Positions 1 through 64,000 of a stretch of 64,000 nt of DNA are shown here, in pieces (position 1 is the first letter of the stretch; each line of letters begins with the position of its first letter). The position numbers and the translations under genes are program-made. Origin of the DNA: Candidatus Zhuqueibacterota bacterium (GTDB lineage: Bacteria; Zhuqueibacterota; Zhuqueibacteria; Oceanimicrobiales; Oceanimicrobiaceae); the NCBI GenBank assembly GCA_029262005.1, contig JAJDAG010000037.1, forward strand, positions 1 through 64,000, given 5' to 3'. Under the pieces are notes generated by a model. That model saw only the letters and a list, made by a program, of their open reading frames with translations, searched no databases and was not told the DNA's origin.

Positions 1-85
1 CATTTGCAACCATCATACCTACCAACTTCATCTTAAGTTTGCCAATCATGTGCCTGCATTCGTCGGAGGAGTTAGGGATTATAGC

Positions 86-116
86 ATGGGGTGGCGGCTT
101 AAAGGTGCCACCCCAT
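86..116 (-). terminator. Hairpin downstream of the AhpD-like gene
   Basis: A perfect 10-bp inverted repeat (atggggtggc / gccaccccat) with an 11-nt loop lies 40 bp past the stop of the leftward gene at 156-662. No clear T-tract follows on the minus strand, so it is a possible terminator or 3'-end stabilising hairpin only. The first 85 bases of the window show nothing else I can support. Confidence 0.4.
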
Positions 117-155
117 CGGGTTATTGAAATATGCTAACCAAAAAATCTTTGACAA

Positions 156-662
156 TTACTTTTTCGTGGTTTTTTTTGTTTCGCTTTTTTCTTTCATATA
201 AGCGAGTATTTTGTCCCACTCAGCCTTAAAGTCTTCAAGGTCAATATTCGCGCTATTCACGACAGTGCTCCAATGCCGTGTGTAAGCAGCTCTTGCAACA
301 GCTTCTTGAATCTCCACATCGCTTGCACCGAACATTCTTGCGCTCGCTGTGTGAACATGGACGCAATAAGTACATGGAATTTGTGATGCTACTGCCAGCC
401 CAATGAGTTCAGCATATTTGGGGGGAATAACTCCTTCGGGCCCGTCCATAGCCTTCATCCATTCCCACACCCCGGCAAGCGCATGCTTTGGATACATTTT
501 CATAAATGAGGGAAAGGTTCCAAAAACTTCCACCATTTCGGCCTGAGCTTTTTGAGATGGGTCTGTTTGGCTCTCTTGAGCAAGCAGGGGCGTTGAAAGG
601 ATAAAACCGGCAATGATGGCGACCGCGACTGCACCCTTCGTTAGTCTCATGGTCTTATTCAT
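156..662 (-). CDS. Exported AhpD-like / carboxymuconolactone decarboxylase family protein
   Basis: 168 aa. An N-terminal signal peptide (hydrophobic AVAVAIIAGFILS, ending near LLAQ) is followed by one AhpD-like helical domain. The peroxidatic-type motif CTYCVHVH is present with Cys97, Cys100 and His104, matching the CxxCxxxH signature of AhpD/CMD proteins that act as thiol peroxidases or reductase partners. Most AhpD-like proteins are cytoplasmic, so the signal peptide suggests an envelope role. The C-terminus is Lys-rich (KSETKKTTKK). A good ribosome site (GGAGA, 6 nt upstream) supports the start. The gene lies about 100 bp downstream of the hydrolase at 770-1585, so the two may be co-transcribed. 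The family is fairly sure; the substrate is unknown. Confidence 0.8.
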   Translation of the reverse strand: MNKTMRLTKGAVAVAIIAGFILSTPLLAQESQTDPSQKAQAEMVEVFGTFPSFMKMYPKHALAGVWEWMKAMDGPEGVIPPKYAELIGLAVASQIPCTYCVHVHTASARMFGASDVEIQEAVARAAYTRHWSTVVNSANIDLEDFKAEWDKILAYMKEKSETKKTTKK

Positions 663-769
663 GACACTTCTCCTTTTTGGTTAAGAGTTATATGTTTGTG
701 AGATTCTGCTGTTCTTTCGTGTAGTCCTGCAACTGTTAATTTCTGTAGTCCGGCTGCAATATTGGGTTA

Positions 770-1585
770 TTAGGATTGGTCATCCTCAAGAAACTCTAGA
801 ATAATTGTGTTTACAAGTTTAGGCTTTTGACGCAAAAGTGGATGTTGTGTTTTCGGGACAATGCAAAGCTGTGAGTTAGGTATGGACTGAAAAAGTTCTA
901 TTGTGTGCTCAAGCAGAATGGCGTCTCTATCAGCAGCTAAAACAAGCACTGGCATTGTGATAGTACCTAATTTATTTTTTGTAAGGTTTGGGTCGGTCAA
1001 CAATAGGTTTTGCAGCTTCTCAAAAAAGATCGGCCAATGTTCGGGATTAGGAGATAGCCTTTTGTAGCGCTCAATAGCGAATGGCCAAAATGTATCGGCT
1101 GTGGACTTTAGAAACATATCTCTAAGCTCATCCGTTAAGCCATTCGAACGAAAAAATGCGCCGATAGTGACGAGTTTCCTCACACGTTCAGGGTATGTTG
1201 TTGCCAAGTGCAGGCCAATTACTCCGCCCATACTCCATCCAACAACATATACTTGTTTTATGTCTAAATGGTCGAGTAATTTCACGACATCAAGAGCCAT
1301 TAACTCATTAGTTAGTGGCTGTTCCGAATCTGTTGTTCGGCCATGACCGCGACAATCAGGGATGATCAAATGAAAATTTTTTGACAAATCAGCAATCTGA
1401 TTTTCAAAATGATCTATAGCGCCGGTTGCACCATGAAGAAGCAACAACGGTTCCCCGGAGCCATGAATCTCATAATACATGTCAATATCATTTACACGAA
1501 CATTGTTACCTTGTCCGAGTAAAGGAATCGGCAGTAACCAAATACACAGTAGCAGTGCTGAAATGGAGTTAATCTTAATCCTCAT
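770..1585 (-). CDS. Exported alpha/beta-fold hydrolase
   Basis: 271 aa with an N-terminal signal peptide (LLLCIWLLPIPLLGQG). The mature part is a compact alpha/beta hydrolase: HG oxyanion region (LLLHGATG), nucleophile elbow GWSMGG with Ser118, a likely acid in LAADRDAIL (about 220) and a likely catalytic His in TQHPLL (about 248). It resembles the 3-oxoadipate enol-lactonase/esterase group, but that similarity does not fix the substrate. The start is supported by GGAGG seven bases upstream. It sits immediately upstream of the exported AhpD-like gene on the same strand. The pairing of a carboxymuconolactone-decarboxylase-like protein with an enol-lactonase-like hydrolase recalls beta-ketoadipate genes, but both carry signal peptides here, so a standard aromatic-degradation role is unlikely. 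Confidence 0.8.
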   Translation of the reverse strand: MRIKINSISALLLCIWLLPIPLLGQGNNVRVNDIDMYYEIHGSGEPLLLLHGATGAIDHFENQIADLSKNFHLIIPDCRGHGRTTDSEQPLTNELMALDVVKLLDHLDIKQVYVVGWSMGGVIGLHLATTYPERVRKLVTIGAFFRSNGLTDELRDMFLKSTADTFWPFAIERYKRLSPNPEHWPIFFEKLQNLLLTDPNLTKNKLGTITMPVLVLAADRDAILLEHTIELFQSIPNSQLCIVPKTQHPLLRQKPKLVNTIILEFLEDDQS

Positions 1586-1730
1586 CGAAACCTCCCTTGC
1601 TATTCCATATCCTGTAAGTCCTCAAGCAGTTACAGAAAAGATAGCAAATGCCGCGAGATTTGTCTCCTACTCAGAAAACAAAAAATGACACTGAGGAAAC
1701 ATTGTGGTTGTGAAAGAAAGGGTGGTCAGG

Positions 1731-4700
1731 TTATTGAGATGATTTTAGAAGTTGTTTCTTATATGCGGATGGTGTTGCGCCAAACTGCTTCTTGAATGCG
1801 CGATTGAAATGGGAGAGGTTATTGAACCCAACACTGTAGGCGACCTCTGAAATGTTACCAGAGTTCGCCTCCAGCATTTGAGCAGCCCGTTGCAGGCGTA
1901 TGAGAAGAACAAAGTTGCTGGTGTGCTCGGCGATGAGTGCTTTTAGTTTTCTATTGAGATGGACTTTACTTATATGCATCTCGGCGGCGAATTTCTCTGC
2001 CGAAAAATCAGAATCTTCCATGTTGTTCAGAACAACAGCTTTGGCTCTATCGAGAAATTCCTGGTCGCGCGAGGGAAAGTCAATTTTCTCAGGCTCTACT
2101 TTGACTACGGTGATTTGTTTTCGAAATTTCTCTTGCAGTTTCTTTCTTTGCTCAATCAGCTTTCTTAGACGAACGTTCAGCTCTTCGTGACTGAACGGTT
2201 TGGTCAAGTATGCATCTGCGCCTGTTTCCAAACCTTCGATTTTGCTCTTGTCTGAGCTTTTCGCGGTCAGCAGAATGACCGGAATGTGAGAGGTGAGTTC
2301 ATTGGTCTTGAGTTGTCTGCAGAATTCAAAACCATCGACTTTCGGCATCATGACGTCGCTTACGACGATATCGGGCAGAATATCACAGGCTGTTCGCAGC
2401 CCTTCTTCGCCATCGGCTGCTTCGAGAACCTGATAATCACCATTTAGCGCGTCGCGCAGGTAATCGCGCATGTCCTTGTTATCATCTATCACGAGAACGG
2501 AGAGTGCCGCGTCGGAGTTAGCCTTCTGTTTACTTCCTGCCTGAGATTTCTCGTTCGTGAATTCAGGATCGACTTCATATTCTTGACAGAGAACATTGCT
2601 GCATGCGTCCGGCTCAGCCTTCTCTATAATATCATCGTCGTGAAGATGATCCTTGCCCAGTGGCAACGAAATCAGGAACTCCGTACCGGAATTGATTTCG
2701 TTTGTGACTTCAATTGTGCCTTTGTGAAGCTCGACCAGTTCTTTGGTGAGTGCGAGGCCGATTCCGCTGCCAACATCACCATCTTTTTCACTTGTGCCAA
2801 CCTGGTAGAATTGGTCAAACACATAAGGCAAATGCTCAGCCTGGATTCCTGTACCCGTATCTATTACACTGATCTGCAGGTAGTCGGGCCTACCATGAGG
2901 GCCCAAATCCGTCGAGAGCCGGACGTTAATTCTACCACCCTCCGGGGTAAATTTTAATGCGTTGGCGACCAGGTTGATGATCGCTTTCTCAAACTTCTCA
3001 CTATCAAAATAAACCATCAAAGGTGAGCTGCCGTTCCCACCATCACTTATTGCCTCGAAGTCCAACGAAATTTTACGCTCTCTTGCTAACGATTCAAATG
3101 AGGACAACACCCCCTTCATAAAATAGATGATATCACCCTTCCTGGCTTCCAGCTTGAGTTTACCCGCACCCAATTTCGAAAGATCGAGAAGCTGGTTGAT
3201 GAGCCGCAGCAAACGCTTGCCATTGCGTTCCATCATCGCATATTGTCGCTTACGGTCTCCAGCATATCTACCCGCTCTCAATCTTTGCAGAGGGCCCAAA
3301 ATCAAGGTGAGCGGTGTGCGGAATTCATGAGAGATGTTGGCAAAGAAGCGAGATTTCATGCGGTCGAGCTCGTGGAGTTTCTCCGCCTGCGTATGTTCCA
3401 GTTCCAGACTGTGCTTCAACTGCTGTCGGCTGAATTCATAGCGCTGCAGGCCATAAAGAAATCCCAAAAAGGTAAGACCATAAATTGCATAAGACCACCA
3501 GGTCTCCCACCAGAACGGCGGGATGCTGATCGCCAAAAATGCGCCCTCCTTATTCCAGACGCCATCGTTGTTGCAAGCCTGGACTCGGAAAATATAATCG
3601 CCTTTGCCCAGATTGGTGTAAAACGCCGCTCGCCGGGTGTCGGAGTAAATCCACTCGCTATCGTAGCCTTCAAGCTGATACTTGAATTTCACACGCTCCG
3701 GGACGGTGAAACTACAGGCCGTATATTGAAATTCGAGGTCTCTGTTATGAGCGCCGAGTTGTAAGGGAGAAGAATCTATTTCAATGACACTATCCCCATT
3801 GGCAATAATTGTTTCGATATGCACAGGCGGCGGTTCGGCATTAACGGGCATGTTTAGCGGATCCACCGACACGATACCAGCAATGGCTGCGAACCAGAGT
3901 CTGCCGTCCCGGCTTTTCCACGCGACCGGTTGACGCCGGCCATTGCACTCTGCCTCGCGCATGCCGTCGAGGTGATTATAACTTTGGCAGTTGAGGGTAC
4001 CCGCGCCCACATTTGCCAGCCTGTTTAAGGAATCCTTGCTGACGCTGAACACACCGCGATTGCCGCTGAACCATAGATGACCCAAATCGTCTTCAAGAAT
4101 CGAGAACAGGCGGTCAAATGCCAGCTTATGATCTGCGGAGGTATATTGAAAGAAGTCGCCGTCGGCAAAGCGATACAGACCCTCGCCATCACTGCCGATC
4201 CAGAGAACGCCTCCTGCATCCTCATACAACGCATTTACACCATCTGAGTAAAAACCGTCTTCCTGACCAATCCTGATGGGTTGGATGGATTTTCCGGGCT
4301 TATTATCATGTAATTTGAAAAGTCCATTCTTTCTCGTTCCGAACCAGACTTCTTGGTTTTTTTTCTCCATGATGCAAATGATATCGGAAGCACCGGTCGC
4401 AGGCAAAAGAGTCCTGTATATCTCAGTTTTTGTTCCGTCAAAGTATGCCAGGTTTCCGACATTTCCCCCCACCCATACATGCCCTCGCTGATTTTCAAAA
4501 AGAGCGTTTATTTTGAGAGGAACCAGACCAGTGTGTATAAGCCTGTTGTTTTTTAGAAAACTAAGTCCACGACTATGACCAACCCAAACACCCGTTCCTC
4601 TGGATGGCGTCAGTGATAAAAGTTCACCAAGAGCATCAGTTTCTTTGAAAACAACAAGTTTCTGGCTTTCTAATCGGGCTATACTGCCATCTCTAAATCC

Positions 4701-5792
4701 CATCCAGATATTGCCATCTGAATCCTCGCAAACAGTATGTCCGAAATGGTTCCTTAGGCCTTCGTTCCGGCCAAATGTCACAAATTTATTATCCGATAAT
4801 TTGACTAATCCACCACCTCCTGCAAACCACAGACCTCCCTCATTGTCCTCCATTATTCTATTGAAATAGTTATTATCAGTTGATAAGCCATTTTCAGTTG
4901 TTAAGCTATCAAAACTATCGTGTATATAATTATATCTGTATATGCCCTGACCTTCTGTGGCAAACCATAAATTGCCATCATGATCTTCGTGAAGTGCTCT
5001 TATGACCATAGCGCTGGGAAGTCTTGAAGAATTAGACTTCAGGAACTCCTTGTCTACAAATTCATACAACCAACCCTTCTCCCCCCGAAAAAAGATCTCT
5101 CCGGATGCGCGCAGACAGTTGGCCGTGGGCAAGTCAAATGAGGAGGCAATTTTGTATATGGAGCCACCACTAACAATCAATTCTCCAGGAATATACTCTG
5201 GGAGTTTTTCATCTGAATTTTTAAAAACTTTTGTAATTGTTGCCTCCCTTATGCTCGTATCTTGTATGCTTGCATCTTGCTCAAAGCCATTATTTCGATA
5301 ATAAGTTTCACCTTTATCTGTGGCAAACAATATGTACTTTTTCTGGTTGTTTACGAGCACATGCGTCACCACCTTACTAAGGAGCCCATCTTTTGTCGTA
5401 TAGTTTGTGAATTGTTTGCCATCAAATCGGCTGACTCCACCGCCCTGGGTGGCGAACCAGAGATGACCGTTCCAGTCCTCGTCAATATCCCAAACAAAAT
5501 CTTCTCCGAGTCCCGGATATTCACTTCTCCTGAATATCTTAAATCTAACGCCATCGAAGCGGGCAACGCCTTCCTGGCTGGCAATCCAGATATAGCCATC
5601 CGATGATTGAAATACGTCCTTCAGATCATTCATAGGAAGACCGTCTCGGGCTTTATAGACTCTAATATCGTATTGGGTAATGCGTTTATTGGGGTCAAGC
5701 GCATGCGCTTCGTTTTGCCAGACAAAGAGATTACACATGAAGACAAAGAGTAAGGCAGGTGTGTTCCTCTGTAGTGCTATTCTTGTATTCAT
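1731..5792 (-). CDS. Hybrid two-component system protein (beta-propeller sensor, histidine kinase, receiver, AraC output)
   Basis: 1353 aa, a one-protein phosphorelay of the HTCS type common in Bacteroidetes and relatives. After a signal peptide come periplasmic beta-propeller repeats (about 35-650; repeated xGxLWFAT/GYIWIAS-type blades) and a Y_Y_Y domain (about 695-758). One membrane helix (about 766-782) precedes HisKA with phospho-acceptor His822 in ISHEFRTP, the HATPase domain (about 925-1046), a receiver (about 1097-1212; Asp1146 in VVSDVMMPK) and an AraC-type double HTH (about 1255-1350). All catalytic signatures are intact. HTCS proteins usually sense oligosaccharides and sit beside polysaccharide-utilisation genes, but no SusC/SusD or glycoside hydrolase is near, so the ligand and target cannot be assigned. 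No strong ribosome site precedes the ATG. Confidence 0.93.
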   Translation of the reverse strand: MNTRIALQRNTPALLFVFMCNLFVWQNEAHALDPNKRITQYDIRVYKARDGLPMNDLKDVFQSSDGYIWIASQEGVARFDGVRFKIFRRSEYPGLGEDFVWDIDEDWNGHLWFATQGGGVSRFDGKQFTNYTTKDGLLSKVVTHVLVNNQKKYILFATDKGETYYRNNGFEQDASIQDTSIREATITKVFKNSDEKLPEYIPGELIVSGGSIYKIASSFDLPTANCLRASGEIFFRGEKGWLYEFVDKEFLKSNSSRLPSAMVIRALHEDHDGNLWFATEGQGIYRYNYIHDSFDSLTTENGLSTDNNYFNRIMEDNEGGLWFAGGGGLVKLSDNKFVTFGRNEGLRNHFGHTVCEDSDGNIWMGFRDGSIARLESQKLVVFKETDALGELLSLTPSRGTGVWVGHSRGLSFLKNNRLIHTGLVPLKINALFENQRGHVWVGGNVGNLAYFDGTKTEIYRTLLPATGASDIICIMEKKNQEVWFGTRKNGLFKLHDNKPGKSIQPIRIGQEDGFYSDGVNALYEDAGGVLWIGSDGEGLYRFADGDFFQYTSADHKLAFDRLFSILEDDLGHLWFSGNRGVFSVSKDSLNRLANVGAGTLNCQSYNHLDGMREAECNGRRQPVAWKSRDGRLWFAAIAGIVSVDPLNMPVNAEPPPVHIETIIANGDSVIEIDSSPLQLGAHNRDLEFQYTACSFTVPERVKFKYQLEGYDSEWIYSDTRRAAFYTNLGKGDYIFRVQACNNDGVWNKEGAFLAISIPPFWWETWWSYAIYGLTFLGFLYGLQRYEFSRQQLKHSLELEHTQAEKLHELDRMKSRFFANISHEFRTPLTLILGPLQRLRAGRYAGDRKRQYAMMERNGKRLLRLINQLLDLSKLGAGKLKLEARKGDIIYFMKGVLSSFESLARERKISLDFEAISDGGNGSSPLMVYFDSEKFEKAIINLVANALKFTPEGGRINVRLSTDLGPHGRPDYLQISVIDTGTGIQAEHLPYVFDQFYQVGTSEKDGDVGSGIGLALTKELVELHKGTIEVTNEINSGTEFLISLPLGKDHLHDDDIIEKAEPDACSNVLCQEYEVDPEFTNEKSQAGSKQKANSDAALSVLVIDDNKDMRDYLRDALNGDYQVLEAADGEEGLRTACDILPDIVVSDVMMPKVDGFEFCRQLKTNELTSHIPVILLTAKSSDKSKIEGLETGADAYLTKPFSHEELNVRLRKLIEQRKKLQEKFRKQITVVKVEPEKIDFPSRDQEFLDRAKAVVLNNMEDSDFSAEKFAAEMHISKVHLNRKLKALIAEHTSNFVLLIRLQRAAQMLEANSGNISEVAYSVGFNNLSHFNRAFKKQFGATPSAYKKQLLKSSQ

Positions 5793-6338
5793 TTTGATAT
5801 GGGTGAATGGTCAATATCTTCGATTATGTGCCTGTTGCCATATCCAACCTTGATTTGAATCTGGTTCATCGAAAATTTGCTTTTCCCACCATCATGGCAG
5901 TTTCGCGAGCACTCAGAGTCAGAAGAGTGGGGGAGTGGAAAGTGTGTGGAATCAATATAAAACAGCACATTAACAATGTCAAAGAAAAAAAGGAACTGGG
6001 GTCGATCCACAAACCCCGCGCACTACCCCCAACGCCCAATAACACCCCAACCAACCCAGCCCGCGCAGCGTTTTACCCCCAAAGCGCAACCAATTTCCCC
6101 AGGGGTGCACAATAAAAGTACAACCGGGCACACTCGAAAACCGTGCGGCCAGTCTCTCGCGACAACTGCTCACCTTTCCGCGCCAACTGTTCTGTCGGAA
6201 AGAATAAATTGTTCTCAAGTCTTCTGCTCCGCGCTCATCCATTAGATTTAATTCGCAGATGTTATGTTTATGACAAAAACCGAGAGCATGTTATGAAACG
6301 TCCCTGATTTTCACAGACTTTTGATACTGCCAAAATGG
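5793..6338. other. Gene-free stretch with a C-rich (G-quadruplex-like) tract
   Basis: About 545 bp between the hybrid kinase start and the leftward ATL gene. The ORFs listed here have low-complexity, Pro/Thr-rich translations and no ribosome sites. The notable feature is a run of C-tracts at roughly 6013-6082. Read on the minus strand, 6035-6062 fits four G-runs of three or more with loops of 2, 6 and 7 nt. It lies on the coding-strand side upstream of the hybrid kinase and may be in its leader or promoter. Nothing else is supported. Confidence 0.4.
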
Positions 6339-6653
6339 TTAGAACGCCGAACCATTCCACTGAAACACGCCCAAATCCAAATAACCCTTCGCGCTAAAAA
6401 CAACACCTTCTGCCTCAAGCATTGCCTGTTGCAGTTTTCGTTTTGATTCTTCAGGCAGCGAACTTTTCCCCTGTGCGCTGATGACGCGGTGCCAGGGCAT
6501 GTCCGGTACGGATTGTCGGTTCAGTGCCCAGCCCACGGCACGTGCCGCGTGTGGTTTTCCCGCCATTGCTGCGACCTGGCCATAGGTGGCCACTTTTCCT
6601 TTTGGAATTTGCTTAATTATTTTATAAATTTCTTGATAGAATTCTGATGCCAT
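6339..6653 (-). CDS. Alkyltransferase-like (ATL) DNA repair protein, MGMT family
   Basis: About 104 aa from the ATG at 6653; the longer ORF call uses a TTG eight codons upstream. It matches the DNA-binding domain of O6-alkylguanine-DNA alkyltransferases (GKVATYGQVAAMAG; ARAVGWALN). The active-site PCHR motif reads PWHRV, so the alkyl-acceptor Cys is Trp. This is the hallmark of ATL proteins, which bind O6-alkylguanine and hand the lesion to nucleotide excision repair rather than reversing it. The length fits a stand-alone ATL. It is monocistronic as far as can be seen. The family call is secure; the repair role follows from characterised ATLs. Confidence 0.9.
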   Translation of the reverse strand: MASEFYQEIYKIIKQIPKGKVATYGQVAAMAGKPHAARAVGWALNRQSVPDMPWHRVISAQGKSSLPEESKRKLQQAMLEAEGVVFSAKGYLDLGVFQWNGSAF

Positions 6654-6796
6654 ATCTCGCTTTCTTTGTTTTAACAATAATATGCGTTGCGTTCAACTTA
6701 GTCAAGGACATTCGACTGTGGCGAACAACAGAACGCTGATACGCGTCGATTCAGTGAGCAATCCAATCATTTGAGACCCCATGCTAAGTCCATTTT

Positions 6797-8197
6797 ATGG
6801 CTCAATTTAAGTCGGAACCCAAACCCTGCCTTTATCGCTTAACCCGGGCAGTCATTAAGCTGTCAATGCAGGTCTTTTTTCGCAAAATTGAGTTGCGAAA
6901 TGGTAAATCAGTTCCAAAACAGGGTCCTGTTCTTTTTGTCGCCAATCACCCGAATTCCATCATGGACGCTTTGGTCATGGGCGTGGTGACCAGGAGAAAA
7001 GTCAATTATATCGGCCATGCCGGCTTGTTTTCAAACAGGCTGAAGAGTTGGTTTTTGCGCAGCACCGGCGTTATACCGGTTTACCGGCGCGAAGATGCTT
7101 CTGAGAAGATGCAGCAGAATGTATCGATGTTCGCGGCATGTTTTCGCGCACTGGAAAACGGTGAAACCATCGGGATTTTTCCAGAGGGTACAAGTGATAT
7201 GGTACGCAAGGTGAAAAAGGTTAAGACCGGCGCTGCAAGAATAGTGTTGGAGGCAGAGAGACAAAACGAGTACGCGCTCGGGGTGACCGTGCTGCCCATT
7301 GGTTTATACTTTTTTTCGCGCAGCCGATTTCGCAGCAAGGTGTTGGTGAACGTGGGCAAGCCCATTGCATTGCAGGATTTTTTCAGGATGAACAAGGAGG
7401 ACAATGTCAAAGCGGTGCAGGCGCTGACATTGAAAATTCAGCAAAATCTTGAAAAGATTACGGTCAATATCAAGCATGAAGAATTGGATGAATTTGTGCG
7501 TGACATAGAAGTACTTTACCGGGAAGAGCTGATACATGAAACGCTTGGCATTTCACAAGCTTCAAAAGAAACCGTGGCGGAGTTCTATCTAATACAGAAA
7601 ATCGCTGATTGCGTTGAATATTATTATGAACATGATATTGATAAAGTACAAAGTGTTCGTGAGCGAATCAGGCATTATAATCGCAAGCTCAATCGATTAC
7701 ATCTTAAAGACGGGATGCTTAAGGGGAAGATTTCGTTTGGCCCTTTACTCAAGGGAAGTTTGGTTGACCTTTTGACTTCGGCGCTTGGTTTGCCGTTGGC
7801 ATTGTATGGCATGTTAAATAATTTTTTGCCCTATTTGCTGACAGAGTTTGTTGCCAGGAAATTTGTTGATGATCGCACTAAAATTTTGTCGGCTCTGCTC
7901 ATCGGCGGCAGTGTTGCATTCGCCTTTTTCTACGCGCTCCAAATTTCGTTGGTCTGGTGGCATGCCGGCAGCTCTTTGGCTGGGTTGTATTTTTTGAGTT
8001 TACCACTTGCCGGCTTCTTTGCCCTTGCCTATATCAGGAAAGTGCGCAGTGAGCAACAACGTCTTGGTTTAACATTTTTTCTGTTTACCAACAGACAGCT
8101 TTTAGGCAGGATGCGCCGCGAGCGGCGAGAGTTGATTGCTGAGCTCAATGCCATTCGTGATGACTACATACAAAAGACAGGCCTGGACTTGGCTTAG
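6797..8197 (+). CDS. 1-acyl-sn-glycerol-3-phosphate acyltransferase-like protein (PlsC domain)
   Basis: 466 aa. The N-terminal half carries the PlsC/LPLAT signatures: NHPNSIMD (NHx4D-type catalytic block), an arginine-rich block before VYRREDA and FPEGTS (substrate-binding block), so it very likely transfers an acyl chain to a glycerophosphate-type lipid. The C-terminal 200 residues include an amphipathic middle part and two or more membrane helices (about 370-425), longer than classic PlsC (about 240 aa) and like the extended acyltransferases of FCB bacteria. It acts at the inner membrane. It is the first gene of a loose plus-strand run, with 335 bp before the next gene. Confidence 0.85.
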   Translation: MAQFKSEPKPCLYRLTRAVIKLSMQVFFRKIELRNGKSVPKQGPVLFVANHPNSIMDALVMGVVTRRKVNYIGHAGLFSNRLKSWFLRSTGVIPVYRREDASEKMQQNVSMFAACFRALENGETIGIFPEGTSDMVRKVKKVKTGAARIVLEAERQNEYALGVTVLPIGLYFFSRSRFRSKVLVNVGKPIALQDFFRMNKEDNVKAVQALTLKIQQNLEKITVNIKHEELDEFVRDIEVLYREELIHETLGISQASKETVAEFYLIQKIADCVEYYYEHDIDKVQSVRERIRHYNRKLNRLHLKDGMLKGKISFGPLLKGSLVDLLTSALGLPLALYGMLNNFLPYLLTEFVARKFVDDRTKILSALLIGGSVAFAFFYALQISLVWWHAGSSLAGLYFLSLPLAGFFALAYIRKVRSEQQRLGLTFFLFTNRQLLGRMRRERRELIAELNAIRDDYIQKTGLDLA

Positions 8198-8532
8198 ACA
8201 AAATTGTCGGTTTTTTAAAACCTGTGCTCTCTGTGCCTCTGTGGCTGATGCATAATTCAGGTTAGAAGTTGATTTTTGGGTTAGAGAAAATATCAGGTTT
8301 GCATTATGAGTGTTTTGTCAATCATGAAGCCAAGCTCTTAAAGTGAAAAGAAACCGATAATCACTCTGTCAGCCATAATTAATACCCTGATGGCGAACTT
8401 AAAAGCTGTGCTGACTTGATGATTCCCCGGGTTGTGTCTGCCTGGAATTATTGCACAGGACAAGGTGTGTGTTGTTAGGTTGACAATTTGTTTTCAGCGC
8501 ATCGTAAATAGAATCAACTTTGAGGAAACTTA
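8198..8532. repeat. Intergenic region with a dispersed 'ctctgtgcctctgtggc' repeat
   Basis: No gene is seen in these 335 bp. Positions about 8200-8260 (attgtcggttttttaaaa ... ctctgtgcctctgtggctgatgca) match, in inverted orientation, the sequence at 26462-26519, with an extra 'cctgtgct' here. The copy starts immediately after the acyltransferase stop. The rest of the stretch shows no further structure. A purine-rich site (gaggaaac) lies just before the deacetylase ATG at 8533. Confidence 0.6.
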
Positions 8533-9297
8533 ATGGACGAAGGCATCACGAAGCTACTTGGCATGGTCAACACAACTACGATTCAGTCCATATTAAGCGA
8601 TCTCAGTCACACTGTCGCCATCGAGCGGTTGGGGCCGTTGATCAGCAAGCGAATTTCCTGGCAAGGTGCTCAGGACAGCCCCCAAATCGCCTTGACTTTC
8701 GATGACGGGCCTCAATCCGTTTACACGCCGCAGTTACTGGACGTTCTGGCTGCACATGATGTGAAAGCTACTTTTTTTCTCGTAGGGCGGCATATCGAAG
8801 TGAATTATGAACTGGCACAGGAAATTGCAAATTCGGGTCATGAGTTGGCTAATCACACTTTTACCCATCCTTTGATGTGGCGTTTGCATGATCAGAAAAT
8901 GGTAATTGAGATCAACAAAACGGATCATTTGTTACGCAGCCTGAACGGCTGCAGGCCCCGGTATTTGCGGCCGCCAATGGGTTTGTTTACGAAGCGCGTT
9001 TTGGATATTGTTGAGCACACCGGCTACAAAACGGTTGTTGGTGATGTTTATCCGCGCGATCCGGATTTGCCAGGTAAAGAGCGCATTGTCAAGCGTGTTT
9101 TGAGTCGGGTGCGCAATGGCTCGATTATTATTTTGCATGACGGCGGCAATACGGAAAGTGTCGATCGCAGCCAGACTGTAGGGGCGGTGGCGCAAATCAT
9201 CCCGGCGTTGAAAGACAGGGGATATGAGTTTGTCACACTCACTAAACTGCTGGCCAAACCAGGCCCAATGCAACAGGAACCCGGAAACAATGCTTAG
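8533..9297 (+). CDS. Polysaccharide deacetylase (NodB homology domain)
   Basis: 254 aa. The NodB fold motifs are in order: TFDDGPQS (motif 1, catalytic and metal Asp), HELANHTFTHP (motif 2, metal-binding H-x3-H type), RPPMGLFT (motif 3, close to RxPxG) and IILHDGG (motif 5). This is a carbohydrate esterase family 4 enzyme removing N-acetyl groups from chitin-like, peptidoglycan or exopolysaccharide substrates; the substrate is not set by sequence. No clear signal peptide is visible, since the first 50 residues are only mildly hydrophobic. The start has GAGGAAAC upstream. Its stop overlaps the likely start of the Ig-like lipoprotein gene (ATGCTTAG), implying coupled translation. Confidence 0.88.
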   Translation: MDEGITKLLGMVNTTTIQSILSDLSHTVAIERLGPLISKRISWQGAQDSPQIALTFDDGPQSVYTPQLLDVLAAHDVKATFFLVGRHIEVNYELAQEIANSGHELANHTFTHPLMWRLHDQKMVIEINKTDHLLRSLNGCRPRYLRPPMGLFTKRVLDIVEHTGYKTVVGDVYPRDPDLPGKERIVKRVLSRVRNGSIIILHDGGNTESVDRSQTVGAVAQIIPALKDRGYEFVTLTKLLAKPGPMQQEPGNNA

Positions 9298-11068
9298 AAG
9301 TGGTATGCAACAAATGCAGAGCCGGAGTCTGTTTCGGCCAGCAAATGCCGGCCATCGACCATCGCCACATTTTTGGAGTCCTGTGGTTGTACTCTCAGTA
9401 TTTATCTGTTTGACAAGCTGCGCCAGGCAGATCGCACCCAGCGGCGGGCCTCCGGATAAAAAGCCCCCCACGCTTGTGCAGGTGACACCGGAGAACAATT
9501 CGACACTTGTTCCGTTTGACCAATCCATTGAATTTGAGTTCAGCGAAAGCATGAACCGGAAGTCTCTTGAGAAAGCGCTTTTCATTACGCCCAGGCCGGA
9601 GCGTCCCGCCAAATACAAATGGAAAGGCCGCAGGTTGCGCATCGACATCGGCGATTCTTTAAAGGCGAACAGGACCTACGTTATCACTTTGGGAACAGAT
9701 CTGAAAGATGCACACGGTAACCCGTTGGCCCAATCCTACACACTGGCTTTTTCCACCGGCGCGGAAATCAGTGATGGCAAAATTGATGGGCAGGTGTTCA
9801 ACGCGAACAAGCCAAGAGGCGTGCTGATTTGGGCATATATTCTCAATGAAACAGGCGCACCGGATCCGGTCAGGGACAACGCCGACTATGTGACTCAGGC
9901 GGATGAACACGGGCTGTACAAACTGTCCCATTTGTCGGCCGGTAAATACCGAATTTTTGCCATTGAAGATAAGGACGGCAACCGATTTTTTGAAGAGGGC
10001 GGAGATGGAATTGGCATTCCGCAGCAAGATATTTTGTTGGCTTCCGACAGTGTTGAGGTGGAAAATATCAATTTCAAAGTTTCAATCAAAGACACACTCG
10101 GGCCTGCGCTGAGTTCTGTTCAGGCTGAAAACGACACCCATGTTCACCTCCGATTTGATGAAACGCTTTCCCGGCAGGCAGCAGAAAAGTCAGGAAACTA
10201 CCTGATTCGTGCCGGCAACAAAGGCACCGGTGACGCTCTGCAAGTTCGATTGGCTTATGTTAATCCGCTTGATTCGTTGCAGGTGCGCCTGGTAACAGAT
10301 GCCCAGCAGCGCGGCGCGGAATATTCGGTTATAATTAAAAACGTAACGGATAAATCAGGCAACCCTATGGATGAGAATTACGATCGAGACGTTTTTTTTG
10401 CCTCGGCATTGCCCGACACATTTAAGCCAAGCCTGCTGAAAATTTTTCCTGGTGATAGCGCCAGGGCTGTACCGGTGTCCTCAGCACTAATTTTTTACTT
10501 CAGCGAAGCAATGCGGCAGGCCACGTTTGAGCGAAATTTTGTTATGGCCGACACAATGGGGAATCATCTCCGGGGTGCTTTCGATTGGCCAACCCCGGCC
10601 TCGGTTCGCTTTCAACCTGAACAAGATCTGGTTAGCCTGAAACGTTATCAGGTTTCCATACCCCTTGATTCTGTTTATGATATTGCCGGAAATTCGATTG
10701 CAGACAGCCTGCTTGAAATGCATTTTACAGCTATTAATATTGATACGCTTTCTTCGATTTCCGGCATGGTGTCTGACCCGGATTCAACTGGAACTGGATG
10801 GATTTTTATGACAGCGAAACAAAAAGGCCGTAGCAACATTTCATACCAAATAAAACTGGCAGCACCGGCCCCTTATAAATTCAAAAATATTTTGCCGGGG
10901 CAGTACACCATCGAGGCATTTCGGGATGGTGATGGCAATGGCAAATACAGTTTTGGCAACGCCATTCCTTTCACGCCATCTGAGCGATTTGTGATTTATG
11001 CTGACAGCATCAAAGTACGGGCAAGGTGGCCGAATGAGGGAAATGATATTGTGTTTCCGCGACCATAA
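9290..11068 (+). CDS. Ig-like domain lipoprotein of the Bacteroidetes type
   Basis: About 592 aa from the ATG at 9290, which overlaps the deacetylase stop; the ORF call extends 22 codons further into that gene, and ATGs at 9305 and 9314 are also possible. A hydrophobic stretch ends in a lipobox (ICLTSC), followed by the typical ARQIAPSGGPPDKKPPTL entry of Ig-like (Big_5) proteins of Bacteroidetes and Ignavibacteria. Three Ig-like units can be seen (starting near TLVQVTPENNS, GPALSSVQAEND and KPSLLKIFPGDS), and a carboxypeptidase-regulatory-like segment with DGDGNGKYSFGN closes the protein. It is probably anchored in the outer membrane. Function is unknown; such proteins are suspected of surface or gliding/secretion-related roles. 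Confidence 0.85.
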   Translation: MLRSGMQQMQSRSLFRPANAGHRPSPHFWSPVVVLSVFICLTSCARQIAPSGGPPDKKPPTLVQVTPENNSTLVPFDQSIEFEFSESMNRKSLEKALFITPRPERPAKYKWKGRRLRIDIGDSLKANRTYVITLGTDLKDAHGNPLAQSYTLAFSTGAEISDGKIDGQVFNANKPRGVLIWAYILNETGAPDPVRDNADYVTQADEHGLYKLSHLSAGKYRIFAIEDKDGNRFFEEGGDGIGIPQQDILLASDSVEVENINFKVSIKDTLGPALSSVQAENDTHVHLRFDETLSRQAAEKSGNYLIRAGNKGTGDALQVRLAYVNPLDSLQVRLVTDAQQRGAEYSVIIKNVTDKSGNPMDENYDRDVFFASALPDTFKPSLLKIFPGDSARAVPVSSALIFYFSEAMRQATFERNFVMADTMGNHLRGAFDWPTPASVRFQPEQDLVSLKRYQVSIPLDSVYDIAGNSIADSLLEMHFTAINIDTLSSISGMVSDPDSTGTGWIFMTAKQKGRSNISYQIKLAAPAPYKFKNILPGQYTIEAFRDGDGNGKYSFGNAIPFTPSERFVIYADSIKVRARWPNEGNDIVFPRP

Positions 11069-11178
11069 AGGTTGAGAGCCTGGTGTCTTTTGTTAAAAGT
11101 TGGTCTAAGACGACCGCAAAAATTCAATTTCCAGAATAGCTAACCGAGCATCTATTTTTCAATGAATCAACTCGATTT

Positions 11179-12591
11179 ATGAAACCAAATATTCTCAACA
11201 AAATTCCATTTGTATCTTCATCATCAACTAAAGCGCAAAGCAAGGGCATCCAACCTGCGCAATTGATTTTGCTTAGTTTTTTGGTGATTATTGTTGGTGG
11301 CACGCTGCTGCTTATGTTACCGCAAGCAACGGTCAGCGCGCCATTATCTTTTGTTGAAGCCTTGTTCACGTCAACTTCCGCCACCTGTGTTACGGGGCTG
11401 GTTGTGCGCGACACAGGCGCCGAGTTTACTCGTTTTGGCCAGGTTGTTATTCTCTGCCTCATTCAACTGGGTGGACTCGGAATCATGACGCTATCGACCT
11501 TTTTTGTTTATCTTGTTGCCGGCCGCTTGAGTTTGACCGGCCGGGACATTGTTCAGGACACCTTCAGCCAGCGTCCTATGGCAGAACTGGCGCATTTGCT
11601 CAAATTGGTTTTTGTGACCACCATTGCAATTGAAGCAAGCGGTGCGCTTCTCCTCAGTTTGAGATTTATGGCAGACTACGAGCTGAAGCAGGCCATTTAT
11701 TTGGGTGTTTTTCACTCGGTTTCTGCATTTTGCAATGCCGGCTTTGCACTTTTTGCCGACAGTTTTGTCGCTTATCGTGATGATCTGTTTGTAAATGGCG
11801 TGCTCACTGTTTTGATCATTTTGGGAGGACTTGGTTTCATCGTCGTGTTTGATCTATTCAGGAATCGTAAGACCTTAGGTGATCGCTATTGGCAAAAATT
11901 GCAGTTTCACACGCGGGTTTCACTATTTGCAACCGCTGTTCTGCTCGCCGGCGGATTCTTCTTTTTCATGGTGCTGGAATACCGAAATACATTGGATGGA
12001 TTCTCATTGATGCAAGGTGCCATGACTTCATTATTCCAGTCGGTGACTGTGCGCACAGCCGGGTTTAACACGGTGGAAATTGGTTCCTTATCAAATGCTG
12101 CGTTGTTTTTTATGATGATACTGATGTTTATCGGCGCCTCACCCGGCTCCTGCGGTGGCGGCATAAAGTCGACAACTTTTATTGTGTTGATGGCCTCGGT
12201 TTGGGCACGATTCCGCCTGCGGGAGGATGTCAATCTTTTTTACCGCCGTATGCCTGATGCAGTGGTATCTCGCGCCATTTCCGTGGTCTTTTTTTCCAGC
12301 CTCATTATCGTGCTTTTTACTCTGTGTATCCTGATTTCAGAATCAACAGGCACAGCGGCAGGAAGCAATCGCGGCATGTTTGTGGAATATCTCTTTGAAA
12401 TCGTCTCTGCTTTTGGTACTGTTGGCTTAAGCACCGGCGTAACATCCGGATTAAGTCCGACGGGCAAACTCTTGATTACGTTGTTGATGTTTATTGGGCG
12501 TTTGGGGCCGCTAACGATTTCACTGGCTGTGCAGCGCCGGGGGCATGTTGGCAAATTTAGGTATGCAAATGAAAATGTTCAGGTAGGTTAA
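11179..12591 (+). CDS. ktrB: Potassium uptake membrane subunit, TrkH/KtrB family
   Basis: 470 aa integral membrane protein with the four pore-loop repeats of the Trk/Ktr/HKT superfamily: SATCVTGL, AFCNAGFA, TVRTAGFNT and AFGTVGLSTG. Each supplies a selectivity-filter Gly for K+. The length suits KtrB/TrkH. It conducts K+, with Na+ or H+ coupling depending on type, and is gated by the RCK subunit encoded one base downstream (12593). The N-terminus has a hydrophilic lead of about 25 residues before the first helix. The KtrB versus TrkH symbol is chosen because the partner is a single-RCK protein. Confidence 0.92.
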   Translation: MKPNILNKIPFVSSSSTKAQSKGIQPAQLILLSFLVIIVGGTLLLMLPQATVSAPLSFVEALFTSTSATCVTGLVVRDTGAEFTRFGQVVILCLIQLGGLGIMTLSTFFVYLVAGRLSLTGRDIVQDTFSQRPMAELAHLLKLVFVTTIAIEASGALLLSLRFMADYELKQAIYLGVFHSVSAFCNAGFALFADSFVAYRDDLFVNGVLTVLIILGGLGFIVVFDLFRNRKTLGDRYWQKLQFHTRVSLFATAVLLAGGFFFFMVLEYRNTLDGFSLMQGAMTSLFQSVTVRTAGFNTVEIGSLSNAALFFMMILMFIGASPGSCGGGIKSTTFIVLMASVWARFRLREDVNLFYRRMPDAVVSRAISVVFFSSLIIVLFTLCILISESTGTAAGSNRGMFVEYLFEIVSAFGTVGLSTGVTSGLSPTGKLLITLLMFIGRLGPLTISLAVQRRGHVGKFRYANENVQVG

Positions 12592-12592
12592 A

Positions 12593-13264
12593 ATGATCAG
12601 AAGGCAAAAAAAGACGTTTGCAATTATTGGTTTGAGCACTTTTGGGCAGTATATGGCCCGGTTTCTGGCTGAACGCAAGTTCGATGTGATTGTCGTTGAC
12701 AACGATGAGAGCCGGGTTGAACGGGTGAAATCCTTTGTAACGAAAGGTATTATTGCCGACGCCACTGACAAGCCAACGCTTGAACGTCTGGGGTTAAAGG
12801 ATGCTGATGCGGTTATTGTCAGCCTGGGCGAGTTTATCGACGCCAGTCTGCTGGTCTTGCTTTATTTAAAGGAAATTGGCGTCGATGAAATATATGTGAA
12901 AGTGTTGACCGAGGATCATGCCAAGATTGTCAATTTAGTTGGTGTAACCGAAATCATTTTTCCAGAGAAAGACAGCGCTTTCACAATGGCTCAGAGAATT
13001 GACAACTGCAATGTGCTTGATTTTATCCCCCTGGTTGAGGGGTACAGCATAATCGATTTGGCGCCGCCTGCGAGCTTTTCCGGAAAAACGCTTGGTGACT
13101 TGGATCTCCGCAACAAATACGGCGTACAAGTTATTATTATCAAACAGGCAACTCCGGACAATGTGGTTGTTGTGCCAACCGCCGGCCATTGTATTAAGCA
13201 AAGTGACATCCTTATAGTCCTGGGGCGCAACGAAGATCTTGAGCAGCTTAAATCACTGGAATAG
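12593..13264 (+). CDS. ktrA: Potassium uptake regulatory subunit, RCK (TrkA-N/TrkA-C)
   Basis: 223 aa, the length of a single-unit KtrA (TrkA has two RCK units). A Rossmann-type RCK-N domain (AIIGLSTFGQYMARFLAERK, then VIVVDNDESRVE) binds nucleotides such as ATP/ADP or NAD(H). The C-terminal TrkA-C domain covers about 140-220. Forms a cytoplasmic ring gating KtrB. It starts one base after the ktrB stop, and the AGGTAGG inside the ktrB end probably serves as its ribosome site. The two genes form a complete Ktr system. Confidence 0.93.
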   Translation: MIRRQKKTFAIIGLSTFGQYMARFLAERKFDVIVVDNDESRVERVKSFVTKGIIADATDKPTLERLGLKDADAVIVSLGEFIDASLLVLLYLKEIGVDEIYVKVLTEDHAKIVNLVGVTEIIFPEKDSAFTMAQRIDNCNVLDFIPLVEGYSIIDLAPPASFSGKTLGDLDLRNKYGVQVIIIKQATPDNVVVVPTAGHCIKQSDILIVLGRNEDLEQLKSLE

Positions 13265-13352
13265 GAATGAAATGATAGTATTGGTTCGAAAGCGTTGGGG
13301 AATACGAAACATCCAATTTGTTGATTTATTAATTTGAAGGTCGAGGTGGAAA

Positions 13353-14639
13353 ATGGACTTTACATCAAGTAAAATGTGGCGTAATGCGGTAGCTTGTTTT
13401 AGCCTGGTTCTCGTTGTTACCGCTGTGGCAGGTGCAGATAACAGTTCAAAAAATACTGATTACCTTACTGCGCTCGAAGTATTTAAGCACAAGGAGTTTC
13501 GTGCTGTGTTTGCTCGTGAGCTAGACAATTACATCTGGCTTTATCCGGATGCAGCGAATCTGGATGAAATACATTTGAAGCTTGCTACTATCTATCAAGA
13601 AGACAAGCGGGTAGATGATGCATTCTTTACCCAGATGCAAATTCTTTACCTTTACCCAACTTCAACCGCCGCTGTGACGGCCCTGGACAGGGTGAAATTA
13701 ACTTTTGCAGCTCACAAAAAATATGGACGGATGCGGACTAGGATTGAGCCGATTCTTACGCCAAATGTTCAAGGTTTAAGTAGAGAAATGGCTTTTAACG
13801 CGTTTCTGCGTGACATGGTTGCCCTGCAATTTGAAGTTATTCGTAACCAACTGGTTTCGTCATGCCGGCAATATCTGCGTGCTTACCCAAATTCAACATT
13901 GGCTGATGAAGTGCTTTTTTGGCATGCTGAACTGTTGGCCGAAGGCGACAAACCGCGCGAAGCGTTGGCTGAGTACTTGAAGTTGACTTATTTACACGGC
14001 TCAAGCCTGTACGTTACTTCCAGCAAACTTAAGATGGCGGAGCTTTTTACTTCAAAGCTTGATGAGCATCAAAAGGCCATTTTGACATTCGAAGAATTCC
14101 TGCTGGAATTTCCCGACGATCCGCAAGCAGGGCAGGCTCAGTACCGAATCGGCCAGATACTCGAGAAGCGCAAAAAACGGTATCTCGAAGCGCTCAATAG
14201 CTACACTGCGGTAGCTGAAAGATATCCTAAAAGCGTTGAGGCAGTGCCGGCGTTGTTTGATGCAGCTAGACTTTATGAGGATAAATTTCAGGAATATGAC
14301 CAGGCTATACGCATTTACACTGAAGTCGTCCGTGATTTTCCGGAAGATATGAAAGCGCCATACGCTATGGCCGAAGCAGCCCGAATATATGAAAAAGAGC
14401 TGAACGATTATTACAACGCGGCCAATGTCTACTACAAAGTTTTTGGCTTGTACCCTGAAAGCAAGATCGCACCGCGATCTCTTTTTTCTGCGGCGCAAAT
14501 TACTGAAAAGCGTTTGAATGATTCGACCAAGGCAATCGATTATTACAGACTAATTGTAGATAAATATCCTGACCACAAGTTAGCTAAGAAGGCTGATAAA
14601 CGCGTCGTGAAGTTATCGAAAGTCATGCTGGTGCGGTAA
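13353..14639 (+). CDS. Exported TPR-repeat protein
   Basis: 428 aa with an N-terminal signal peptide (AVACFSLVLVVTAVAGADN). The rest is a solenoid of TPR-like units; the clearest are between 230 and 420 with recurring patterns such as AILTFEEFLLEFPDDPQAGQAQYRIGQI and AIRIYTEVVRDFPED. The pattern of paired Tyr/Pro (YP, FP) at helix ends resembles BamD/YbgF-type envelope proteins, but length and repeat number do not match BamD. Probably a periplasmic or outer-membrane-associated scaffold. GAGGTGG precedes the ATG. Followed by a strong hairpin terminator. Confidence 0.8.
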   Translation: MDFTSSKMWRNAVACFSLVLVVTAVAGADNSSKNTDYLTALEVFKHKEFRAVFARELDNYIWLYPDAANLDEIHLKLATIYQEDKRVDDAFFTQMQILYLYPTSTAAVTALDRVKLTFAAHKKYGRMRTRIEPILTPNVQGLSREMAFNAFLRDMVALQFEVIRNQLVSSCRQYLRAYPNSTLADEVLFWHAELLAEGDKPREALAEYLKLTYLHGSSLYVTSSKLKMAELFTSKLDEHQKAILTFEEFLLEFPDDPQAGQAQYRIGQILEKRKKRYLEALNSYTAVAERYPKSVEAVPALFDAARLYEDKFQEYDQAIRIYTEVVRDFPEDMKAPYAMAEAARIYEKELNDYYNAANVYYKVFGLYPESKIAPRSLFSAAQITEKRLNDSTKAIDYYRLIVDKYPDHKLAKKADKRVVKLSKVMLVR

Positions 14640-14732
14640 TGCGTGAAACTAGAATGGTCTTTTCATGCGTTGTGTAAGTTGGCGCGTGTTTCGCGGATAA
14701 AGGCCGGCACTGACAGAATAAGTCGATTAAAT

Positions 14733-14772
14733 AAAACAGTCCCGATGTTCCAATGAACGTCGGGACTGTTTT
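14733..14772. terminator. Bidirectional rho-independent terminator
   Basis: An 18-bp stem with one G-T wobble (aaaacagtcccgatgttc / gaacgtcgggactgtttt) and a CAAT loop, flanked by A/T runs on both sides. It lies between the convergent TPR-protein and dsbD genes and can end transcripts from both directions. Confidence 0.9.
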
Positions 14773-14812
14773 GTTTAAAGTTGGATGATGCTAGATAGCT
14801 GCAAACGCCTTA

Positions 14813-16630
14813 TTATTCCACATGATTGGCTGCAACTGCTCCGCCGGCCTCGGCCATTAGTTTGGCAAATTCCTCCGGTACCATGTGCACAAGTTCATCG
14901 GTAAAGCGGCGGTATTCCTGACCATTTTTATCGATGAGAATGATGGTCGGTACACCCCGAACCTGATAGTGATTACGCAGGTTTGTAACCATTTCAGAAT
15001 CCTCTTTCGTCAAGTCAGCTTTTAGTGTGACAAAACCAGCCGACGCATCTACCACAGCGATTGCTCCGAAAATGTCATGATCAATTTGTTTGCAGGGCAA
15101 GCACCAGTCGGCATAAAAATCTATTAGAATTGGTTTGCCTGAAGCTTTGGCCTCGGTGACCTGGACTTCATCATAGGCTTCCCAGCTAACATGGGGTGCG
15201 TTGGCCGACAACCATGCATCGGTCGCGTTCCAGGCGCCATAGGAAATAAGGGCGATACCAACGATTTTTTTTATACCGCCAAACCAGGCAAAACTTGCAG
15301 TGGATTTATCGATGAAGCCAACCAGCAAACCACCAAGAATTAAGCTGACAGAAAGGAGCGCCACATATATTTTCTGCGGAATGAGTGAGCTGATAAAGTA
15401 GATGGCAATGGCTATCATAACAACGCCGAATACTTTCTTAACCCAGTTCATCCATTCACCTGAGCGCGGCAGGTTTTTCACCGAGCCGGAAAAAGTGCCG
15501 AGAATCAGAAACGGCAGTCCCAGGCCAAGCGAGAGTACAAAAAACAGGAGGAAACCGATGAACGGATCTCCTTGTACAGCTACATAAGTTAACAGGCTGA
15601 GCACAAATGGTCCGATGCACGGTGCTGCCACAATACCCACAGTCAAACCCATGAACAGCGAGCCAAACACACCTTGTTTGGAGCCGCCCGCCAGGTTGTT
15701 CAGGAAAGTTGGTACGCGAATTTCAAAGGCGCCAAACATGCTGGCCGCAAATGCGAGAAAAACCACGGCAATGCCAAGCGTTACCATTGGATTTTGCAAA
15801 GATGAACCGAGAAGGCCGCCGGTCATGGCAGCAACAACACCCAACGCCGAGTAGGTTAACGACATGCCTAAAATATAAACCAGCGCCAGAAAAAATGAAC
15901 GACTCATTTTTCCGGAAGACTGCCCAACGAAAAAGCTTATTGTAATGGGGATAATCGGATAAACGCAGGGGGTAAGATTGAGTGCGAGTCCCCCAAGAAA
16001 AATGAATCCAAGCGCCAGCAGCAGGCCGCTTCCTGAAATCAGCTTGCCGATTTCATTACCACTCTGTGCGCGCTCGCCTGCAAGTGCAGACAATTTGCCG
16101 GCATGGCTGGCGAATTTGTCCTGATTAATCTGGCTAATGTTTGTTCCTGCTGCCACCACCGGAACTGCGATTTGGAAAGCCTGCCCGGTTGGAGCCAGGC
16201 AGGACATGTCGTTGCATGCCTGATAATTGAGTTTGCCGGAAAGCAATAATTCACCCGTTTGCAGGTCTTCAGCCTGCACATCAGCCCAAATCACAGATGT
16301 GCCTTCGTAAACAGAGAGGGGTGTTTCCGAGAAAGCGAACTTGCGCGATTCGCCAGCGGGGTAGGCGGGTTCACCAAACTGAACATCCTTTGCTTCAGTA
16401 AACGTCACGGCGGTAGGAATAAGAAATTCTTCGCTGGGCACATGCGAATTGATGTGCCATTTGCCGTGTAGCGTAAACTCAACCCCTATTTTGAATTTGT
16501 CCCCGGGCCGTATTTTATCGACAGATAGAAATGCGTCCACGCTGAGCACTTTGGGCGTATTTATTTGCGGCTGTGCCATGCCTGGGAGTGCAAAGAAGGC
16601 GAAGACCATCGCCAGTTGAACAATTCTCAT
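14813..16630 (-). CDS. dsbD: Thiol:disulfide interchange protein DsbD
   Basis: 605 aa with the three-part architecture of DsbD: signal peptide; N-terminal immunoglobulin-like DsbD-alpha domain (about 25-160) with redox Cys139 and Cys144 in CNDMSC; an eight-helix membrane domain (about 200-475) with Cys222 (LTPCVYP) and Cys338 (AAPCIGP); and a C-terminal thioredoxin domain with C510LPC513. All six redox cysteines are present, so it should carry electrons from cytoplasmic thioredoxin to periplasmic thiol partners. Likely partners are the TlpA-like protein (18410) and cytochrome maturation. It begins the redox-rich region with the DUF2271 gene upstream on the same strand. Confidence 0.95.
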   Translation of the reverse strand: MRIVQLAMVFAFFALPGMAQPQINTPKVLSVDAFLSVDKIRPGDKFKIGVEFTLHGKWHINSHVPSEEFLIPTAVTFTEAKDVQFGEPAYPAGESRKFAFSETPLSVYEGTSVIWADVQAEDLQTGELLLSGKLNYQACNDMSCLAPTGQAFQIAVPVVAAGTNISQINQDKFASHAGKLSALAGERAQSGNEIGKLISGSGLLLALGFIFLGGLALNLTPCVYPIIPITISFFVGQSSGKMSRSFFLALVYILGMSLTYSALGVVAAMTGGLLGSSLQNPMVTLGIAVVFLAFAASMFGAFEIRVPTFLNNLAGGSKQGVFGSLFMGLTVGIVAAPCIGPFVLSLLTYVAVQGDPFIGFLLFFVLSLGLGLPFLILGTFSGSVKNLPRSGEWMNWVKKVFGVVMIAIAIYFISSLIPQKIYVALLSVSLILGGLLVGFIDKSTASFAWFGGIKKIVGIALISYGAWNATDAWLSANAPHVSWEAYDEVQVTEAKASGKPILIDFYADWCLPCKQIDHDIFGAIAVVDASAGFVTLKADLTKEDSEMVTNLRNHYQVRGVPTIILIDKNGQEYRRFTDELVHMVPEEFAKLMAEAGGAVAANHVE

Positions 16631-16752
16631 TTAAGTTTCTCCATCCGTTTGTGAGTGCAATTCATGCACACAATACTGCAAAACTTGCACACTTTACGTA
16701 TTGAAATTTTCTTTGATCCAGAGTTGCGGTATGTCGTTACCCAGAACGATTG

Positions 16753-17616
16753 CTAATTCTGTGTAGAAACAATCACATTTTTGGGTGGTGCCGGCGGCGT
16801 TGTGTCGCCTCCACTCTCAGCAGTTAGAACGATGTTTTTTGACGTTAACTGCTGCCCTGAGCTGATGCTTATATTTTCCGACCAGGTTTTATACCCGGGC
16901 TTGGAGCATTCAAGCGTGTAGCTTCCGCTTTGAATTGAATTAAAAGTGTAAACCCCTTGCGACCCGGATTTTATTTCATAGCGGATACTATTTCCTTCTT
17001 TCAACCTAAGTGTTGCATCGCTGATTGCGTTGCCGGTGTTGTCGGCTGTGACTTTGCCACTAATTGAAGTGGTTGGTGAACCTGAGCCACTGGTGTAAGT
17101 CAACTTCAGATTCTTGAAATAAGTTTCATCGGGCGGCGTCAGGCTTTGATTTGAAGAACCCTTTTGAAAGGCAATCTGCGTCCATTTGCCCGGCGGTTTT
17201 CCCGAGCTGTTCGAGTTATCCTCGGTGAATTCTATAAATACTTTATAAGCTCCATCCGGAACCACTGCACCTGATACATCGGTGCAATCCCAGGTAACAG
17301 CATGGGATTGATGATTTTTTAATGTCGCACTTGTCGTGGCATCTACAGTGTTGCTTTTTGATGCCGCGGTCCACTTTATCAAGTGCTTAATCCGTTTTTT
17401 TGCCCAGACTTTTATGGACTTTACGAATTGCCCGTTAGCATTTTCTATCCAAATTGCGCCAATATGCTTTGGATCATATTTCCCTTTGTATGTTACTGTT
17501 GTTACCTGAATATTCGCCGTACCGTTGGTCGGGGTAGGCGAATTCATGGCCGATGCGGCTGCTGTGAGCAGGATTATAAACGCGACGCTTGTTATGGCTA
17601 ATGATGTTGGTTTCAT
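16753..17616 (-). CDS. DUF2271-type exported protein fused to a carboxypeptidase-regulatory-like domain
   Basis: 287 aa. A signal peptide (LAITSVAFIILLTAAASA) leads into a DUF2271-like domain (about 30-170): TYKGKYDPKHIGAIWIE, LIKWTAA and GAYKVFIEFTEDN are typical of this family, which often lies beside DUF4266, DUF3570 and flavin-transferase genes. Residues about 175-270 form a beta-sandwich repeat (SGKVTADNTGNAISDATLRL ... SGSYTLECSKPGYK) of the CarboxypepD_reg type. The protein ends shortly after a Pro-rich segment (TTPPAPPKNVIV). Role unknown; the context suggests periplasmic redox or flavin-linked function. The family assignment is from memory of sequence patterns. Confidence 0.7.
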   Translation of the reverse strand: MKPTSLAITSVAFIILLTAAASAMNSPTPTNGTANIQVTTVTYKGKYDPKHIGAIWIENANGQFVKSIKVWAKKRIKHLIKWTAASKSNTVDATTSATLKNHQSHAVTWDCTDVSGAVVPDGAYKVFIEFTEDNSNSSGKPPGKWTQIAFQKGSSNQSLTPPDETYFKNLKLTYTSGSGSPTTSISGKVTADNTGNAISDATLRLKEGNSIRYEIKSGSQGVYTFNSIQSGSYTLECSKPGYKTWSENISISSGQQLTSKNIVLTAESGGDTTPPAPPKNVIVSTQN

Positions 17617-18040
17617 AGTTTGCGCCCTTTAGTATAACAATTTCCTGGGTGTGGATCAAGACTTAGAATTTTTGAAGTTCACGCAAAAAACATGCCCTAA
17701 TTAAAAACAGAATGTTATCTCGAGCATGCACCGGCAGAGATTACAAAAAATGCAGGAATATGGAACTCAATTTGCCCGTTAAATCTGAGGGGTGAATGTG
17801 TAAGAGATGTACTTCTTACTCAATATTTGAGGGGAACTTTGTTACTTGGAAAAGTGTTGGTCAGGGGTATTGAAATTACGATTCTGAATTCCTTTTCCGT
17901 AAGGTGAGACATGTTGAAGCGTAATTCCCCGTGAGGACATAACGCGGTTTTTGGGTGCTGATTTTGCATTCAGTGAAGCGGCATGACATTTGCAAAACGC
18001 CTGCGGCTAGTTGTCAGATTTTCATTCAGATCATTTTAGC
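17617..18040. other. Divergent intergenic region
   Basis: About 420 bp between the leftward DUF2271 gene and the rightward heme-lipoprotein gene. It must hold promoters for both directions, but I see no clear consensus boxes, repeats or small ORF that I can defend. Confidence 0.3.
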
Positions 18041-18394
18041 ATGGAGCAAGTTGTGAAGAAAGGAATATTCATTATGTGTCTTGCTGTTTTTGGTTTGGCT
18101 TTCACAGCTTGTGATGGATTTTTTCCGGCTGTTTCAAAACCTTCAGTGCCTGATGACCACACCAAAAGTATCAAAGGCGTTTTTCACAAGGAAGACCCCG
18201 AGCACCCATTCTATGAGAGCAGTGGTTGCACCGATTCAGACTGCCACAAGGATGATCTGGATGGTGGCGTTGCCTTGTATGAGGGGGTACAGCATGTGAT
18301 TCCATCCTGCTTTCAATGCCATGAAACTTTATGGGAAGATGATACAGAGCCGGATGAGACTGCGGTGCAGTTGTATCAAGCCATAATCAAATAA
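18041..18394 (+). CDS. Small putative diheme lipoprotein
   Basis: About 117 aa from the ATG at 18041. A GTG at 18053 (MKKGIFIMCLAVF...) has GGAGC seven bases upstream and may be the true start; the ORF-track start is TTG. A lipobox (LAFTAC) predicts an anchored lipoprotein. The mature part has CFQCH, a standard CxxCH heme motif, and CTDSDCH, which fits the rarer Cx4CH heme motif. It is otherwise acidic and without a known fold. It begins a tight plus-strand run with a TlpA-like thioredoxin, DUF4266, DUF3570 and a NusG-II protein, so an electron-transfer role in the envelope is likely. The two-heme reading is inference. Confidence 0.7.
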   Translation: MEQVVKKGIFIMCLAVFGLAFTACDGFFPAVSKPSVPDDHTKSIKGVFHKEDPEHPFYESSGCTDSDCHKDDLDGGVALYEGVQHVIPSCFQCHETLWEDDTEPDETAVQLYQAIIK

Positions 18395-18409
18395 TGGAGA
18401 AAATTAGCA

Positions 18410-18919
18410 ATGAAGAACTTTATTTTGAGTATTGTTGTTACTTTAATTTTTGCGGCACCCGGTCTGACTCGGGAGAAAACATCGACAGCAACTGATTTTA
18501 AACGAGTGACAACAACTGGCAAGAAAATGCAACTTTCCGACTATCGCGGCAAAGTTGTCATTCTCGATTTTTGGGCGAGTTGGTGCGGCCCCTGCAGAAA
18601 GGAATTCCCATTTCTTGTCGATCTGTTTCAAGATGTGAATAAAGGTCACAAGGAAAATATTCTGGAGGTGGTTGCCGTTAATCTGGACGATCATGCCGGA
18701 GATATGAAAAAGTTCCTGTCAGAACTCAAAATGAAAGTTCCGTTTGATATTGTTCGTGACACAAAGGGGCAATTGCCTGCGGCGTATCAGGTGGAGGCGA
18801 TGCCGACTACAGTTATGATTGACAAGAAGGGTGTTGTTAGGTTCCGGCATACCGGGTTTAAGGAGAAGTCCAAAGTCAAATATTTAGAGGAAGTGGCAGG
18901 ACTGATTAAAGAGAAGTAA
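18410..18919 (+). CDS. TlpA/ResA-like periplasmic thioredoxin
   Basis: 169 aa. A signal peptide (FILSIVVTLIFAAPGLT) is followed by a thioredoxin fold of the TlpA-like class: DFWASWCGPCRKEFP with Cys59 and Cys62, the ResA/TlpA insert region (VAVNLDDHAGDMKKFL) and the cis-Pro segment AMPTTVMID. It should reduce disulfides in the periplasm, for example in apocytochromes, with electrons from DsbD encoded nearby. A ribosome site GGAGAAAA lies before the ATG. It is 15 bp after the heme lipoprotein and 10 bp before the DUF4266 gene, so it is part of one operon. Confidence 0.9.
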   Translation: MKNFILSIVVTLIFAAPGLTREKTSTATDFKRVTTTGKKMQLSDYRGKVVILDFWASWCGPCRKEFPFLVDLFQDVNKGHKENILEVVAVNLDDHAGDMKKFLSELKMKVPFDIVRDTKGQLPAAYQVEAMPTTVMIDKKGVVRFRHTGFKEKSKVKYLEEVAGLIKEK

Positions 18920-18929
18920 AGGAGCACAT

Positions 18930-19142
18930 ATGAAAGTCTACACATTTGTACTTATCATTGTCGCAGGCCTTGGGTCAAGTTGTGTCGTGGTTCAACCATG
19001 GGAACGCGGTGAACTCGCCGATCCTATTATGATTTTTGATGAAAATCCCATCGATGCCGGTGCAAGCGAGCACCATATTGACTACCGCGAAGGGTCGGTT
19101 GGTGGAACCGGTGCACAGAGTGGAGGTTGCGGTTGTGGTTAA
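18930..19142 (+). CDS. DUF4266 small lipoprotein
   Basis: 70 aa. A short signal with lipobox-like GLGSSC is followed by the DUF4266 signature VQPWERGELADPIM, a His/Tyr-containing middle (EHHIDYREGS) and a Gly-Cys tail (GGCGCG). The family is short, lipid-anchored and regularly precedes DUF3570 genes; the terminal CGCG may bind metal or be redox-active. AGGAG is well placed before the ATG. Its last codons overlap the GTG start of the DUF3570 gene. Function is unestablished. Confidence 0.85.
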   Translation: MKVYTFVLIIVAGLGSSCVVVQPWERGELADPIMIFDENPIDAGASEHHIDYREGSVGGTGAQSGGCGCG

Positions 19143-20274
19143 GTTTTGCACAAGCCTATTGGCTATATGCCTGTGTTTTAGTCCCGTTGCTTATGGTCAG
19201 GATTTACCTGAGAGTGAGTTGCAGGTAAATTTGAATTCATATTTTGATAGCTTTGATGTTAAGATTGTTTACCCAATGGTATCCTATACCAGAAAGTTGA
19301 CGGAGTCATCTACTATCAATGCCCGCTACTTAATTGATGTTATTAGTGCCGCGTCCATGAAGAGTCATTTTGTTGTGGACGGCGTTACATCTGCTACCGA
19401 GCGGGAAGATGGTGGCGGGGATGACACACCGGATGAAGTGCGCCAGGAAGTGGGGCTCGGCATTACGCATTTGTTGGCCGGGGGAACGCTGTCAATGAAT
19501 TTGTTGCACAGTTCGGAACACGATTATCGCTCAGTGACAATTGCCGCAAATTATACGCGCCCATTTGCAAAAAAGAACACGTATGCCCAAATTGGTTTTG
19601 TACGTAGCTGGGATAAGGTTTTTCCGCAGATTCGGTTGTGGAAAAAAAATAAAGACGTTTACACCACCAGTTTAAATATGACTCAAGTTCTAAGTAAACA
19701 TTTTATCGCACAGGCAATCTATTCCTATAGTTTTGCTGATGGCTTCCAGTCTGATCCTTACCAGGTCGTGCAGATAATTCAGGGCGACGAATTTATCAAT
19801 CTGGAGCCGATACACCCGCAGCAACGAACCCGCCAGGCCCTTGGTTTGCGATTCAACTACAAAGTTGATCGCAGAACCGCAGTGCATATCGGCGCTCGGC
19901 ATTATTGGGATGACTGGGATGTTTCATCTTTTACTTTGTCGCTGTCGCTGCTGCAGCATTTTGGGGATGAGGTCAACGCGGAGATTGGGTTCCGAAATTA
20001 CGTTCAAAACCAGGCCTATTTCTTTAAGCAAAAGTATGATACGCCTGAAGAATTCATGACGGTTGACAGCAAACTGGATGAAGGCTTTTCGAATGAATTT
20101 CAGTTCAAGTTGAGTTTGGAGGGGAGCAAAGTCCCGCTGGTAAACAGTGATAAGGTTCAACTTAATGTCAAATTCAACTATTACCGTCGAAAAACAGCAA
20201 CACCGAATTGGCATCGCAGAACGAAACAACTTCATGCCTACATCATGAGCTTGGGTGTCCGTTACCGATTTTAG
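19135..20274 (+). CDS. DUF3570 outer-membrane barrel-like protein
   Basis: 379 aa from the GTG at 19135: GGAGG at 19122-19126 is ideally spaced, and the resulting N-terminus (VKFCTSLLAICLCFSPVAYGQ) is a proper signal peptide, whereas the ORF-track start 33 codons upstream is not. The mature protein has alternating amphipathic beta-strands and ends in an aromatic residue (LGVRYRF), typical of outer-membrane barrels. It matches DUF3570 (NLNSYFDSFDVKIVYPMVSYTR). It overlaps the DUF4266 stop by eight bases. In other genomes DUF4266-DUF3570 pairs sit with thioredoxin, DUF2271 and flavin-transferase genes; the first two neighbours are also here. Confidence 0.85.
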   Translation: MVKFCTSLLAICLCFSPVAYGQDLPESELQVNLNSYFDSFDVKIVYPMVSYTRKLTESSTINARYLIDVISAASMKSHFVVDGVTSATEREDGGGDDTPDEVRQEVGLGITHLLAGGTLSMNLLHSSEHDYRSVTIAANYTRPFAKKNTYAQIGFVRSWDKVFPQIRLWKKNKDVYTTSLNMTQVLSKHFIAQAIYSYSFADGFQSDPYQVVQIIQGDEFINLEPIHPQQRTRQALGLRFNYKVDRRTAVHIGARHYWDDWDVSSFTLSLSLLQHFGDEVNAEIGFRNYVQNQAYFFKQKYDTPEEFMTVDSKLDEGFSNEFQFKLSLEGSKVPLVNSDKVQLNVKFNYYRRKTATPNWHRRTKQLHAYIMSLGVRYRF

Positions 20275-20302
20275 TCATAATGTAAATTCAGGAAAAGGTG
20301 TT

Positions 20303-20980
20303 ATGAACAGAAGAAGTTTTTTGCAGCAAAGTGCTTTACTGGCATCTGGTATCGTGTTGGGCAGTTGGAATTCAAAGGGATTGCTGGCTGCCAATTCGGC
20401 ATCGATGCAACTCTCCGTAGACGTGCTGACAACTGAGCCGGTTCGTGCAGTTGGATTAATTGAGGCTCTAATTCAGAACTCAAATCTCTCCCTGAAAAAT
20501 TTGGTCTATACCGACTACCAGTTATTGGGTGACTATGTTGGTGATATTGTCGTAACAACCAACGGGCAATTGCTCGACTATAAAAAGCAAAATGGGGACT
20601 TTGCGCAAAACATCGCTGAGATCTCACAATCGTTGGGGCTGCCTGCACAGGTGCAAAATCCGTCACGGCTAAGAATCGCAACCGCGGTGCCTGGTCAGAA
20701 GGCAGAAAAAATTCATATTTTCCACAAAAATACGCTGCTGGCGGAGTTGGATATCCGTGAAAATAACGAAGTAATAGACATTCCTGCATCTCACGGGAAC
20801 CTACAGTTGTCTGTTCAAAATGGTCGTGCTAAACTAAGAACGGCCTCCTGCAAGCACAAAACCTGCGTCAAGATGGGAAGTATTGCAAGGCCGGGCGAGC
20901 AGATTGTCTGTATTCCCAACGAGATACGAATCTCAGTTAGTGGCATACGCTCGAGTGGGGTCGATTCTTTGGCATTCTAG
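20303..20980 (+). CDS. Exported NusG-domain-II protein
   Basis: 225 aa from the ATG at 20303, with a purine-rich GGAAAAGG upstream; the ORF-track start lies inside the DUF3570 gene. The N-terminus MNRRSFLQQSALLASG looks like a Tat-type signal (an RR followed by SFLQ). The C-terminal half is a NusG domain II beta-barrel of the stand-alone exported type: TASCKHKTCVKMGSI with paired Cys, then PGEQIVCIPNEIRI. The middle part (about 40-130) is unassigned. Proteins of this type occur beside flavin-transferase (ApbE) and Rnf-like genes; it is not an ApbE itself, as no ApbE motifs are seen. It ends the redox operon. Confidence 0.75.
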   Translation: MNRRSFLQQSALLASGIVLGSWNSKGLLAANSASMQLSVDVLTTEPVRAVGLIEALIQNSNLSLKNLVYTDYQLLGDYVGDIVVTTNGQLLDYKKQNGDFAQNIAEISQSLGLPAQVQNPSRLRIATAVPGQKAEKIHIFHKNTLLAELDIRENNEVIDIPASHGNLQLSVQNGRAKLRTASCKHKTCVKMGSIARPGEQIVCIPNEIRISVSGIRSSGVDSLAF

Positions 20981-21301
20981 TCTTGTTTCATGTGTATTCC
21001 GCGTAACTCACGTTTTTTAGCAGGGATGCTGTAAGAGGGGGCACCGACAAGATCATGGTTGCGAAATTCTGAAATGACGCAGTCTCCGATGGCGCAATCG
21101 TCCTCTCTGATTTTTGATTACTCCTTTCTTTCTCTTTATCCCAATTTTGCTCCCAGCTCACCTTGCTCATTCATCATGCCGCCTTTTTTCGGTTACAAGC
21201 TTCATATCACCGTTCAAATTAGCACTTTGATCGAAGGTCGAGAATTCTTAAATTATTACCTTGATTTAATGTTTAATTGATTTGACTGGTGGAGGATGTA
21301 A
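20981..21301. other. Intergenic region upstream of terC
   Basis: About 320 bp without a supported gene or clear hairpin. A well-placed GGAGG lies at the right end before the terC ATG. A yybP-ykoY (Mn2+) riboswitch precedes some terC genes, but I could not recognise its conserved elements here. Confidence 0.3.
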
Positions 21302-22039
21302 ATGGAGGTTTTTTTACACGGCGAGACTTGGGTTGCTTTGCTGACTTTGACTTTCCTGGAGATTGTACTGGGAGTCGACAACATTATTTTTATCTCAATC
21401 GTCTGCAACAAATTGCCTGAAGCCCAACAGGGCAGGGCTCGCACTATCGGACTCAGCCTCGCTCTGATTTTCAGAATTTTGCTGCTTCTGACCATCACCT
21501 GGATAATCGGTTTTTCCAAACCTCTTTTCTCTATTGTGGGCTTCGAGGCCAGCGGCAGGGATATGATTTTGGCGCTGGGCGGCCTGTTCTTGCTGGCGAA
21601 AAGCACCATTGAGATACATGAGAAGATGGAAGGCCTTGCTCATGAAACGAAAGCGCGGGCGCTGGTATCGTTTGCAGGAGTGATTTTTCAGGTCATCGTG
21701 ATGGACTTGATTTTTTCACTGGACTCGATTCTCACTGCGGTCGGGCTGACAGAGCAAGTGCTCATTATGGTCATTGCTGTCATCATTGCCCTGTTGATAA
21801 TGATGGCGTTTGCAGGCCGAATCAGTTCTTTTATTCGTGAGCATCCAGCCCTTGAAGTACTGGCGCTGTCTTTTTTGATCCTCATTGGGTTCATGTTGGT
21901 TTTAGAGGGGCTTCATTTTCATGTTCCCAAAGGGTACATCTATTTTGCAGTTATTTTTTCCTTGCTCGTTGAGCTTGTAAATATGCGGATGCGGCGGAAA
22001 GGACAACCGGTGCATTTAACCAAGCGATATGAAGCCTAG
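21302..22039 (+). CDS. TerC family integral membrane protein
   Basis: 245 aa with seven or so hydrophobic helices and the TerC signatures: an acidic first-helix motif (FLEIVLGVDNIIFISIV) and its repeat in the second half (VIVMDLIFSLDSILTAVG). The paired DN and DS residues are the presumed metal-contacting sites. TerC proteins are linked to tellurite resistance and, in characterised relatives, to Mn2+ export and metalation of exported proteins. No other ter genes are near. Ribosome site GGAGG before ATG. The specific ion is unknown. Confidence 0.92.
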   Translation: MEVFLHGETWVALLTLTFLEIVLGVDNIIFISIVCNKLPEAQQGRARTIGLSLALIFRILLLLTITWIIGFSKPLFSIVGFEASGRDMILALGGLFLLAKSTIEIHEKMEGLAHETKARALVSFAGVIFQVIVMDLIFSLDSILTAVGLTEQVLIMVIAVIIALLIMMAFAGRISSFIREHPALEVLALSFLILIGFMLVLEGLHFHVPKGYIYFAVIFSLLVELVNMRMRRKGQPVHLTKRYEA

Positions 22040-22095
22040 CAATCGCATGTGAAATGTGATGCGGTTGGTGCTGTCTTACATTAATTTGTGCGAAG

Positions 22096-24300
22096 ATGCA
22101 TAATTTTCCTGGCAATATTAGAATTTCGCTTTGGGCCGGCTTGTTGTGTCTCCAGCTTGCGCTGGTTGCATCTTCGGTTTCCGCCTCAGAAGCTCCGCGC
22201 ATTGGGCTCGCGCTCAGCGGCGGCGGTGCCAAGGGTTTCGCCCATATTGGCGCGCTGAAAGTTCTTGAGGAGGCTGGGCTGCGAGTCGATTTTGTGGTTG
22301 GAACAAGTATGGGCGGGGTTATTGGCGGTCTGTACGCATTGGGTTATTCAGTTGCGGAGCTTGAAAAACTCGCTTTGGAAACAGACTGGGTCGGTATGTT
22401 TTCAGATCACGTCAGCAGGCGTGATCTGAGCATGGTGCAAAAACGGCTGGATGGCCGCTATGTGGCGGAACTGCCCATCAAGAACAAACGCGTGGAGTTT
22501 CCGTCAGGGCTGGTGGCCGGGCAAAATGTGGCGAGATTGCTTTCCCGTCTCACTCTTTCAGCACACAACATAAATGATTTTCGCAGCCTGCCCATTCCTT
22601 TTGCCTGCGTTGCCACAGACATCGTGACAGGAAAAGCCGTGCTGTTAGACAGCGGATTTTTACCTGAGGCCATGCGAGCCAGTATGGCCCTTCCTTCAAT
22701 TTTTACGCCGGTTAAACTTCAGGGGCACTTACTGTTAGATGGTGGTTTGGTGCGTAATTTTCCAGTTCAAGATGTCATTGAACTCGGTGCGGATTTGGTA
22801 GTGGGGATCGATGTAAGTGAGCCTTTGTATGATGAGGGAGAGCTGATCTCATTCCTCGATATTATTGACCAGGCCTTAAGTTTTACAAGCGCTTCCTCTA
22901 CTGTTGAGCAGCGCAAGTTGTGTGATGTGCTCATTTCGCCGGATATCGACGGTCTTTCCACTTTGGGTTTTGGTAACATTCAGGATATTATTGCCCGAGG
23001 TGAACGTGCGGCACGTGCTGTGCTCCCGCAAATTCTCGCGCTTGTGGAGTTGGGGCAACAAAGACCAGAAGGCCGTGTCCCTAAATTACAAACAGCCCCT
23101 TTTGATTCTATCTACATCGAATCAATCCGTATCGATGGGCTTGAACGCTCTACGCAGAAAGTCATTGAAACCGAATTTGGATTTTCTGTGCCTGCCTGGG
23201 CGACGTTGTCCGATATTGAAAGGGCGACTGACAGGGTTTACAGTTCCCTGCTTTTTGACCGCGCTATCTATAAACTGGAAGAGCTGGACGGCCGGATTGA
23301 ATTGGTCATCACGGTGGTTGAGCGCAGCGAAGATCTCTTTCGGTTTGCCTTGCGCTACAATTCTCAGACCGAGGCCTCGGTGCTGCTGGGTGCTGTTTTT
23401 CGCAATGTAACAAAGAACAATTCGTTTCTTAATATGGACTTGGAACTTGGTCAGGAAGTGCAATTTGATGTAAGTTATCTGCAACACATAGGCTGGCGTC
23501 CGCGGGTCGGGTTGATTGCCAGGCTTAACTATAATGACAGTTTTCTTGATTTGTTTGAGGCAGGGCAGCGGCAGGCGCAGCTCAATATAACCTCGCTGGC
23601 GGCGGAGGTTTTGTTTGGGTCCGTACTTTCTACGAAGCTGTCTCTGGCAGCCGGCATCAGAACAGAGACCGTAGTGGGAGAGACCAAAATTGCTGCGTCA
23701 GACACATTGGTCTTTCGCCGGAGCCTGGCAACGCTCGTTAACACGCTTCGTATTGATACGTTCGACCGGTCGGATTTTCCCACACGCGGCATTGCCTTGA
23801 CTGCTCGCAATGATGTTGCTTTTAAGGGCGTGGGAAGCAGAGCTGGATTTTCGCGGCACTTAGCTGATCTACGGGTTGTAATCCCTGTGCATTCAAAACT
23901 CTCTTTGCTGGCTGAGTCCATGGTGGGATACACCAGAGGAGACGATGTGCCGCTAAACTATTCGTTTGTGCTTGGTGGCATGGAAACCTCCACTTTATTT
24001 ACCGGCGTTGAATTCGTGCGGTCTTCTTTTTTGGGTCTTAAACATCAGGAACGTATAGGCAGAAATTTACAATTCTGGCAAGCGGGCATTCAGATCGAGC
24101 CGTGGAACCGGTTCGTTTTTATTGTGCGAGCGAACGCAGGGGACACGCTTCAACGTTGGACATTTGTTGCAAATAAGTGGAAATGGGGACTGGGATTAAC
24201 TGCCGCAACGTTAACGCCGCTTGGCCCGGTGGAAATTACTCTAGCCGGCGGAGACCAGCATGATTTTCAGACATATTTGAATGTGGGGTTTAAGTTCTAA
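22096..24300 (+). CDS. Patatin-like phospholipase with POTRA and Omp85 barrel domains
   Basis: 734 aa. After a signal peptide, a patatin domain (about 34-310) has all catalytic elements: oxyanion GGGAKG, nucleophile GTSMGG, and DGGLVRNFP with the dyad Asp. A single POTRA-like unit (about 330-400; YIESIRIDGLERSTQKVIE) and a C-terminal Omp85/surface-antigen barrel (about 405-734, ending in VGFKF) follow. This is the architecture of PlpD-like type Vd autotransporters, with the lipase exposed at, or released from, the cell surface or kept on the periplasmic side. Its stop (TAA) overlaps by one base the ATG of the histidine kinase. Confidence 0.92.
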   Translation: MHNFPGNIRISLWAGLLCLQLALVASSVSASEAPRIGLALSGGGAKGFAHIGALKVLEEAGLRVDFVVGTSMGGVIGGLYALGYSVAELEKLALETDWVGMFSDHVSRRDLSMVQKRLDGRYVAELPIKNKRVEFPSGLVAGQNVARLLSRLTLSAHNINDFRSLPIPFACVATDIVTGKAVLLDSGFLPEAMRASMALPSIFTPVKLQGHLLLDGGLVRNFPVQDVIELGADLVVGIDVSEPLYDEGELISFLDIIDQALSFTSASSTVEQRKLCDVLISPDIDGLSTLGFGNIQDIIARGERAARAVLPQILALVELGQQRPEGRVPKLQTAPFDSIYIESIRIDGLERSTQKVIETEFGFSVPAWATLSDIERATDRVYSSLLFDRAIYKLEELDGRIELVITVVERSEDLFRFALRYNSQTEASVLLGAVFRNVTKNNSFLNMDLELGQEVQFDVSYLQHIGWRPRVGLIARLNYNDSFLDLFEAGQRQAQLNITSLAAEVLFGSVLSTKLSLAAGIRTETVVGETKIAASDTLVFRRSLATLVNTLRIDTFDRSDFPTRGIALTARNDVAFKGVGSRAGFSRHLADLRVVIPVHSKLSLLAESMVGYTRGDDVPLNYSFVLGGMETSTLFTGVEFVRSSFLGLKHQERIGRNLQFWQAGIQIEPWNRFVFIVRANAGDTLQRWTFVANKWKWGLGLTAATLTPLGPVEITLAGGDQHDFQTYLNVGFKF

Positions 24301-26441
24301 TGCAAAAATCAAATTTGAAGTGTGAGCCTGGTGGAACGGGTGCAGCGCGTAAATTTATGAGTGTGCTTGCAACGATGGTTTTTTTGAACCTCGGTTGTTC
24401 AACCCAATCTGGGGACTTGAGCGACGAGCAGTCACTGGTGACTCTGAATTCTTGGTTATATCGCCTCGCAGATTCTCCTCTGGATTCACTTGGCAGACCG
24501 GAGTGGGGCTATTCCGTTCTTCATCAAGCACACCCGGCAAGCCAATTGTTAGGTTTTGAGAATGAAGAAAACAGCCATTTCTTGTGGCTGCAGACCACCC
24601 TGCCACATGGAAACTGGTCCAGCCCCAAACTCTATTTGCCGGTTGTTCACTCTGCTTTTGAAGTGTATTTGGACTCGAATCTTGTCTACACCAGTGGTGA
24701 GATAGGCGCATCCGGTGAAAATGTTTTTCAAAGCATGCGTTGGCATTTGGTTTCACTCAACCCGGACTGGCTCGGCAAAAGGCTCTCCCTAAGAATTTTT
24801 TCTGAGCACTCTGATCTTATCGGCATTCACTTGATGAATGACGGGGTGATGGTCGGAAATGAGTTTGACGTCATTCGTTTTCTGGTCAGGGCAAATGCTG
24901 ATAGCATCATCCTCGGCTTCTTTTTTATTTTCGTCGGATTGTTTTCCATGTTTGTTTTTTTTAGGCGTTGTCGTCGCTGTGAATATTTTCTGGCGAGTTT
25001 CGGTTTGACGGCAGTTTCCATTGGCATTTTTTATGTCGTACAGGATCGTACATCACAGTTGCTTGTGCCGGATATACATTGGCGATATTATCTCGTCATC
25101 ATTTCATTTTACTTCTTTCCGGTTGGTCTTTTTGCATTTGTGGAACATGCCGTTGAGTGCCATCATCGTCGGATTATGCGGGCGCTCTGGATTTTCCATC
25201 TTGTGATTGCTTTGGCGGTAATTTCTTTGGATTTGGTTGGCTTGATGTCTCTGCCCATGATGCAGTTTTATTATCCGTGGATATTTATTGCCACTATCCT
25301 CATCGCATTTGCAGTGAGCATGCATTCTGCAATTGACGGCGACACGAGCGCACGCGTGTTTTTTGCCGGCTTCATGCTTTTTGGACTATTTGGCCTGATT
25401 GACCTGTTGCGAGCCTTGCACATTTTCACCAGTGTTCCTTTTATTTCGCATTGGGGAATGTTTATTTTTTTACTCTGCCTCGGTTATCTTCTCGAGCGCA
25501 AGTTTGCCAAGGATCAGGACAAGTTAATGGCTTATTCGCGCGATCTGGAACTCATTTCAAGCAACCTGAGATGTTCGACGGGAAAACTTCAAGAATACAG
25601 CCAGACTCTGGAGCAGAAAGTGTCCGACCGCACGCGCGATGTTGATGAGAAAAACAGAGAATTGCGCCGGACACTACAGCAGCTAAGGGAGGCACAGAAT
25701 CAACTCGTTTTAAAGGAAAAAATGGCTTCTCTGGGCGATCTGGTTGCTGGTGTGGCGCATGAAGTCAATAACCCCATTGGCGCAGTAAACAGTGCCGCCG
25801 ATGTGTCGAAACGTTGCGTGCTCAGAATTCAGAACATGCTGGCAGCCGCGGCTTCCCTTGAAGCGCTTAAGAGTGAACCAAAGTTTGTTAAGGCAGTCGA
25901 GCTACTTGCAGAGAATACCCGGATCCTTGGCATGGCAGGCGAGCGCATAACCCGCATTGTGCGTAGTTTGAAAAATTTTGCACGTCTGGATGAAGCAGAG
26001 CGGCAAAAGGCAGATATTCACGACGGGCTTGACAGTACATTGATTTTGCTCCACTATGAGATGAAAAATCGTATTCAGGTTGAAAAAGACTACGGTTCTA
26101 TTCCCATGATTCACTGTTTTCCAACCCAGTTAAATCAGGTCTTTATGAACATTCTGAAAAATGCATCACAGGCCATTGAAGACAAGGGTACGGTTAGAAT
26201 CAAAACCGCCATTAAAAATGGTCGCGCGGTGATCGAAATTACGGATAGCGGTAAAGGCATTTCGCAGGATAAGCTGCAAAGTGTCTTCGATCCTGGATTT
26301 ACTACAAAAGGGGTTGGAGTTGGAACAGGGTTGGGTCTCTCTATCAGTTACAATATCATTCAAAAGCACAAAGGAAAGCTCGAAGTGGAAAGTGAAGTTG
26401 GGCAGGGCACAACATTCAGAATAATGTTGCCTGTAGAATAG
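24300..26441 (+). CDS. 7TM sensor histidine kinase
   Basis: 713 aa. The N-terminal part has a signal or lipobox-like segment (FLNLGCSTQ), an extracytoplasmic jelly-roll-like region (about 60-190) and seven predicted helices (about 200-405), the layout of 7TMR-DISM sensors. A coiled-coil (about 410-470) leads to HisKA with LVAGVAHEVNNPIG (phospho-acceptor His) and an HATPase domain (NILKNASQAI, DSGKGISQ, GTGLGLSIS). No receiver domain or adjacent response regulator is present, so its partner is elsewhere. ATG overlaps the patatin stop (TAATG), suggesting coupled translation and possibly sensing of an envelope state linked to the phospholipase. Confidence 0.88.
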   Translation: MQKSNLKCEPGGTGAARKFMSVLATMVFLNLGCSTQSGDLSDEQSLVTLNSWLYRLADSPLDSLGRPEWGYSVLHQAHPASQLLGFENEENSHFLWLQTTLPHGNWSSPKLYLPVVHSAFEVYLDSNLVYTSGEIGASGENVFQSMRWHLVSLNPDWLGKRLSLRIFSEHSDLIGIHLMNDGVMVGNEFDVIRFLVRANADSIILGFFFIFVGLFSMFVFFRRCRRCEYFLASFGLTAVSIGIFYVVQDRTSQLLVPDIHWRYYLVIISFYFFPVGLFAFVEHAVECHHRRIMRALWIFHLVIALAVISLDLVGLMSLPMMQFYYPWIFIATILIAFAVSMHSAIDGDTSARVFFAGFMLFGLFGLIDLLRALHIFTSVPFISHWGMFIFLLCLGYLLERKFAKDQDKLMAYSRDLELISSNLRCSTGKLQEYSQTLEQKVSDRTRDVDEKNRELRRTLQQLREAQNQLVLKEKMASLGDLVAGVAHEVNNPIGAVNSAADVSKRCVLRIQNMLAAAASLEALKSEPKFVKAVELLAENTRILGMAGERITRIVRSLKNFARLDEAERQKADIHDGLDSTLILLHYEMKNRIQVEKDYGSIPMIHCFPTQLNQVFMNILKNASQAIEDKGTVRIKTAIKNGRAVIEITDSGKGISQDKLQSVFDPGFTTKGVGVGTGLGLSISYNIIQKHKGKLEVESEVGQGTTFRIMLPVE

Positions 26442-26972
26442 TTTGATTGCGGGAAAGTTCTAGCCTGAATGATGCATCAGCCACAGAGGCACAGAGTTTT
26501 AAAAAACCGACAATTAAACCTTGAAAAATATAAGAATCCTCATTGCTCTTAAAATTTTTCTTTATTGCGAGCATTTGTTCTAAGTTCTGTATCCTCAATG
26601 TGCTCTGTGACTCTGTGGCAAAATTTATGAATAGAGCAGACTAAAGCGGAAAGTCGAATTGATAAATCCCCCGGTATGGAAAAAATGACTTGATAATGAA
26701 AAGGGTAATTACATATATTTCTGCTGGGTAAATTCAAAGCCGCACCGTACTACTTGATTTTCTATAAACCGCCAGGCCCTCGGTTTCTTTGGGCTGTCCT
26801 GTGGCGAGGCGAGGGAATCCAGCCAATTCGTACTTGCAATGTCACGCACACTAATGGAAAGGAGGGAAGCGCATCTGTGATGATTGCTTGGTCTTTTATG
26901 AATAGCGCCAACTGAATCATCGCCTGTTTTTATGGTATTTGCACATAGTTAAAAAAACGGAGGGTTACTTTT
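26442..26972. repeat. Intergenic region with two copies of a dispersed repeat
   Basis: About 530 bp with no supported gene. Positions 26462-26519 (gatgcatcagccacagaggcacagag ... aaaaaaccgacaatt) are the inverted match of the repeat at 8200-8260. A shorter related piece, tgtgctctgtgactctgtggc, lies near 26599-26622 in the other direction. The right part, before the TonB-receptor gene, must hold its promoter; no known riboswitch core was recognised. GGAGGG precedes the receptor ATG. Confidence 0.6.
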
Positions 26973-29900
26973 ATGAAGATTCGACTTGGATTTTTTGCGA
27001 TTTGTTGCACGGCGATGCTGTTTTCGGCATCTCTTTTTGCTCAGGGTGTGACAACCGGCGCTATGAATGGTCTGGTTGTTGACACTTCAGGTGAAGCGTT
27101 ACCCGGCGCAAATGTTGTGGCTGTCCATGATCATAGCGGAACGCAATATGGCACCGCAGTGAGAACAGGAGGTGCTTTTACAATACCCAACATGCGGGTT
27201 GGCGGACCTTATACAATCACAGTTTCATTTATTGGTTATAAAAGTTTAGTACAAAAAGATGTGTTTATCAGCTTAGGGCAAAACTTACGGCTTGATTTTA
27301 AAATGTCTGAGGAAGCCCTGGCGATGCAGGAAATTGAAGTTACAGCCGAGCAAAATAAGATCTTAAACAGCGATCGGACAGGTGCGGCTACTTTTATAAG
27401 CACAGATCAGGTAACACAGTTGCCTTCGGTTAACCGAAGCACAAAAGACCTTGTGCGTTTAGACCCACGCAACGATGGCAATCTAAGTTTCGCCGGCCGA
27501 AACTGGTTGTATAACAGCATTTCAGTGGATGGTTCGTACTTTAACAATCCATTCGGCCTGGATGACCCGTCGCCGGGTGGCCAGAGCAAGGCCGAACCAA
27601 TACCGTTTGATGCTGTTGAACAAGTGCAGGTTTCGGTTGCACCCTTTGATGTTCGCCAGAGTGGTTTTACCGGTGCGAACATCAACTCAGTAACCAAAAG
27701 TGGGTCTAATGAATTAAAGGCTTCAGCTTACAGTTTTGTTCGCAATGAAGACCTGCTTGGCAACACGATCAAAGGCAATGAGGTGAATGCTAATCCCGAC
27801 CTGAGCTTCAATCAATCGGGTTTCACCTTGAGCGGTCCAATCATTCAGAACAAACTGTTTTTCTTTGTTAATGGTGAACTTGAGCGACGAGATGATGTCG
27901 GAACGAACTTCCTGGCCAACACCGACGCCACCCAATCATTTGGTGAATCACGCGTGGATGCAACGACCCTGCAAAGAATTAGTGATCGTCTGCGCGACGT
28001 GTATGGTTATGAAACCGGACCGTTTCAAGATTATATACATGAGACCAATAATGAGAAATTACTTCTGAAACTCGACTGGAACATCAATGAGAATAACAAC
28101 TTGATGTTCAGATATAACTTTCTGGATGCAAGGCGTGAGCAGGGTCCGCACCCATTTGTTCTCAGCGCCAACCAGTCAGGTCGCGGACCGAACGAGAGCA
28201 GTTTGCCTTTCAAAAATTCCGGTTACAGGATCAACAACGAATTACATTCTTTTGTTGCGGAACTCAACAGCCGCTCAAGCAATTGGGCGAATCGTTTTTT
28301 TGCCAGCTACAACCAATTTCGTGATTTTCGCCAACCGTTCAGCGCTCCTTTTCCAACCGTTGAGATTGCAGAAAATGGCCAAACTTACACTACCGCTGGT
28401 CATGAGCCATTCTCCATTCATAATATCCTGGATCAGGACGTCTTGCAGGTAACCAATAATTTTAGTCTGTTCTCAGGCAGGCATGTGCTTACACTTGGTA
28501 CCAGTTTCGAATCATATTCTTTTTTCAACTCATTCAATATTTTTCGGCATGGTATCTTCTTTTTGCCGGATGCGCTTGACTTCATCGGTGGAACCACGTT
28601 TTCATCGTTGGATGATTTTTTCCGTCGCACAAATCCGGGTCCAGATGGTATTGCAAACACTGCTGACGATCCTGCTGACTTTTACGACTTTAATTCACTG
28701 ATTGGCACCGGACCGTTTAAAGGCGAGGAAATCGACGTTGGCCAACTTGCGTTTTACGTTCAGGATGAATTTTTGGCATCCGACAAACTAAGTCTGACTT
28801 ACGGTTTGCGGGTAGACCTGCCAATGTACTTTACGGATCCTGTAGAAAATCCATTCTCGACATCATTGTCATTGCTAGACAAAGACGGCGATGCTGAAAC
28901 CGTTAACCAGGCGAGCCTGCCCGGGGCGTCTCCTCTGTATTCGCCACGTGTGGGCTTTAATTGGGATATTAACGGTGATCGTTCAACCCAGCTTCGCGGT
29001 GGCACTGGTATTTTCACCGGTCGCGTGCCATTTGTCTGGATCGGCAATGTCATCTCAAACCCGGGAAACAATCCCAATTTGTTTCCTACTGTGGCAGCTG
29101 CTGATGTGCCTGGTTCGCATAAAACCAGTGACGATTCAATTTTGCAGCAGTCCTTTGACTTGAATGCCATGGATCCTGACTTTAAGTGGCCGCAAATCTG
29201 GAACACAAACATCGCAGTTGATAAAAAACTCCCATGGAATCTGTTGGGAACTCTGGAAGTTCTGTATGGAAAAGATTTGAATGCGGTGGTTGTTAGAAAC
29301 GCAGATCTCAAAGTAAATACGACCACTAAAATTGCAGGTTCAGACGGTCGGCCTTATTATGGCGGCGTCGGTGCGAATGAGCTCAATTCATTTTTTCCAG
29401 GCTCTGGTGAAGGGGTTTACGTCATCGACAATACCAATGCCGGATATAACATTAATCTGACGGCGCAGTTGCGCAAGCAGTTTGATTTCGGTTTGAACGC
29501 GAGCCTGTCTTATAGTTTTACTGAGGCGAAAAATAAATTCAAATCGACTGAAATTGCCAGTGTACTGTTTTCGGAAAGTCCGGTTCAAGGGAATCCGAAC
29601 AGGCCGAACACCAGCTATTCCGAGTTTGGCAACCGGCATCGTATCGTTGGTGGCGGAATGTACAGCCACAAGTGGTCAAAGAGTATGGCCACGCATTTTG
29701 GCCTGTTCTTTGAGGTAGCCGAGGGCAATACGTTTAATGGTAAGGGTGGAAACAGATATTCCTACACTTATGCGGGTGATGTTAACGGAGATGGTTTCTC
29801 TAATGACCTCATCTACATTCCCACCGATGCAACGAGTTCAAGTGAGATTCGTTTTGTGGACACAGCAACCCAGACAGCCGCACAACAGGCACAAGCATTC

Positions 29901-30290
29901 GAGGCATTCATCAAACAGGATGACTATTTAAGCTCAAACCGCGGTAAAATTGCCGAGAGATTCGGAGCTGCAAATCCATGGTTCAGCAACATTGATTTAA
30001 GAATTCTGCAGGACTTTTCTATTGATGTTGGCAGCAAAGCTCATCTGTTTCAAGTGAGTCTTGATGTCCTGAACGTCGGCAATCTGATTAGTGGCGGAGA
30101 GTGGGGCGTGCGCAAAGTTGCAAGCTCATCGGCAACCACACCGCTGAAGCTGGTTGACATGCAGGATGATGCAAATGGCGACAAAGTGCCGGGATTTAAC
30201 TTCGTTGGACCGGACAAAACATTTATAAATGACCCAGGTCTCAGATCACGCTGGCAGATTCAGCTTGGTGTAAAGTATTTATTTAATTAG
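26973..30290 (+). CDS. TonB-dependent receptor with N-terminal CarboxypepD-regulatory domain (Oar-like)
   Basis: 1105 aa. Signal peptide (MLFSASLFAQG), then a carboxypeptidase-regulatory-like domain (about 28-115; GLVVDTSGEALPGANVVAV), a plug region (about 125-240; VNRSTKDLVRLDPRNDG) and a large beta-barrel ending in LGVKYLFN with the terminal aromatic strand. This fits OmpA-related/Oar-type TonB-dependent transporters common in FCB bacteria. An acidic segment (DVNGDGFSNDLIYIPTD) resembles a calcium-binding loop of such receptors. The substrate is not deducible, and no SusD partner follows. GGAGGG ribosome site; a strong terminator follows, so it is a single-gene unit. Confidence 0.9.
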   Translation: MKIRLGFFAICCTAMLFSASLFAQGVTTGAMNGLVVDTSGEALPGANVVAVHDHSGTQYGTAVRTGGAFTIPNMRVGGPYTITVSFIGYKSLVQKDVFISLGQNLRLDFKMSEEALAMQEIEVTAEQNKILNSDRTGAATFISTDQVTQLPSVNRSTKDLVRLDPRNDGNLSFAGRNWLYNSISVDGSYFNNPFGLDDPSPGGQSKAEPIPFDAVEQVQVSVAPFDVRQSGFTGANINSVTKSGSNELKASAYSFVRNEDLLGNTIKGNEVNANPDLSFNQSGFTLSGPIIQNKLFFFVNGELERRDDVGTNFLANTDATQSFGESRVDATTLQRISDRLRDVYGYETGPFQDYIHETNNEKLLLKLDWNINENNNLMFRYNFLDARREQGPHPFVLSANQSGRGPNESSLPFKNSGYRINNELHSFVAELNSRSSNWANRFFASYNQFRDFRQPFSAPFPTVEIAENGQTYTTAGHEPFSIHNILDQDVLQVTNNFSLFSGRHVLTLGTSFESYSFFNSFNIFRHGIFFLPDALDFIGGTTFSSLDDFFRRTNPGPDGIANTADDPADFYDFNSLIGTGPFKGEEIDVGQLAFYVQDEFLASDKLSLTYGLRVDLPMYFTDPVENPFSTSLSLLDKDGDAETVNQASLPGASPLYSPRVGFNWDINGDRSTQLRGGTGIFTGRVPFVWIGNVISNPGNNPNLFPTVAAADVPGSHKTSDDSILQQSFDLNAMDPDFKWPQIWNTNIAVDKKLPWNLLGTLEVLYGKDLNAVVVRNADLKVNTTTKIAGSDGRPYYGGVGANELNSFFPGSGEGVYVIDNTNAGYNINLTAQLRKQFDFGLNASLSYSFTEAKNKFKSTEIASVLFSESPVQGNPNRPNTSYSEFGNRHRIVGGGMYSHKWSKSMATHFGLFFEVAEGNTFNGKGGNRYSYTYAGDVNGDGFSNDLIYIPTDATSSSEIRFVDTATQTAAQQAQAFEAFIKQDDYLSSNRGKIAERFGAANPWFSNIDLRILQDFSIDVGSKAHLFQVSLDVLNVGNLISGGEWGVRKVASSSATTPLKLVDMQDDANGDKVPGFNFVGPDKTFINDPGLRSRWQIQLGVKYLFN

Positions 30291-30318
30291 ACACCGCGTT
30301 TAGCCGGGTTTAAATATG

Positions 30319-30357
30319 AAATCCCGCAAGCTCATGGCGAGTTTGCGGGATTTTTTT
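30319..30357 (+). terminator. Rho-independent terminator after the TonB-dependent receptor
   Basis: An 11-bp perfect stem (aaatcccgcaa / ttgcgggattt) and 13-nt loop, directly followed by a seven-T tract. It sits 29 bp after the receptor stop; as the next gene is convergent, it may also serve the minus strand. Confidence 0.92.
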
Positions 30358-30421
30358 GTAATGCGTGCAAGCCGGTATGGAAATGTTACTTTTGCTACTG
30401 TCGAAGACCTCACCCGATAAA

Positions 30422-30982
30422 TTATTTATGTTTCGCTTGTCCTGTCTTTGTCTCGGTTACCAATTGAGGATGTTGCTTGCGAAAATTCTCAGCAATCATG
30501 CAGTTCCAGCATACCGGCAAATGGGTCTTCAGTACAGAGGGAAGCGTCTCCACCGGAATCTCGCTCCATTCTACGATAGAGTCGTCCAGACTTCTCAAAG
30601 CTGGTTTGTGGTCATGCCAGTGGATGCCAGCAAATGCTTTCTTGCAAAAAACACAGGTTTTATCGCTGTACCAATTGGCCAGAATGTTTTGTACCATGCA
30701 TGCTGCCGGGCGGTTTTCGATTTGCTGGAGACATTCTTGCCCACAGTTTTGTTTTTCAGGCCAGCGCGTGCAATTACTTAGCCTGATTTCATTGTCCCCC
30801 AGAACGCTGCTTATGGCTGCTGAGCCGGAATCAACCTTGACCCCGACCGGTTCCTGTGTTTCCGGGCAGCTTACAAGCATCTTGCCACGATATCTGAAAC
30901 TACCCCTGATGGCAAGTATAATAAAATAGAGCATTGCAATCAGGAAGACGGCGCCTATGAAAAAAATAACAGTATTTGTCAT
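30422..30982 (-). CDS. Cys-rich membrane-anchored protein of unknown function
   Basis: 186 aa from the ATG at 30982, chosen because GGAGG lies eight bases upstream of it; an ATG five codons earlier contains that site. One N-terminal membrane helix (VIFFIGAVFLIAMLYFIILAI) is followed by a soluble domain with about ten cysteines, including LVSCPET, LSNCTRW, NCGQEC, CVFC and CWNC, and a His cluster (GIHWHDH). The pattern suggests metal or Fe-S/heme binding, or structural disulfides. I do not recognise a named family. Its neighbour upstream on the same strand is a cytochrome c lipoprotein, so an electron-transfer or metal-handling role is plausible but unproven. Confidence 0.65.
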   Translation of the reverse strand: MTNTVIFFIGAVFLIAMLYFIILAIRGSFRYRGKMLVSCPETQEPVGVKVDSGSAAISSVLGDNEIRLSNCTRWPEKQNCGQECLQQIENRPAACMVQNILANWYSDKTCVFCKKAFAGIHWHDHKPALRSLDDSIVEWSEIPVETLPSVLKTHLPVCWNCMIAENFRKQHPQLVTETKTGQAKHK

Positions 30983-31095
30983 TGGGTTTGCCTCCATTTC
31001 GCAAGAGTGGACTTAAAACCAGGTGCCTTTTTAACAGCCGGCGGTCGACACCACATGTGGCCACCGGTTGTTTTCCTGCCAGGTGTTCTTCAAAA

Positions 31096-31659
31096 TCATT
31101 CTTTGCTCAAAGTGACCAGTTGATGCTGGTTTAAAAGTTCAATAAAAGCTTCGGGTGCTTTCCTGAAAGTCCTTTTGCATTTATCGCATTCAAAGTAATA
31201 GGTTTCGCCAAGCATTTTGGTCGTTAGCTTTTCAGCGATTGCCTGTTGCATTGATACCGGCGCGTAACAAACCGGGCAGATTGCATCGGACTCATCGGTC
31301 GAAATAACAGTTTGTTTAGATGCGTGTAACTCTGCAATAAAATGACCCAAAAGTCGATTTTCTTCGTCCGTCATTTCGATGGGCGGCATTTGTGATGCTT
31401 CAATAAATGTCAGGTGTGCCCGGACGAACATGCTGTCGTTGGCCAAAAGTGGGTTGGTCAAATCGGGTGCATCGGCCTCAACCGCTTCATCGCCAATGTA
31501 GTGACAAGTGTTGCATTTGTTGTCTTCAAATATCTGTTTGCCTTGCATAGCGACTTTGGAAAATCCGTTTGTTTCAACCTTTTTCGTTTGCCCGCAGCTC
31601 AGCACGAAGCCAACAAGTACACTGAGACCGGCTACAATAAAGAGTGTTTTGTTAATCAT
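31096..31659 (-). CDS. Cytochrome c lipoprotein with C-terminal YHS-like metal-binding domain
   Basis: 187 aa. A lipobox (GFVLSC, Cys22) anchors the protein. A monoheme class I cytochrome c domain covers about 35-110, with heme motif C49NTCH and a possible Met ligand in ASQMPP or IEMTD. The C-terminal part (about 125-180) contains CPVCYAPV and YYFECDKCKRTFRKAPEAFI, a YHS-like arrangement with two CxxC pairs that probably binds a metal. AGGAGG precedes the ATG. The heme-plus-YHS combination is uncommon. With the Cys-rich membrane gene downstream it may form a small envelope redox or copper-handling unit. Confidence 0.8.
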   Translation of the reverse strand: MINKTLFIVAGLSVLVGFVLSCGQTKKVETNGFSKVAMQGKQIFEDNKCNTCHYIGDEAVEADAPDLTNPLLANDSMFVRAHLTFIEASQMPPIEMTDEENRLLGHFIAELHASKQTVISTDESDAICPVCYAPVSMQQAIAEKLTTKMLGETYYFECDKCKRTFRKAPEAFIELLNQHQLVTLSKE

Positions 31660-31761
31660 GGTAACCTCCTGTGTCGGTTTTGATTCAGTCAGAGGCCTGC
31701 TGTTACTACCAGCTTGCGCACCTGTCTGTGTTGATAGATTAACTTCATCCTTGTATCGTAT

Positions 31762-33063
31762 TTAAGATAGAATCCGTCGTTTCTTGGCAGCGGCCTCCAA
31801 TTCAGATCGAAAATCAGGGTGGGCAATTTCGATCAATGCCTCTGCCCGTTCCCGCAGGCTTTTCCCATGCAGGTTAGCGATGCCGAATTCAGTGGCAACG
31901 TAATGTACATCTCCACGGCTGGTGACAACACCGGCACCCTCTCTTAAGTGGGGTACGATGCGCGAGATGCCTCCCTTTTTTGCTGTCGATGGCAGGGCGA
32001 TTACCGGTTTGCCGGCGTTGGCCCGGGCGGCGCCACGGATGAAATCGACTTGCCCGCCAAATCCTGAATAAATTGTATAACCAATTGAGTCTGAGCAGAC
32101 CTGCCCCGTAAGATCGACCTCCACCGCAGAGTTAATAGCGACGATGCCATCATTTTGGGCCACGATAAACGGGTCATTCGTGTAGTCGACCTGGTGCAAT
32201 TCGAACAGCGGGTTATTATCAATATATTGGTAAAGTTCCTTACTGCCAAGGATGAATGTGGCGATTACTTTTCCCGGGTGTAAGGTTTTAAAACGATTGG
32301 TAACGATGCCGGCTTCAATGGCATTCATCACGCCATCCGAAACCATTTCTGTGTGAATACCCAAATCTTTGCGGTCGTGCAGTAAAGATAAAACGGCATC
32401 CGGAATGCCGCCAATACCGAGTTGCAACGTCGTTTTGTCTTCAATAAGCGGCATGATGTGTCGGGCAATTTGCTGCTCAACGTCTGAGGACACTCTGGTG
32501 TCCAGAGTTGGCAACTCACAGGAAGACTCCACAAATTTATCTATTCGCGAGACGTGCAAAAAGCAATCTCCCAGTGAGCGCGGCATCTTGTCGTTGACTT
32601 GTGCGATCACCGTTTTTGCAGTTTCCGCCGCTGCTTTTGAGGCCGCTGTTTCAACGCCGAGAGAAAGAAAACCATGTGTATCTGGTGGCGATGTTTGAAT
32701 AAACGCCACATCCAGTGCAATCTGTTCACGGAACAGCCGCGGAATTTCATACAAAAAAATAGGAAAGTAGTCCGCCTGCCCTTCGTTGACAGCACGGCGA
32801 TCTGCCGGCCCGACAAAAAGTGACTTATGTCGGAAATGTGCGGCGACCTCTGGTTTTGTCAACGGATCGTCTCCCATAAGCAAAAGGTGGAACACTTTTA
32901 CGTCCTCGAGTTCCTGATAACGATCTGCCAGTGCGGAAAGAAGGGCGTATGGTGTTGCCGCGTTTCCTGAACTAAAAAGACTGTCCCCACTCTTAACGAG
33001 TGTGACCGCTTCAGCGGCACTGACAGTTTTATTTTTGTAATCTTCGAACCATTTCATACCCAC
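31762..33063 (-). CDS. Acetyl-CoA hydrolase/transferase family protein (4-hydroxybutyrate CoA-transferase-like)
   Basis: 433 aa, the normal length of the butyryl/4-hydroxybutyrate CoA-transferase branch. Seen are the catalytic Glu region HTEMVSDGVM, the CoA-binding GIGGIPDAV loop and the C-terminal GFGGQVDFIRGA segment. It should move CoA between acetyl-CoA and a short-chain acid, or hydrolyse acetyl-CoA, supporting fermentation or acetate formation. The start is GTG at 33063 or ATG at 33057; a GGAG lies in front of both, and the gene overlaps the alanine dehydrogenase end by 4-10 bases. Substrate choice is not readable from sequence. Confidence 0.88.
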   Translation of the reverse strand: MGMKWFEDYKNKTVSAAEAVTLVKSGDSLFSSGNAATPYALLSALADRYQELEDVKVFHLLLMGDDPLTKPEVAAHFRHKSLFVGPADRRAVNEGQADYFPIFLYEIPRLFREQIALDVAFIQTSPPDTHGFLSLGVETAASKAAAETAKTVIAQVNDKMPRSLGDCFLHVSRIDKFVESSCELPTLDTRVSSDVEQQIARHIMPLIEDKTTLQLGIGGIPDAVLSLLHDRKDLGIHTEMVSDGVMNAIEAGIVTNRFKTLHPGKVIATFILGSKELYQYIDNNPLFELHQVDYTNDPFIVAQNDGIVAINSAVEVDLTGQVCSDSIGYTIYSGFGGQVDFIRGAARANAGKPVIALPSTAKKGGISRIVPHLREGAGVVTSRGDVHYVATEFGIANLHGKSLRERAEALIEIAHPDFRSELEAAAKKRRILS

Positions 33064-34166
33064 TCGTGCTCCTTAAGTTCAATATCCAGAAGTTCTGAGA
33101 GCGGTTTTAGTGCGACTTTACCCTCAAACAAATATGTGCCGCTTCTTAGACAAGAGAATTTTTTTAACGCGCTGGGCATGCCAAGTTTGGCGACCTGGAG
33201 CACCCATGGTAGAATGGAGTTGTTTAACGCGTGGGAGGCGGTGCGTGCTACTGAGGCGGTTATATTTGGCACACAATAGTGAATGACGCCGTGTTGTTTA
33301 AAGATAGGCGATGAAAGTCGTGTGGGGCGGCTGGTTTCGAAACAACCACCCTGATCGATTGAAACATCGATAATAACAGAACCGGACTTCATCTCTTGCA
33401 CTTTTTCCTGAGAAACAAGGTGTGGTGTTTTTTTTCCACGTACCATAATCGCGCCTATTAGAACATCAGCAAATCGCACAGCGCGTTCAATTAGCAATGG
33501 TGTCACAATTGAAGTTGCCACGCGTTTACCCAACATCAACTCCAACTGGCGTAACTTGTTGACCGCTTTGTCCATGACCAGTACTTGTGCACCCACGGCT
33601 GCGAACGCTCTGGCGGCATTGTTGCCGACAACGCCTGCACCCAGGATCACAACGTTTGCAGGCGGAATCCCCGCAAACCCGGTGAGTGAAATACCGCGTC
33701 CGCCATGATTGCTTTCAAGATAGCGCCCGGCAATTTGCGGAAGCAGTGCTCCGGCAATTTCGCTCATGGCCATGAGGATGGGTTGACCAACTTCCGGTTG
33801 TTGGACATATTCATAGCCGAGTGCGGTTACATTGTGTGTAAGAAGTTGTTCAATCACGGGTCGTTTGGCCAGACCCAAATTTAAAAAGGAGAACAAATTT
33901 TGGCCTGAATCGAGAAAAGCGCTTTCGTCTTCAGTGGGAGACTGCACTTTTACGATCAGCTCTGAGCGTCGAAATACTTCCTGGTGAGAAAATACAAGGT
34001 CCGCACCAACTTCCTGGAAATGATGGTCGCTGAATCCACAAGATAATCCCGCTCCACTTTCTACATAAACTCTGTGACCTTCATTGGTCAGGGCATAAAC
34101 ACCGACCGGGGTCAGTGCGATCCGGCGCTCCTCAACTGCGACTTCGTTTGGAATACCGATATTCAT
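33054..34166 (-). CDS. ald: Alanine dehydrogenase
   Basis: 370 aa from the ATG at 34166, which has GGAGG six bases upstream and gives the family-typical N-terminus MNIGIPNEVAVEERRIALTP; the ORF-track start adds 19 unlikely residues. Seen are the substrate-binding Lys/Arg region, the Rossmann motif VVILGAGVVGNNAARAFAAVGA and DVSIDQGGCFETSRPT, all typical of L-alanine dehydrogenase, which interconverts L-alanine and pyruvate with NAD(H). Residue identities favour Ald over transhydrogenase alpha subunits. It is co-transcribed with the CoA-transferase downstream. Together with the nearby hydrogenase it suggests redox balancing through alanine and acetate during fermentation (inference). Confidence 0.93.
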   Translation of the reverse strand: MNIGIPNEVAVEERRIALTPVGVYALTNEGHRVYVESGAGLSCGFSDHHFQEVGADLVFSHQEVFRRSELIVKVQSPTEDESAFLDSGQNLFSFLNLGLAKRPVIEQLLTHNVTALGYEYVQQPEVGQPILMAMSEIAGALLPQIAGRYLESNHGGRGISLTGFAGIPPANVVILGAGVVGNNAARAFAAVGAQVLVMDKAVNKLRQLELMLGKRVATSIVTPLLIERAVRFADVLIGAIMVRGKKTPHLVSQEKVQEMKSGSVIIDVSIDQGGCFETSRPTRLSSPIFKQHGVIHYCVPNITASVARTASHALNNSILPWVLQVAKLGMPSALKKFSCLRSGTYLFEGKVALKPLSELLDIELKEHEWV

Positions 34167-34825
34167 GCGGTTCCTCCAGACTATTAATGTTGCTGCTAGT
34201 TTCTTATTGTGCAGGTTGAGCAAGCAATATGCCAGTCTGAGGATGTTAGTAATATTAATGGTTTAGGGGGCATTTTGTCATTTTTTTTATAGGAAATATC
34301 CTATTAGTTGGAATTTCACTCTCCTGGATTCTTACTTTTAGTGGAGTCGCAAGGGCATTGCCAAAATCGATTTATACATAAACCCGTGCGGATTTCCTTG
34401 ATGGAAGGGTCAAAAAAACCATATCATTTTTTTGATTTTCCCTGATGACACAATATCTTCGATGTCTTACATGACATCATCGTTTATGTCTTAATTGACA
34501 GCGCGTCTTCTTATCTTCGGGAACCAACCCTCCGGTTTATAATTTCTGGGAAAGTGGCCATGATTTTTCGTATCTGCTTTGACTCGGCTGGTTTGATATT
34601 TATTTTGGTATAAATAATGTATGAATCATTTATAGATTCATAATTCATTGATTTTACGTTACTTGTGATTGTGTTTGTTTCTCTCCGTAAGTGATTTTCC
34701 AAGCAAGTAACTTGACAAGCATGTGAATTGTTACAATATGACCATTTGATTGGCATTGGCACCTTTTTTGTTAAAGAGAGTGTGAAAGTGGGCTCGAATT
34801 AACAAATTCAAGAAGGTAACCGTCT
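34167..34825. promoter_or_regulatory. Divergent control region of ald and the hydrogenase operon
   Basis: About 660 bp, AT-rich, no convincing gene. Two near-identical 15-mers, ATGTCTTACATGACA (34462-34476) and ATGTCTTAATTGACA (34486-34500), lie 24 bp apart; the first is part of the inverted repeat GATGTC-N6-GACATC. Another perfect 7-bp inverted repeat, ATGAATC-N7-GATTCAT, is at 34621-34641. These look like binding sites for a dimeric regulator, perhaps of redox or fermentation genes, but no regulator can be named. Confidence 0.5.
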
Positions 34826-35944
34826 ATGAAACGCGAGGACCCGCCCGTTATTCTGGATAGCAAGCACCTTGGGCTTTTGCTTGAAAGCCTGAAAAAATCC
34901 GGTTACTTAACCGTCGGCCCTACTGTTCGGGATGGCGCGATAGTTATCGATGAAATCGACAAGGTTACGCAGTTGCCCGTTGGCCTGACTGACACACAAG
35001 AAGGGGGAACCTACCGATTACAGAGCCGAAAAGATGCAGCATTTTTCGCATACAACGTTGGCCCGCATTCCTGGAAGAAATTTCTTTTCCCGCCTGAACA
35101 GCGGTTGTGGACTTTAAAGAAAAACGGTACAAAGTTTCAGTTTGTGGATATCGCTGATAATACAACGCGTTACGCGTTTATTGGTGTCCGCGCTTGTGAA
35201 CTCCAGGCAATGTCCATTCAGGACAGAGTTTTTCAAAATGGCCATTTTCAAGATTCACATTATATGAACGTGCGAAAAAATATATTTGTGGTCGCGGTTA
35301 ATTGCACGCAAGCCGGCGGCACCTGTTTTTGCACCTCAATGGGAACCGGGCCTGAAGCGGATACAGGTTATGATCTTGCTCTAACCGAAGTGATTACCGG
35401 GAGTTTGCATTATTTTGTTGTCAGGAGCCAAAGCCGCAACGGGGCGAAAGTCCTTGAGGCGCTCCCGCACAAGCCTGCTACTGCAGCGCAATTGAAAACA
35501 GCCAATGAAATGATAGCCCAGGCCGAGCACGAAATGGGGCGTTCCCTTAAAACACATAATCTAAAAACCCTGCTGTATGAAAACTACGAGCACCCTCACT
35601 GGGAAGCGGTCGCATCCAGATGTTTGACCTGCGCGAATTGCACAATGGTCTGCCCGACATGTTTTTGCTCAACGGTTGAAGATGTCACGGATTTGACCGG
35701 GGAAAACGCTGAGCGATGGCGCAAGTGGGATTCCTGTTTTTCCCAGGAGTTTTCCTATGTGCATGGTGGCAGCGTTCGGGTTAGCGCTAAATCCCGATAC
35801 AGACAATGGTTGACCCATAAGCTTGGTACCTGGGTTGAGCAGTTTGGTACCTCTGGTTGTGTCGGCTGTGGACGCTGCATCACCTGGTGTCCGGTGGGCA
35901 TTGACATAACAGAAGAGGTACGCAGAGTAACCAATGGAAAATAA
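34826..35944 (+). CDS. hydB: Group 3b [NiFe] hydrogenase beta subunit (4Fe-4S ferredoxin-type)
   Basis: 372 aa, homologous to the beta subunit of sulfhydrogenase I/II (HydB/ShyB). The C-terminal third has two 4Fe-4S motifs: [16 protein letters not shown] (about 270-285) and [12 protein letters not shown] (about 351-362). An N-terminal domain has further Cys ([18 protein letters not shown]). It passes electrons between the small subunit and the FAD-bearing gamma subunit, and in archaeal relatives takes part in sulfur reduction. First gene of the operon; the next starts 74 bp downstream. Cytoplasmic, no signal peptide. Confidence 0.92.
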
Positions 35945-36018
35945 GATGATGATGGTTGTAAATCAAACCGGCACGCTGTTTTTCTGCAATATTTTGTCAC
36001 CCAACAAAGGAGGGTACC

Positions 36019-36474
36019 ATGCAAACCATGAGAACTTATCTTGAAGAACACCCCTTCTTTGAGGGCCTCAGAGACGAGCACCTTGAACTCTTGTCAGGTT
36101 GTGCCAAAAACATTCGTGTAGAATCCGATGAATATTTTATTCGCACCGGCAAGGAGGCCAATTATTTTTATTTAATCAGACATGGAAAAGCAGCGCTCGA
36201 ACTTTATCACCCGAATCGTGGCCCAATCATCGTGCAGACCATGCACGCCGGCGAAGTGCTTGGCTGGTCCTGGTTGTTGCCACCTTTTCAGTGGCATTTC
36301 GATGTGAGAGCAGTTGAGTTTATGCGCCTCGTTGCACTGGATGGCGAATGTTTGCGCACAAAATGCGAGGAAGATCATGAACTCGGTTATGAAATACTGA
36401 AGCGGTTTACCCACATCATTACAGCGCGTTTGCATGCAACCAGAATTCAGTTATTGGACCTTTATAATGGCTAA
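36019..36474 (+). CDS. Cyclic-nucleotide-binding-fold protein without HTH, in the hydrogenase operon
   Basis: 151 aa. It consists of a single cNMP-binding jelly roll (about 10-115; [48 protein letters not shown]) plus a C-terminal helix ([14 protein letters not shown]). The phosphate-binding cassette is not canonical and there is no helix-turn-helix, so it is not a CRP-type transcription factor. Genes of this kind recur between beta and gamma subunits of group 3b hydrogenases. A role as an allosteric or structural accessory of the enzyme is inference. GGAGG is well placed before the ATG. Confidence 0.85.
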
Positions 36475-36480
36475 CGGAAA

Positions 36481-37332
36481 ATGCGGGATAGCAAAATGAA
36501 TCATGCCGATAATCCATTGTTGCCAAGAGAATTCCGTGTTAGTAAAATCGCCAGAGAGACGCATGATAGCTTTACCATGGAACTGGATCCCGCTAAGGGA
36601 GCAAAGGCGTTGCACTTTGCCTCGGGTCAATTTAATATGCTATATGCTTTCGGCGTTGGCGAGGCGCCAATCTCAATCAGTGGCAATCCCGGCAATCCCC
36701 GGACTTTGACACACACAATCCGTGTAGTTGGTCCAGTGACCAAAGCGCTGCACGGTTTGGGGATCGGAGACTGGGTCGGCGTCCGTGGCCCTTTTGGCAC
36801 AAACTGGCCAGTCAGAGAATCAATGGGCAAAGACATCGTTATTGTAACCGGTGGTATTGGGTTGGCACCGCTGCGACCGGCCATGTACGAAATAATGGAA
36901 AATCGGGGCAAGTTCGGCAACGTGGTTTTGCTCTATGGCGCCAGAACACCAAATGATATTCTTTACGAGCGCGAAGTGAAGAAATGGCGTTCTCAATTTG
37001 ATCTCCACGTGAATGTGACCGTTGATCGGGCAGCGGGTAAATGGAAAGGAAATGTTGGGGTGGTCACCACGCTCATACCCAATGTTCATTTTGATCCGTA
37101 CCAGGCGACTGCCTTGATTTGTGGCCCGGAAGTGATGATCCGGTATACGGTAATTGAGCTTCGGAAACGCGGCGTTGCTAGTGAAAATATTTTCGTTTCC
37201 ATGGAACGTAATATGAAATGTGGTATCGGCCACTGTGGCCATTGCCAACTGGGTCCACACTTTGTTTGCAAGGATGGCCCGGTCTTCCGTTACAATCAAG
37301 TCAAGCGGTTACTCGATATCAGAGAGGTTTGA
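36481..37332 (+). CDS. hydG: Group 3b [NiFe] hydrogenase gamma subunit (FAD/NAD(P)-binding)
   Basis: 283 aa from the ATG at 36481; an ATG five codons on (36496) is equally possible. Ferredoxin-NADP reductase fold: FAD-binding barrel at the start, the nucleotide-binding [15 protein letters not shown], and a C-terminal [2Fe-2S] motif [17 protein letters not shown]. It is the diaphorase part of the cytoplasmic sulfhydrogenase, exchanging electrons with NAD(P)H; it also resembles dihydroorotate dehydrogenase electron-transfer subunits, but context fixes the call. Six bases after the cNMP-fold gene; the delta gene starts two bases after its stop. The symbol follows the Pyrococcus scheme and is not the [FeFe] maturase HydG. 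Confidence 0.92.
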
Positions 37333-37333
37333 A

Positions 37334-38128
37334 ATGCCTGCTAAGCCTGATGCCGGAACACCCGGTAAAAAAAAACCAAAGCTTGCTGTTTGGAAATTCG
37401 CTTCTTGCGATGGTTGTCAATTGAGCCTGCTGGACTGCGAGGATGACCTGCTGGCAGTAGCCGGCGCTGTTGAGATTGCAAATTTTCCGGAAGCCTCACG
37501 AGCAGTTGTCAAAGGCCCGTACGATGTGTCTCTTGTGGAAGGTTCTATTACCACAACGCATGATGCCGAGCGCATTCATCAAGTGCGTCGCGCTTCGAAA
37601 TTTTTAATCACTATTGGCGCCTGTGCCACCTCAGGTGGAATTCAAGCGCTGAGAAATTTTCAAAATGTTGATGATTATGTGTCCATTGTATATGCATCTC
37701 CACAATATATCTCAACGCTGAAGACTTCCACACCCATTGACGAACATATTCATGTAGACTTTGAACTGCGTGGTTGCCCTGTTAATAAACATCAACTTAT
37801 CGAGGTACTTAATGCCTTTCTTAACAACCGGAAACCCAACATCCCGAAGCACAGTCTGTGTGTTGAGTGCAAGCGAAAGGGACTGCCCTGTGTGATGGTT
37901 GCTCAGGGAATAGCCTGTCTTGGCCCAATCACCCAGGCTGGCTGCGGTGTGCTTTGCCCATCTTACAACCGGGGCTGTTATGCCTGTTTCGGTCCGATGG
38001 AAACACCAAACGTACCATCTTTGATGGATTGGTTGGAGCAACTTGGTGTTGACAAGGCTGACATTGTTAGAGCCCTGCAAACTTATAATGTAAACGCCAA
38101 AGCGTTTCGAAAAGGAAGTTTGGCATAA
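37334..38128 (+). CDS. hydD: Group 3b [NiFe] hydrogenase delta (small) subunit
   Basis: 264 aa from the ATG at 37334, with GAGAGG nine bases upstream; the longer ORF call overlaps hydG and is unlikely. The proximal cluster motif [11 protein letters not shown] (Cys25, Cys28) and the later Cys in GACATSGG and RGCPVNK are those of the NiFe small-subunit/complex I 20 kDa family. Further Cys ([27 protein letters not shown]) bind additional [4Fe-4S] clusters, as in group 3 enzymes. It lacks a Tat signal, so the enzyme is cytoplasmic. Pairs with the alpha subunit encoded 82 bp downstream. Confidence 0.94.
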
Positions 38129-38210
38129 AACCCATGAAAATCAGATTTTGGTTCAACTAACAATTTCTCAAATCTGAACACCAAATTAATCAAACAGGAA
38201 CCGTTCAGCC

Positions 38211-39524
38211 ATGGTTGCACGCAATAAGAAAAATAACGGTACCAGAACCATAAAAGTCGATTATCTCGCCCGTGTGGAAGGCGAAGGTGCATTGCATGTT
38301 AAGCTAAAAGACAATCAGCTTAAGGATGTAAAACTAAAGATTTTTGAACCGCCGCGCTTCTTTGAGGCATTTTTGCGCGGACGCGATTTCCGTGAAGCAC
38401 CTGACATCACAGCGCGAATATGTGGTATTTGTCCCATTGCTTATCAGCTTGGCGCTTCTCAGGCCATGGAGGAGGCTTGCGGTGTAAAAGTGACCGGGCC
38501 GCTCCGGGATTTGCGGCGGCTTATTTACTGCGGTGAGTGGATAGAAAGCCATGTGCTTCATGTTTTCATGTTGCATGCCCCTGATTTTCTCGGCTACGAA
38601 GATGCGATTCAATTGGCCAAAGATTATCCCGATGTCGTGCAACGGGGCCTCAAAATGAAGAGAATCGGCAACGACATTATGACTTTGCTTGGCGGCCGGG
38701 AGATTCATCCAATCAACATTAAAGTGGGCGGATTTTACAAAGTTCCAACAAAAAAGAAGCTGCAAACACTGGTCAGTGATTTGCAGTGGGGGCTTGAGGC
38801 AGCCATTGAAACCGTCAAACTCGTTTCAACATTTACTTTTCCAGATTTGGAGCCCGATTACGAATTTGTCGCTTTACGCCATCCGAATGAGTACGCTATC
38901 GCTGAAGGGCGGCTCGTTTCAAATAAAGGCATTAATGCGCCCATAAAGCAATATGATGATTATTTGTTCGAGGAGCATGTGGCGCATTCAACGGCTTTGC
39001 ACACACATGTGCGGGAGCGAGGTGCTTGTTTTTTGGGCCCGCTGGCCAGATATGCACTTAATTATGACAAACTTTCAAAAACAGCTCGAGAAGTTTCGAA
39101 AAATGCCGGTTTGGGAAAATCATGCTCCAATCCGTTTAAGAGTATCATCGTTCGCTGCGTGGAAACGGTATATGCTTTTGAGGAAGCGCTGCGGCTCATC
39201 GCAGGTTACCAAATGCCGGATATGCCGGCCGTTGACGTGACACCGCAGGCAGGAACCGGTTACGGCGCCACCGAAGCACCACGCGGCATCTGCTATCATC
39301 GCTACACAATTGATGCTGCCGGTCTTATTCAGGATGCCAAAATTGTGTCGCCAACCGCTGTGAATCAGAAACAGATTGAGAATGATTTACGGGAGTTTAT
39401 TCCGGCGAATTTGCATTTGCCGGATGACAAATTACAGTGGCAATGTGAACAGGCGATCCGTAACTACGATCCCTGCATTTCATGTTCGACACATTTTTTG
39501 AAATTAACAATAGAGCGGCAGTAG
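38211..39524 (+). CDS. hydA: Group 3b [NiFe] hydrogenase alpha (large, catalytic) subunit
   Basis: 437 aa. The NiFe-site motifs are intact: L1 [11 protein letters not shown] (Cys71, Cys74) and L2 DPCISCSTH (Cys422, Cys425). The tail after His428, FLKLTIERQ, is the peptide removed by the maturation protease encoded next. The PIAYQ variant of L1 is typical of group 3b (bidirectional NAD(P)-linked/sulfhydrogenase) enzymes rather than membrane uptake hydrogenases. It oxidises or evolves H2, coupled to NAD(P)(H) and perhaps sulfur reduction. No hypA-F genes are in the window. AGGAA is upstream of the start. Confidence 0.95.
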
Positions 39525-39559
39525 CCTGGTCATCGCTCTCTAATCAGACACCTGTGGCA

Positions 39560-40042
39560 ATGATTGAAAAAAAACTGACTTTAATCGGTGTTGGCAATCG
39601 CTTTCGGCGGGATGATGCTATTGGTTGTGTGCTTGGAGAGCATTTGCATCATGCGTTTCTGCCCATGGCAAACTTTATCGAGACCACTGGCGACGGTGCG
39701 ACGATTCTTGAATTACTGCGGGACAATCAGACTGTTTTCGTTTTTGACGCTGTCTCGTCCGGTGCGAAACCTGGTACAATTTTCAGGTTTGCGGCGCATG
39801 AGGAACCGCTGCCGGCAAAGTTTTTCAATTATTCAACCCACGCTTTCAGTTTGGCAGAGGCAATTGAACTTGGCCGGACCATGAATATTCTTCCCGAACG
39901 TCTATTTGTTTATGGTGTTGAGGGTAGTGATTTTTCCGCCGGGCAGGGACTGACTTCCCAGGTCGAAGCCGTCATTGAAAATGTCTGCTGTTCTGTCTTG
40001 GAAGATGTTGAATCGTGCAGAGCCGACTCGTGTGCAGACTGA
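39560..40042 (+). CDS. Hydrogenase maturation protease
   Basis: 160 aa from the ATG at 39560, 35 bp after hydA; the ORF-track start would overlap hydA and adds 26 unlikely residues. It is of the HyaD/HycI/FrxA endopeptidase type: LIGVGNRFRRDDAIGCVLGEHL carries the conserved Asp that probes Ni, and the second acidic site lies in VFDAVSSG; HAFSLAEAIELG follows. It cleaves the C-terminal tail of the alpha subunit after Ni insertion. No strong ribosome site is seen, so translation may be coupled. A hairpin follows, ending the hydrogenase operon. Confidence 0.9.
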   Translation: MIEKKLTLIGVGNRFRRDDAIGCVLGEHLHHAFLPMANFIETTGDGATILELLRDNQTVFVFDAVSSGAKPGTIFRFAAHEEPLPAKFFNYSTHAFSLAEAIELGRTMNILPERLFVYGVEGSDFSAGQGLTSQVEAVIENVCCSVLEDVESCRADSCAD

Positions 40043-40064
40043 ATTTTGTGAGTGAAACATGAGC

Positions 40065-40097
40065 AACTCCGACAGAGTGCCAAACCCTGTCGGAGTT
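40065..40097. terminator. Hairpin between convergent hydrogenase and sorted-protein genes
   Basis: Perfect 11-bp stem (aactccgacag / ctgtcggagtt) with an 11-nt loop, 23 bp after the protease stop and 36 bp from the end of the convergent gene. The T-tract on the plus side is weak (ctatcttta). Confidence 0.7.
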
Positions 40098-40132
40098 CTA
40101 TCTTTATGCCAGGTACTGGCCTTGCCTGATTT

Positions 40133-41092
40133 CTACTTCAGCAAAGTCATTTTTCTCACATCTACAAAATTCCCGGCCTCTATTCTGTAATAATACAAGC
40201 CATTTGGTAGATGAGAGGCGTTAAACTGAAATGCATGCGTTCCTGCCTGATAATTTTTACCATTGGCAAGTGTTGCAACTTCTTGTCCGGTTAAATTAAA
40301 AACCTTGAGTGACACGCTTGCCGCCTCGGGAATGGTGAAACGGATCTGCGTGGCCGGGTTGAAAGGATTTGGGTAATTCTGTGATAGTGCGAAACCGGAC
40401 ACTGCACGATTTCGTTGCTGCACACTTGTGACCATCGATGTTACTTCTACCAGATCCAGGAGCACAGCATCGCCCTGAGCAAATGTGGCTGAAACATGTT
40501 CACGAAAAGCAATGTAGATCGAAGAGTCTGCAAACGCGCTCAAGTCCACGGACTTTTTTTGCCACTCAGTTCCGCTCGTCCCGTCGAATGTCAAAAAAAC
40601 CAGCGTGGTGTCAAAATAACGCATGCTGTCTGCGCCCGTTGTAGAGATCAAAACATCGATTTGTTCTGGGAATTCTCCGAAAGTTTTGACCGAAAATTTC
40701 AATGAATCACCAACCTCAATTCCCACAATCTGTGGTGTGATTAGCCACTGGTCGGTTCTTTGGTCTGTGGTGAAGTTGGTGTCGGCATCTCCAGTAGCCC
40801 ACGATGCGTAGGCAAACATCTGCTCACCGCCAGGGGCCTCTTCCGGCACAGGTCCAAAGAATTCCATGCCCAGTATGGTTTCACCGACTTGTCCGCTGGT
40901 CCAGCCTTCAGCGTCAAATTGTGTGATTTTACTCCAACCCTCAGGAGGGAAGGTGTCTCCCTCGAAAGACTCGAGGGCCAGCAGGCCACGCAGTGTGTCC
41001 AGGATTCCAGCGGTTAGTTGGGTGTTTATGAGAAAGCTGATTGCCAGCAACAAAAGAGCGCTCGTGCAATATGAAAACAAACGTTTTTTCAT
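40133..41092 (-). CDS. Secreted protein with choice-of-anchor J domain and type IX-like sorting domain
   Basis: 319 aa. Signal peptide (LLLLAISFLINTQLTAG), then a beta-sandwich domain of the cleaved-adhesin/choice-of-anchor J class (about 38-220; ESFEGDTFPPEGWSKI, DQWLITPQI). The C-terminal 85 residues form a Por/T9SS type A-like sorting domain: LSQNYPNPFNPATQIRF, SLKVFNLTGQEVATL and GLYYYRIEAGNFVDVRKMTLLK. It is probably secreted and attached to the surface. This C-terminal domain is a strong phylogenetic pointer to the FCB group. GGAG lies before the ATG. Function unknown. Confidence 0.88.
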   Translation of the reverse strand: MKKRLFSYCTSALLLLAISFLINTQLTAGILDTLRGLLALESFEGDTFPPEGWSKITQFDAEGWTSGQVGETILGMEFFGPVPEEAPGGEQMFAYASWATGDADTNFTTDQRTDQWLITPQIVGIEVGDSLKFSVKTFGEFPEQIDVLISTTGADSMRYFDTTLVFLTFDGTSGTEWQKKSVDLSAFADSSIYIAFREHVSATFAQGDAVLLDLVEVTSMVTSVQQRNRAVSGFALSQNYPNPFNPATQIRFTIPEAASVSLKVFNLTGQEVATLANGKNYQAGTHAFQFNASHLPNGLYYYRIEAGNFVDVRKMTLLK

Positions 41093-41145
41093 GAAATAAA
41101 ACTCCGATATTTTTCAATGCGTCTTTACGAATATTTCTGCTTATG

Positions 41146-41799
41146 TCAGGCCAGACGCCGGGCCAGTTGCAGCAAAACTTTATTGTTGATTTCGTGCCCT
41201 CCTTTAAAGGGCATCAAATGATAATCGATTTTGTGTTCTTTCAGAAATTTGGCGTGTCGTTCTATTCGGTCACGGGTGGCGTACATATCCTGCTCACCGT
41301 AGACAATTGTAATATCAATTGACCTGAACCTTTCAAGTTGCGCTTTCGTGTCGATTTCATGTGGTATATCCCCTGCCCAAAGAACAAGCGCGTCAGCCGG
41401 GGTATTCCCTTGGTTAAGCCAACGGCAAATAGTAGCAGTTCCTTGTGAAAAACCCATGGCCACAAATTTGATCTCATCGCGTTTAATTTCGGAAAAGACC
41501 CGAGAGCAGACAGCATCCAGATAGTGAACATAATCGTGAATTTCATGCTGGCGGGCTTCTTTGGTCATCCAACTGGCGCCAATGCGGCCGGAAACACCTT
41601 TCAGGTAGAATCGCGACAATCCTTCCGGAACAACAATGAGGTTTTCGCCGTTGTCCAGCGTGTCGAAATATCGGATAAAATCAGCGGCAAGATAACCGTA
41701 TCCATGACACACCAGCCAGACACGCTTCAGGCCCGGGCCTGGTTTGCCAATTGTACAAAACCGGGCCGTGCGCTTGACTTCAATTGAGAATTCCTGCAT
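41146..41799 (-). CDS. Phospholipase/carboxylesterase-like alpha/beta hydrolase
   Basis: 217 aa cytoplasmic serine hydrolase. Seen are the oxyanion-side VCHGYGYLAADF, nucleophile GFSQGTA, the acid region YGEQDMYA and the catalytic His in KGGHEI. Size and motif order match the YpfH/carboxylesterase (Abhydrolase_2) family, which hydrolyses short acyl esters or lysophospholipids. The ATG lies three bases after the DUF427 stop, so the two genes are co-transcribed and perhaps translationally coupled. No signal peptide. Confidence 0.85.
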   Translation of the reverse strand: MQEFSIEVKRTARFCTIGKPGPGLKRVWLVCHGYGYLAADFIRYFDTLDNGENLIVVPEGLSRFYLKGVSGRIGASWMTKEARQHEIHDYVHYLDAVCSRVFSEIKRDEIKFVAMGFSQGTATICRWLNQGNTPADALVLWAGDIPHEIDTKAQLERFRSIDITIVYGEQDMYATRDRIERHAKFLKEHKIDYHLMPFKGGHEINNKVLLQLARRLA

Positions 41800-41802
41800 G
41801 GG

Positions 41803-42087
41803 TTAATCTTCGATAACCACGCCGCGCCAAAAAGCAACATAGCCCTTTATATTCGCTGCGGCTTCTTTTGGTTCCGAATAATACCAGGCCGCATCAACAT
41901 TTACTTGTCCTCCGACCTTCAGGTGGAAGTAATTTGCCGTTCCTTTCCAGTGGCACTCTGTCACGGTTTGACTCTTTTCAAAAAAATCTTGTTTCATCGA
42001 TTCCGGTGGAAAATACGAATTGCCTTCAACCAGTTCCACTTTGTCGCTTTCTGCCAGAACCTGACCGTTCCAGATTGCTTTTGCCAT
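41803..42087 (-). CDS. DUF427 domain protein
   Basis: 94 aa from the ATG at 42087, supported by AGGAG upstream; the ORF call is 43 codons longer and lacks family similarity there. It is a single DUF427 domain: AKAIWNGQVLAESD, YFPPESM, CHWKGTANYFHL and NVDAAWYYSEPKEAA are the typical blocks. Small cytoplasmic beta-rich protein of unknown role, widespread in bacteria. Co-transcribed with the esterase downstream. Confidence 0.9.
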   Translation of the reverse strand: MAKAIWNGQVLAESDKVELVEGNSYFPPESMKQDFFEKSQTVTECHWKGTANYFHLKVGGQVNVDAAWYYSEPKEAAANIKGYVAFWRGVVIED

Positions 42088-42373
42088 ACATAATCTCCTG
42101 TGAACTTTATGTGAACCGGAGCTATTCTTTATCCCGATTGTGATGACCTCGTCTAAATTGCAAATAGCAACATAGTAAATCATTGCGTCAAATTCAACCA
42201 GGATTTGTTGGACCATTAGAAAGCAGAGTACAAAATTTTAGTTTTGCCTTTTGCCGCAAATAATCTTATTATTATTTCCATTCAGATTGAAAATAGCGCC
42301 GAAGTTGATTGTTTTGTTGCCTAAATTCGCACGGGTTAATTTTTGAATAAACACAAATTTGAAAAGACATAAT

Positions 42374-43021
42374 ATGAAGAAATACCATCAGTCTATTGTG
42401 AGCATTCCCTTTTTTTTAGTTACAGTATTATCTTGTGAGAGCCAGATTGCAGTCGATGACCTCAGTCGAGCCCCGGTCTTTGCAGCAGAAGACAAGCTGT
42501 TCGCCGATGTTTTTAAACCGCTGGATGGCGTTTGGCACGGTACATTTACTGTTTACACAGATGTTCGCGGCCAAATCGATGAGAACGTCCGTCCGGAACA
42601 GTTTGCAGCCGGCTTGTTTGATAGTCTTCCTTTGGGCGATGAACTCGAGATTGCAGTCAGGCAGGAATATGTTTCGGAGTCGCCCTATTTTCAGAGGGTT
42701 AAAATCCGGGACGAGTACCGCGATGGAAATGGGACTTTACGTATCGTAGAAAGCCATGGTGTGAACAAAGTTCAAGATGGAAAAATGTGGTGTGTGGTAA
42801 AGAAACCGGACGAGACTGTCATTCACTCCGGTAGCTTGGAGGGGATTGACACAATTATCTGGCAGCGTAATTTGCACTCACCATTGAAAATCGAATATTT
42901 CAGGGAAACGGTTATCACCAACGAGTACACAATAATTGGCTGGGGCTACTACGGTGATGACGATCCCGACTTGAGTCCAAGGCGATGGTTTAAGGGAATC
43001 TGCCGGCGGGTTGAGAAATAA
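42374..43021 (+). CDS. Putative lipoprotein, unrecognised family
   Basis: 215 aa from the ATG at 42374 (the ORF-track start is TTG). A signal with lipobox LVTVLSC is followed by a soluble domain beginning LDGVWHGTFTVYTD, where a W-x-G start of a beta-barrel resembles lipocalin-like or THAP4/nitrobindin-like folds. Later strands contain RIVESHGVNKVQDGKMWCVVKK and IIGWGYYGDDD. I do not recognise a specific family. No operon partners: the preceding gene is divergent and a hairpin follows. Confidence 0.65.
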   Translation: MKKYHQSIVSIPFFLVTVLSCESQIAVDDLSRAPVFAAEDKLFADVFKPLDGVWHGTFTVYTDVRGQIDENVRPEQFAAGLFDSLPLGDELEIAVRQEYVSESPYFQRVKIRDEYRDGNGTLRIVESHGVNKVQDGKMWCVVKKPDETVIHSGSLEGIDTIIWQRNLHSPLKIEYFRETVITNEYTIIGWGYYGDDDPDLSPRRWFKGICRRVEK

Positions 43022-43550
43022 AAGCGCTTTAACCGGAGTTCTGGGGTGTGGAGACAGTTAATCCTCTACAAAAAAAATGTTTCTATTCGCCATTTGCAGT
43101 ACGCCCGAGTCAAATTGTCGCGGGCGTCTTTTATGTAAACCGTGCATCAGTCACATAAATGGGAATCCGTGTCTAATCCGGGTTTACCTGGTTCGTCTCT
43201 GCTCTACTCATAAATTTACAATTTAAGGTCAAACATTTTGCACCGGCTTGTCACTCAGGAGGCGTCTTGTTGGCTTGGCAAACCACTGTAAATTAACAAG
43301 ATTTCTCCTGAATGACAAGGGGCACAGATTCGGTGTTAAGTAAAACAATGGCCTCAGAAGTGTTTACCCAACAGGTGAACCGTTTCGAGCTCAAAACGAT
43401 TCTTAACACAGAATCCGGGAAGGGTATTGTGCATTATTCAGATTAGATAAAAAATATCAAGGCGCCCCTTAAAAACATAAGATTCTCTAATCGAACGGGG
43501 TGGAGCTACGGCTAAAATATTGCTAAGATTAGCCCTGAAGTCGCTATCTT
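43022..43550. other. Gene-free stretch with terminator and palindromes
   Basis: About 530 bp. A hairpin acgcccg-N13-cgggcgt followed by cttttat (43102-43130) probably terminates the lipoprotein gene. Further right, attcggtgttaag (43328-43340) and cttaacacagaat (43402-43414) form an inverted repeat with one mismatch, and between them cgtttcgagctcaaaacg (43381-43398) is a near-perfect palindrome. No ORF with coding character was seen. Confidence 0.5.
43102..43130 (+). terminator. Terminator-like hairpin after the lipoprotein gene
   Basis: Seven-bp GC-rich stem (acgcccg / cgggcgt), 13-nt loop and a short T-run (cttttat), about 80 bp past the stop. Confidence 0.65.
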
Positions 43551-45500
43551 TTAGATCAAAGTCACATCACTCACAACTTCAAGCATTGCCGGCCCTTCGT
43601 GATTTATGATTTTTTGCAAAGCTTCATCCAGTTGTGCGCGCTCAGTTACTCGAATGCCAAGTGCGCCACAATTCCCGGCAAATTTTGCAAAATCGGGATT
43701 GTGTAAAGAGGTCTGCCATACATCCCATTGCCCGGCCCGTTGCTCTTTAGAGATTTTTTCGAGTTCACAATTATTGAGCAAGATGTGCTTAATGGGCATT
43801 TTGTATTTTACCGCAGTTGTTAATTCCATTGCGTATTGGCCGAAGCCACCATCTCCGGTGATCGCGAAAATTGGGCGATGTGGTGACGCCGCCCAGGCAC
43901 CCATAGCAGCCGGGTAACCAAAACCGATGGAACCAAGGTAGCCGGACATCAAAACCGATTGTTGCGTGCACTCAAAATAGCGTCCAAATGAGTAGGTGTT
44001 ATTGCCGACGTCAACTGCGATGACGGCGTTTTCTGGCACGTGGCGGTTCAGGGCGTCAAAGATGGCTGCTGAACTCACACCTTTGCCTCGGTCATCTTGC
44101 AGGCGACTTTGTTTTTCCTCTCGCCAGATTTCCCATCTGTTTGCCACTTCTTGTGTCTGATTTACATTGTTCATTTTTTCGCTAAGACGCTGTCCCAGCA
44201 GATTGACAACAATGCTTATTTCACCCCAAACCGGCACTGTCACCGGATGAAATTTGCCAAGCGCCATGGCTTCAATATCAACCTGGATTGTGGGTTTGTA
44301 TGAAGCGATACCGGTGTGATTTGAAAAGGAAGCGCCTAGCACCAGCAGCAAGTCCGCTTCGTTCATGAACCAACTGGCGATGGGGGTGCCGCTGCGTCCG
44401 AGTACGCCGCATCCAAGTGGGTGTTTGTCTGAAATCAGGCCTTTCCCCTTAAAGGTCGTAATCACTGGAATGCCGAAATTTTCAGCCAGACGGGTGATGG
44501 CAGGCATGTTAAAACGTGCGCCGTGACCAACGATAATCACGGGACGCTTTGCTTTATGCAGCAAATTTACAGCGTCGTCCATTGCACATTCAGAGGGTGC
44601 TATTTGACGAACGGGGAGGCGGCCGTCCGGCCCTCCGGCTTTGGCCTCTTCCGCTGCGGGCAGCGTTTGTATTTCATCCGGAAAAATCAGTTGCGCTACA
44701 TCGTTTTTGAGAATGGAATTTTTGATAGCAAGGTTCATCAGTTCGACATGCTTGCTGCTGTGCAAAACCGTTTGACTGTACTCGGCCACTGCTGAGAACG
44801 CCGCCGCCAAATCAACTTCCTGAAAAGTGCCTGGTCCGAGGACTTGTGTGTCTACTTGTCCGCAGAGCGCCAAAATAGGAGCGCGGTCAACTTTTGCATC
44901 CCATAGTCCGGTTAGGAGATTTGTTGAACCGGGGCCGGCAATGCCAAGACAGGCGGCTGGACGCCCGGTTAGTTTTGCGTAGCCTGAGGCGGCAAAAGCC
45001 GCAGCCCCTTCATGACGAACACCAAAATATTTGAGTTTTTTTTGTTTTTCCTGACGGCGCAGAGCATCAGCCAGACCCAGGTTGGAGTGACCGACCATAC
45101 CGAAAACGGTGTCAACGCCCCAGTTGACCATGGTTTCTGCCATAACGTCGGTGACGGTGCGCACGTGTGGCTTTTCAACCTCCAGACCGACATAAATACC
45201 GTCATCTCGAACTTCGACCGGAAATGTTTCCAGGCCATCTTCATGGCTGCCTGGTGACCTGCCGGTACAAGGATGGAAGTCCCAGCCGTGCCAGGGGCAG
45301 CGCAGCCAGCCTTTTTCGATTGAACCCTCACCAAGTGGGCCGCCCTGATGCGGACAGGCGTTTTCGAGGGCCGAAATTTTTCCTTCAAAGTGCGTCATGG
45401 CCAGGCCTTTGTGACCGGCCACTACTGTTTGAACCCGTCCTTCCGGCAGCTCGTCTTTGTCAAGGACTTTGTACCATTTCAAGTTTTGATTGTCTGTCAT
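43551..45500 (-). CDS. Thiamine-pyrophosphate enzyme with N-terminal Rieske [2Fe-2S] domain
   Basis: 649 aa fusion. Residues about 8-108 form a Rieske ferredoxin domain: C49PH51 and C68PWH71 are the four cluster ligands. Residues about 115-649 form a full acetolactate synthase/pyruvate oxidase-type TPP enzyme: N-terminal domain with catalytic Glu in RHEGAAAFAASGYAK, central domain (IIVGHGARFNMPAI), and C-terminal Mg-TPP motif GDGGFGQYAMELTTAV...LLNN. The normal enzyme starts where the Rieske part ends, so the fusion looks genuine and in one frame. It may oxidatively decarboxylate pyruvate or a related 2-oxo acid and send electrons to the cluster. Product unproven. AGGA lies before the ATG; no partner genes. 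Confidence 0.88.
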   Translation of the reverse strand: MTDNQNLKWYKVLDKDELPEGRVQTVVAGHKGLAMTHFEGKISALENACPHQGGPLGEGSIEKGWLRCPWHGWDFHPCTGRSPGSHEDGLETFPVEVRDDGIYVGLEVEKPHVRTVTDVMAETMVNWGVDTVFGMVGHSNLGLADALRRQEKQKKLKYFGVRHEGAAAFAASGYAKLTGRPAACLGIAGPGSTNLLTGLWDAKVDRAPILALCGQVDTQVLGPGTFQEVDLAAAFSAVAEYSQTVLHSSKHVELMNLAIKNSILKNDVAQLIFPDEIQTLPAAEEAKAGGPDGRLPVRQIAPSECAMDDAVNLLHKAKRPVIIVGHGARFNMPAITRLAENFGIPVITTFKGKGLISDKHPLGCGVLGRSGTPIASWFMNEADLLLVLGASFSNHTGIASYKPTIQVDIEAMALGKFHPVTVPVWGEISIVVNLLGQRLSEKMNNVNQTQEVANRWEIWREEKQSRLQDDRGKGVSSAAIFDALNRHVPENAVIAVDVGNNTYSFGRYFECTQQSVLMSGYLGSIGFGYPAAMGAWAASPHRPIFAITGDGGFGQYAMELTTAVKYKMPIKHILLNNCELEKISKEQRAGQWDVWQTSLHNPDFAKFAGNCGALGIRVTERAQLDEALQKIINHEGPAMLEVVSDVTLI

Positions 45501-45600
45501 AATTCATTCCTGCGGTTATGGTTAAGAAACAAAAAAAGAATCGGTGCTCTGCGTGCAATGAACGCTTGACAACTTTTGTTGCTTTGAGTAAAATACGTTC

Positions 45601-48600
45601 CTAATACTCAAATTCTTTGTAGTTAATTTTGAAGAACAAGGCGTAGAGAATCGGTACGAATCCCAGAGTCAAAACGGTTGCGAACAGCAGACCAAATAAA
45701 ATTGTCACGGCCATGGCCTCAAACAGTGGGCCGCCGCCAAGCCATAACGGAATCAGTCCGCCAACGGTGGTGGCAGTCGTCAGCAGAATTGGCCGCAGCC
45801 GGCGTTGCGCAGCTTCAATAACGGCCCGCGCCGGCATCAACCCGTTTTTCTCAATTTCAATTTTGATGCGATCTATGAGGACGATGGCGTTGTTTATGAC
45901 GATACCTGACAGTGCAATAACGCCCAGTAAGGCCATAAAACCAAGCGGCAACTGAGTAACGAACAGGCCAATGATAACGCCAATCAGGCCCAACGGAATT
46001 GTTAGAATAATGATGGCCGGCCGTCTGAAAGAATCGAACTGACTCACCAGTAAAAAGATGATTATGAGAATGGCGATTGGCACTTTGGCGACAATTGATG
46101 CGTTCGCTGCACCTGAAGTTTCGAGTTCGCCGCCTTGCTCATATTTGCTGCCGGCGGGCCAGGTTTTGCTGTCTGTTTTCAACCACTTTCCTAGCTCATT
46201 TGCAATTTTAATGGCATTATAACCGGGCAGTAAATTCGCTTTGATGGTCACGGTTTTGAGTCTGTCTCGCCGCAAGATTTTGGCCGGTTGGAACGCGACT
46301 TCGATGTCCGCGACCTGCTTAAGTGGCACAGCTCGACCTGTTCCCTGCGCATAAATATTGTGGCTTTCGAGTTTGCCAAGATCTTTGCGGTCCGCGGCTA
46401 CGGACCGCAGCACAACCGGTATAACCTCCTCACCTTCGCGGTAATCTGTGGTTTCTATTCCGCTCAATATAGTCTGTAACGAGATGGCGATATCCTGACT
46501 GGTCAACCCGGCCCGTTGCGCCCGCGGCTGGTTGATTTTGACCAGGAGTTTCTTATTTCTTGGCCCCCAGTTATCTTGAATTGCAGTCATTCCGGCGACC
46601 GCACTCATTTGGTTGCATACTTTGTCGACCAGGTCAAACACTTTGTCAATTTCTTTTCCGGAAATTCTTACCTGAACCGGAGCTGCTACGGGTGGCCCGA
46701 GAAGCAGTGGGGCAATGGTTGTGGCAACATCGGGAAAATTGTTAAAGCAAAACTCTTGTAACCTGGGTACAAGTTCTGATTCCATTTGCCAGCGGTCTGT
46801 CACATTGAGCAGCAGATAGGCGTAACTCGGGCTCTGCGGTTCCTGGTTCAGGGATAAGTAAAACCGCGGCGGCCCACTACCAATAAATGAAGCGAAATCC
46901 ACCACCCCGTTCTTGGTGATACCCGCATTCGGGTCTGATTCTGCTTGCAATTCCGCCTGTATAAATGTCTCTATTTCGGCGACCATCTCCTCGGTTTTTT
47001 GGATTGGCGAACCGATGGGCAGTTTGAGTTCAGCAAACATAACGGGTTTATCATTTGACGGAAAAAAGATTGCCGGAATATAAGGCACCAATTGCAACAC
47101 AGCGAAGAAAATCACCAGTGTCACCGCGGTCGATAACACCGGGTGGCGCAAGGCCAAAAGCAGGCTGCGTCTGTATGCCTGGTAAAAACTCGATTCATAG
47201 GATTTTTCTTCCCCTTTTTTGATTTTTTTAATTTTTAAGAATAAGACACAGAGAAGTGGCGTCAAAGTCAGAGCCAAAATCCAGGAGCTGAGCAAGGTAA
47301 TTGTGACAACTTTAAATATCGGTGCGGTGTATTCGCCGACATCTGATTCAGCCAGATAAATAGGCAAAAAGGCTGCCGCCGTAGTGAGTGAAGATGTCAG
47401 GAGCGGGATACGCAGTTCAGCGGCAGAGTCCACGGCTGCTTGAATGCGTGGCTTTCCTTCAGCCATTTGCACCATGATGGATTCTGACATCACAATGGCA
47501 TTGTCCACCAGCAAACCCAAAGCGATGATCAGTGAAGCAAGAGACATTTGATCTAATCCGATGTCAAAAAATCCCATAACCATCAATGCCATTATAATCG
47601 CCATTGGGATAAGACTGGCGATAACCAGGCCGGTTCTGAAGCCGAGAAAAATCAGCATGGTTAAGATAACAATTCCCACTGCCTGAAGTAGATTGCTGAC
47701 AAAATCATTGACTTTCTTGTTGACAAAATCAGGCTGAAAATACAGGATGTCAAATTCCACGCCAATGGGATAAGTCGCTTTCAGGCGTTGCAGCATTTCA
47801 TTTACCGCATCTCCAAGACTGATGATATTCCCACCTTCGCGCAGACTGATTGCCAGCGTCAAAGCGGGTTCGCCGTTGTAAGTGACTTTGGTTGTAGGCG
47901 GATCGATGTAGCCACGTTTGACTTCCACCACGTCGCCGAGATAGACGAGATCATCTTTTCCCGGCAGTTTTATCACTGTTTGTTTCAGTTCATCTATTGA
48001 TTCGAAATTACCGCTTGGTTCCAGAACAATTTGCTCATCACTGGTGAAAATTTCCCCACCTGGAAAGATGATGTTACGGGCATCCAGGATGCTTTTAAGC
48101 TGGCCGGGCGAGATGCCCAGTTCGGCCAGACGCGCGTTGTTGAATTCTACAAACACGCGTTCTTTTTGTGCGCCCGCAATGTCAACTTTCGCTACTTCTT
48201 CGATGAGAAGAAGTTCGTTCCGGGTGTCATCGGCAATTTCTTTAAGCTCGGCATAAGTGTAACCTTCGCCGGTGATGCTGATAAGCGTTCCGAAAACATC
48301 GCCGAATTCATCATTAACAGTGGGGCCTATAATGCCCGAAGGTAGCTGTTCTCTAACGCGGTCAACTTTGCGGCGCAACTTATCCCAAATCGGCTGCATC
48401 GCATTGTACTCGCCTTTAATATTAACAAAAATGATAGAAATACCCGGCTTGGAGACACTGTTAATATAGTCAATCTCGGGCATCTCCTGAATGACTTTTT
48501 CCATTTTGTCTGTTACCAGTTGTTCCACGCGCTCCGGACTGGCGCCGGGAAAAATGGTCTGAACCATAGCTGTGCGAATTGTAAAGCCCGGATCTTCTGC

Positions 48601-48702
48601 TCTAGGCATCGCATTGAAAGTGAGTATGCCACTGATCAGAATCAGAATCAATGCCATAGCAGTGATTCGTTTTTTTTCGATGGAAAGTTTTGTTATGTTC
48701 AT
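45601..48702 (-). CDS. RND efflux transporter permease (HAE1/AcrB-like)
   Basis: 1033 aa, the usual size for an RND permease. Twelve membrane helices are arranged 1+5+1+5 with two large periplasmic loops. Seen are an AcrB-type N-terminus (ALILILISGILTFNAMPRAEDPGF), the TM4 segment GLLVDNAIVMSESIMVQMAEGK with its proton-relay Asp, and the second-half LSGIVINNAIVLIDRIKIEIE. Proton-driven exporter of drugs, lipids or metabolites. The adaptor gene lies 81 bp upstream and the TolC-type fusion gene further upstream on the same strand, giving a complete tripartite system. Confidence 0.93.
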   Translation of the reverse strand: MNITKLSIEKKRITAMALILILISGILTFNAMPRAEDPGFTIRTAMVQTIFPGASPERVEQLVTDKMEKVIQEMPEIDYINSVSKPGISIIFVNIKGEYNAMQPIWDKLRRKVDRVREQLPSGIIGPTVNDEFGDVFGTLISITGEGYTYAELKEIADDTRNELLLIEEVAKVDIAGAQKERVFVEFNNARLAELGISPGQLKSILDARNIIFPGGEIFTSDEQIVLEPSGNFESIDELKQTVIKLPGKDDLVYLGDVVEVKRGYIDPPTTKVTYNGEPALTLAISLREGGNIISLGDAVNEMLQRLKATYPIGVEFDILYFQPDFVNKKVNDFVSNLLQAVGIVILTMLIFLGFRTGLVIASLIPMAIIMALMVMGFFDIGLDQMSLASLIIALGLLVDNAIVMSESIMVQMAEGKPRIQAAVDSAAELRIPLLTSSLTTAAAFLPIYLAESDVGEYTAPIFKVVTITLLSSWILALTLTPLLCVLFLKIKKIKKGEEKSYESSFYQAYRRSLLLALRHPVLSTAVTLVIFFAVLQLVPYIPAIFFPSNDKPVMFAELKLPIGSPIQKTEEMVAEIETFIQAELQAESDPNAGITKNGVVDFASFIGSGPPRFYLSLNQEPQSPSYAYLLLNVTDRWQMESELVPRLQEFCFNNFPDVATTIAPLLLGPPVAAPVQVRISGKEIDKVFDLVDKVCNQMSAVAGMTAIQDNWGPRNKKLLVKINQPRAQRAGLTSQDIAISLQTILSGIETTDYREGEEVIPVVLRSVAADRKDLGKLESHNIYAQGTGRAVPLKQVADIEVAFQPAKILRRDRLKTVTIKANLLPGYNAIKIANELGKWLKTDSKTWPAGSKYEQGGELETSGAANASIVAKVPIAILIIIFLLVSQFDSFRRPAIIILTIPLGLIGVIIGLFVTQLPLGFMALLGVIALSGIVINNAIVLIDRIKIEIEKNGLMPARAVIEAAQRRLRPILLTTATTVGGLIPLWLGGGPLFEAMAVTILFGLLFATVLTLGFVPILYALFFKINYKEFEY

Positions 48703-48783
48703 ATGCTTATGGCTGTTAGAAATTGGTTGTCAATTTTTGATTTTGAATTCAGAAGTGATCTTAATTGTAAATTCGACATGCCT

Positions 48784-49863
48784 TTACAACTTGACCTTTT
48801 GCCCATCTTTAATTTTGCTCACACCGGCAGTGACAATCAAGTCGCCGTCTGCTAAACCGGATAGAATTTCCAGGCCATCGGCGGTAAATTCGCCGAGCTG
48901 CACACTGACCCGCCGAGTGAAGGCTGTATCGCCGGCCGTGGGCTCGACCACGAAAACGAAGCGACCCTGACGATCTTCACCCACCGCCACTGATGGGATG
49001 GTGATTTGTTCGCGCGGAACGCCGCTCTGGAAGCTGAAAGTAACTTCCGCCGCCATGCCCGATCGAATGCCGGCACCGGTATCTGTAAGGCGCACCGTAG
49101 CAGGATAAGTCGTTGCGAATGCGGTTGATGTAATGCCAACTTCGCGCACGATGCCATTATATTTTTTATCCGGAATGGCGTCGAATGTGACTTGGACCCG
49201 GCTGCCTTGTTTTACGGCGGCTATCAGGATTTCCGGAATGGCAACGTCAACTTCAATCTCCGAACCTGAAGTTAGCATGATAATGCTCTGCCCGGCCATT
49301 ACGTTCTCATTGGCTTCAATATGGACCGAGGCGATTGAGCCTGAGGCAGGGGCTTTGAGCCTTGTGTAACTTAAGTGCAGCCGTGCCAGTTCATGCTGTT
49401 TTTCCGCTGCCTTAACGGCTGCTTTGATAGACTCAGATGAAGCGCGTGCGCCATCCAGATCACTTTTGGAGGCGTTGTTGTTCTCATAGAGTCCGCGAAC
49501 GCGTTCGTAGTCAGCATTTGCTTTTTGCAGACCGGCGCCGGCTTGATTGAGAGCAGCTTCTGCTTGTTGCACCTGGAGCTGATAATCTTTTGGGTCAAGA
49601 TAAGCGATGAGTTGGCCCATTCTTACTTTGTCGCCCACTTTAATCGGGACGGCCAAAACAGTTCCTGAAACTTTGAAGCTCAAATTGGCTTCAACGCCTG
49701 AACGAGCAGCACCTGAAAAGCTTCTCTGGCGATTACCGCCGGTTGTAAAGACCTGTACATAACGAACCGGGCGCAGGACTTCTTCGGTTGCCGGCTCATC
49801 GCTTTGACAGGACGTAAGCAGACAAAAAAGTGTCAAGGCGACACCGATGATTAATTTATACAT
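48784..49863 (-). CDS. RND efflux periplasmic adaptor (membrane fusion protein)
   Basis: 359 aa. It has a lipoprotein-type signal (TLFCLLTSCQSD), a beta-barrel/lipoyl region (SGTVLAVPIKVGDKVRMGQLIAYLD), a coiled-coil hairpin (about 95-160; QAEAALNQAGAGLQKANADYERV), the second lipoyl half (RLKAPASGSIASVHIEANENV) and the C-terminal barrel ending in GVSKIKDGQKVKL. This is the HlyD/AcrA family and bridges the RND pump to the outer-membrane channel. GGAG is well placed. It lies between the tolC-like fusion gene and the permease. Confidence 0.92.
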   Translation of the reverse strand: MYKLIIGVALTLFCLLTSCQSDEPATEEVLRPVRYVQVFTTGGNRQRSFSGAARSGVEANLSFKVSGTVLAVPIKVGDKVRMGQLIAYLDPKDYQLQVQQAEAALNQAGAGLQKANADYERVRGLYENNNASKSDLDGARASSESIKAAVKAAEKQHELARLHLSYTRLKAPASGSIASVHIEANENVMAGQSIIMLTSGSEIEVDVAIPEILIAAVKQGSRVQVTFDAIPDKKYNGIVREVGITSTAFATTYPATVRLTDTGAGIRSGMAAEVTFSFQSGVPREQITIPSVAVGEDRQGRFVFVVEPTAGDTAFTRRVSVQLGEFTADGLEILSGLADGDLIVTAGVSKIKDGQKVKL

Positions 49864-50170
49864 GATTTCTCCGTTTCACGATTTGATGACTGATGAATTA
49901 GTTGGTTCTATGTTGATCTGTGTGGATCCATTCGCTATCGATGCCGCGTCAAGATAAGTATTGGCCACGGACTTCCACGGATGAAACACAGATGTTAGTG
50001 ATTTGAAAGAAAAAGTTCGTGAAAACCTGTGTGAACCCGTGGCCGTAAAAACAATACCGGGCTTTTACCTCACAAGGTAAATGACCAATAGCGCAGTCTC
50101 TGAATTACTCTATAGATAGTTACTTTTCGATTGCGACTGTGAAAGCGGCTGCGGCGCTGAATGGCAGTTA
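49864..50170. repeat. Intergenic repeat-like stretch within the efflux locus
   Basis: About 307 bp without a gene. The part 49915-50050 contains gatctgtgtggatcc, ggccacggacttccacggatgaaacacagat and cctgtgtgaacccgtggccg, the same style of degenerate 'ctgtg...ccgtggcc' repeat seen at 8.2 and 26.5 kb. Flanked by the tolC-like fusion stop and the adaptor start. Confidence 0.5.
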
Positions 50171-52552
50171 TCACTCCGATGTTTTACCATGTTTTTGTAG
50201 TCGCTTTATCCACGCATCCCGTTCATCGGTCAAGGCGAAAAGATAGAATTTTCCGCTTGAACGCTCCACTTCCGCGAGGTCAATTAGAAAATCATAAATT
50301 GCGTTTGCAGCACCGAGCTTTGCAATGAGCGCTGCATTTTGAGCGTCGAGGAGGTCAAGGATGCTGAGGGCACCCCGGGTGTATGCATCTGTTACCAGTT
50401 CCAGGTTTTTCTGTGCTGCATTGGCAGCGTCGCTGGAGAGTTTGATGCCTGCCCGCGAGGCCCCGGCAATGTGCAAGGCCGAACGAATGCGCTGTTCAAT
50501 TTTTTCAAGAACGGATTGCCGATCGGCTTTTAATGCCTGCAATTCCTTGCCGGCTCGTGTTTTTTGTGCAAACCGGCCGCCGCCTTCAAACAGGGGCAGA
50601 GAAAGATTGAGCGCGATGCTCCAATTGCTCTTGTCTGCTTGTGGAAAACTAAAGGGTATTTCCGCTGATAAAGCCGGGCTCGATGTGCCGGCCCCGCCTT
50701 CCTTAAATATCCTGCCGATATCCGCCTGCAGCGCCAGTGCCGGCGACCAGAAGGCTCTGTTTGCCGAGGCCAGTTCGCGCTGCTTTGCAGCAATGACAGC
50801 ATCGAGAATGGCAATTTCGGGCGATGAACTCAACCCTTCTTCAACCATAAACTGGCGTGTTCGTTTAAATGAAACCGGGTCGTCCATAAAGTCGAGCAAT
50901 TCGTGGCGGCTGGTTGCCAGCGCCGGATTGTTTAGGTCTACTTCCCTGGTGGCGAAAGAGGCTTCCGGTGGTGCATGCAAAACACGATTGAGGGCGATTT
51001 CCGCCAAATTTCGTTGCGCGTTTGCTTGAATCACATCTTTGCGATCCAGGGCAACTTCACTTTCCCAGCGAAATACTTCTGAGCGACCCGAGTAGCCAAT
51101 GGCTTCGCGCACTTGCGCCAATTCCAGGTTGGATCGGGTTCGCCGCAAATTTTCTCTTTGCACACGCTCGAAAGTCTTGGCGCGTAGAACATTCAAAAAT
51201 GCATTGGCGCCTTCTTGCGCAATGTTGAGTCGCATCTGTTCCAGTTCATGAGTGCGCATTCTCTGAAGATGGTTTTGAATGGCCCGGTTGCTCCAGGCTT
51301 TTTCTGAATAAATCAGTTGGCTTGCCACTGCTGAGCCTTGCCACGTGCGTTGCGCCTGGGCGCCGAAGCTGGCCTCAGCCCTGTCTTTGTCGATAAGCAT
51401 GGCCCGGGATGAAATAGATATCTGCGGCAGGAGCAGGGCCAAAGCTTGCCGAACTTGCTGGTTGCCTGCGGCAAGTCGTTTTTTCTCTGCCTGCAGATCC
51501 AGATTTTTGTCAACAGCCTCACGCATAACGCCTGTCAAGCTTAAGGTTCTGGCTGTATGCGCCCGATGCTCATTAATCAGTTCAGCTTCAGTTAGAATAG
51601 TGAATGGCGGCGATACACCAATGTCTCGCGCAACTTCCATATTGATCATTAACCGTTCACCAATTGCAAAGGAGACAGGCAGCTCTTCCGGCTTTTCACC
51701 CAGCAGAATTCTCTGAAAATTAAGTGCGATTCGCCGCGTAATCTTGGGGAAGAATCCGTGAGTCAAAGTTGCCATGATGCCGCGTTTGAGGTTTTCTACT
51801 CCGAATGTCGAAAAGCTTGGAATTTTTTTCTGTCTCAGCACCGCGACCAGGCGGTCAAAATCGCCAGGGGGAATATGCATTAGTGGCGCCAGATAAACAG
51901 CTTCTGTATTATCGTTTAAGAAGCGCAACGCTGAGTCAATGGATTTTTCCACAGGCACAAGCCTGGCCTGGACTTTGAGTGGCGCCAGAGCGACCTTAAT
52001 TCTTGAATTGAATTGTGGAATCGATTCGTCAATAAGATGGTTGACAAGAACGGTGATGTTTGTGAACGGTACAATTTCACGAAAAATCTTAATGTCGCGG
52101 GCGATGTGTGACGGTAAAGATAAATAGTTCAGGTTAGCAATGCCGCTTGCGCCATTTTTCGCCGGCAAGCCCTGAAGCTCGGCGTCAATGACAAACGGTG
52201 CGATGACCGGCTTGGGCAGCGCACCACGGTTGCTGATTTCCCCGGAGGCAATGACACCCATGGCTATGACGAAATCGACTTCGGGATCGGTTAGTGATTT
52301 GTCGATGGCTGCGCGAATGCCGGCCAGTGTCCAGTCTGCTGCAATGATTTTGTCTTCGGGAAAGCGGACATCAAATTCGCCTTCCGTCAGTTTTATAATT
52401 TCGGTTTTTGTCATTTTTTGGATTTCATCATTGCGTTCCCACGGCCCGTCGATGACAATACCAACGTTAACAGTTTTTTGTTGTGCTGTAGCAGATTGAA
52501 AAAAGGCGAGGCAGAGTGCCAGCGCGATGTATTTATCGATTGAGGGCTTCAT
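50171..52552 (-). CDS. Fusion of ABC-type substrate-binding domain with TolC-like outer-membrane channel
   Basis: 793 aa; ordinary TolC-family proteins are about 420-480 aa. After a signal peptide (ALALCLAFFQSATAQQ), residues about 25-315 resemble the ABC_sub_bind (PF04392) periplasmic-binding family: VNVGIVIDGPWERND, FVIAMGVIASGEISNRG, TVLVNHLIDESI and FSTFGVENLKRGIMATL. Residues about 340-785 are an outer-membrane efflux protein with long helical hairpins and paired repeats (LDLQAEKKRLAAGNQQVRQA; SILDLLDAQNAALIAKLGA). One reading frame spans both halves. It is the outer-membrane partner of the RND pump encoded downstream. The binding domain may sense or deliver substrate in the periplasm (inference). 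Confidence 0.88.
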   Translation of the reverse strand: MKPSIDKYIALALCLAFFQSATAQQKTVNVGIVIDGPWERNDEIQKMTKTEIIKLTEGEFDVRFPEDKIIAADWTLAGIRAAIDKSLTDPEVDFVIAMGVIASGEISNRGALPKPVIAPFVIDAELQGLPAKNGASGIANLNYLSLPSHIARDIKIFREIVPFTNITVLVNHLIDESIPQFNSRIKVALAPLKVQARLVPVEKSIDSALRFLNDNTEAVYLAPLMHIPPGDFDRLVAVLRQKKIPSFSTFGVENLKRGIMATLTHGFFPKITRRIALNFQRILLGEKPEELPVSFAIGERLMINMEVARDIGVSPPFTILTEAELINEHRAHTARTLSLTGVMREAVDKNLDLQAEKKRLAAGNQQVRQALALLLPQISISSRAMLIDKDRAEASFGAQAQRTWQGSAVASQLIYSEKAWSNRAIQNHLQRMRTHELEQMRLNIAQEGANAFLNVLRAKTFERVQRENLRRTRSNLELAQVREAIGYSGRSEVFRWESEVALDRKDVIQANAQRNLAEIALNRVLHAPPEASFATREVDLNNPALATSRHELLDFMDDPVSFKRTRQFMVEEGLSSSPEIAILDAVIAAKQRELASANRAFWSPALALQADIGRIFKEGGAGTSSPALSAEIPFSFPQADKSNWSIALNLSLPLFEGGGRFAQKTRAGKELQALKADRQSVLEKIEQRIRSALHIAGASRAGIKLSSDAANAAQKNLELVTDAYTRGALSILDLLDAQNAALIAKLGAANAIYDFLIDLAEVERSSGKFYLFALTDERDAWIKRLQKHGKTSE

Positions 52553-52916
52553 GTGTTTTCTTTCTTTGCAAGTGGCATTTTTTTTGAAGGTGAATTGTAC
52601 ACTCGGGGAATATTAACGAATTGTCTTTACAAGATCAAGTGTTTGTGGCGTACGGTTTGGTTATTATCGCCGGGACAGGCTGTGCAAAAATTTGTTTTCA
52701 AAAGGAGGTGAATCATTGTCAACGATATCGGAGAGGTTTTGCTTGATTCTGAAACTACAAATTGTGTAATTCCAGGTGAGGGCGTGCCTTGTCCTGATTC
52801 AGCAGTTGTGATGCACAAGAAGTTTAGGAAATCAAGGCGACTATGGCCGCAGGCTTAACAGGAGCGTCACATTTTTGGGGAGATAATAATTGAACGCGCA
52901 GACGATGAATTCTAAG
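52553..52916. other. Region between the gas vesicle operon end and the efflux operon
   Basis: About 364 bp holding the presumed efflux-operon promoter (minus strand). It contains a candidate 47-codon ORF listed separately and no clear terminator hairpin for the gas vesicle operon. The ORF-track entry at 52627-52818 on the minus strand lacks a ribosome site and is not supported. Confidence 0.4.
52715..52858 (+). CDS. Possible small ORF with a perfect Shine-Dalgarno but ATT start
   Basis: On the plus strand a full-strength ribosome site (aaaggaggtga, 52701-52711) is followed at ideal distance by ATT, opening 47 codons up to TAA (DIGEVLLDSETTNCVIPG ... RKSRRLWPQA). The peptide has two Cys and a basic C-terminal end. 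ATT starts are rare (infC is the known example), and a TTG one base on gives only 17 codons, so the case rests mainly on the ribosome site. It is too short for the ORF track and has no recognised relatives. Confidence 0.25.
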   Translation: MVNDIGEVLLDSETTNCVIPGEGVPCPDSAVVMHKKFRKSRRLWPQA

Positions 52917-53252
52917 TTAGAGTAGCTTACCCAATGGACCTAGATCGATGTTGAGTTCTTCGTCCATGAGACCAAAATGTTCTTTCAACTCCTCCATTTT
53001 ATCTTCCAGACGCATCAAGGTAAGCCCTAATATTTCCACTTCCTCAGAAGAAAGACTCTCGTTTTCTACTCGACGAAGTGCCTGTTTCTCAAGCAGCTTT
53101 CTAATCAACTCAATCAAAGTTAAAACCAGTTTACCCAAACCTTGTTCAACTTTATCCGGATCAAGGTTAATTTTTGGTGGCAAAGCTGTGCCTGGGTCTG
53201 TATCTTGTAATTTTATTTCTGTCAAATTTTGGCAATCTTTGGACTTTTCCAT
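52917..53252 (-). CDS. gvpK: Gas vesicle protein GvpK
   Basis: 111 aa. The core INLDPDKVEQGLGKLVLTLIELIRKLLEKQALRRVENESLSSEEVEILG is the GvpK signature, followed by the usual acidic helix and a hydrophobic tail (IDLGPLGKLL). GvpK is one of the proteins needed for gas vesicle assembly in most systems, with a proposed accessory role in early nucleation. It is the last gene of the cluster, 32 bp after the unrecognised 207-aa gene. No strong ribosome site. Confidence 0.95.
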   Translation of the reverse strand: MEKSKDCQNLTEIKLQDTDPGTALPPKINLDPDKVEQGLGKLVLTLIELIRKLLEKQALRRVENESLSSEEVEILGLTLMRLEDKMEELKEHFGLMDEELNIDLGPLGKLL

Positions 53253-53284
53253 TTGATCTTCAATTATCCTTTTTTAGCGAAACG

Positions 53285-53908
53285 TCACTTCCTGGCGAAA
53301 TGCGGTATATTGTCAAAAGGCAACCGATGAATCAAGAATCTAGGTACGATGCTTTCTGGTAAGTATTTATCCACTCTGTGCAACATACCCATGAACAGGA
53401 TTCCTGTTTCAGCCATTTTTAAAGTTTGATCAATTCTTTGTGCAATAAATCGATCCCGTTTCTCTAATAGACTCTTGCCGGCCAGCTGGTACTCCTTTAT
53501 GACCTTATTTTTTTCAATCTGACTTTTGGTTTTGAATATCCTTTGCAAATAATCATACTCTTTTAAAAGCAGCTCTCTATCTTCCGTGCCTTGTATCCCG
53601 GCACCCCGAGACATGAGGTCAACAAGTAACTTGTGGTTCAAACTCCCTTTTTGAGCTAAGTCGGATACGATTTCTTCTTCACGGCCGCATACGGGTAGAC
53701 CATCTTGGTACAATTTTACGATATTCCAATCGACATCTAAATCATCGAATCTTTCAACGATTCCATCCCACATGGCTTTAATAGCATCGATGTGCTCTTC
53801 ATATTTTTTATCCGGGTATTTCTTTTTAAATTCGTTTTTAAGAAATTCCGCCATCGAACCCAAGTCGGCCTCTGTGTGAATAATAGGCACGTATATTAAA
53901 TGGCGCAT
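53285..53908 (-). CDS. Unrecognised protein of the gas vesicle operon
   Basis: 207 aa, mostly helical and charged, no signal or membrane segment. The N-terminus MRHLIYVPIIHTEADLGSM and the C-terminal GILFMGMLHRVDKYLP both place a conserved-looking His after a hydrophobic strand, an arrangement that loosely recalls the paired xxxH motifs of TraB/EreA-type hydrolases; this is speculation. The middle contains NIVKLYQDGLPVCG and a Lys/Glu-rich helix. It overlaps the response-regulator gene by 13 bases and precedes gvpK, so it is clearly part of the operon. I cannot assign a function. Confidence 0.75.
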   Translation of the reverse strand: MRHLIYVPIIHTEADLGSMAEFLKNEFKKKYPDKKYEEHIDAIKAMWDGIVERFDDLDVDWNIVKLYQDGLPVCGREEEIVSDLAQKGSLNHKLLVDLMSRGAGIQGTEDRELLLKEYDYLQRIFKTKSQIEKNKVIKEYQLAGKSLLEKRDRFIAQRIDQTLKMAETGILFMGMLHRVDKYLPESIVPRFLIHRLPFDNIPHFARK

Positions 53909-54291
53909 CTGGACTGAACCTTTTCTTTGACCGCCTCTTTGAAGAGGGAATCAATAAAATCTAAGTCGAATGGTTTGGTGACATAATCGTAAGCACCCAG
54001 GCTCATCGCTTCTCGGGCAGTACCTATTTCGCCATAGCCGGTAAACATGATTACTGCGCCCTGGTCGTTTTTATCGATTTCTTTGATTCGCCGCAAGGTC
54101 TCAATACCATCAACATCAGGCATTTTTATGTCCAATAAAACAATGTCCGGATTTTCTGATTCAAAGAGCTGAAGGGCCTCGTCTCCGCTCTGTGCCAGAG
54201 CCACCTGGTAATCAAGGAAACTCAATGCGTCATTAAGAAAATCTAAAATATCCGATTCGTCATCTACAACTAACACTTTTATTTTTCTCAT
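53896..54291 (-). CDS. Stand-alone receiver-domain response regulator in the gas vesicle operon
   Basis: 131 aa, one REC domain only: acidic pocket VVDDES, phosphorylation site VLLDIKMPDVDG (Asp about 53), Thr in MFTGYG and Lys in VTKPFD are all present. No DNA-binding output domain, so it probably works by protein contact, like CheY/Spo0F types or the receivers that control filament assembly. AGG is spaced before the ATG, 14 bp after the Hsp20 stop. Its placement inside the operon suggests that gas vesicle formation responds to a phosphorelay; the kinase is not nearby. Confidence 0.9.
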   Translation of the reverse strand: MRKIKVLVVDDESDILDFLNDALSFLDYQVALAQSGDEALQLFESENPDIVLLDIKMPDVDGIETLRRIKEIDKNDQGAVIMFTGYGEIGTAREAMSLGAYDYVTKPFDLDFIDSLFKEAVKEKVQSRCAI

Positions 54292-54305
54292 ATCTAAACC
54301 TCCCT

Positions 54306-54782
54306 TTACTTTTCTTTTTTTAAGGGATGCAAGGTAATTTCCATGATTTCGTTATTAAGTAAAAACTGTATGTTACCCGGGTCAATTTGAAATGGAATTA
54401 ATACCTCTTTAATAAATTTTCTTTTGCCTGATACGGTGCTGCCTATGGCCTCGATTATAAAGACATCGCCCTCAACGTTGACCTGGACATCTTCTTTTTT
54501 ATGGACGCCTGGTATTTCGGCTATCACCATGGCCAATTCAGCTTCCTCAAATACCTCCGTATTGGGTTCTTGAACCTTGTCAACCAAAAGTGTCTTTTGG
54601 TACCTTGCAAATTTGGGTTCCGGCACAAAGACCCAGGCTTTGGGTTCGTTTGTCCTGGGTCCCGATTTGCGTGCTGATTGCTGTATGGCGTCAAAAGAAC
54701 TTTGGCTCCTGAAATCACCTTTTTCAGCTTTCCTGCGGAGATTTCTGGATGTTTTTATGTCTTTATACCCTTTGACACGCAT
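54306..54782 (-). CDS. Hsp20-family protein (second, GvpH-like) of the gas vesicle operon
   Basis: 158 aa. The N-terminal 70 residues are basic and low-complexity ([18 protein letters not shown]), and the C-terminal half is an alpha-crystallin-like domain ([32 protein letters not shown] ... [26 protein letters not shown]). It parallels the C-terminal part of the gvpH product at 57811 (EMPGVQKKDVKVDLQGDMLTI). Likely a small heat-shock chaperone keeping Gvp proteins soluble. The start overlaps the CDC48-type gene end by 20 bases, so translation is coupled. Confidence 0.88.
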
Positions 54783-56898
54783 GTTCTAAAGCTTCTTTGA
54801 AATAGCTCATTTCGATTTTGAATTTGCGCAAATCAAATTTCTCATCATCATGGGACGCCACCATTTTGCGTATGGCTATCATTGATGCCACGCGACAGAT
54901 TGCCTCGATATCGGCACCAACTAATCCTTCGGTTTTCGTAGCTAAAAGTTTAATATTTATATTTTTAGCCAAAGGTTTATCCCTGAGATGCACTTTGAAT
55001 ATTTTTTCCCGGGCCTTAACATCAGGGGCCGGCAGCTCAACCAGATAGTCAAACCGGCCCGGCCGCAGTACTGCGGGGTCAATGATGTCCACGCGGTTGG
55101 TTGCCGCTAACACCACCACATCCTTTAGTCCTTCAATGCCGTCCAACTCTGTCAATAATTGGCTGATCACCCGCTCGGTCACGTGAGAATCGCTCCCCCC
55201 AGATCCCCGAACCGGTGCAATCGCATCGATTTCGTCAAAAAAAAGGATACAGGGAGATGCCTGACGTGCTTTTTTAAACAGTTCTCTGACGCCCTTCTCG
55301 CTGTCGCCTACCCATTTTGACAATAGCTCCGGGCCCTTGATGGAGATGAAGTTGGTCTCGCTTTCGGTGGCCGCCGCTTTTGCCAGCAAAGTCTTTCCAG
55401 TTCCGGGGGGGCCGTAAAGCAAAATGCCTTTAGACGGGCTTGTCTTCGAAATTTCAAACAGTTCGCCATACTTGAGAGGCCATTCGATGGCCTCAATCAA
55501 CTGCTGTTTTACCTCTTCTAAACCACCAACTTGCTCCCACTTCACATTCGGCACTTCCGTGAAAACTTCTCGTATGGCTGAGGGTTCCACGTCTTTAATG
55601 GCGTCTTGGAAATGCTGCATGGTTACTTCCAGTTCCAACAGAGTTTCATAGGGTATCGAATCCATCTCAAACTCAATTTTAGGAAATAACATTCGCAAAG
55701 CCTGCATGGCAGCTTCCCGGCACAAGGCTGCTAAATCAGCTCCTACAAATCCGTGCGTAACTTCTGCCAATCTGGTTAAATCCACATCTTCCCCAAGAGG
55801 CATCCCGCGTGTGTGAATTTCTAAAACCTCCTGCCGCCCATTTTTGTCGGGAATTCCAATGGTTATTTCGCGGTCAAAACGTCCCGGACGTCGAAGCGCC
55901 GGGTCAATGGCGTTAGGAATATTCGTAGCGCCGATCACGATAACATTCCCTCGATTCGATAATCCATCCATTAAAGCTAAGAGCTGTGCAACGACGCGCT
56001 TTTCCACATCCCCTACAACCGACTCCCGTTTCGGGGCAATGGCATCAATTTCATCAAGAAAAATAATGCTGGGCGCCTCCTTGCTTGCTTGCTCAAAAAT
56101 TCCACGCAGTTTGGCTTCGCTTTCGCCATAAAATTTATGAATGACCTCCGGACCATTGATTGCGAAAAAGGAGGCTTCGGTCTCGTTGGCTACGGCTCTC
56201 GCAATTAAAGTCTTTCCAGTACCCGGGGGACCCAACAGTAAAACACCTTTGGGTGGATCAATGCCTAGTCTGTCGAAGATTTGTGGATACTTAAGCGGCA
56301 GCTCAATCATTTCCCGAATTCGCTGGATTTCCTTATGAAGTCCACCAATATCCTCGTAGGCAATTTTATGACCTGTTCGCTGCTCGCCTTCCCCGGTTTT
56401 TATCTGTATCAAGGTGCCGGGCTGGACGATCACGACGCCTTGGGGCACCGCATCCAGCACTGTAAAATCCTGAGAGCGGGAACCCACGAGATTAGCACGA
56501 ATCTGATCCCCTCTAACCAGAGGTAACCCTTCAATTAAGCGGCCTATATATCTGCTGTCTCTTTCCTTTTGTCCCCCTGGGAGAAGAGTTTGAGGATCCA
56601 GTATAATTTTGCTTGCCGCCTTGAATGGTACCTTTCGCAGTTTTACCCTTTCATCCAATCCAACTTTAGCATTTTCCCGCAACAGACCGTCCATTTGGAT
56701 TAACTTTTTCCCGCGATTGTCTGCGTAGGTGGGCATTAACTTTGCTACCGTCGTTCTTTTGCCATTAATCTCCACAATGTCCCCAACTTCGGCCCCAATT
56801 TCTTTCATATCTTGAGGATCGATTCGGGCAATACCTCGCCCGACATCTTTAGGCAAAGATTCAGAAACTCGCAACGCCTTGTAAGCGTTTTCTTTCAT
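54763..56898 (-). CDS. CDC48/VCP-type AAA+ ATPase with two AAA domains
   Basis: About 711 aa from the ATG at 56898, which has AGGA at good spacing; an ATG two codons earlier (56904) is too close to that site. The architecture is that of archaeal CDC48/VAT: N-domain ([21 protein letters not shown]), AAA-D1 with GPPGTGKT near 223 and [14 protein letters not shown]2 with GPPGTGKT near 496 and [10 protein letters not shown], and arginine-finger/SRH segments [21 protein letters not shown] and [20 protein letters not shown]. It unfolds or disassembles protein complexes in the cytosol. It overlaps the ArsA-like and Hsp20 genes on both sides. GvpN, the usual AAA ATPase of such operons, is absent here, and this enzyme may stand in its place (inference). 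Confidence 0.93.
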
Positions 56899-57814
56899 AT
56901 TCATTTCCTAAAAGACATTTAAATTTTCGTAAATGTTCAAGACCCCGAACCTGATTGTCTTGCTCGGGAATCTCATCGACTCTAAATTCAGTAAACGTAT
57001 CGCGTACTTCTGCTATGTAGCGCTGCTGTTCTTCCGACTTTCTTCTGCAAACGCGACAGTTGGATTCGTCGGTGACCAAAACCCGATTGATCAGAATTTG
57101 CTTTGCCGGTATCCTCTGTCGACTTAATGCGGTGATAAGTCGCCTGGTTTCATCGATAACGATTCTTTCCGGCAAAGTTACCACCACAAAATGACATTGC
57201 TGCGGGTCTTGAAATAAAGCATACAATTTCTTAATTGATTTTTTCATGTTAAAAAGAAAATCATCCGTGCTATTCGTTTGGCTCCGGCCAGAGAATCGGG
57301 ATACAAAATAGATATACTTCAGACGCAGCTTGGCTAGAATTTTAATCCAGTGATCCAGCAACTCAGGCATTTCCAAAAGTCTTAATGCGTGTCCTGTTGG
57401 AGCGGTATCGAGAACATAGCGGTCAAATTCATTTGCTTCTATAAAATCAAGCATCTTAATCAATGCTATCACTTCGTCAAGACCGGGTATGCTCAAGGTG
57501 CCAATATCTTCAAGGTCTGTTTCATCTAAATAAGTAGCTGTGCTCAATATCTCTTTAATATGTTGACCAAATTCTTCCTTGAAACTAAGCAGGTTTTTGT
57601 CGGCGTCAATTTCAATGGCAGATAGAGAATCGAGCCCGGAGACTTTTTTAATCCGGTTTCCAATCGTTTGATTCAGACAGTCAGAAAGAGAGTGAGCCGG
57701 ATCTGCGGAAAGCAGGAGCGTTTTTTCTTCAATAAGTGCATATTGGATGGCGGTAGCAGCAGCACAGGATGTCTTGCCCACGCCTCCTTTTCCGCCAAAT
57801 ATCGTTAATGTCAT
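56861..57814 (-). CDS. ArsA/Get3-like ATPase of the gas vesicle operon
   Basis: 317 aa. Deviant Walker A motif [11 protein letters not shown] at the N-terminus, switch and DP/H region [11 protein letters not shown], and [17 protein letters not shown] are typical of ArsA/Get3/TRC40. A CxxC (NCRVC, about 272) matches the zinc-linked dimer motif of Get3 proteins and lies before a conserved [11 protein letters not shown]. No arsenite-pump genes are near, so a Get3-like chaperone role for hydrophobic proteins such as GvpA-type subunits is more likely than arsenic export (inference). Start overlaps the gvpH stop as ATGA. Confidence 0.9.
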
Positions 57815-58335
57815 TTATCAAGCCTAATCTCGAGAATTCCATTTTTAAAAGCATAAAACAAAGAATCCGGCTTTACTTTTGCCGGGAGTAAAATTTCCTT
57901 TTGATATTTTCTCTTAGGGTTCTGTGCGCTGATAGTAAGCATATCGCCCTGCAAATCTACCTTCACGTCCTTTTTTTGTACACCCGGCATTTCTACAATC
58001 ACCTGGACGATTTTTTCTTCATCGAATATGTCTGACATGGGCTCGCGAATTTCTTCTACGACCGGGCCTTTGGGGGTCTTTTTTATGTTTCCAAATGTTT
58101 CAACTTCAGGTGTCCCACCCAGGCCGGTTTTTACTGAGAAGCCATAGACACCTTTTAGATCTTTTAGTGCGCCTTCTCCGGTAAACTCTTTTGTACCTTC
58201 AACAGTTGATTGGCCCTTTTCTGCCATTTCAGAAACCAATTCTACCAGATTTCCAATACCTTTGAACAGGCCGCCGAGACCCAAATCTAAATTTATCTGG
58301 GGCTCTTCTTCTTTTCTTTTGTTTTTTTTATTCAT
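57811..58335 (-). CDS. gvpH: Gas vesicle protein GvpH (Hsp20-like)
   Basis: 174 aa. The N-terminal segment INLDLGLGGLFKGIGNLVELVSEMAEKG is the signature of GvpH, and the C-terminal 80 residues are an alpha-crystallin domain (VQVIVEMPGVQKKDVKVDLQGDMLTISA ... ILEIRLDK). GvpH acts as a small chaperone and, in haloarchaea, modulates other Gvp proteins. Start overlaps the gvpJ-like stop as ATGA and its stop overlaps the ArsA-like gene as ATGA. Confidence 0.92.
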   Translation of the reverse strand: MNKKNKRKEEEPQINLDLGLGGLFKGIGNLVELVSEMAEKGQSTVEGTKEFTGEGALKDLKGVYGFSVKTGLGGTPEVETFGNIKKTPKGPVVEEIREPMSDIFDEEKIVQVIVEMPGVQKKDVKVDLQGDMLTISAQNPKRKYQKEILLPAKVKPDSLFYAFKNGILEIRLDK

Positions 58336-58661
58336 TGTGTCATCCTCTTATTTAATATTCTTTTATTTACTATTTCTATATTGTCTTCTATTCTATTTAG
58401 CCGATCCCTGAGCCGCTGATTGTCTTCTTGAAGCTCTTTGGCTTGGGTTGAGAGATACGAGTCATTCTCCCACCAGTTAATCCCCATTTCCATGGCTTTG
58501 TCTACTGAGGCCACCAATAATCTAATTTTGATTTTAAGCAGCTCAACATCAGCCAGGTAAATGGAAATATCACCTGCGATGACAATCCCTTTATCTAAAA
58601 CCCGTTCCAGGATGTCGGCTAAGTTGGTACTGTCAACACTATGGGTTATTTTGTCAGCCAT
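58332..58661 (-). CDS. gvpJ: Gas vesicle protein of the GvpA/GvpJ family (GvpJ-like)
   Basis: 109 aa. Contains the GvpA-fold core NLADILERVLDKGIVIAGDISIYLADVELLKIKIRLLVASVDKAMEMGINWW, followed by a charged coiled-coil tail of about 40 residues. The WW-x-NDSYLS segment and tail mark it as a minor shell or nucleation component (GvpJ/GvpM type) rather than the major GvpA rib protein, which is shorter and more hydrophobic. It overlaps gvpH as ATGA. The letter J is a best guess among J/M/S. Confidence 0.9.
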   Translation of the reverse strand: MADKITHSVDSTNLADILERVLDKGIVIAGDISIYLADVELLKIKIRLLVASVDKAMEMGINWWENDSYLSTQAKELQEDNQRLRDRLNRIEDNIEIVNKRILNKRMTQ

Positions 58662-58718
58662 TCCTTCACCTTCTTGTCTATTGATAAAAATCTTTCGACA
58701 GATTGAAATTATTTGAGT

Positions 58719-58904
58719 TTACTTACGTTCAAGTCGTTTTTTTAACAACATTTCCTGGCGCTCTATGCGCTCTATGCGCTCTTGTTCGTTTTTCCTTTCT
58801 CTGTCTTTTTGAACCAGCCTTCCACAGACTTTCGGCGCTGAATGCATAGATTTAATGTTTTTGCGTGTCCTGATTTGTAAAGAAGTGATAGGCTTCATCA
58901 TCAA
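58719..58904 (-). CDS. Small basic coiled-coil protein of the gas vesicle operon
   Basis: 61 aa, from an ATG that overlaps the stop of the preceding GvpA/S-like gene (TGATGATG...), so it is likely translated by coupling. The N-terminal part ITSLQIRTRKNIKSMH resembles LDNIRTSQTTKVRSI at the start of the 106-aa coiled-coil protein at 63379; both end in a Lys/Glu/Arg-rich helix with KKRLER/QKRLER. Highly basic, no membrane segment. Possibly an adaptor binding the same partner as the larger protein. No named family recognised. Confidence 0.65.
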   Translation of the reverse strand: MMMKPITSLQIRTRKNIKSMHSAPKVCGRLVQKDRERKNEQERIERIERQEMLLKKRLERK

Positions 58905-59137
58905 GCGATCTCCATGTTTTCGGTGTTTTTATAATTTCCCAAACGAAGATCTTCAATACTCTCAATAGCTGTGATCAGCACTCGTAAATCTATGTACACT
59001 AAATCGATGTCAGCGACCGAGATGGTAATGTCTCCGGCAATGACCACACCTTTATTTAACACTCTGTCCAATATATCGACAAGGCTGACGTGTTTTGTGC
59101 TGCTTGTAATATCACTGGAAGTGTGGACCCTGTGCAT
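58901..59137 (-). CDS. Short GvpA/GvpS-like gas vesicle protein
   Basis: 78 aa. The core SLVDILDRVLNKGVVIAGDITISVADIDLVYIDLRVLITAIESI is the GvpA-family helix-strand-strand-helix unit, close to that of the GvpJ-like protein but with a different end (LRLGNYKNTENM). It is probably a minor shell or cap component (GvpS/J type). It is not convincing as the major GvpA, which normally keeps a strictly conserved sequence around DAWARVSLVGIE. The stop overlaps the next gene. ATG lies 11 bases downstream of a gvpF/L stop. Confidence 0.88.
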   Translation of the reverse strand: MHRVHTSSDITSSTKHVSLVDILDRVLNKGVVIAGDITISVADIDLVYIDLRVLITAIESIEDLRLGNYKNTENMEIA

Positions 59138-59148
59138 ACTGAGAACCC

Positions 59149-60000
59149 TTAAATAATAGCGAAACTGTTCGGCGGCCAGGCTCGATCTTCAAATGTGAAG
59201 CCATCCGGCTCATGTCGCTTTTGCAGCCTTTTTAACTGATCTAAAAATCCTATTAGCTCTTTTTTTTCTACTAAAAAAGCCGCTCTAAGCACCAGTTCAC
59301 GATCACCGGATTTCTTTTCGATGATTTTATTTAAACATGCGTCCTCAGCAACGGCTTCCAGTTTCCAGTAGCTTGTTTGAGTAACCTCTCCTATGTGCGC
59401 CACCATTTTCTCCTCACCGGCATATTCCTGCTTTTTTTTCAAGATGTAGGCCAAACCAGGAGATTTGATATCTGATTTCTTTTCAGGAGTATTACTTTTT
59501 TCGTCTGCGCTTTTTATATAATTTTTTAGATTTTCTTTTTTGCAAAATATTTTGACCTCTATTTCCATCTTTCCAAACAACTTATTCAAAATGTTAATAA
59601 ACTTCTCATAGTTGTCTTTCACCATCTCTTTGACCCGGGCTTCGCTTTTAAAAATTGTACAAAAGTTCATCGGGAGGAGGTTGTGATCCTGCATCAGAAG
59701 TTCTATTTTCTCTTCATGAGCCCGAACGCGGCGGTCAATCCATTGCAATTCCTCAGCTTCAATTTTTTCATGAATGCGCTCAGGGTTAAATTCCGTCAAT
59801 GATACCCGACTGACAACCGCTGTCAAGTTTTCATACGGAACGGTATAAATGGGAAATCGGTTGTCGATGCCGAGAAGCATCCTATCCACTAATTTAACGT
59901 TATCCTGCCTCGAAAGAATACAGTACACGTAAATCCCGATGTCCTCTTCCCAATATTCGCCTTTGACGGGCACATGGCTAACAGTCTTTACTGCGGTCAT
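59149..60000 (-). CDS. gvpF/L: GvpF/GvpL family protein (copy 3)
   Basis: 283 aa. Standard GvpL/F fold in two halves: IGIYVYCILSRQDN at the N-terminus, LTAVVSRVSLTEFNPE, the conserved PMNFCTIFKSEARVKEM block, ELVLRAAFLVEKKELIGFLDQL and a terminal PPNSFAII. The charged insert (about 155-190) is specific to this copy. GvpF/L proteins bind GvpA and help load it during assembly. It is the most divergent of the three copies here. A purine-rich GGAAGAAAG lies before the ATG; 84 bp separate it from gvpG. Confidence 0.9.
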   Translation of the reverse strand: MTAVKTVSHVPVKGEYWEEDIGIYVYCILSRQDNVKLVDRMLLGIDNRFPIYTVPYENLTAVVSRVSLTEFNPERIHEKIEAEELQWIDRRVRAHEEKIELLMQDHNLLPMNFCTIFKSEARVKEMVKDNYEKFINILNKLFGKMEIEVKIFCKKENLKNYIKSADEKSNTPEKKSDIKSPGLAYILKKKQEYAGEEKMVAHIGEVTQTSYWKLEAVAEDACLNKIIEKKSGDRELVLRAAFLVEKKELIGFLDQLKRLQKRHEPDGFTFEDRAWPPNSFAII

Positions 60001-60083
60001 TTACTTTCTTCCATATCTCTGAATATTCGATAACACCAAATTCAGTTTCCCACCCGTCTTCCATTTTTCCGACTGAATGATCT

Positions 60084-60329
60084 TTACTCGACGATCTCTC
60101 CCTCGCTTTCCTGTATGGCTGTAATTTTTTCCACTATTTCTATTTCTTGCGCTTTGTATTCCTCTTCGCCAATTTCGTCCAGTTCGTACCTCAGTTGCAG
60201 CTCCAACAATTTTCTTTGCCAGTGTTCTTTATCACTCAATTCTTGATCGACATATTTTTGCAGCTCTTTGAAAATCCCTAATAACCCTTTGAAGGGTAAA
60301 ATTAATATATCATCCACCAGAAAAGCCAT
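60084..60329 (-). CDS. gvpG: Gas vesicle protein GvpG
   Basis: 81 aa, matching the small helical GvpG family: ILPFKGLLGIFKELQKYVDQEL, then a coiled-coil with LLELQLRYELDEIGEEEYKAQE. GvpG lies between gvpF and gvpL in most operons, as here between two gvpF/L copies, and interacts with GvpF/L in the assembly complex. It is 16 bp after the preceding gvpF/L gene. Confidence 0.92.
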   Translation of the reverse strand: MAFLVDDILILPFKGLLGIFKELQKYVDQELSDKEHWQRKLLELQLRYELDEIGEEEYKAQEIEIVEKITAIQESEGEIVE

Positions 60330-60345
60330 GCCGAAGTCTCCAAGA

Positions 60346-61116
60346 TCAGTTCAGTTGCAACTCAGCAAGATTGATAACGATTTCAATAAAGTTATAAGGC
60401 GGAATCGGGCCGACATATTTAATTTTCAACCGTCCGTTGTTGATTTCACCAAGTTTCTGCACCGTCTCGTCAATAAATTTTTCCTGATTTTTATCTGCCA
60501 AAAATGCGGCATTAAAAATCATTTTATCGCCAATAATTTTGTTCGTCTTGTACTGGGTGTAGAGAGTTTTAAATTGGCTTAGTAGTTCTTCTCCTTCCCG
60601 CTCTCGTTTTTGCTCGAGGGCTTCTTCCACCAATTTCCCGATTTCAATTCTTTGAAAATAGGTGCTCTCCGGTGGCTGCGAAGCCAATTCGCCTCTCAAT
60701 TTCAGTATGTTGTCATTCTGTTGCAGGATTTCCTCATAGCCGATTTCACCGTTCCAAAATACTTTCAAACCCAGTTCTCGCTTTCCATTCATGGCCGCCA
60801 AATTTTCTTTAAACTCAGCATATCTCTTTTCCAAAATCGTCTGCACACTGGTTTCATCTTTGGCAATGGTGCCAAAGCGAACAGGCAGCGGAGTCAGATT
60901 TTTAGACATGGCCTCTTCAACCACTCGCTGATGTGCCAGATAATGGTCGCTAATAAAAGAATAACTGACTATGGGCGAATCGCTAACCACGATGCCAATA
61001 TCTTTATAGTGCAGGCTGCGCACTTGTGAAAGCGTTTTACCGATGTTCTTCGACTTAAAGTCTTGACTTTTCTCTCCCTCAACAATACAGTAAATATACT
61101 TGCCTGTCTCTTCCAT
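60346..61116 (-). CDS. gvpF/L: GvpF/GvpL family protein (copy 2)
   Basis: 256 aa, the usual length. N-terminal GKYIYCIVEG, then IGIVVSDSPIVSYSF, the conserved block LTPLPVRFGTIAKDETSVQ, FWNGEIGYEEIL and the second half DKMIFNAAFLADKNQEKFIDETV ... KYVGPIPPYNFIEI. It is closely similar to the GvpL/F part of the J-domain fusion encoded directly upstream (stop and start are adjacent: TAAATG), pointing to a tandem duplication. Role as GvpA-binding assembly factor. Confidence 0.92.
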   Translation of the reverse strand: MEETGKYIYCIVEGEKSQDFKSKNIGKTLSQVRSLHYKDIGIVVSDSPIVSYSFISDHYLAHQRVVEEAMSKNLTPLPVRFGTIAKDETSVQTILEKRYAEFKENLAAMNGKRELGLKVFWNGEIGYEEILQQNDNILKLRGELASQPPESTYFQRIEIGKLVEEALEQKREREGEELLSQFKTLYTQYKTNKIIGDKMIFNAAFLADKNQEKFIDETVQKLGEINNGRLKIKYVGPIPPYNFIEIVINLAELQLN

Positions 61117-62166
61117 TTAACTATCCACACAATCTTTGTTATTTGATTCGTCATTAACTAAAACCGTGTCTCTGATAACTTGCTCGCTAAAAGAGAAACG
61201 ATAGTTCTGACAAAAGGTCTCTAAGACGTGATAAGCCTTGGCAATAATTTTGAATTGTTCTTCCGCTTCAGGATTTTCACTGATTTTATCTGGGTGGTAC
61301 TTGACAACTAAAGTTCGGTAGGCGGACTTTATTTCCGTCATAGTTGCTTTGCAGGGAAGCCCTAATGTTTTTCTGGCTTCTTCAATCAATTCAAAGTCTG
61401 TTAAGGTGAGTTTTAAGTTGACGAAGCTGTAGGGAGGCAGTGGGCCCACATATTTGAAGTTGAGCTGTCCTTCATATTTGCCGGCTAATTTATTAACCTT
61501 TTTATCAAAGTCAGGCTCGCCTTTTTTGCTCACCAAAAAAGAGCCGTTGAAAATCATGTCTTCGCCCAGTAATTTGCCGTGGGAAAAATTGTAATTGCCA
61601 TTTCGAAGTGTATAAAGAATGTCTGCATTATAGATTTTTTCTTTAGAGGAAACGGCTTCGTGGATGACTTTACCCATTTCAATTCTGGCCAGGAGATTAT
61701 CTCCTTCAGAACCAGAACTAAGCGCATTTTTCAGTTCGACAACTTTTTTGTCTGTGCCGGCAATTTCTTGAATCCAGTTTTGTTTGTTGCCAACGGCTTG
61801 CACAACCAATTCTACTTTTCCTTTTACTCTGTTCAGAACCGATTTGAATTGAATATAGGCGCGTTCCAAAATCATTTTAACGTCTTCATCACTTTCAGCA
61901 ATGTTTCCGAATTTCATCGGTGCCACTGTGAAGTTTTTCATAACCGTTTCATTTACTCTTTGGTGCGCAACGATCAACTCCCTTAAGTGATTCTCTTCAA
62001 GCCGATCAAATTCCACAACAGGATGGTTGCTGACCACCGCTGCAATGTCATTAAAGTGCAGAGTGGTGACTTCATTGCCTGACCCACCAATTCCAATCGC
62101 GCCGAAATTCTTTTTTTGGCTGGCCCCAATAACGCCATAGATATATTTGCCTTGTTTTTCTTTCAT
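61117..62166 (-). CDS. gvpF/L: GvpF/GvpL protein fused to a C-terminal DnaJ (J) domain
   Basis: 349 aa. Residues 1-258 are a full GvpF/L protein (GKYIYGVIGAS, VAPMKFGNIAESDEDVKMI, KYVGPLPPYSFVNL). Residues about 263-320 add a J-domain: ARKTLGLPCKATMTEIKSAYRTL, the essential HPD tripeptide (His291-Asp293 in KYHPDK) and the fourth-helix region FKIIAKAYHVLE. A 30-residue tail follows. Normal GvpF/L ends where the J-domain begins, so this is a real in-frame fusion. It could recruit DnaK to nascent gas vesicle subunits (inference). The DnaJ-type zinc-finger-like gene lies 236 bp upstream. Confidence 0.93.
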   Translation of the reverse strand: MKEKQGKYIYGVIGASQKKNFGAIGIGGSGNEVTTLHFNDIAAVVSNHPVVEFDRLEENHLRELIVAHQRVNETVMKNFTVAPMKFGNIAESDEDVKMILERAYIQFKSVLNRVKGKVELVVQAVGNKQNWIQEIAGTDKKVVELKNALSSGSEGDNLLARIEMGKVIHEAVSSKEKIYNADILYTLRNGNYNFSHGKLLGEDMIFNGSFLVSKKGEPDFDKKVNKLAGKYEGQLNFKYVGPLPPYSFVNLKLTLTDFELIEEARKTLGLPCKATMTEIKSAYRTLVVKYHPDKISENPEAEEQFKIIAKAYHVLETFCQNYRFSFSEQVIRDTVLVNDESNNKDCVDS

Positions 62167-62402
62167 TTTTCAATTAACCTGAATAATTCACAAATAGTCA
62201 TTTCAGAGAGCAAGTGCCTTTTGCGAGTTTTCAAAGATATGCGTGCTGGACATCCCCCTGATTTGTTCGCTGGACGCTTCACAAATCTTCCCCCTTCGAA
62301 GGGGGGATTAAGGATCTCCCTTTGCAGAGCCTGCCCTGAGCTTGCCGAAGGGGAGACAGGTTTTCGCTCATCCACAGATTCCATACTTTTCATTCTTTTT
62401 TA
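62167..62402. repeat. REP-like palindromes inside the gas vesicle operon
   Basis: 236 bp between two operon genes. CCCCCTTCGAAGGGGG (62290-62305) is a perfect palindrome, and cctgccctgagcttgccgaagggg (about 62330-62353) matches the widespread 'CCTGTCCTGAGCTTGTCGAAGGG'-type intergenic repeat. Antisense reading gives the tell-tale spurious peptides SPSASSGQA and NPPFEGG. It may form hairpins in the mRNA and separate expression of the upstream and downstream halves. Confidence 0.75.
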
Positions 62403-62792
62403 TTAGAATTCTGCTTTTTTCGCTTTCACTTCCACAACGCCCTTGCCACGGCAATCTAAGCATGAAAGTTGGCTTGAGCTTCTGCCGGTGCCGCGACATT
62501 TGGAACAAACCTCGACAGGTTCTTTGACCAGAACGACCCCTTTTCCCTTGCAGGAAGTGCAAGTAACGGTACTTCCTGAATGGCCCACGCCGCTGCCTTG
62601 ACAGAAAGCACACCTGACGACCGAACCTTCGATGTGATTTTCACCTTCGCCGCGGCAAACTGAACACTTGCATTTAGTTCTCGGGGTAAATCCCGTGCTT
62701 CTGCAATAACCGCACTTGTAAACGCCGTCTTTCATAACTTCACCGACACCGCCCAGTCTTTTACCTTGCCACTTATACGTTTCCCAGTCCAT
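62403..62792 (-). CDS. Zinc-finger-like protein with six CxxCxGxG motifs
   Basis: 129 aa. Six repeats with the DnaJ cysteine-rich pattern are present: CGYCRSTG, CSVCRGEG, CAFCQGSG, CTSCKGKG, CSKCRGTG and CLDCRGKG; DnaJ has four, binding two zincs. No J-domain or DnaJ C-terminal domain is present. The N-terminal MDWETYKWQGKRLGGVG is unassigned. It lies in the same operon as the GvpF/L-J fusion, so together they supply the J and zinc-finger parts of a DnaJ on separate polypeptides. It probably binds hydrophobic clients or another Gvp protein (inference). Confidence 0.85.
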   Translation of the reverse strand: MDWETYKWQGKRLGGVGEVMKDGVYKCGYCRSTGFTPRTKCKCSVCRGEGENHIEGSVVRCAFCQGSGVGHSGSTVTCTSCKGKGVVLVKEPVEVCSKCRGTGRSSSQLSCLDCRGKGVVEVKAKKAEF

Positions 62793-62805
62793 TGTTTATA
62801 TCCTT

Positions 62806-63339
62806 TTAAATTTTAGTTAATGACACTTGTGGTTTGACCCAATCTTTTGAGCTTAATTCTTTGATTTTAGGCGATTGCCAATTTTGACCGCTAACATCCC
62901 AACTCTTTAGCCGACGTCGTCTCTGTTTGGCCTCTGCTTCCTTTTGCAATTTTTCCATAGCACTTGAAATTTCCTCACAGGTGAATTTACCTTTGGCTCT
63001 CCTAAGCAGTTCATCTTTTCGGCCCTTAGTATTAATAACTTTGGACTTCAGCAGATACGTTAAGCCTCTGTATTTTAGAAGAGTGAGAGCTTCTCGCGCT
63101 TGTCTCCGTTGTTTTTTTTCTTCTATTACTCGCTGCTTTTCAGCTTCTTTTTCTTCAAACCAGGCATTAATTTTTGATTCATCAAAAGACCGAGCAGGCT
63201 TCTTTCGTATTCCCAAAGCCTTTGCCCACTCCTCGGCCCGAATCTTCTTCGCTAAAGCAAAGGGTTTTAATGTTAACTTTGTTTCTCTGGTGTCATGCTT
63301 CTTCGGAAAAGCAAAGGGTTTAAATATTAATTCTGCCAT
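62806..63339 (-). CDS. SAP-like domain protein of the gas vesicle operon
   Basis: 177 aa, strongly basic. The N-terminus has a duplicated motif (LIFKPFAFPKKHDTRETK / LTLKPFALAKKIRAEEW). A charged helix (about 58-85) precedes a SAP-like helix-turn-helix (about 90-130; LKYRGLTYLLKSKVINTKGRKDELLRRA), a motif usually linked to nucleic-acid or protein contact. The C-terminus has two Trp-containing short motifs (KSWDVSGQNWQSP, SKDWVKP). The link to gas vesicles is by position only: 13 bp before the zinc-finger gene. No standard gvp letter applies. Confidence 0.7.
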   Translation of the reverse strand: MAELIFKPFAFPKKHDTRETKLTLKPFALAKKIRAEEWAKALGIRKKPARSFDESKINAWFEEKEAEKQRVIEEKKQRRQAREALTLLKYRGLTYLLKSKVINTKGRKDELLRRAKGKFTCEEISSAMEKLQKEAEAKQRRRRLKSWDVSGQNWQSPKIKELSSKDWVKPQVSLTKI

Positions 63340-63378
63340 GTTCGATTTCCAGGTAAGTGGTTAATGCAAGTCAGCCAA

Positions 63379-63699
63379 TTAATAATCAAACTTTAACGTC
63401 TTCCATTCTTTGCCTTCTATCTTTGCGTTGCTGGCTGGAATTTCAACATTTCTTTCTACTGTTTTTCTAGCATCGGTTGAGTCTTCCTTAAGCACCGTAA
63501 TTTCAAGCTCAATTTCTTTCAATCGCCCATTATTTCTTTCGAGCCTTTTCTGCAATACTTTCTTTTCTTTTTCCAACCTGTCCTTCTCACTATTGAGCAT
63601 GAAAAGTCCAAGGTAATTCGATTTCTGGCCTTTTGGAATAGACCGAACTTTAGTAGTCTGACTTGTTCGTATGTTATCTAATCCAGCAATATCTGGCAT
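63379..63699 (-). CDS. Coiled-coil protein of the gas vesicle operon
   Basis: 106 aa. N-terminal conserved-looking LDNIRTSQTTKVRSIPKG, then a central coiled-coil (about 37-75; KDRLEKEKKVLQKRLERNNGRLKEIE) and an acidic C-terminal part (KTLKFDY). The N-terminal motif and coiled-coil resemble the 61-aa protein at 58719. GGAGG is well placed before the ATG. Possibly a structural or tethering accessory; no named family recognised. Confidence 0.7.
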   Translation of the reverse strand: MPDIAGLDNIRTSQTTKVRSIPKGQKSNYLGLFMLNSEKDRLEKEKKVLQKRLERNNGRLKEIELEITVLKEDSTDARKTVERNVEIPASNAKIEGKEWKTLKFDY

Positions 63700-63731
63700 T
63701 GGGATATCCTCCTTTAATAATAGGTCCGATT

Positions 63732-63986
63732 CTACACTGCTTCCTTTCGCGGCCGCATACTCTTTCGGCTGTACCCGACGACCTCTAATTCCTGGCTCAC
63801 CTTAACTTCGTAAACAGCAACCATTTCGTCTAACGCGACTCTCCGCATATATTCAGACTCTTCTATCGTTTCTACTAATGCTTCCCAACCGTTTTCGCTG
63901 GGATTGACTTCAACGACCCGCCCGCTCTTTTCCAAAACGGTTTCAAAAAACTTAAGAACGACTTGTGTAACTTTGGCAATACTCAT
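63732..63986 (-). CDS. gvpO: Gas vesicle protein GvpO
   Basis: 84 aa. The GvpO fold is visible: an N-terminal helix (VVLKFFETVLEKSG), then VVEVNPSENGWEALVETIEE and the characteristic MVAVYEVKVSQELEVVGYSRK, ending in basic residues. GvpO is required in many operons and in haloarchaea affects gvp transcript levels. A strong TGGAGGA lies at 63990-63996, so the start is sure. It is the first complete gene at the right edge; the operon probably continues beyond 64000 with gvpA and gvpN. Confidence 0.9.
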   Translation of the reverse strand: MSIAKVTQVVLKFFETVLEKSGRVVEVNPSENGWEALVETIEESEYMRRVALDEMVAVYEVKVSQELEVVGYSRKSMRPRKEAV

Positions 63987-64000
63987 GAGATAATCCTCCA

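Follow-up and report, generated by a model that had tools for sequence, protein, structure and literature searches.

One gene in the window (the whole stretch of 64,000 nucleotides analysed here, from a Candidatus Zhuqueibacterota genome) encodes a TolC-family outer-membrane channel that carries a periplasmic-binding-fold domain ahead of its channel part. The fusion is no local oddity but belongs to a widespread family, a real variant of the TolC/OMF family that is apparently undescribed. For its function we favour, at a probability of about 50%, a reading in which the N-terminal domains sit as a rigid collar on the equatorial belt of the channel and act on the channel and adaptor, not by feeding cargo to the pump.

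Architecture and predicted fold

The reading frame starts with ATG and runs without an internal stop as a single intact gene (Table 1). The initial annotation had placed one signal peptide and an ABC-type binding domain ahead of a TolC-like channel, with a boundary at about residue 330, and each of these elements is found in this one frame. PF04392 (ABC_sub_bind) matches residues 81–323 (Pfam; E = 5.7e-10, 39.3 bits against a cut-off of 25.9), and PF02321 (OEP) matches two stretches of the channel part (E = 1.5e-40, 139.5 bits against a gathering score of 22). PF02321 is matched by all 59 homologues, and PF04392 by 34 of the 59 at E 0.01. The linker, counted from the last helix of the binding domain to the first channel residue, is of nearly constant length, and its sequence is free to vary. 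The description of the protein as nearly twice the normal size holds in that it is larger, but is slightly generous (793 residues, where TolC chains of E. coli in the PDB have 428–493).

Both halves of the fusion are backed by predicted folds. With 59 natural homologues, AlphaFold2 models the full protein at a mean pLDDT of 87.9 and a pTM of 0.73, and TolC-type barrel strands and long helices are present in the secondary structure of the channel half. In a Foldseek comparison of this model with the PDB, the channel half is matched to TolC (best TM by target 0.85), and the N-terminal half to 3LFT, 3LKV and 6HNI (TM 0.79, 0.80 and 0.74, respectively). Modelled alone, the N-terminal domain (residues 26–330) reaches a pLDDT of 94.6, with 3LFT as its top Foldseek match (E = 7e-16; TM 0.79/0.81), in keeping with the periplasmic-binding fold proposed earlier. 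A profile of the domain, run against PDB sequences, likewise finds 3LKV (E = 2.9e-12), 3LFT (6.3e-8) and CD0873 (1.4e-5).

Table 1. Coordinates of the fusion gene, its parts and the downstream pump genes
Feature	Position	Strand	Basis
SBP-TolC fusion gene, 793 aa	50171..52552	-	ORF and Pfam; intact full-length relatives
Signal peptide without lipobox, residues 1 to ~24	52481..52552	-	Read from sequence; lipobox absent in 58/59 homologues
Type-I periplasmic-binding-fold domain, PF04392/TrpX-like, residues ~26–323	51584..52477	-	Pfam, PDB profile search, AlphaFold2, Foldseek
Linker, residues 324–337	51542..51583	-	14 aa in 56/59 homologues, 13 in 3
TolC-family outer-membrane channel, residues ~338–793, two OEP repeats	50174..51541	-	Pfam, AlphaFold2, Foldseek
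Periplasmic adaptor, RND_mfp	48784..49863	-	TIGR01730 above cut-off
RND permease, ACR_tran, 1033 aa	45601..48702	-	Scores below the cut-offs of large NCBIfam RND subfamilies

The locus in the window

On the minus strand the fusion gene is followed by the adaptor gene and then by the RND permease gene, so the RND setting assigned by the initial annotation stands: channel, adaptor and permease lie adjacent, as in an RND tripartite efflux operon. The permeases that adjoin the fusion in five KSB1-type relatives are 68–76% identical to that of the window. The fusion gene is the single PF04392 match in the source genome. A dispersed repeat, TGTGTTTCATCCGTGGAAGTCCGTGGC, lies between the fusion and adaptor genes (49964–49990), and its 20-base core has 16 copies in the genome at three or fewer mismatches (0 for the reversed control).

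Upstream of the fusion, 364 bases off, lies a GvpK gene (52917–53252), part of a gas-vesicle cluster on the minus strand (52917–62166) that also includes several GvpF/L-like and Hsp20-like proteins, a response-regulator-like protein and a CDC48-type AAA+ ATPase (54763–56904). One GvpF/L-like protein of this cluster (61117–62166, minus strand) has an apparent C-terminal J-domain, with an HPD motif. A separate fusion is encoded at 43551–45500 (minus strand), where a Rieske [2Fe-2S] domain stands ahead of a complete pyruvate-oxidase-like ThDP enzyme in a protein of 649 residues. This second fusion is not an artefact, because it is kept in three family genomes (77–80% identity), in G002 and in a second copy in G003 (55% identity for the last two).

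Spread of the fusion

The source genome is metagenome-assembled, in 205 contigs, which would be compatible with an accidental gene fusion or an assembly artefact. The probability of that explanation is negligible, since the same architecture recurs in assemblies made independently from many phyla. Among them are three complete chromosomes (Desulfosarcina alkanivorans, Desulfoluna limicola and Sulfidibacter corallicola) and one complete plasmid, from Sulfuricurvum; a contig chimera is rejected on these independent complete genomes.

A single-protein pattern search of genome contigs gave no matches; an alignment-based scan of the species-genome collection succeeded, and of the 206 candidate stretches that it gave, 192 are relatives. 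Of these, the best 80 (L064–L143), which were picked by likeness to the query and so do not give unbiased frequencies, cover at least 12 named phyla: KSB1, Thermodesulfobacteriota, Pseudomonadota, Nitrospirota, Acidobacteriota, Myxococcota, Ignavibacteriota, Bacteroidota, Gemmatimonadota, Planctomycetota, Nitrospinota, Hydrogenedentota and others. The Sulfuricurvum plasmid adds Campylobacterota, and Cetobacterium plasmids add Fusobacteriota. Within its own phylum, full-length fusions are found in six genomes (G002, G003, G012, G031, G036 and G052).

The initial annotation had raised the possibility of two genes split at about residue 330 in related genomes. None is split there among the best 80 of the 192 relatives, and no two-gene arrangement is found across 81 genomes of the phylum. 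In those 81 genomes, strong matches to a profile of the N-terminal domain (E < 1e-50) fall only in fused frames, in frames cut by contig ends and in one decayed copy in G052. Five apparent exceptions were rejected as split genes: the pieces in G005, G006, G054 and G065 stop at contig ends, and a three-frame reading of L134 reveals a frame change inside one contiguous homologue. Two long frames of the phylum with PF04392 matches (L044 and L048) were likewise rejected as channel fusions, both being histidine kinases. In G023 (contig C19, 10845–13556), three tandem PF04392 domains share one open frame of 1250 residues.

Pump partners

An RND permease adjoins the fusion in 56 of 66 readable loci (46 downstream, 9 upstream and 1 divergent). 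The other ten comprise six with RbbA-type ABC-2 genes, one with a MacB-like set (L115, on the strand opposite to the fusion) and three without a pump in view. The six ABC-2-type loci hold an adaptor, an ABC-2 ATPase/permease of RbbA size and an ABC permease. HlyD and RbbA-like ABC-2 exporters stand beside the fusion at L100, L130, L132, L135–L138, L140 and L143, the type being assigned by Pfam at L130 and L132 and by gene sizes, gene order and adaptor match at the others. By annotation, RbbA and an ABC permease also adjoin the copy on the Sulfuricurvum plasmid (L061). At one KSB1 locus (L072), an additional 419-residue frame (10487–11746) comes after the fusion, and beyond it stand a divergent adaptor and an RND permease of unusual length (13717–17310, ~1197 residues).

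Because 56 of the 66 loci adjoin RND genes but seven adjoin ABC exporters, the binding domain follows the channel rather than the RND pump. What stays constant beside it is the channel with its adaptor, since the same fusion occurs with RND, ABC-2/RbbA and MacB-type sets. On the tree, the loci with the order adaptor, RND permease, fusion form one Desulfobacterota clade (SH-aLRT 100), and the ABC-linked copies fall in two separate places. From the partner genes and these two places we conclude that the type of pump was switched and the channel kept its domain.

These partners bear on what the domain may do. The periplasm can supply substrate to RND pumps, and a solute-binding fold that sits on a pump component, with an RND permease next door in most readable contexts, could gather an export substrate in the periplasm and deliver it to the pump or duct in the manner of CusF. 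We regard such capture as unlikely. Delivery to the RND porter is opposed by distance, by the linker and by the partners: the short linker of fixed length at the channel start would, by the expected geometry, hold the domain far from the porter entrance; the domain is also borne by channels linked to ABC exporters; and no ligand signature is retained (see below). The proposal of the initial annotation that the domain loads the pump is thus disfavoured, and its interpretation as a whole is partly supported.

The binding cleft

TrpX and its relatives hold aromatic amino acids by T108, A127, T129, D152 and N233 (PMC9382623, after PMC6816091). In a profile alignment of low identity, these positions correspond to V100, F120, I122, L146 and H226 of the window protein, and across 59 sequences they are occupied by V/I/Y, F, I/V, L/S/F and R/H/Q, respectively. 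By this low-identity mapping, the T/A/T/D/N contacts are not kept in the 59 sequences of the fusion family, whereas some free-standing relatives retain the TrpX ligand motifs. Asp35 and Gly36, at the end of strand 1 near the cleft, are conserved in 59 and 57 of the 59 sequences, which could reflect a retained ligand; Gly99, Asn140, Tyr143 and Gly258 are also near-invariant. The strand-end loops that face the cleft have a mean pair identity of 0.31, against 0.41 for the rest of the domain, and within clades too they are no better conserved than the rest; a control set of free-standing relatives is likewise without excess, so the comparison does not discriminate. Low conservation of these loops would also fit ligands that differ by lineage. 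No ABC importer permease and ATPase are found beside the fusion, the neighbours being the adaptor and RND permease, or ABC exporters.

The fusobacterial version is shorter. The Cetobacterium copies lack window residues 211–237 or 211–240, a segment that includes one strand of the second lobe; measured to where the channel begins, their N-terminal part is shorter by ~55 residues, and their linker has 13 residues. They keep Asn304, Ala308 and Pro315, and in a comparison that rests on two sequences the N-terminal part is collinear (hhalign E = 1.6e-4, probability 50). The fusobacterial domain thus seems, from its alignment, to have lost one strand of the second lobe.

The main rival to the collar is a ligand-gated duct, in which the domain binds a lineage-specific small molecule of the periplasm and closure of its lobes, transmitted through the linker, eases opening of the duct or docking of the adaptor. 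We consider this possible, though tentatively. The two-lobed fold is complete and modelled with high confidence, the residues named above are near-invariant, the linker is fixed in length, PF04392-type domains also serve as sensor parts in histidine kinases of the phylum (L044 and L048), and the entrance coils of TolC pivot at the equatorial domain (PMC13095208, PMC13082787). Against it stand the loss of the TrpX-type contact residues, the cleft loops, whose conservation does not rise above that of the rest overall or by clade (with the control equally without excess), and the likely loss of a second-lobe strand in Fusobacteriota. A broader version, a widespread class of ducts in which the binding domain at the TolC belt senses a periplasmic metabolite and sets opening with either an RND or an ABC pump, we find rather doubtful.

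A proposed collar at the equatorial belt

We favour the rigid collar because the short linker of fixed length puts the domain at the chain position of the lipid anchor and of YbjP. The equatorial belt of CusC and OprM, close to the outer membrane, is where their channel helices start (PMC3017539). E. coli TolC is without a lipid anchor; instead, its protomers are bridged by YbjP, which binds the equatorial domain with 3:3 stoichiometry (PMC13095208, PMC13082787). We infer the place of the binding domain on the channel from chain order and from these precedents.

The gene product would be the exit duct of a tripartite, envelope-spanning exporter, served in the source genome by an RND pump, and probably a trimer, as is expected of its family; its operon neighbours are in line with a channel that works with adaptor and pump. 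Each subunit would bear an unlipidated N-terminal domain of the type-I solute-binding fold, with a single Sec signal peptide for export, and the linker of 13–14 residues would tie this domain to the first helix of the channel, at the equatorial belt. Since the fixed linker joins each domain there, the three would make a collar around the channel, on the periplasmic side near the outer membrane, at the site of the lipidated N-terminal strand in CusC and OprM and of YbjP binding in E. coli TolC. From this site the domains may position or stabilise the duct, or help to open it, through the channel and adaptor, with no hand-over of substrate to the inner-membrane pump.

Comparison with known systems

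Searches of the open PMC literature, which omits most subscription papers and preprints, gave no paper that describes the SBP-TolC fusion. Existing records name the fusion 'TolC family protein' or 'ABC transporter substrate binding protein', and export channels can therefore hide under the latter annotation. What holds, positions and opens TolC channels is under active study, with fresh impetus from the YbjP papers of 2026, and a family with a domain at probably the same belt, kept across phyla and through a switch of pump, offers a test of the belt as an anchor versus a control point.

Like other members of the TolC/OprM family (PF02321), the fusion has two OEP repeats, resembles TolC in its model (TM up to 0.85 by target) and shares an operon with an adaptor and an RND permease. 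Unlike them, it has ~300 extra N-terminal residues, which form the binding domain, and it scores 112 on TIGR01844 against a cut-off of 225. It also differs from the lipidated channels of the OprM/CusC type in having no N-terminal lipobox cysteine, as do all but one of the 59 homologues. CusF of the CusF-CusCBA system, a small separate metallochaperone, is a works-like model for the capture of substrate only.

The binding domain resembles the TrpX/PF04392 proteins (3LFT, 3LKV and CD0873, 6HNI) in fold (TM ~0.8) and in a collinear profile match (E = 2.9e-12 to 3LKV), but here it is fused to a channel, has no ABC importer alongside and does not keep the T/A/T/D/N contacts; on the TrpX NCBIfam model the fusion scores 27 bits versus 390. 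The closest parallel in position would be YbjP-TolC of E. coli, with one accessory domain per protomer at the equatorial belt, a place that the fusion probably shares (PMC13082787, PMC13095208). YbjP, however, is a separate lipoprotein with a Tai3-like fold, whereas the domain of the fusion is covalently attached, unlipidated and of the binding-protein fold.
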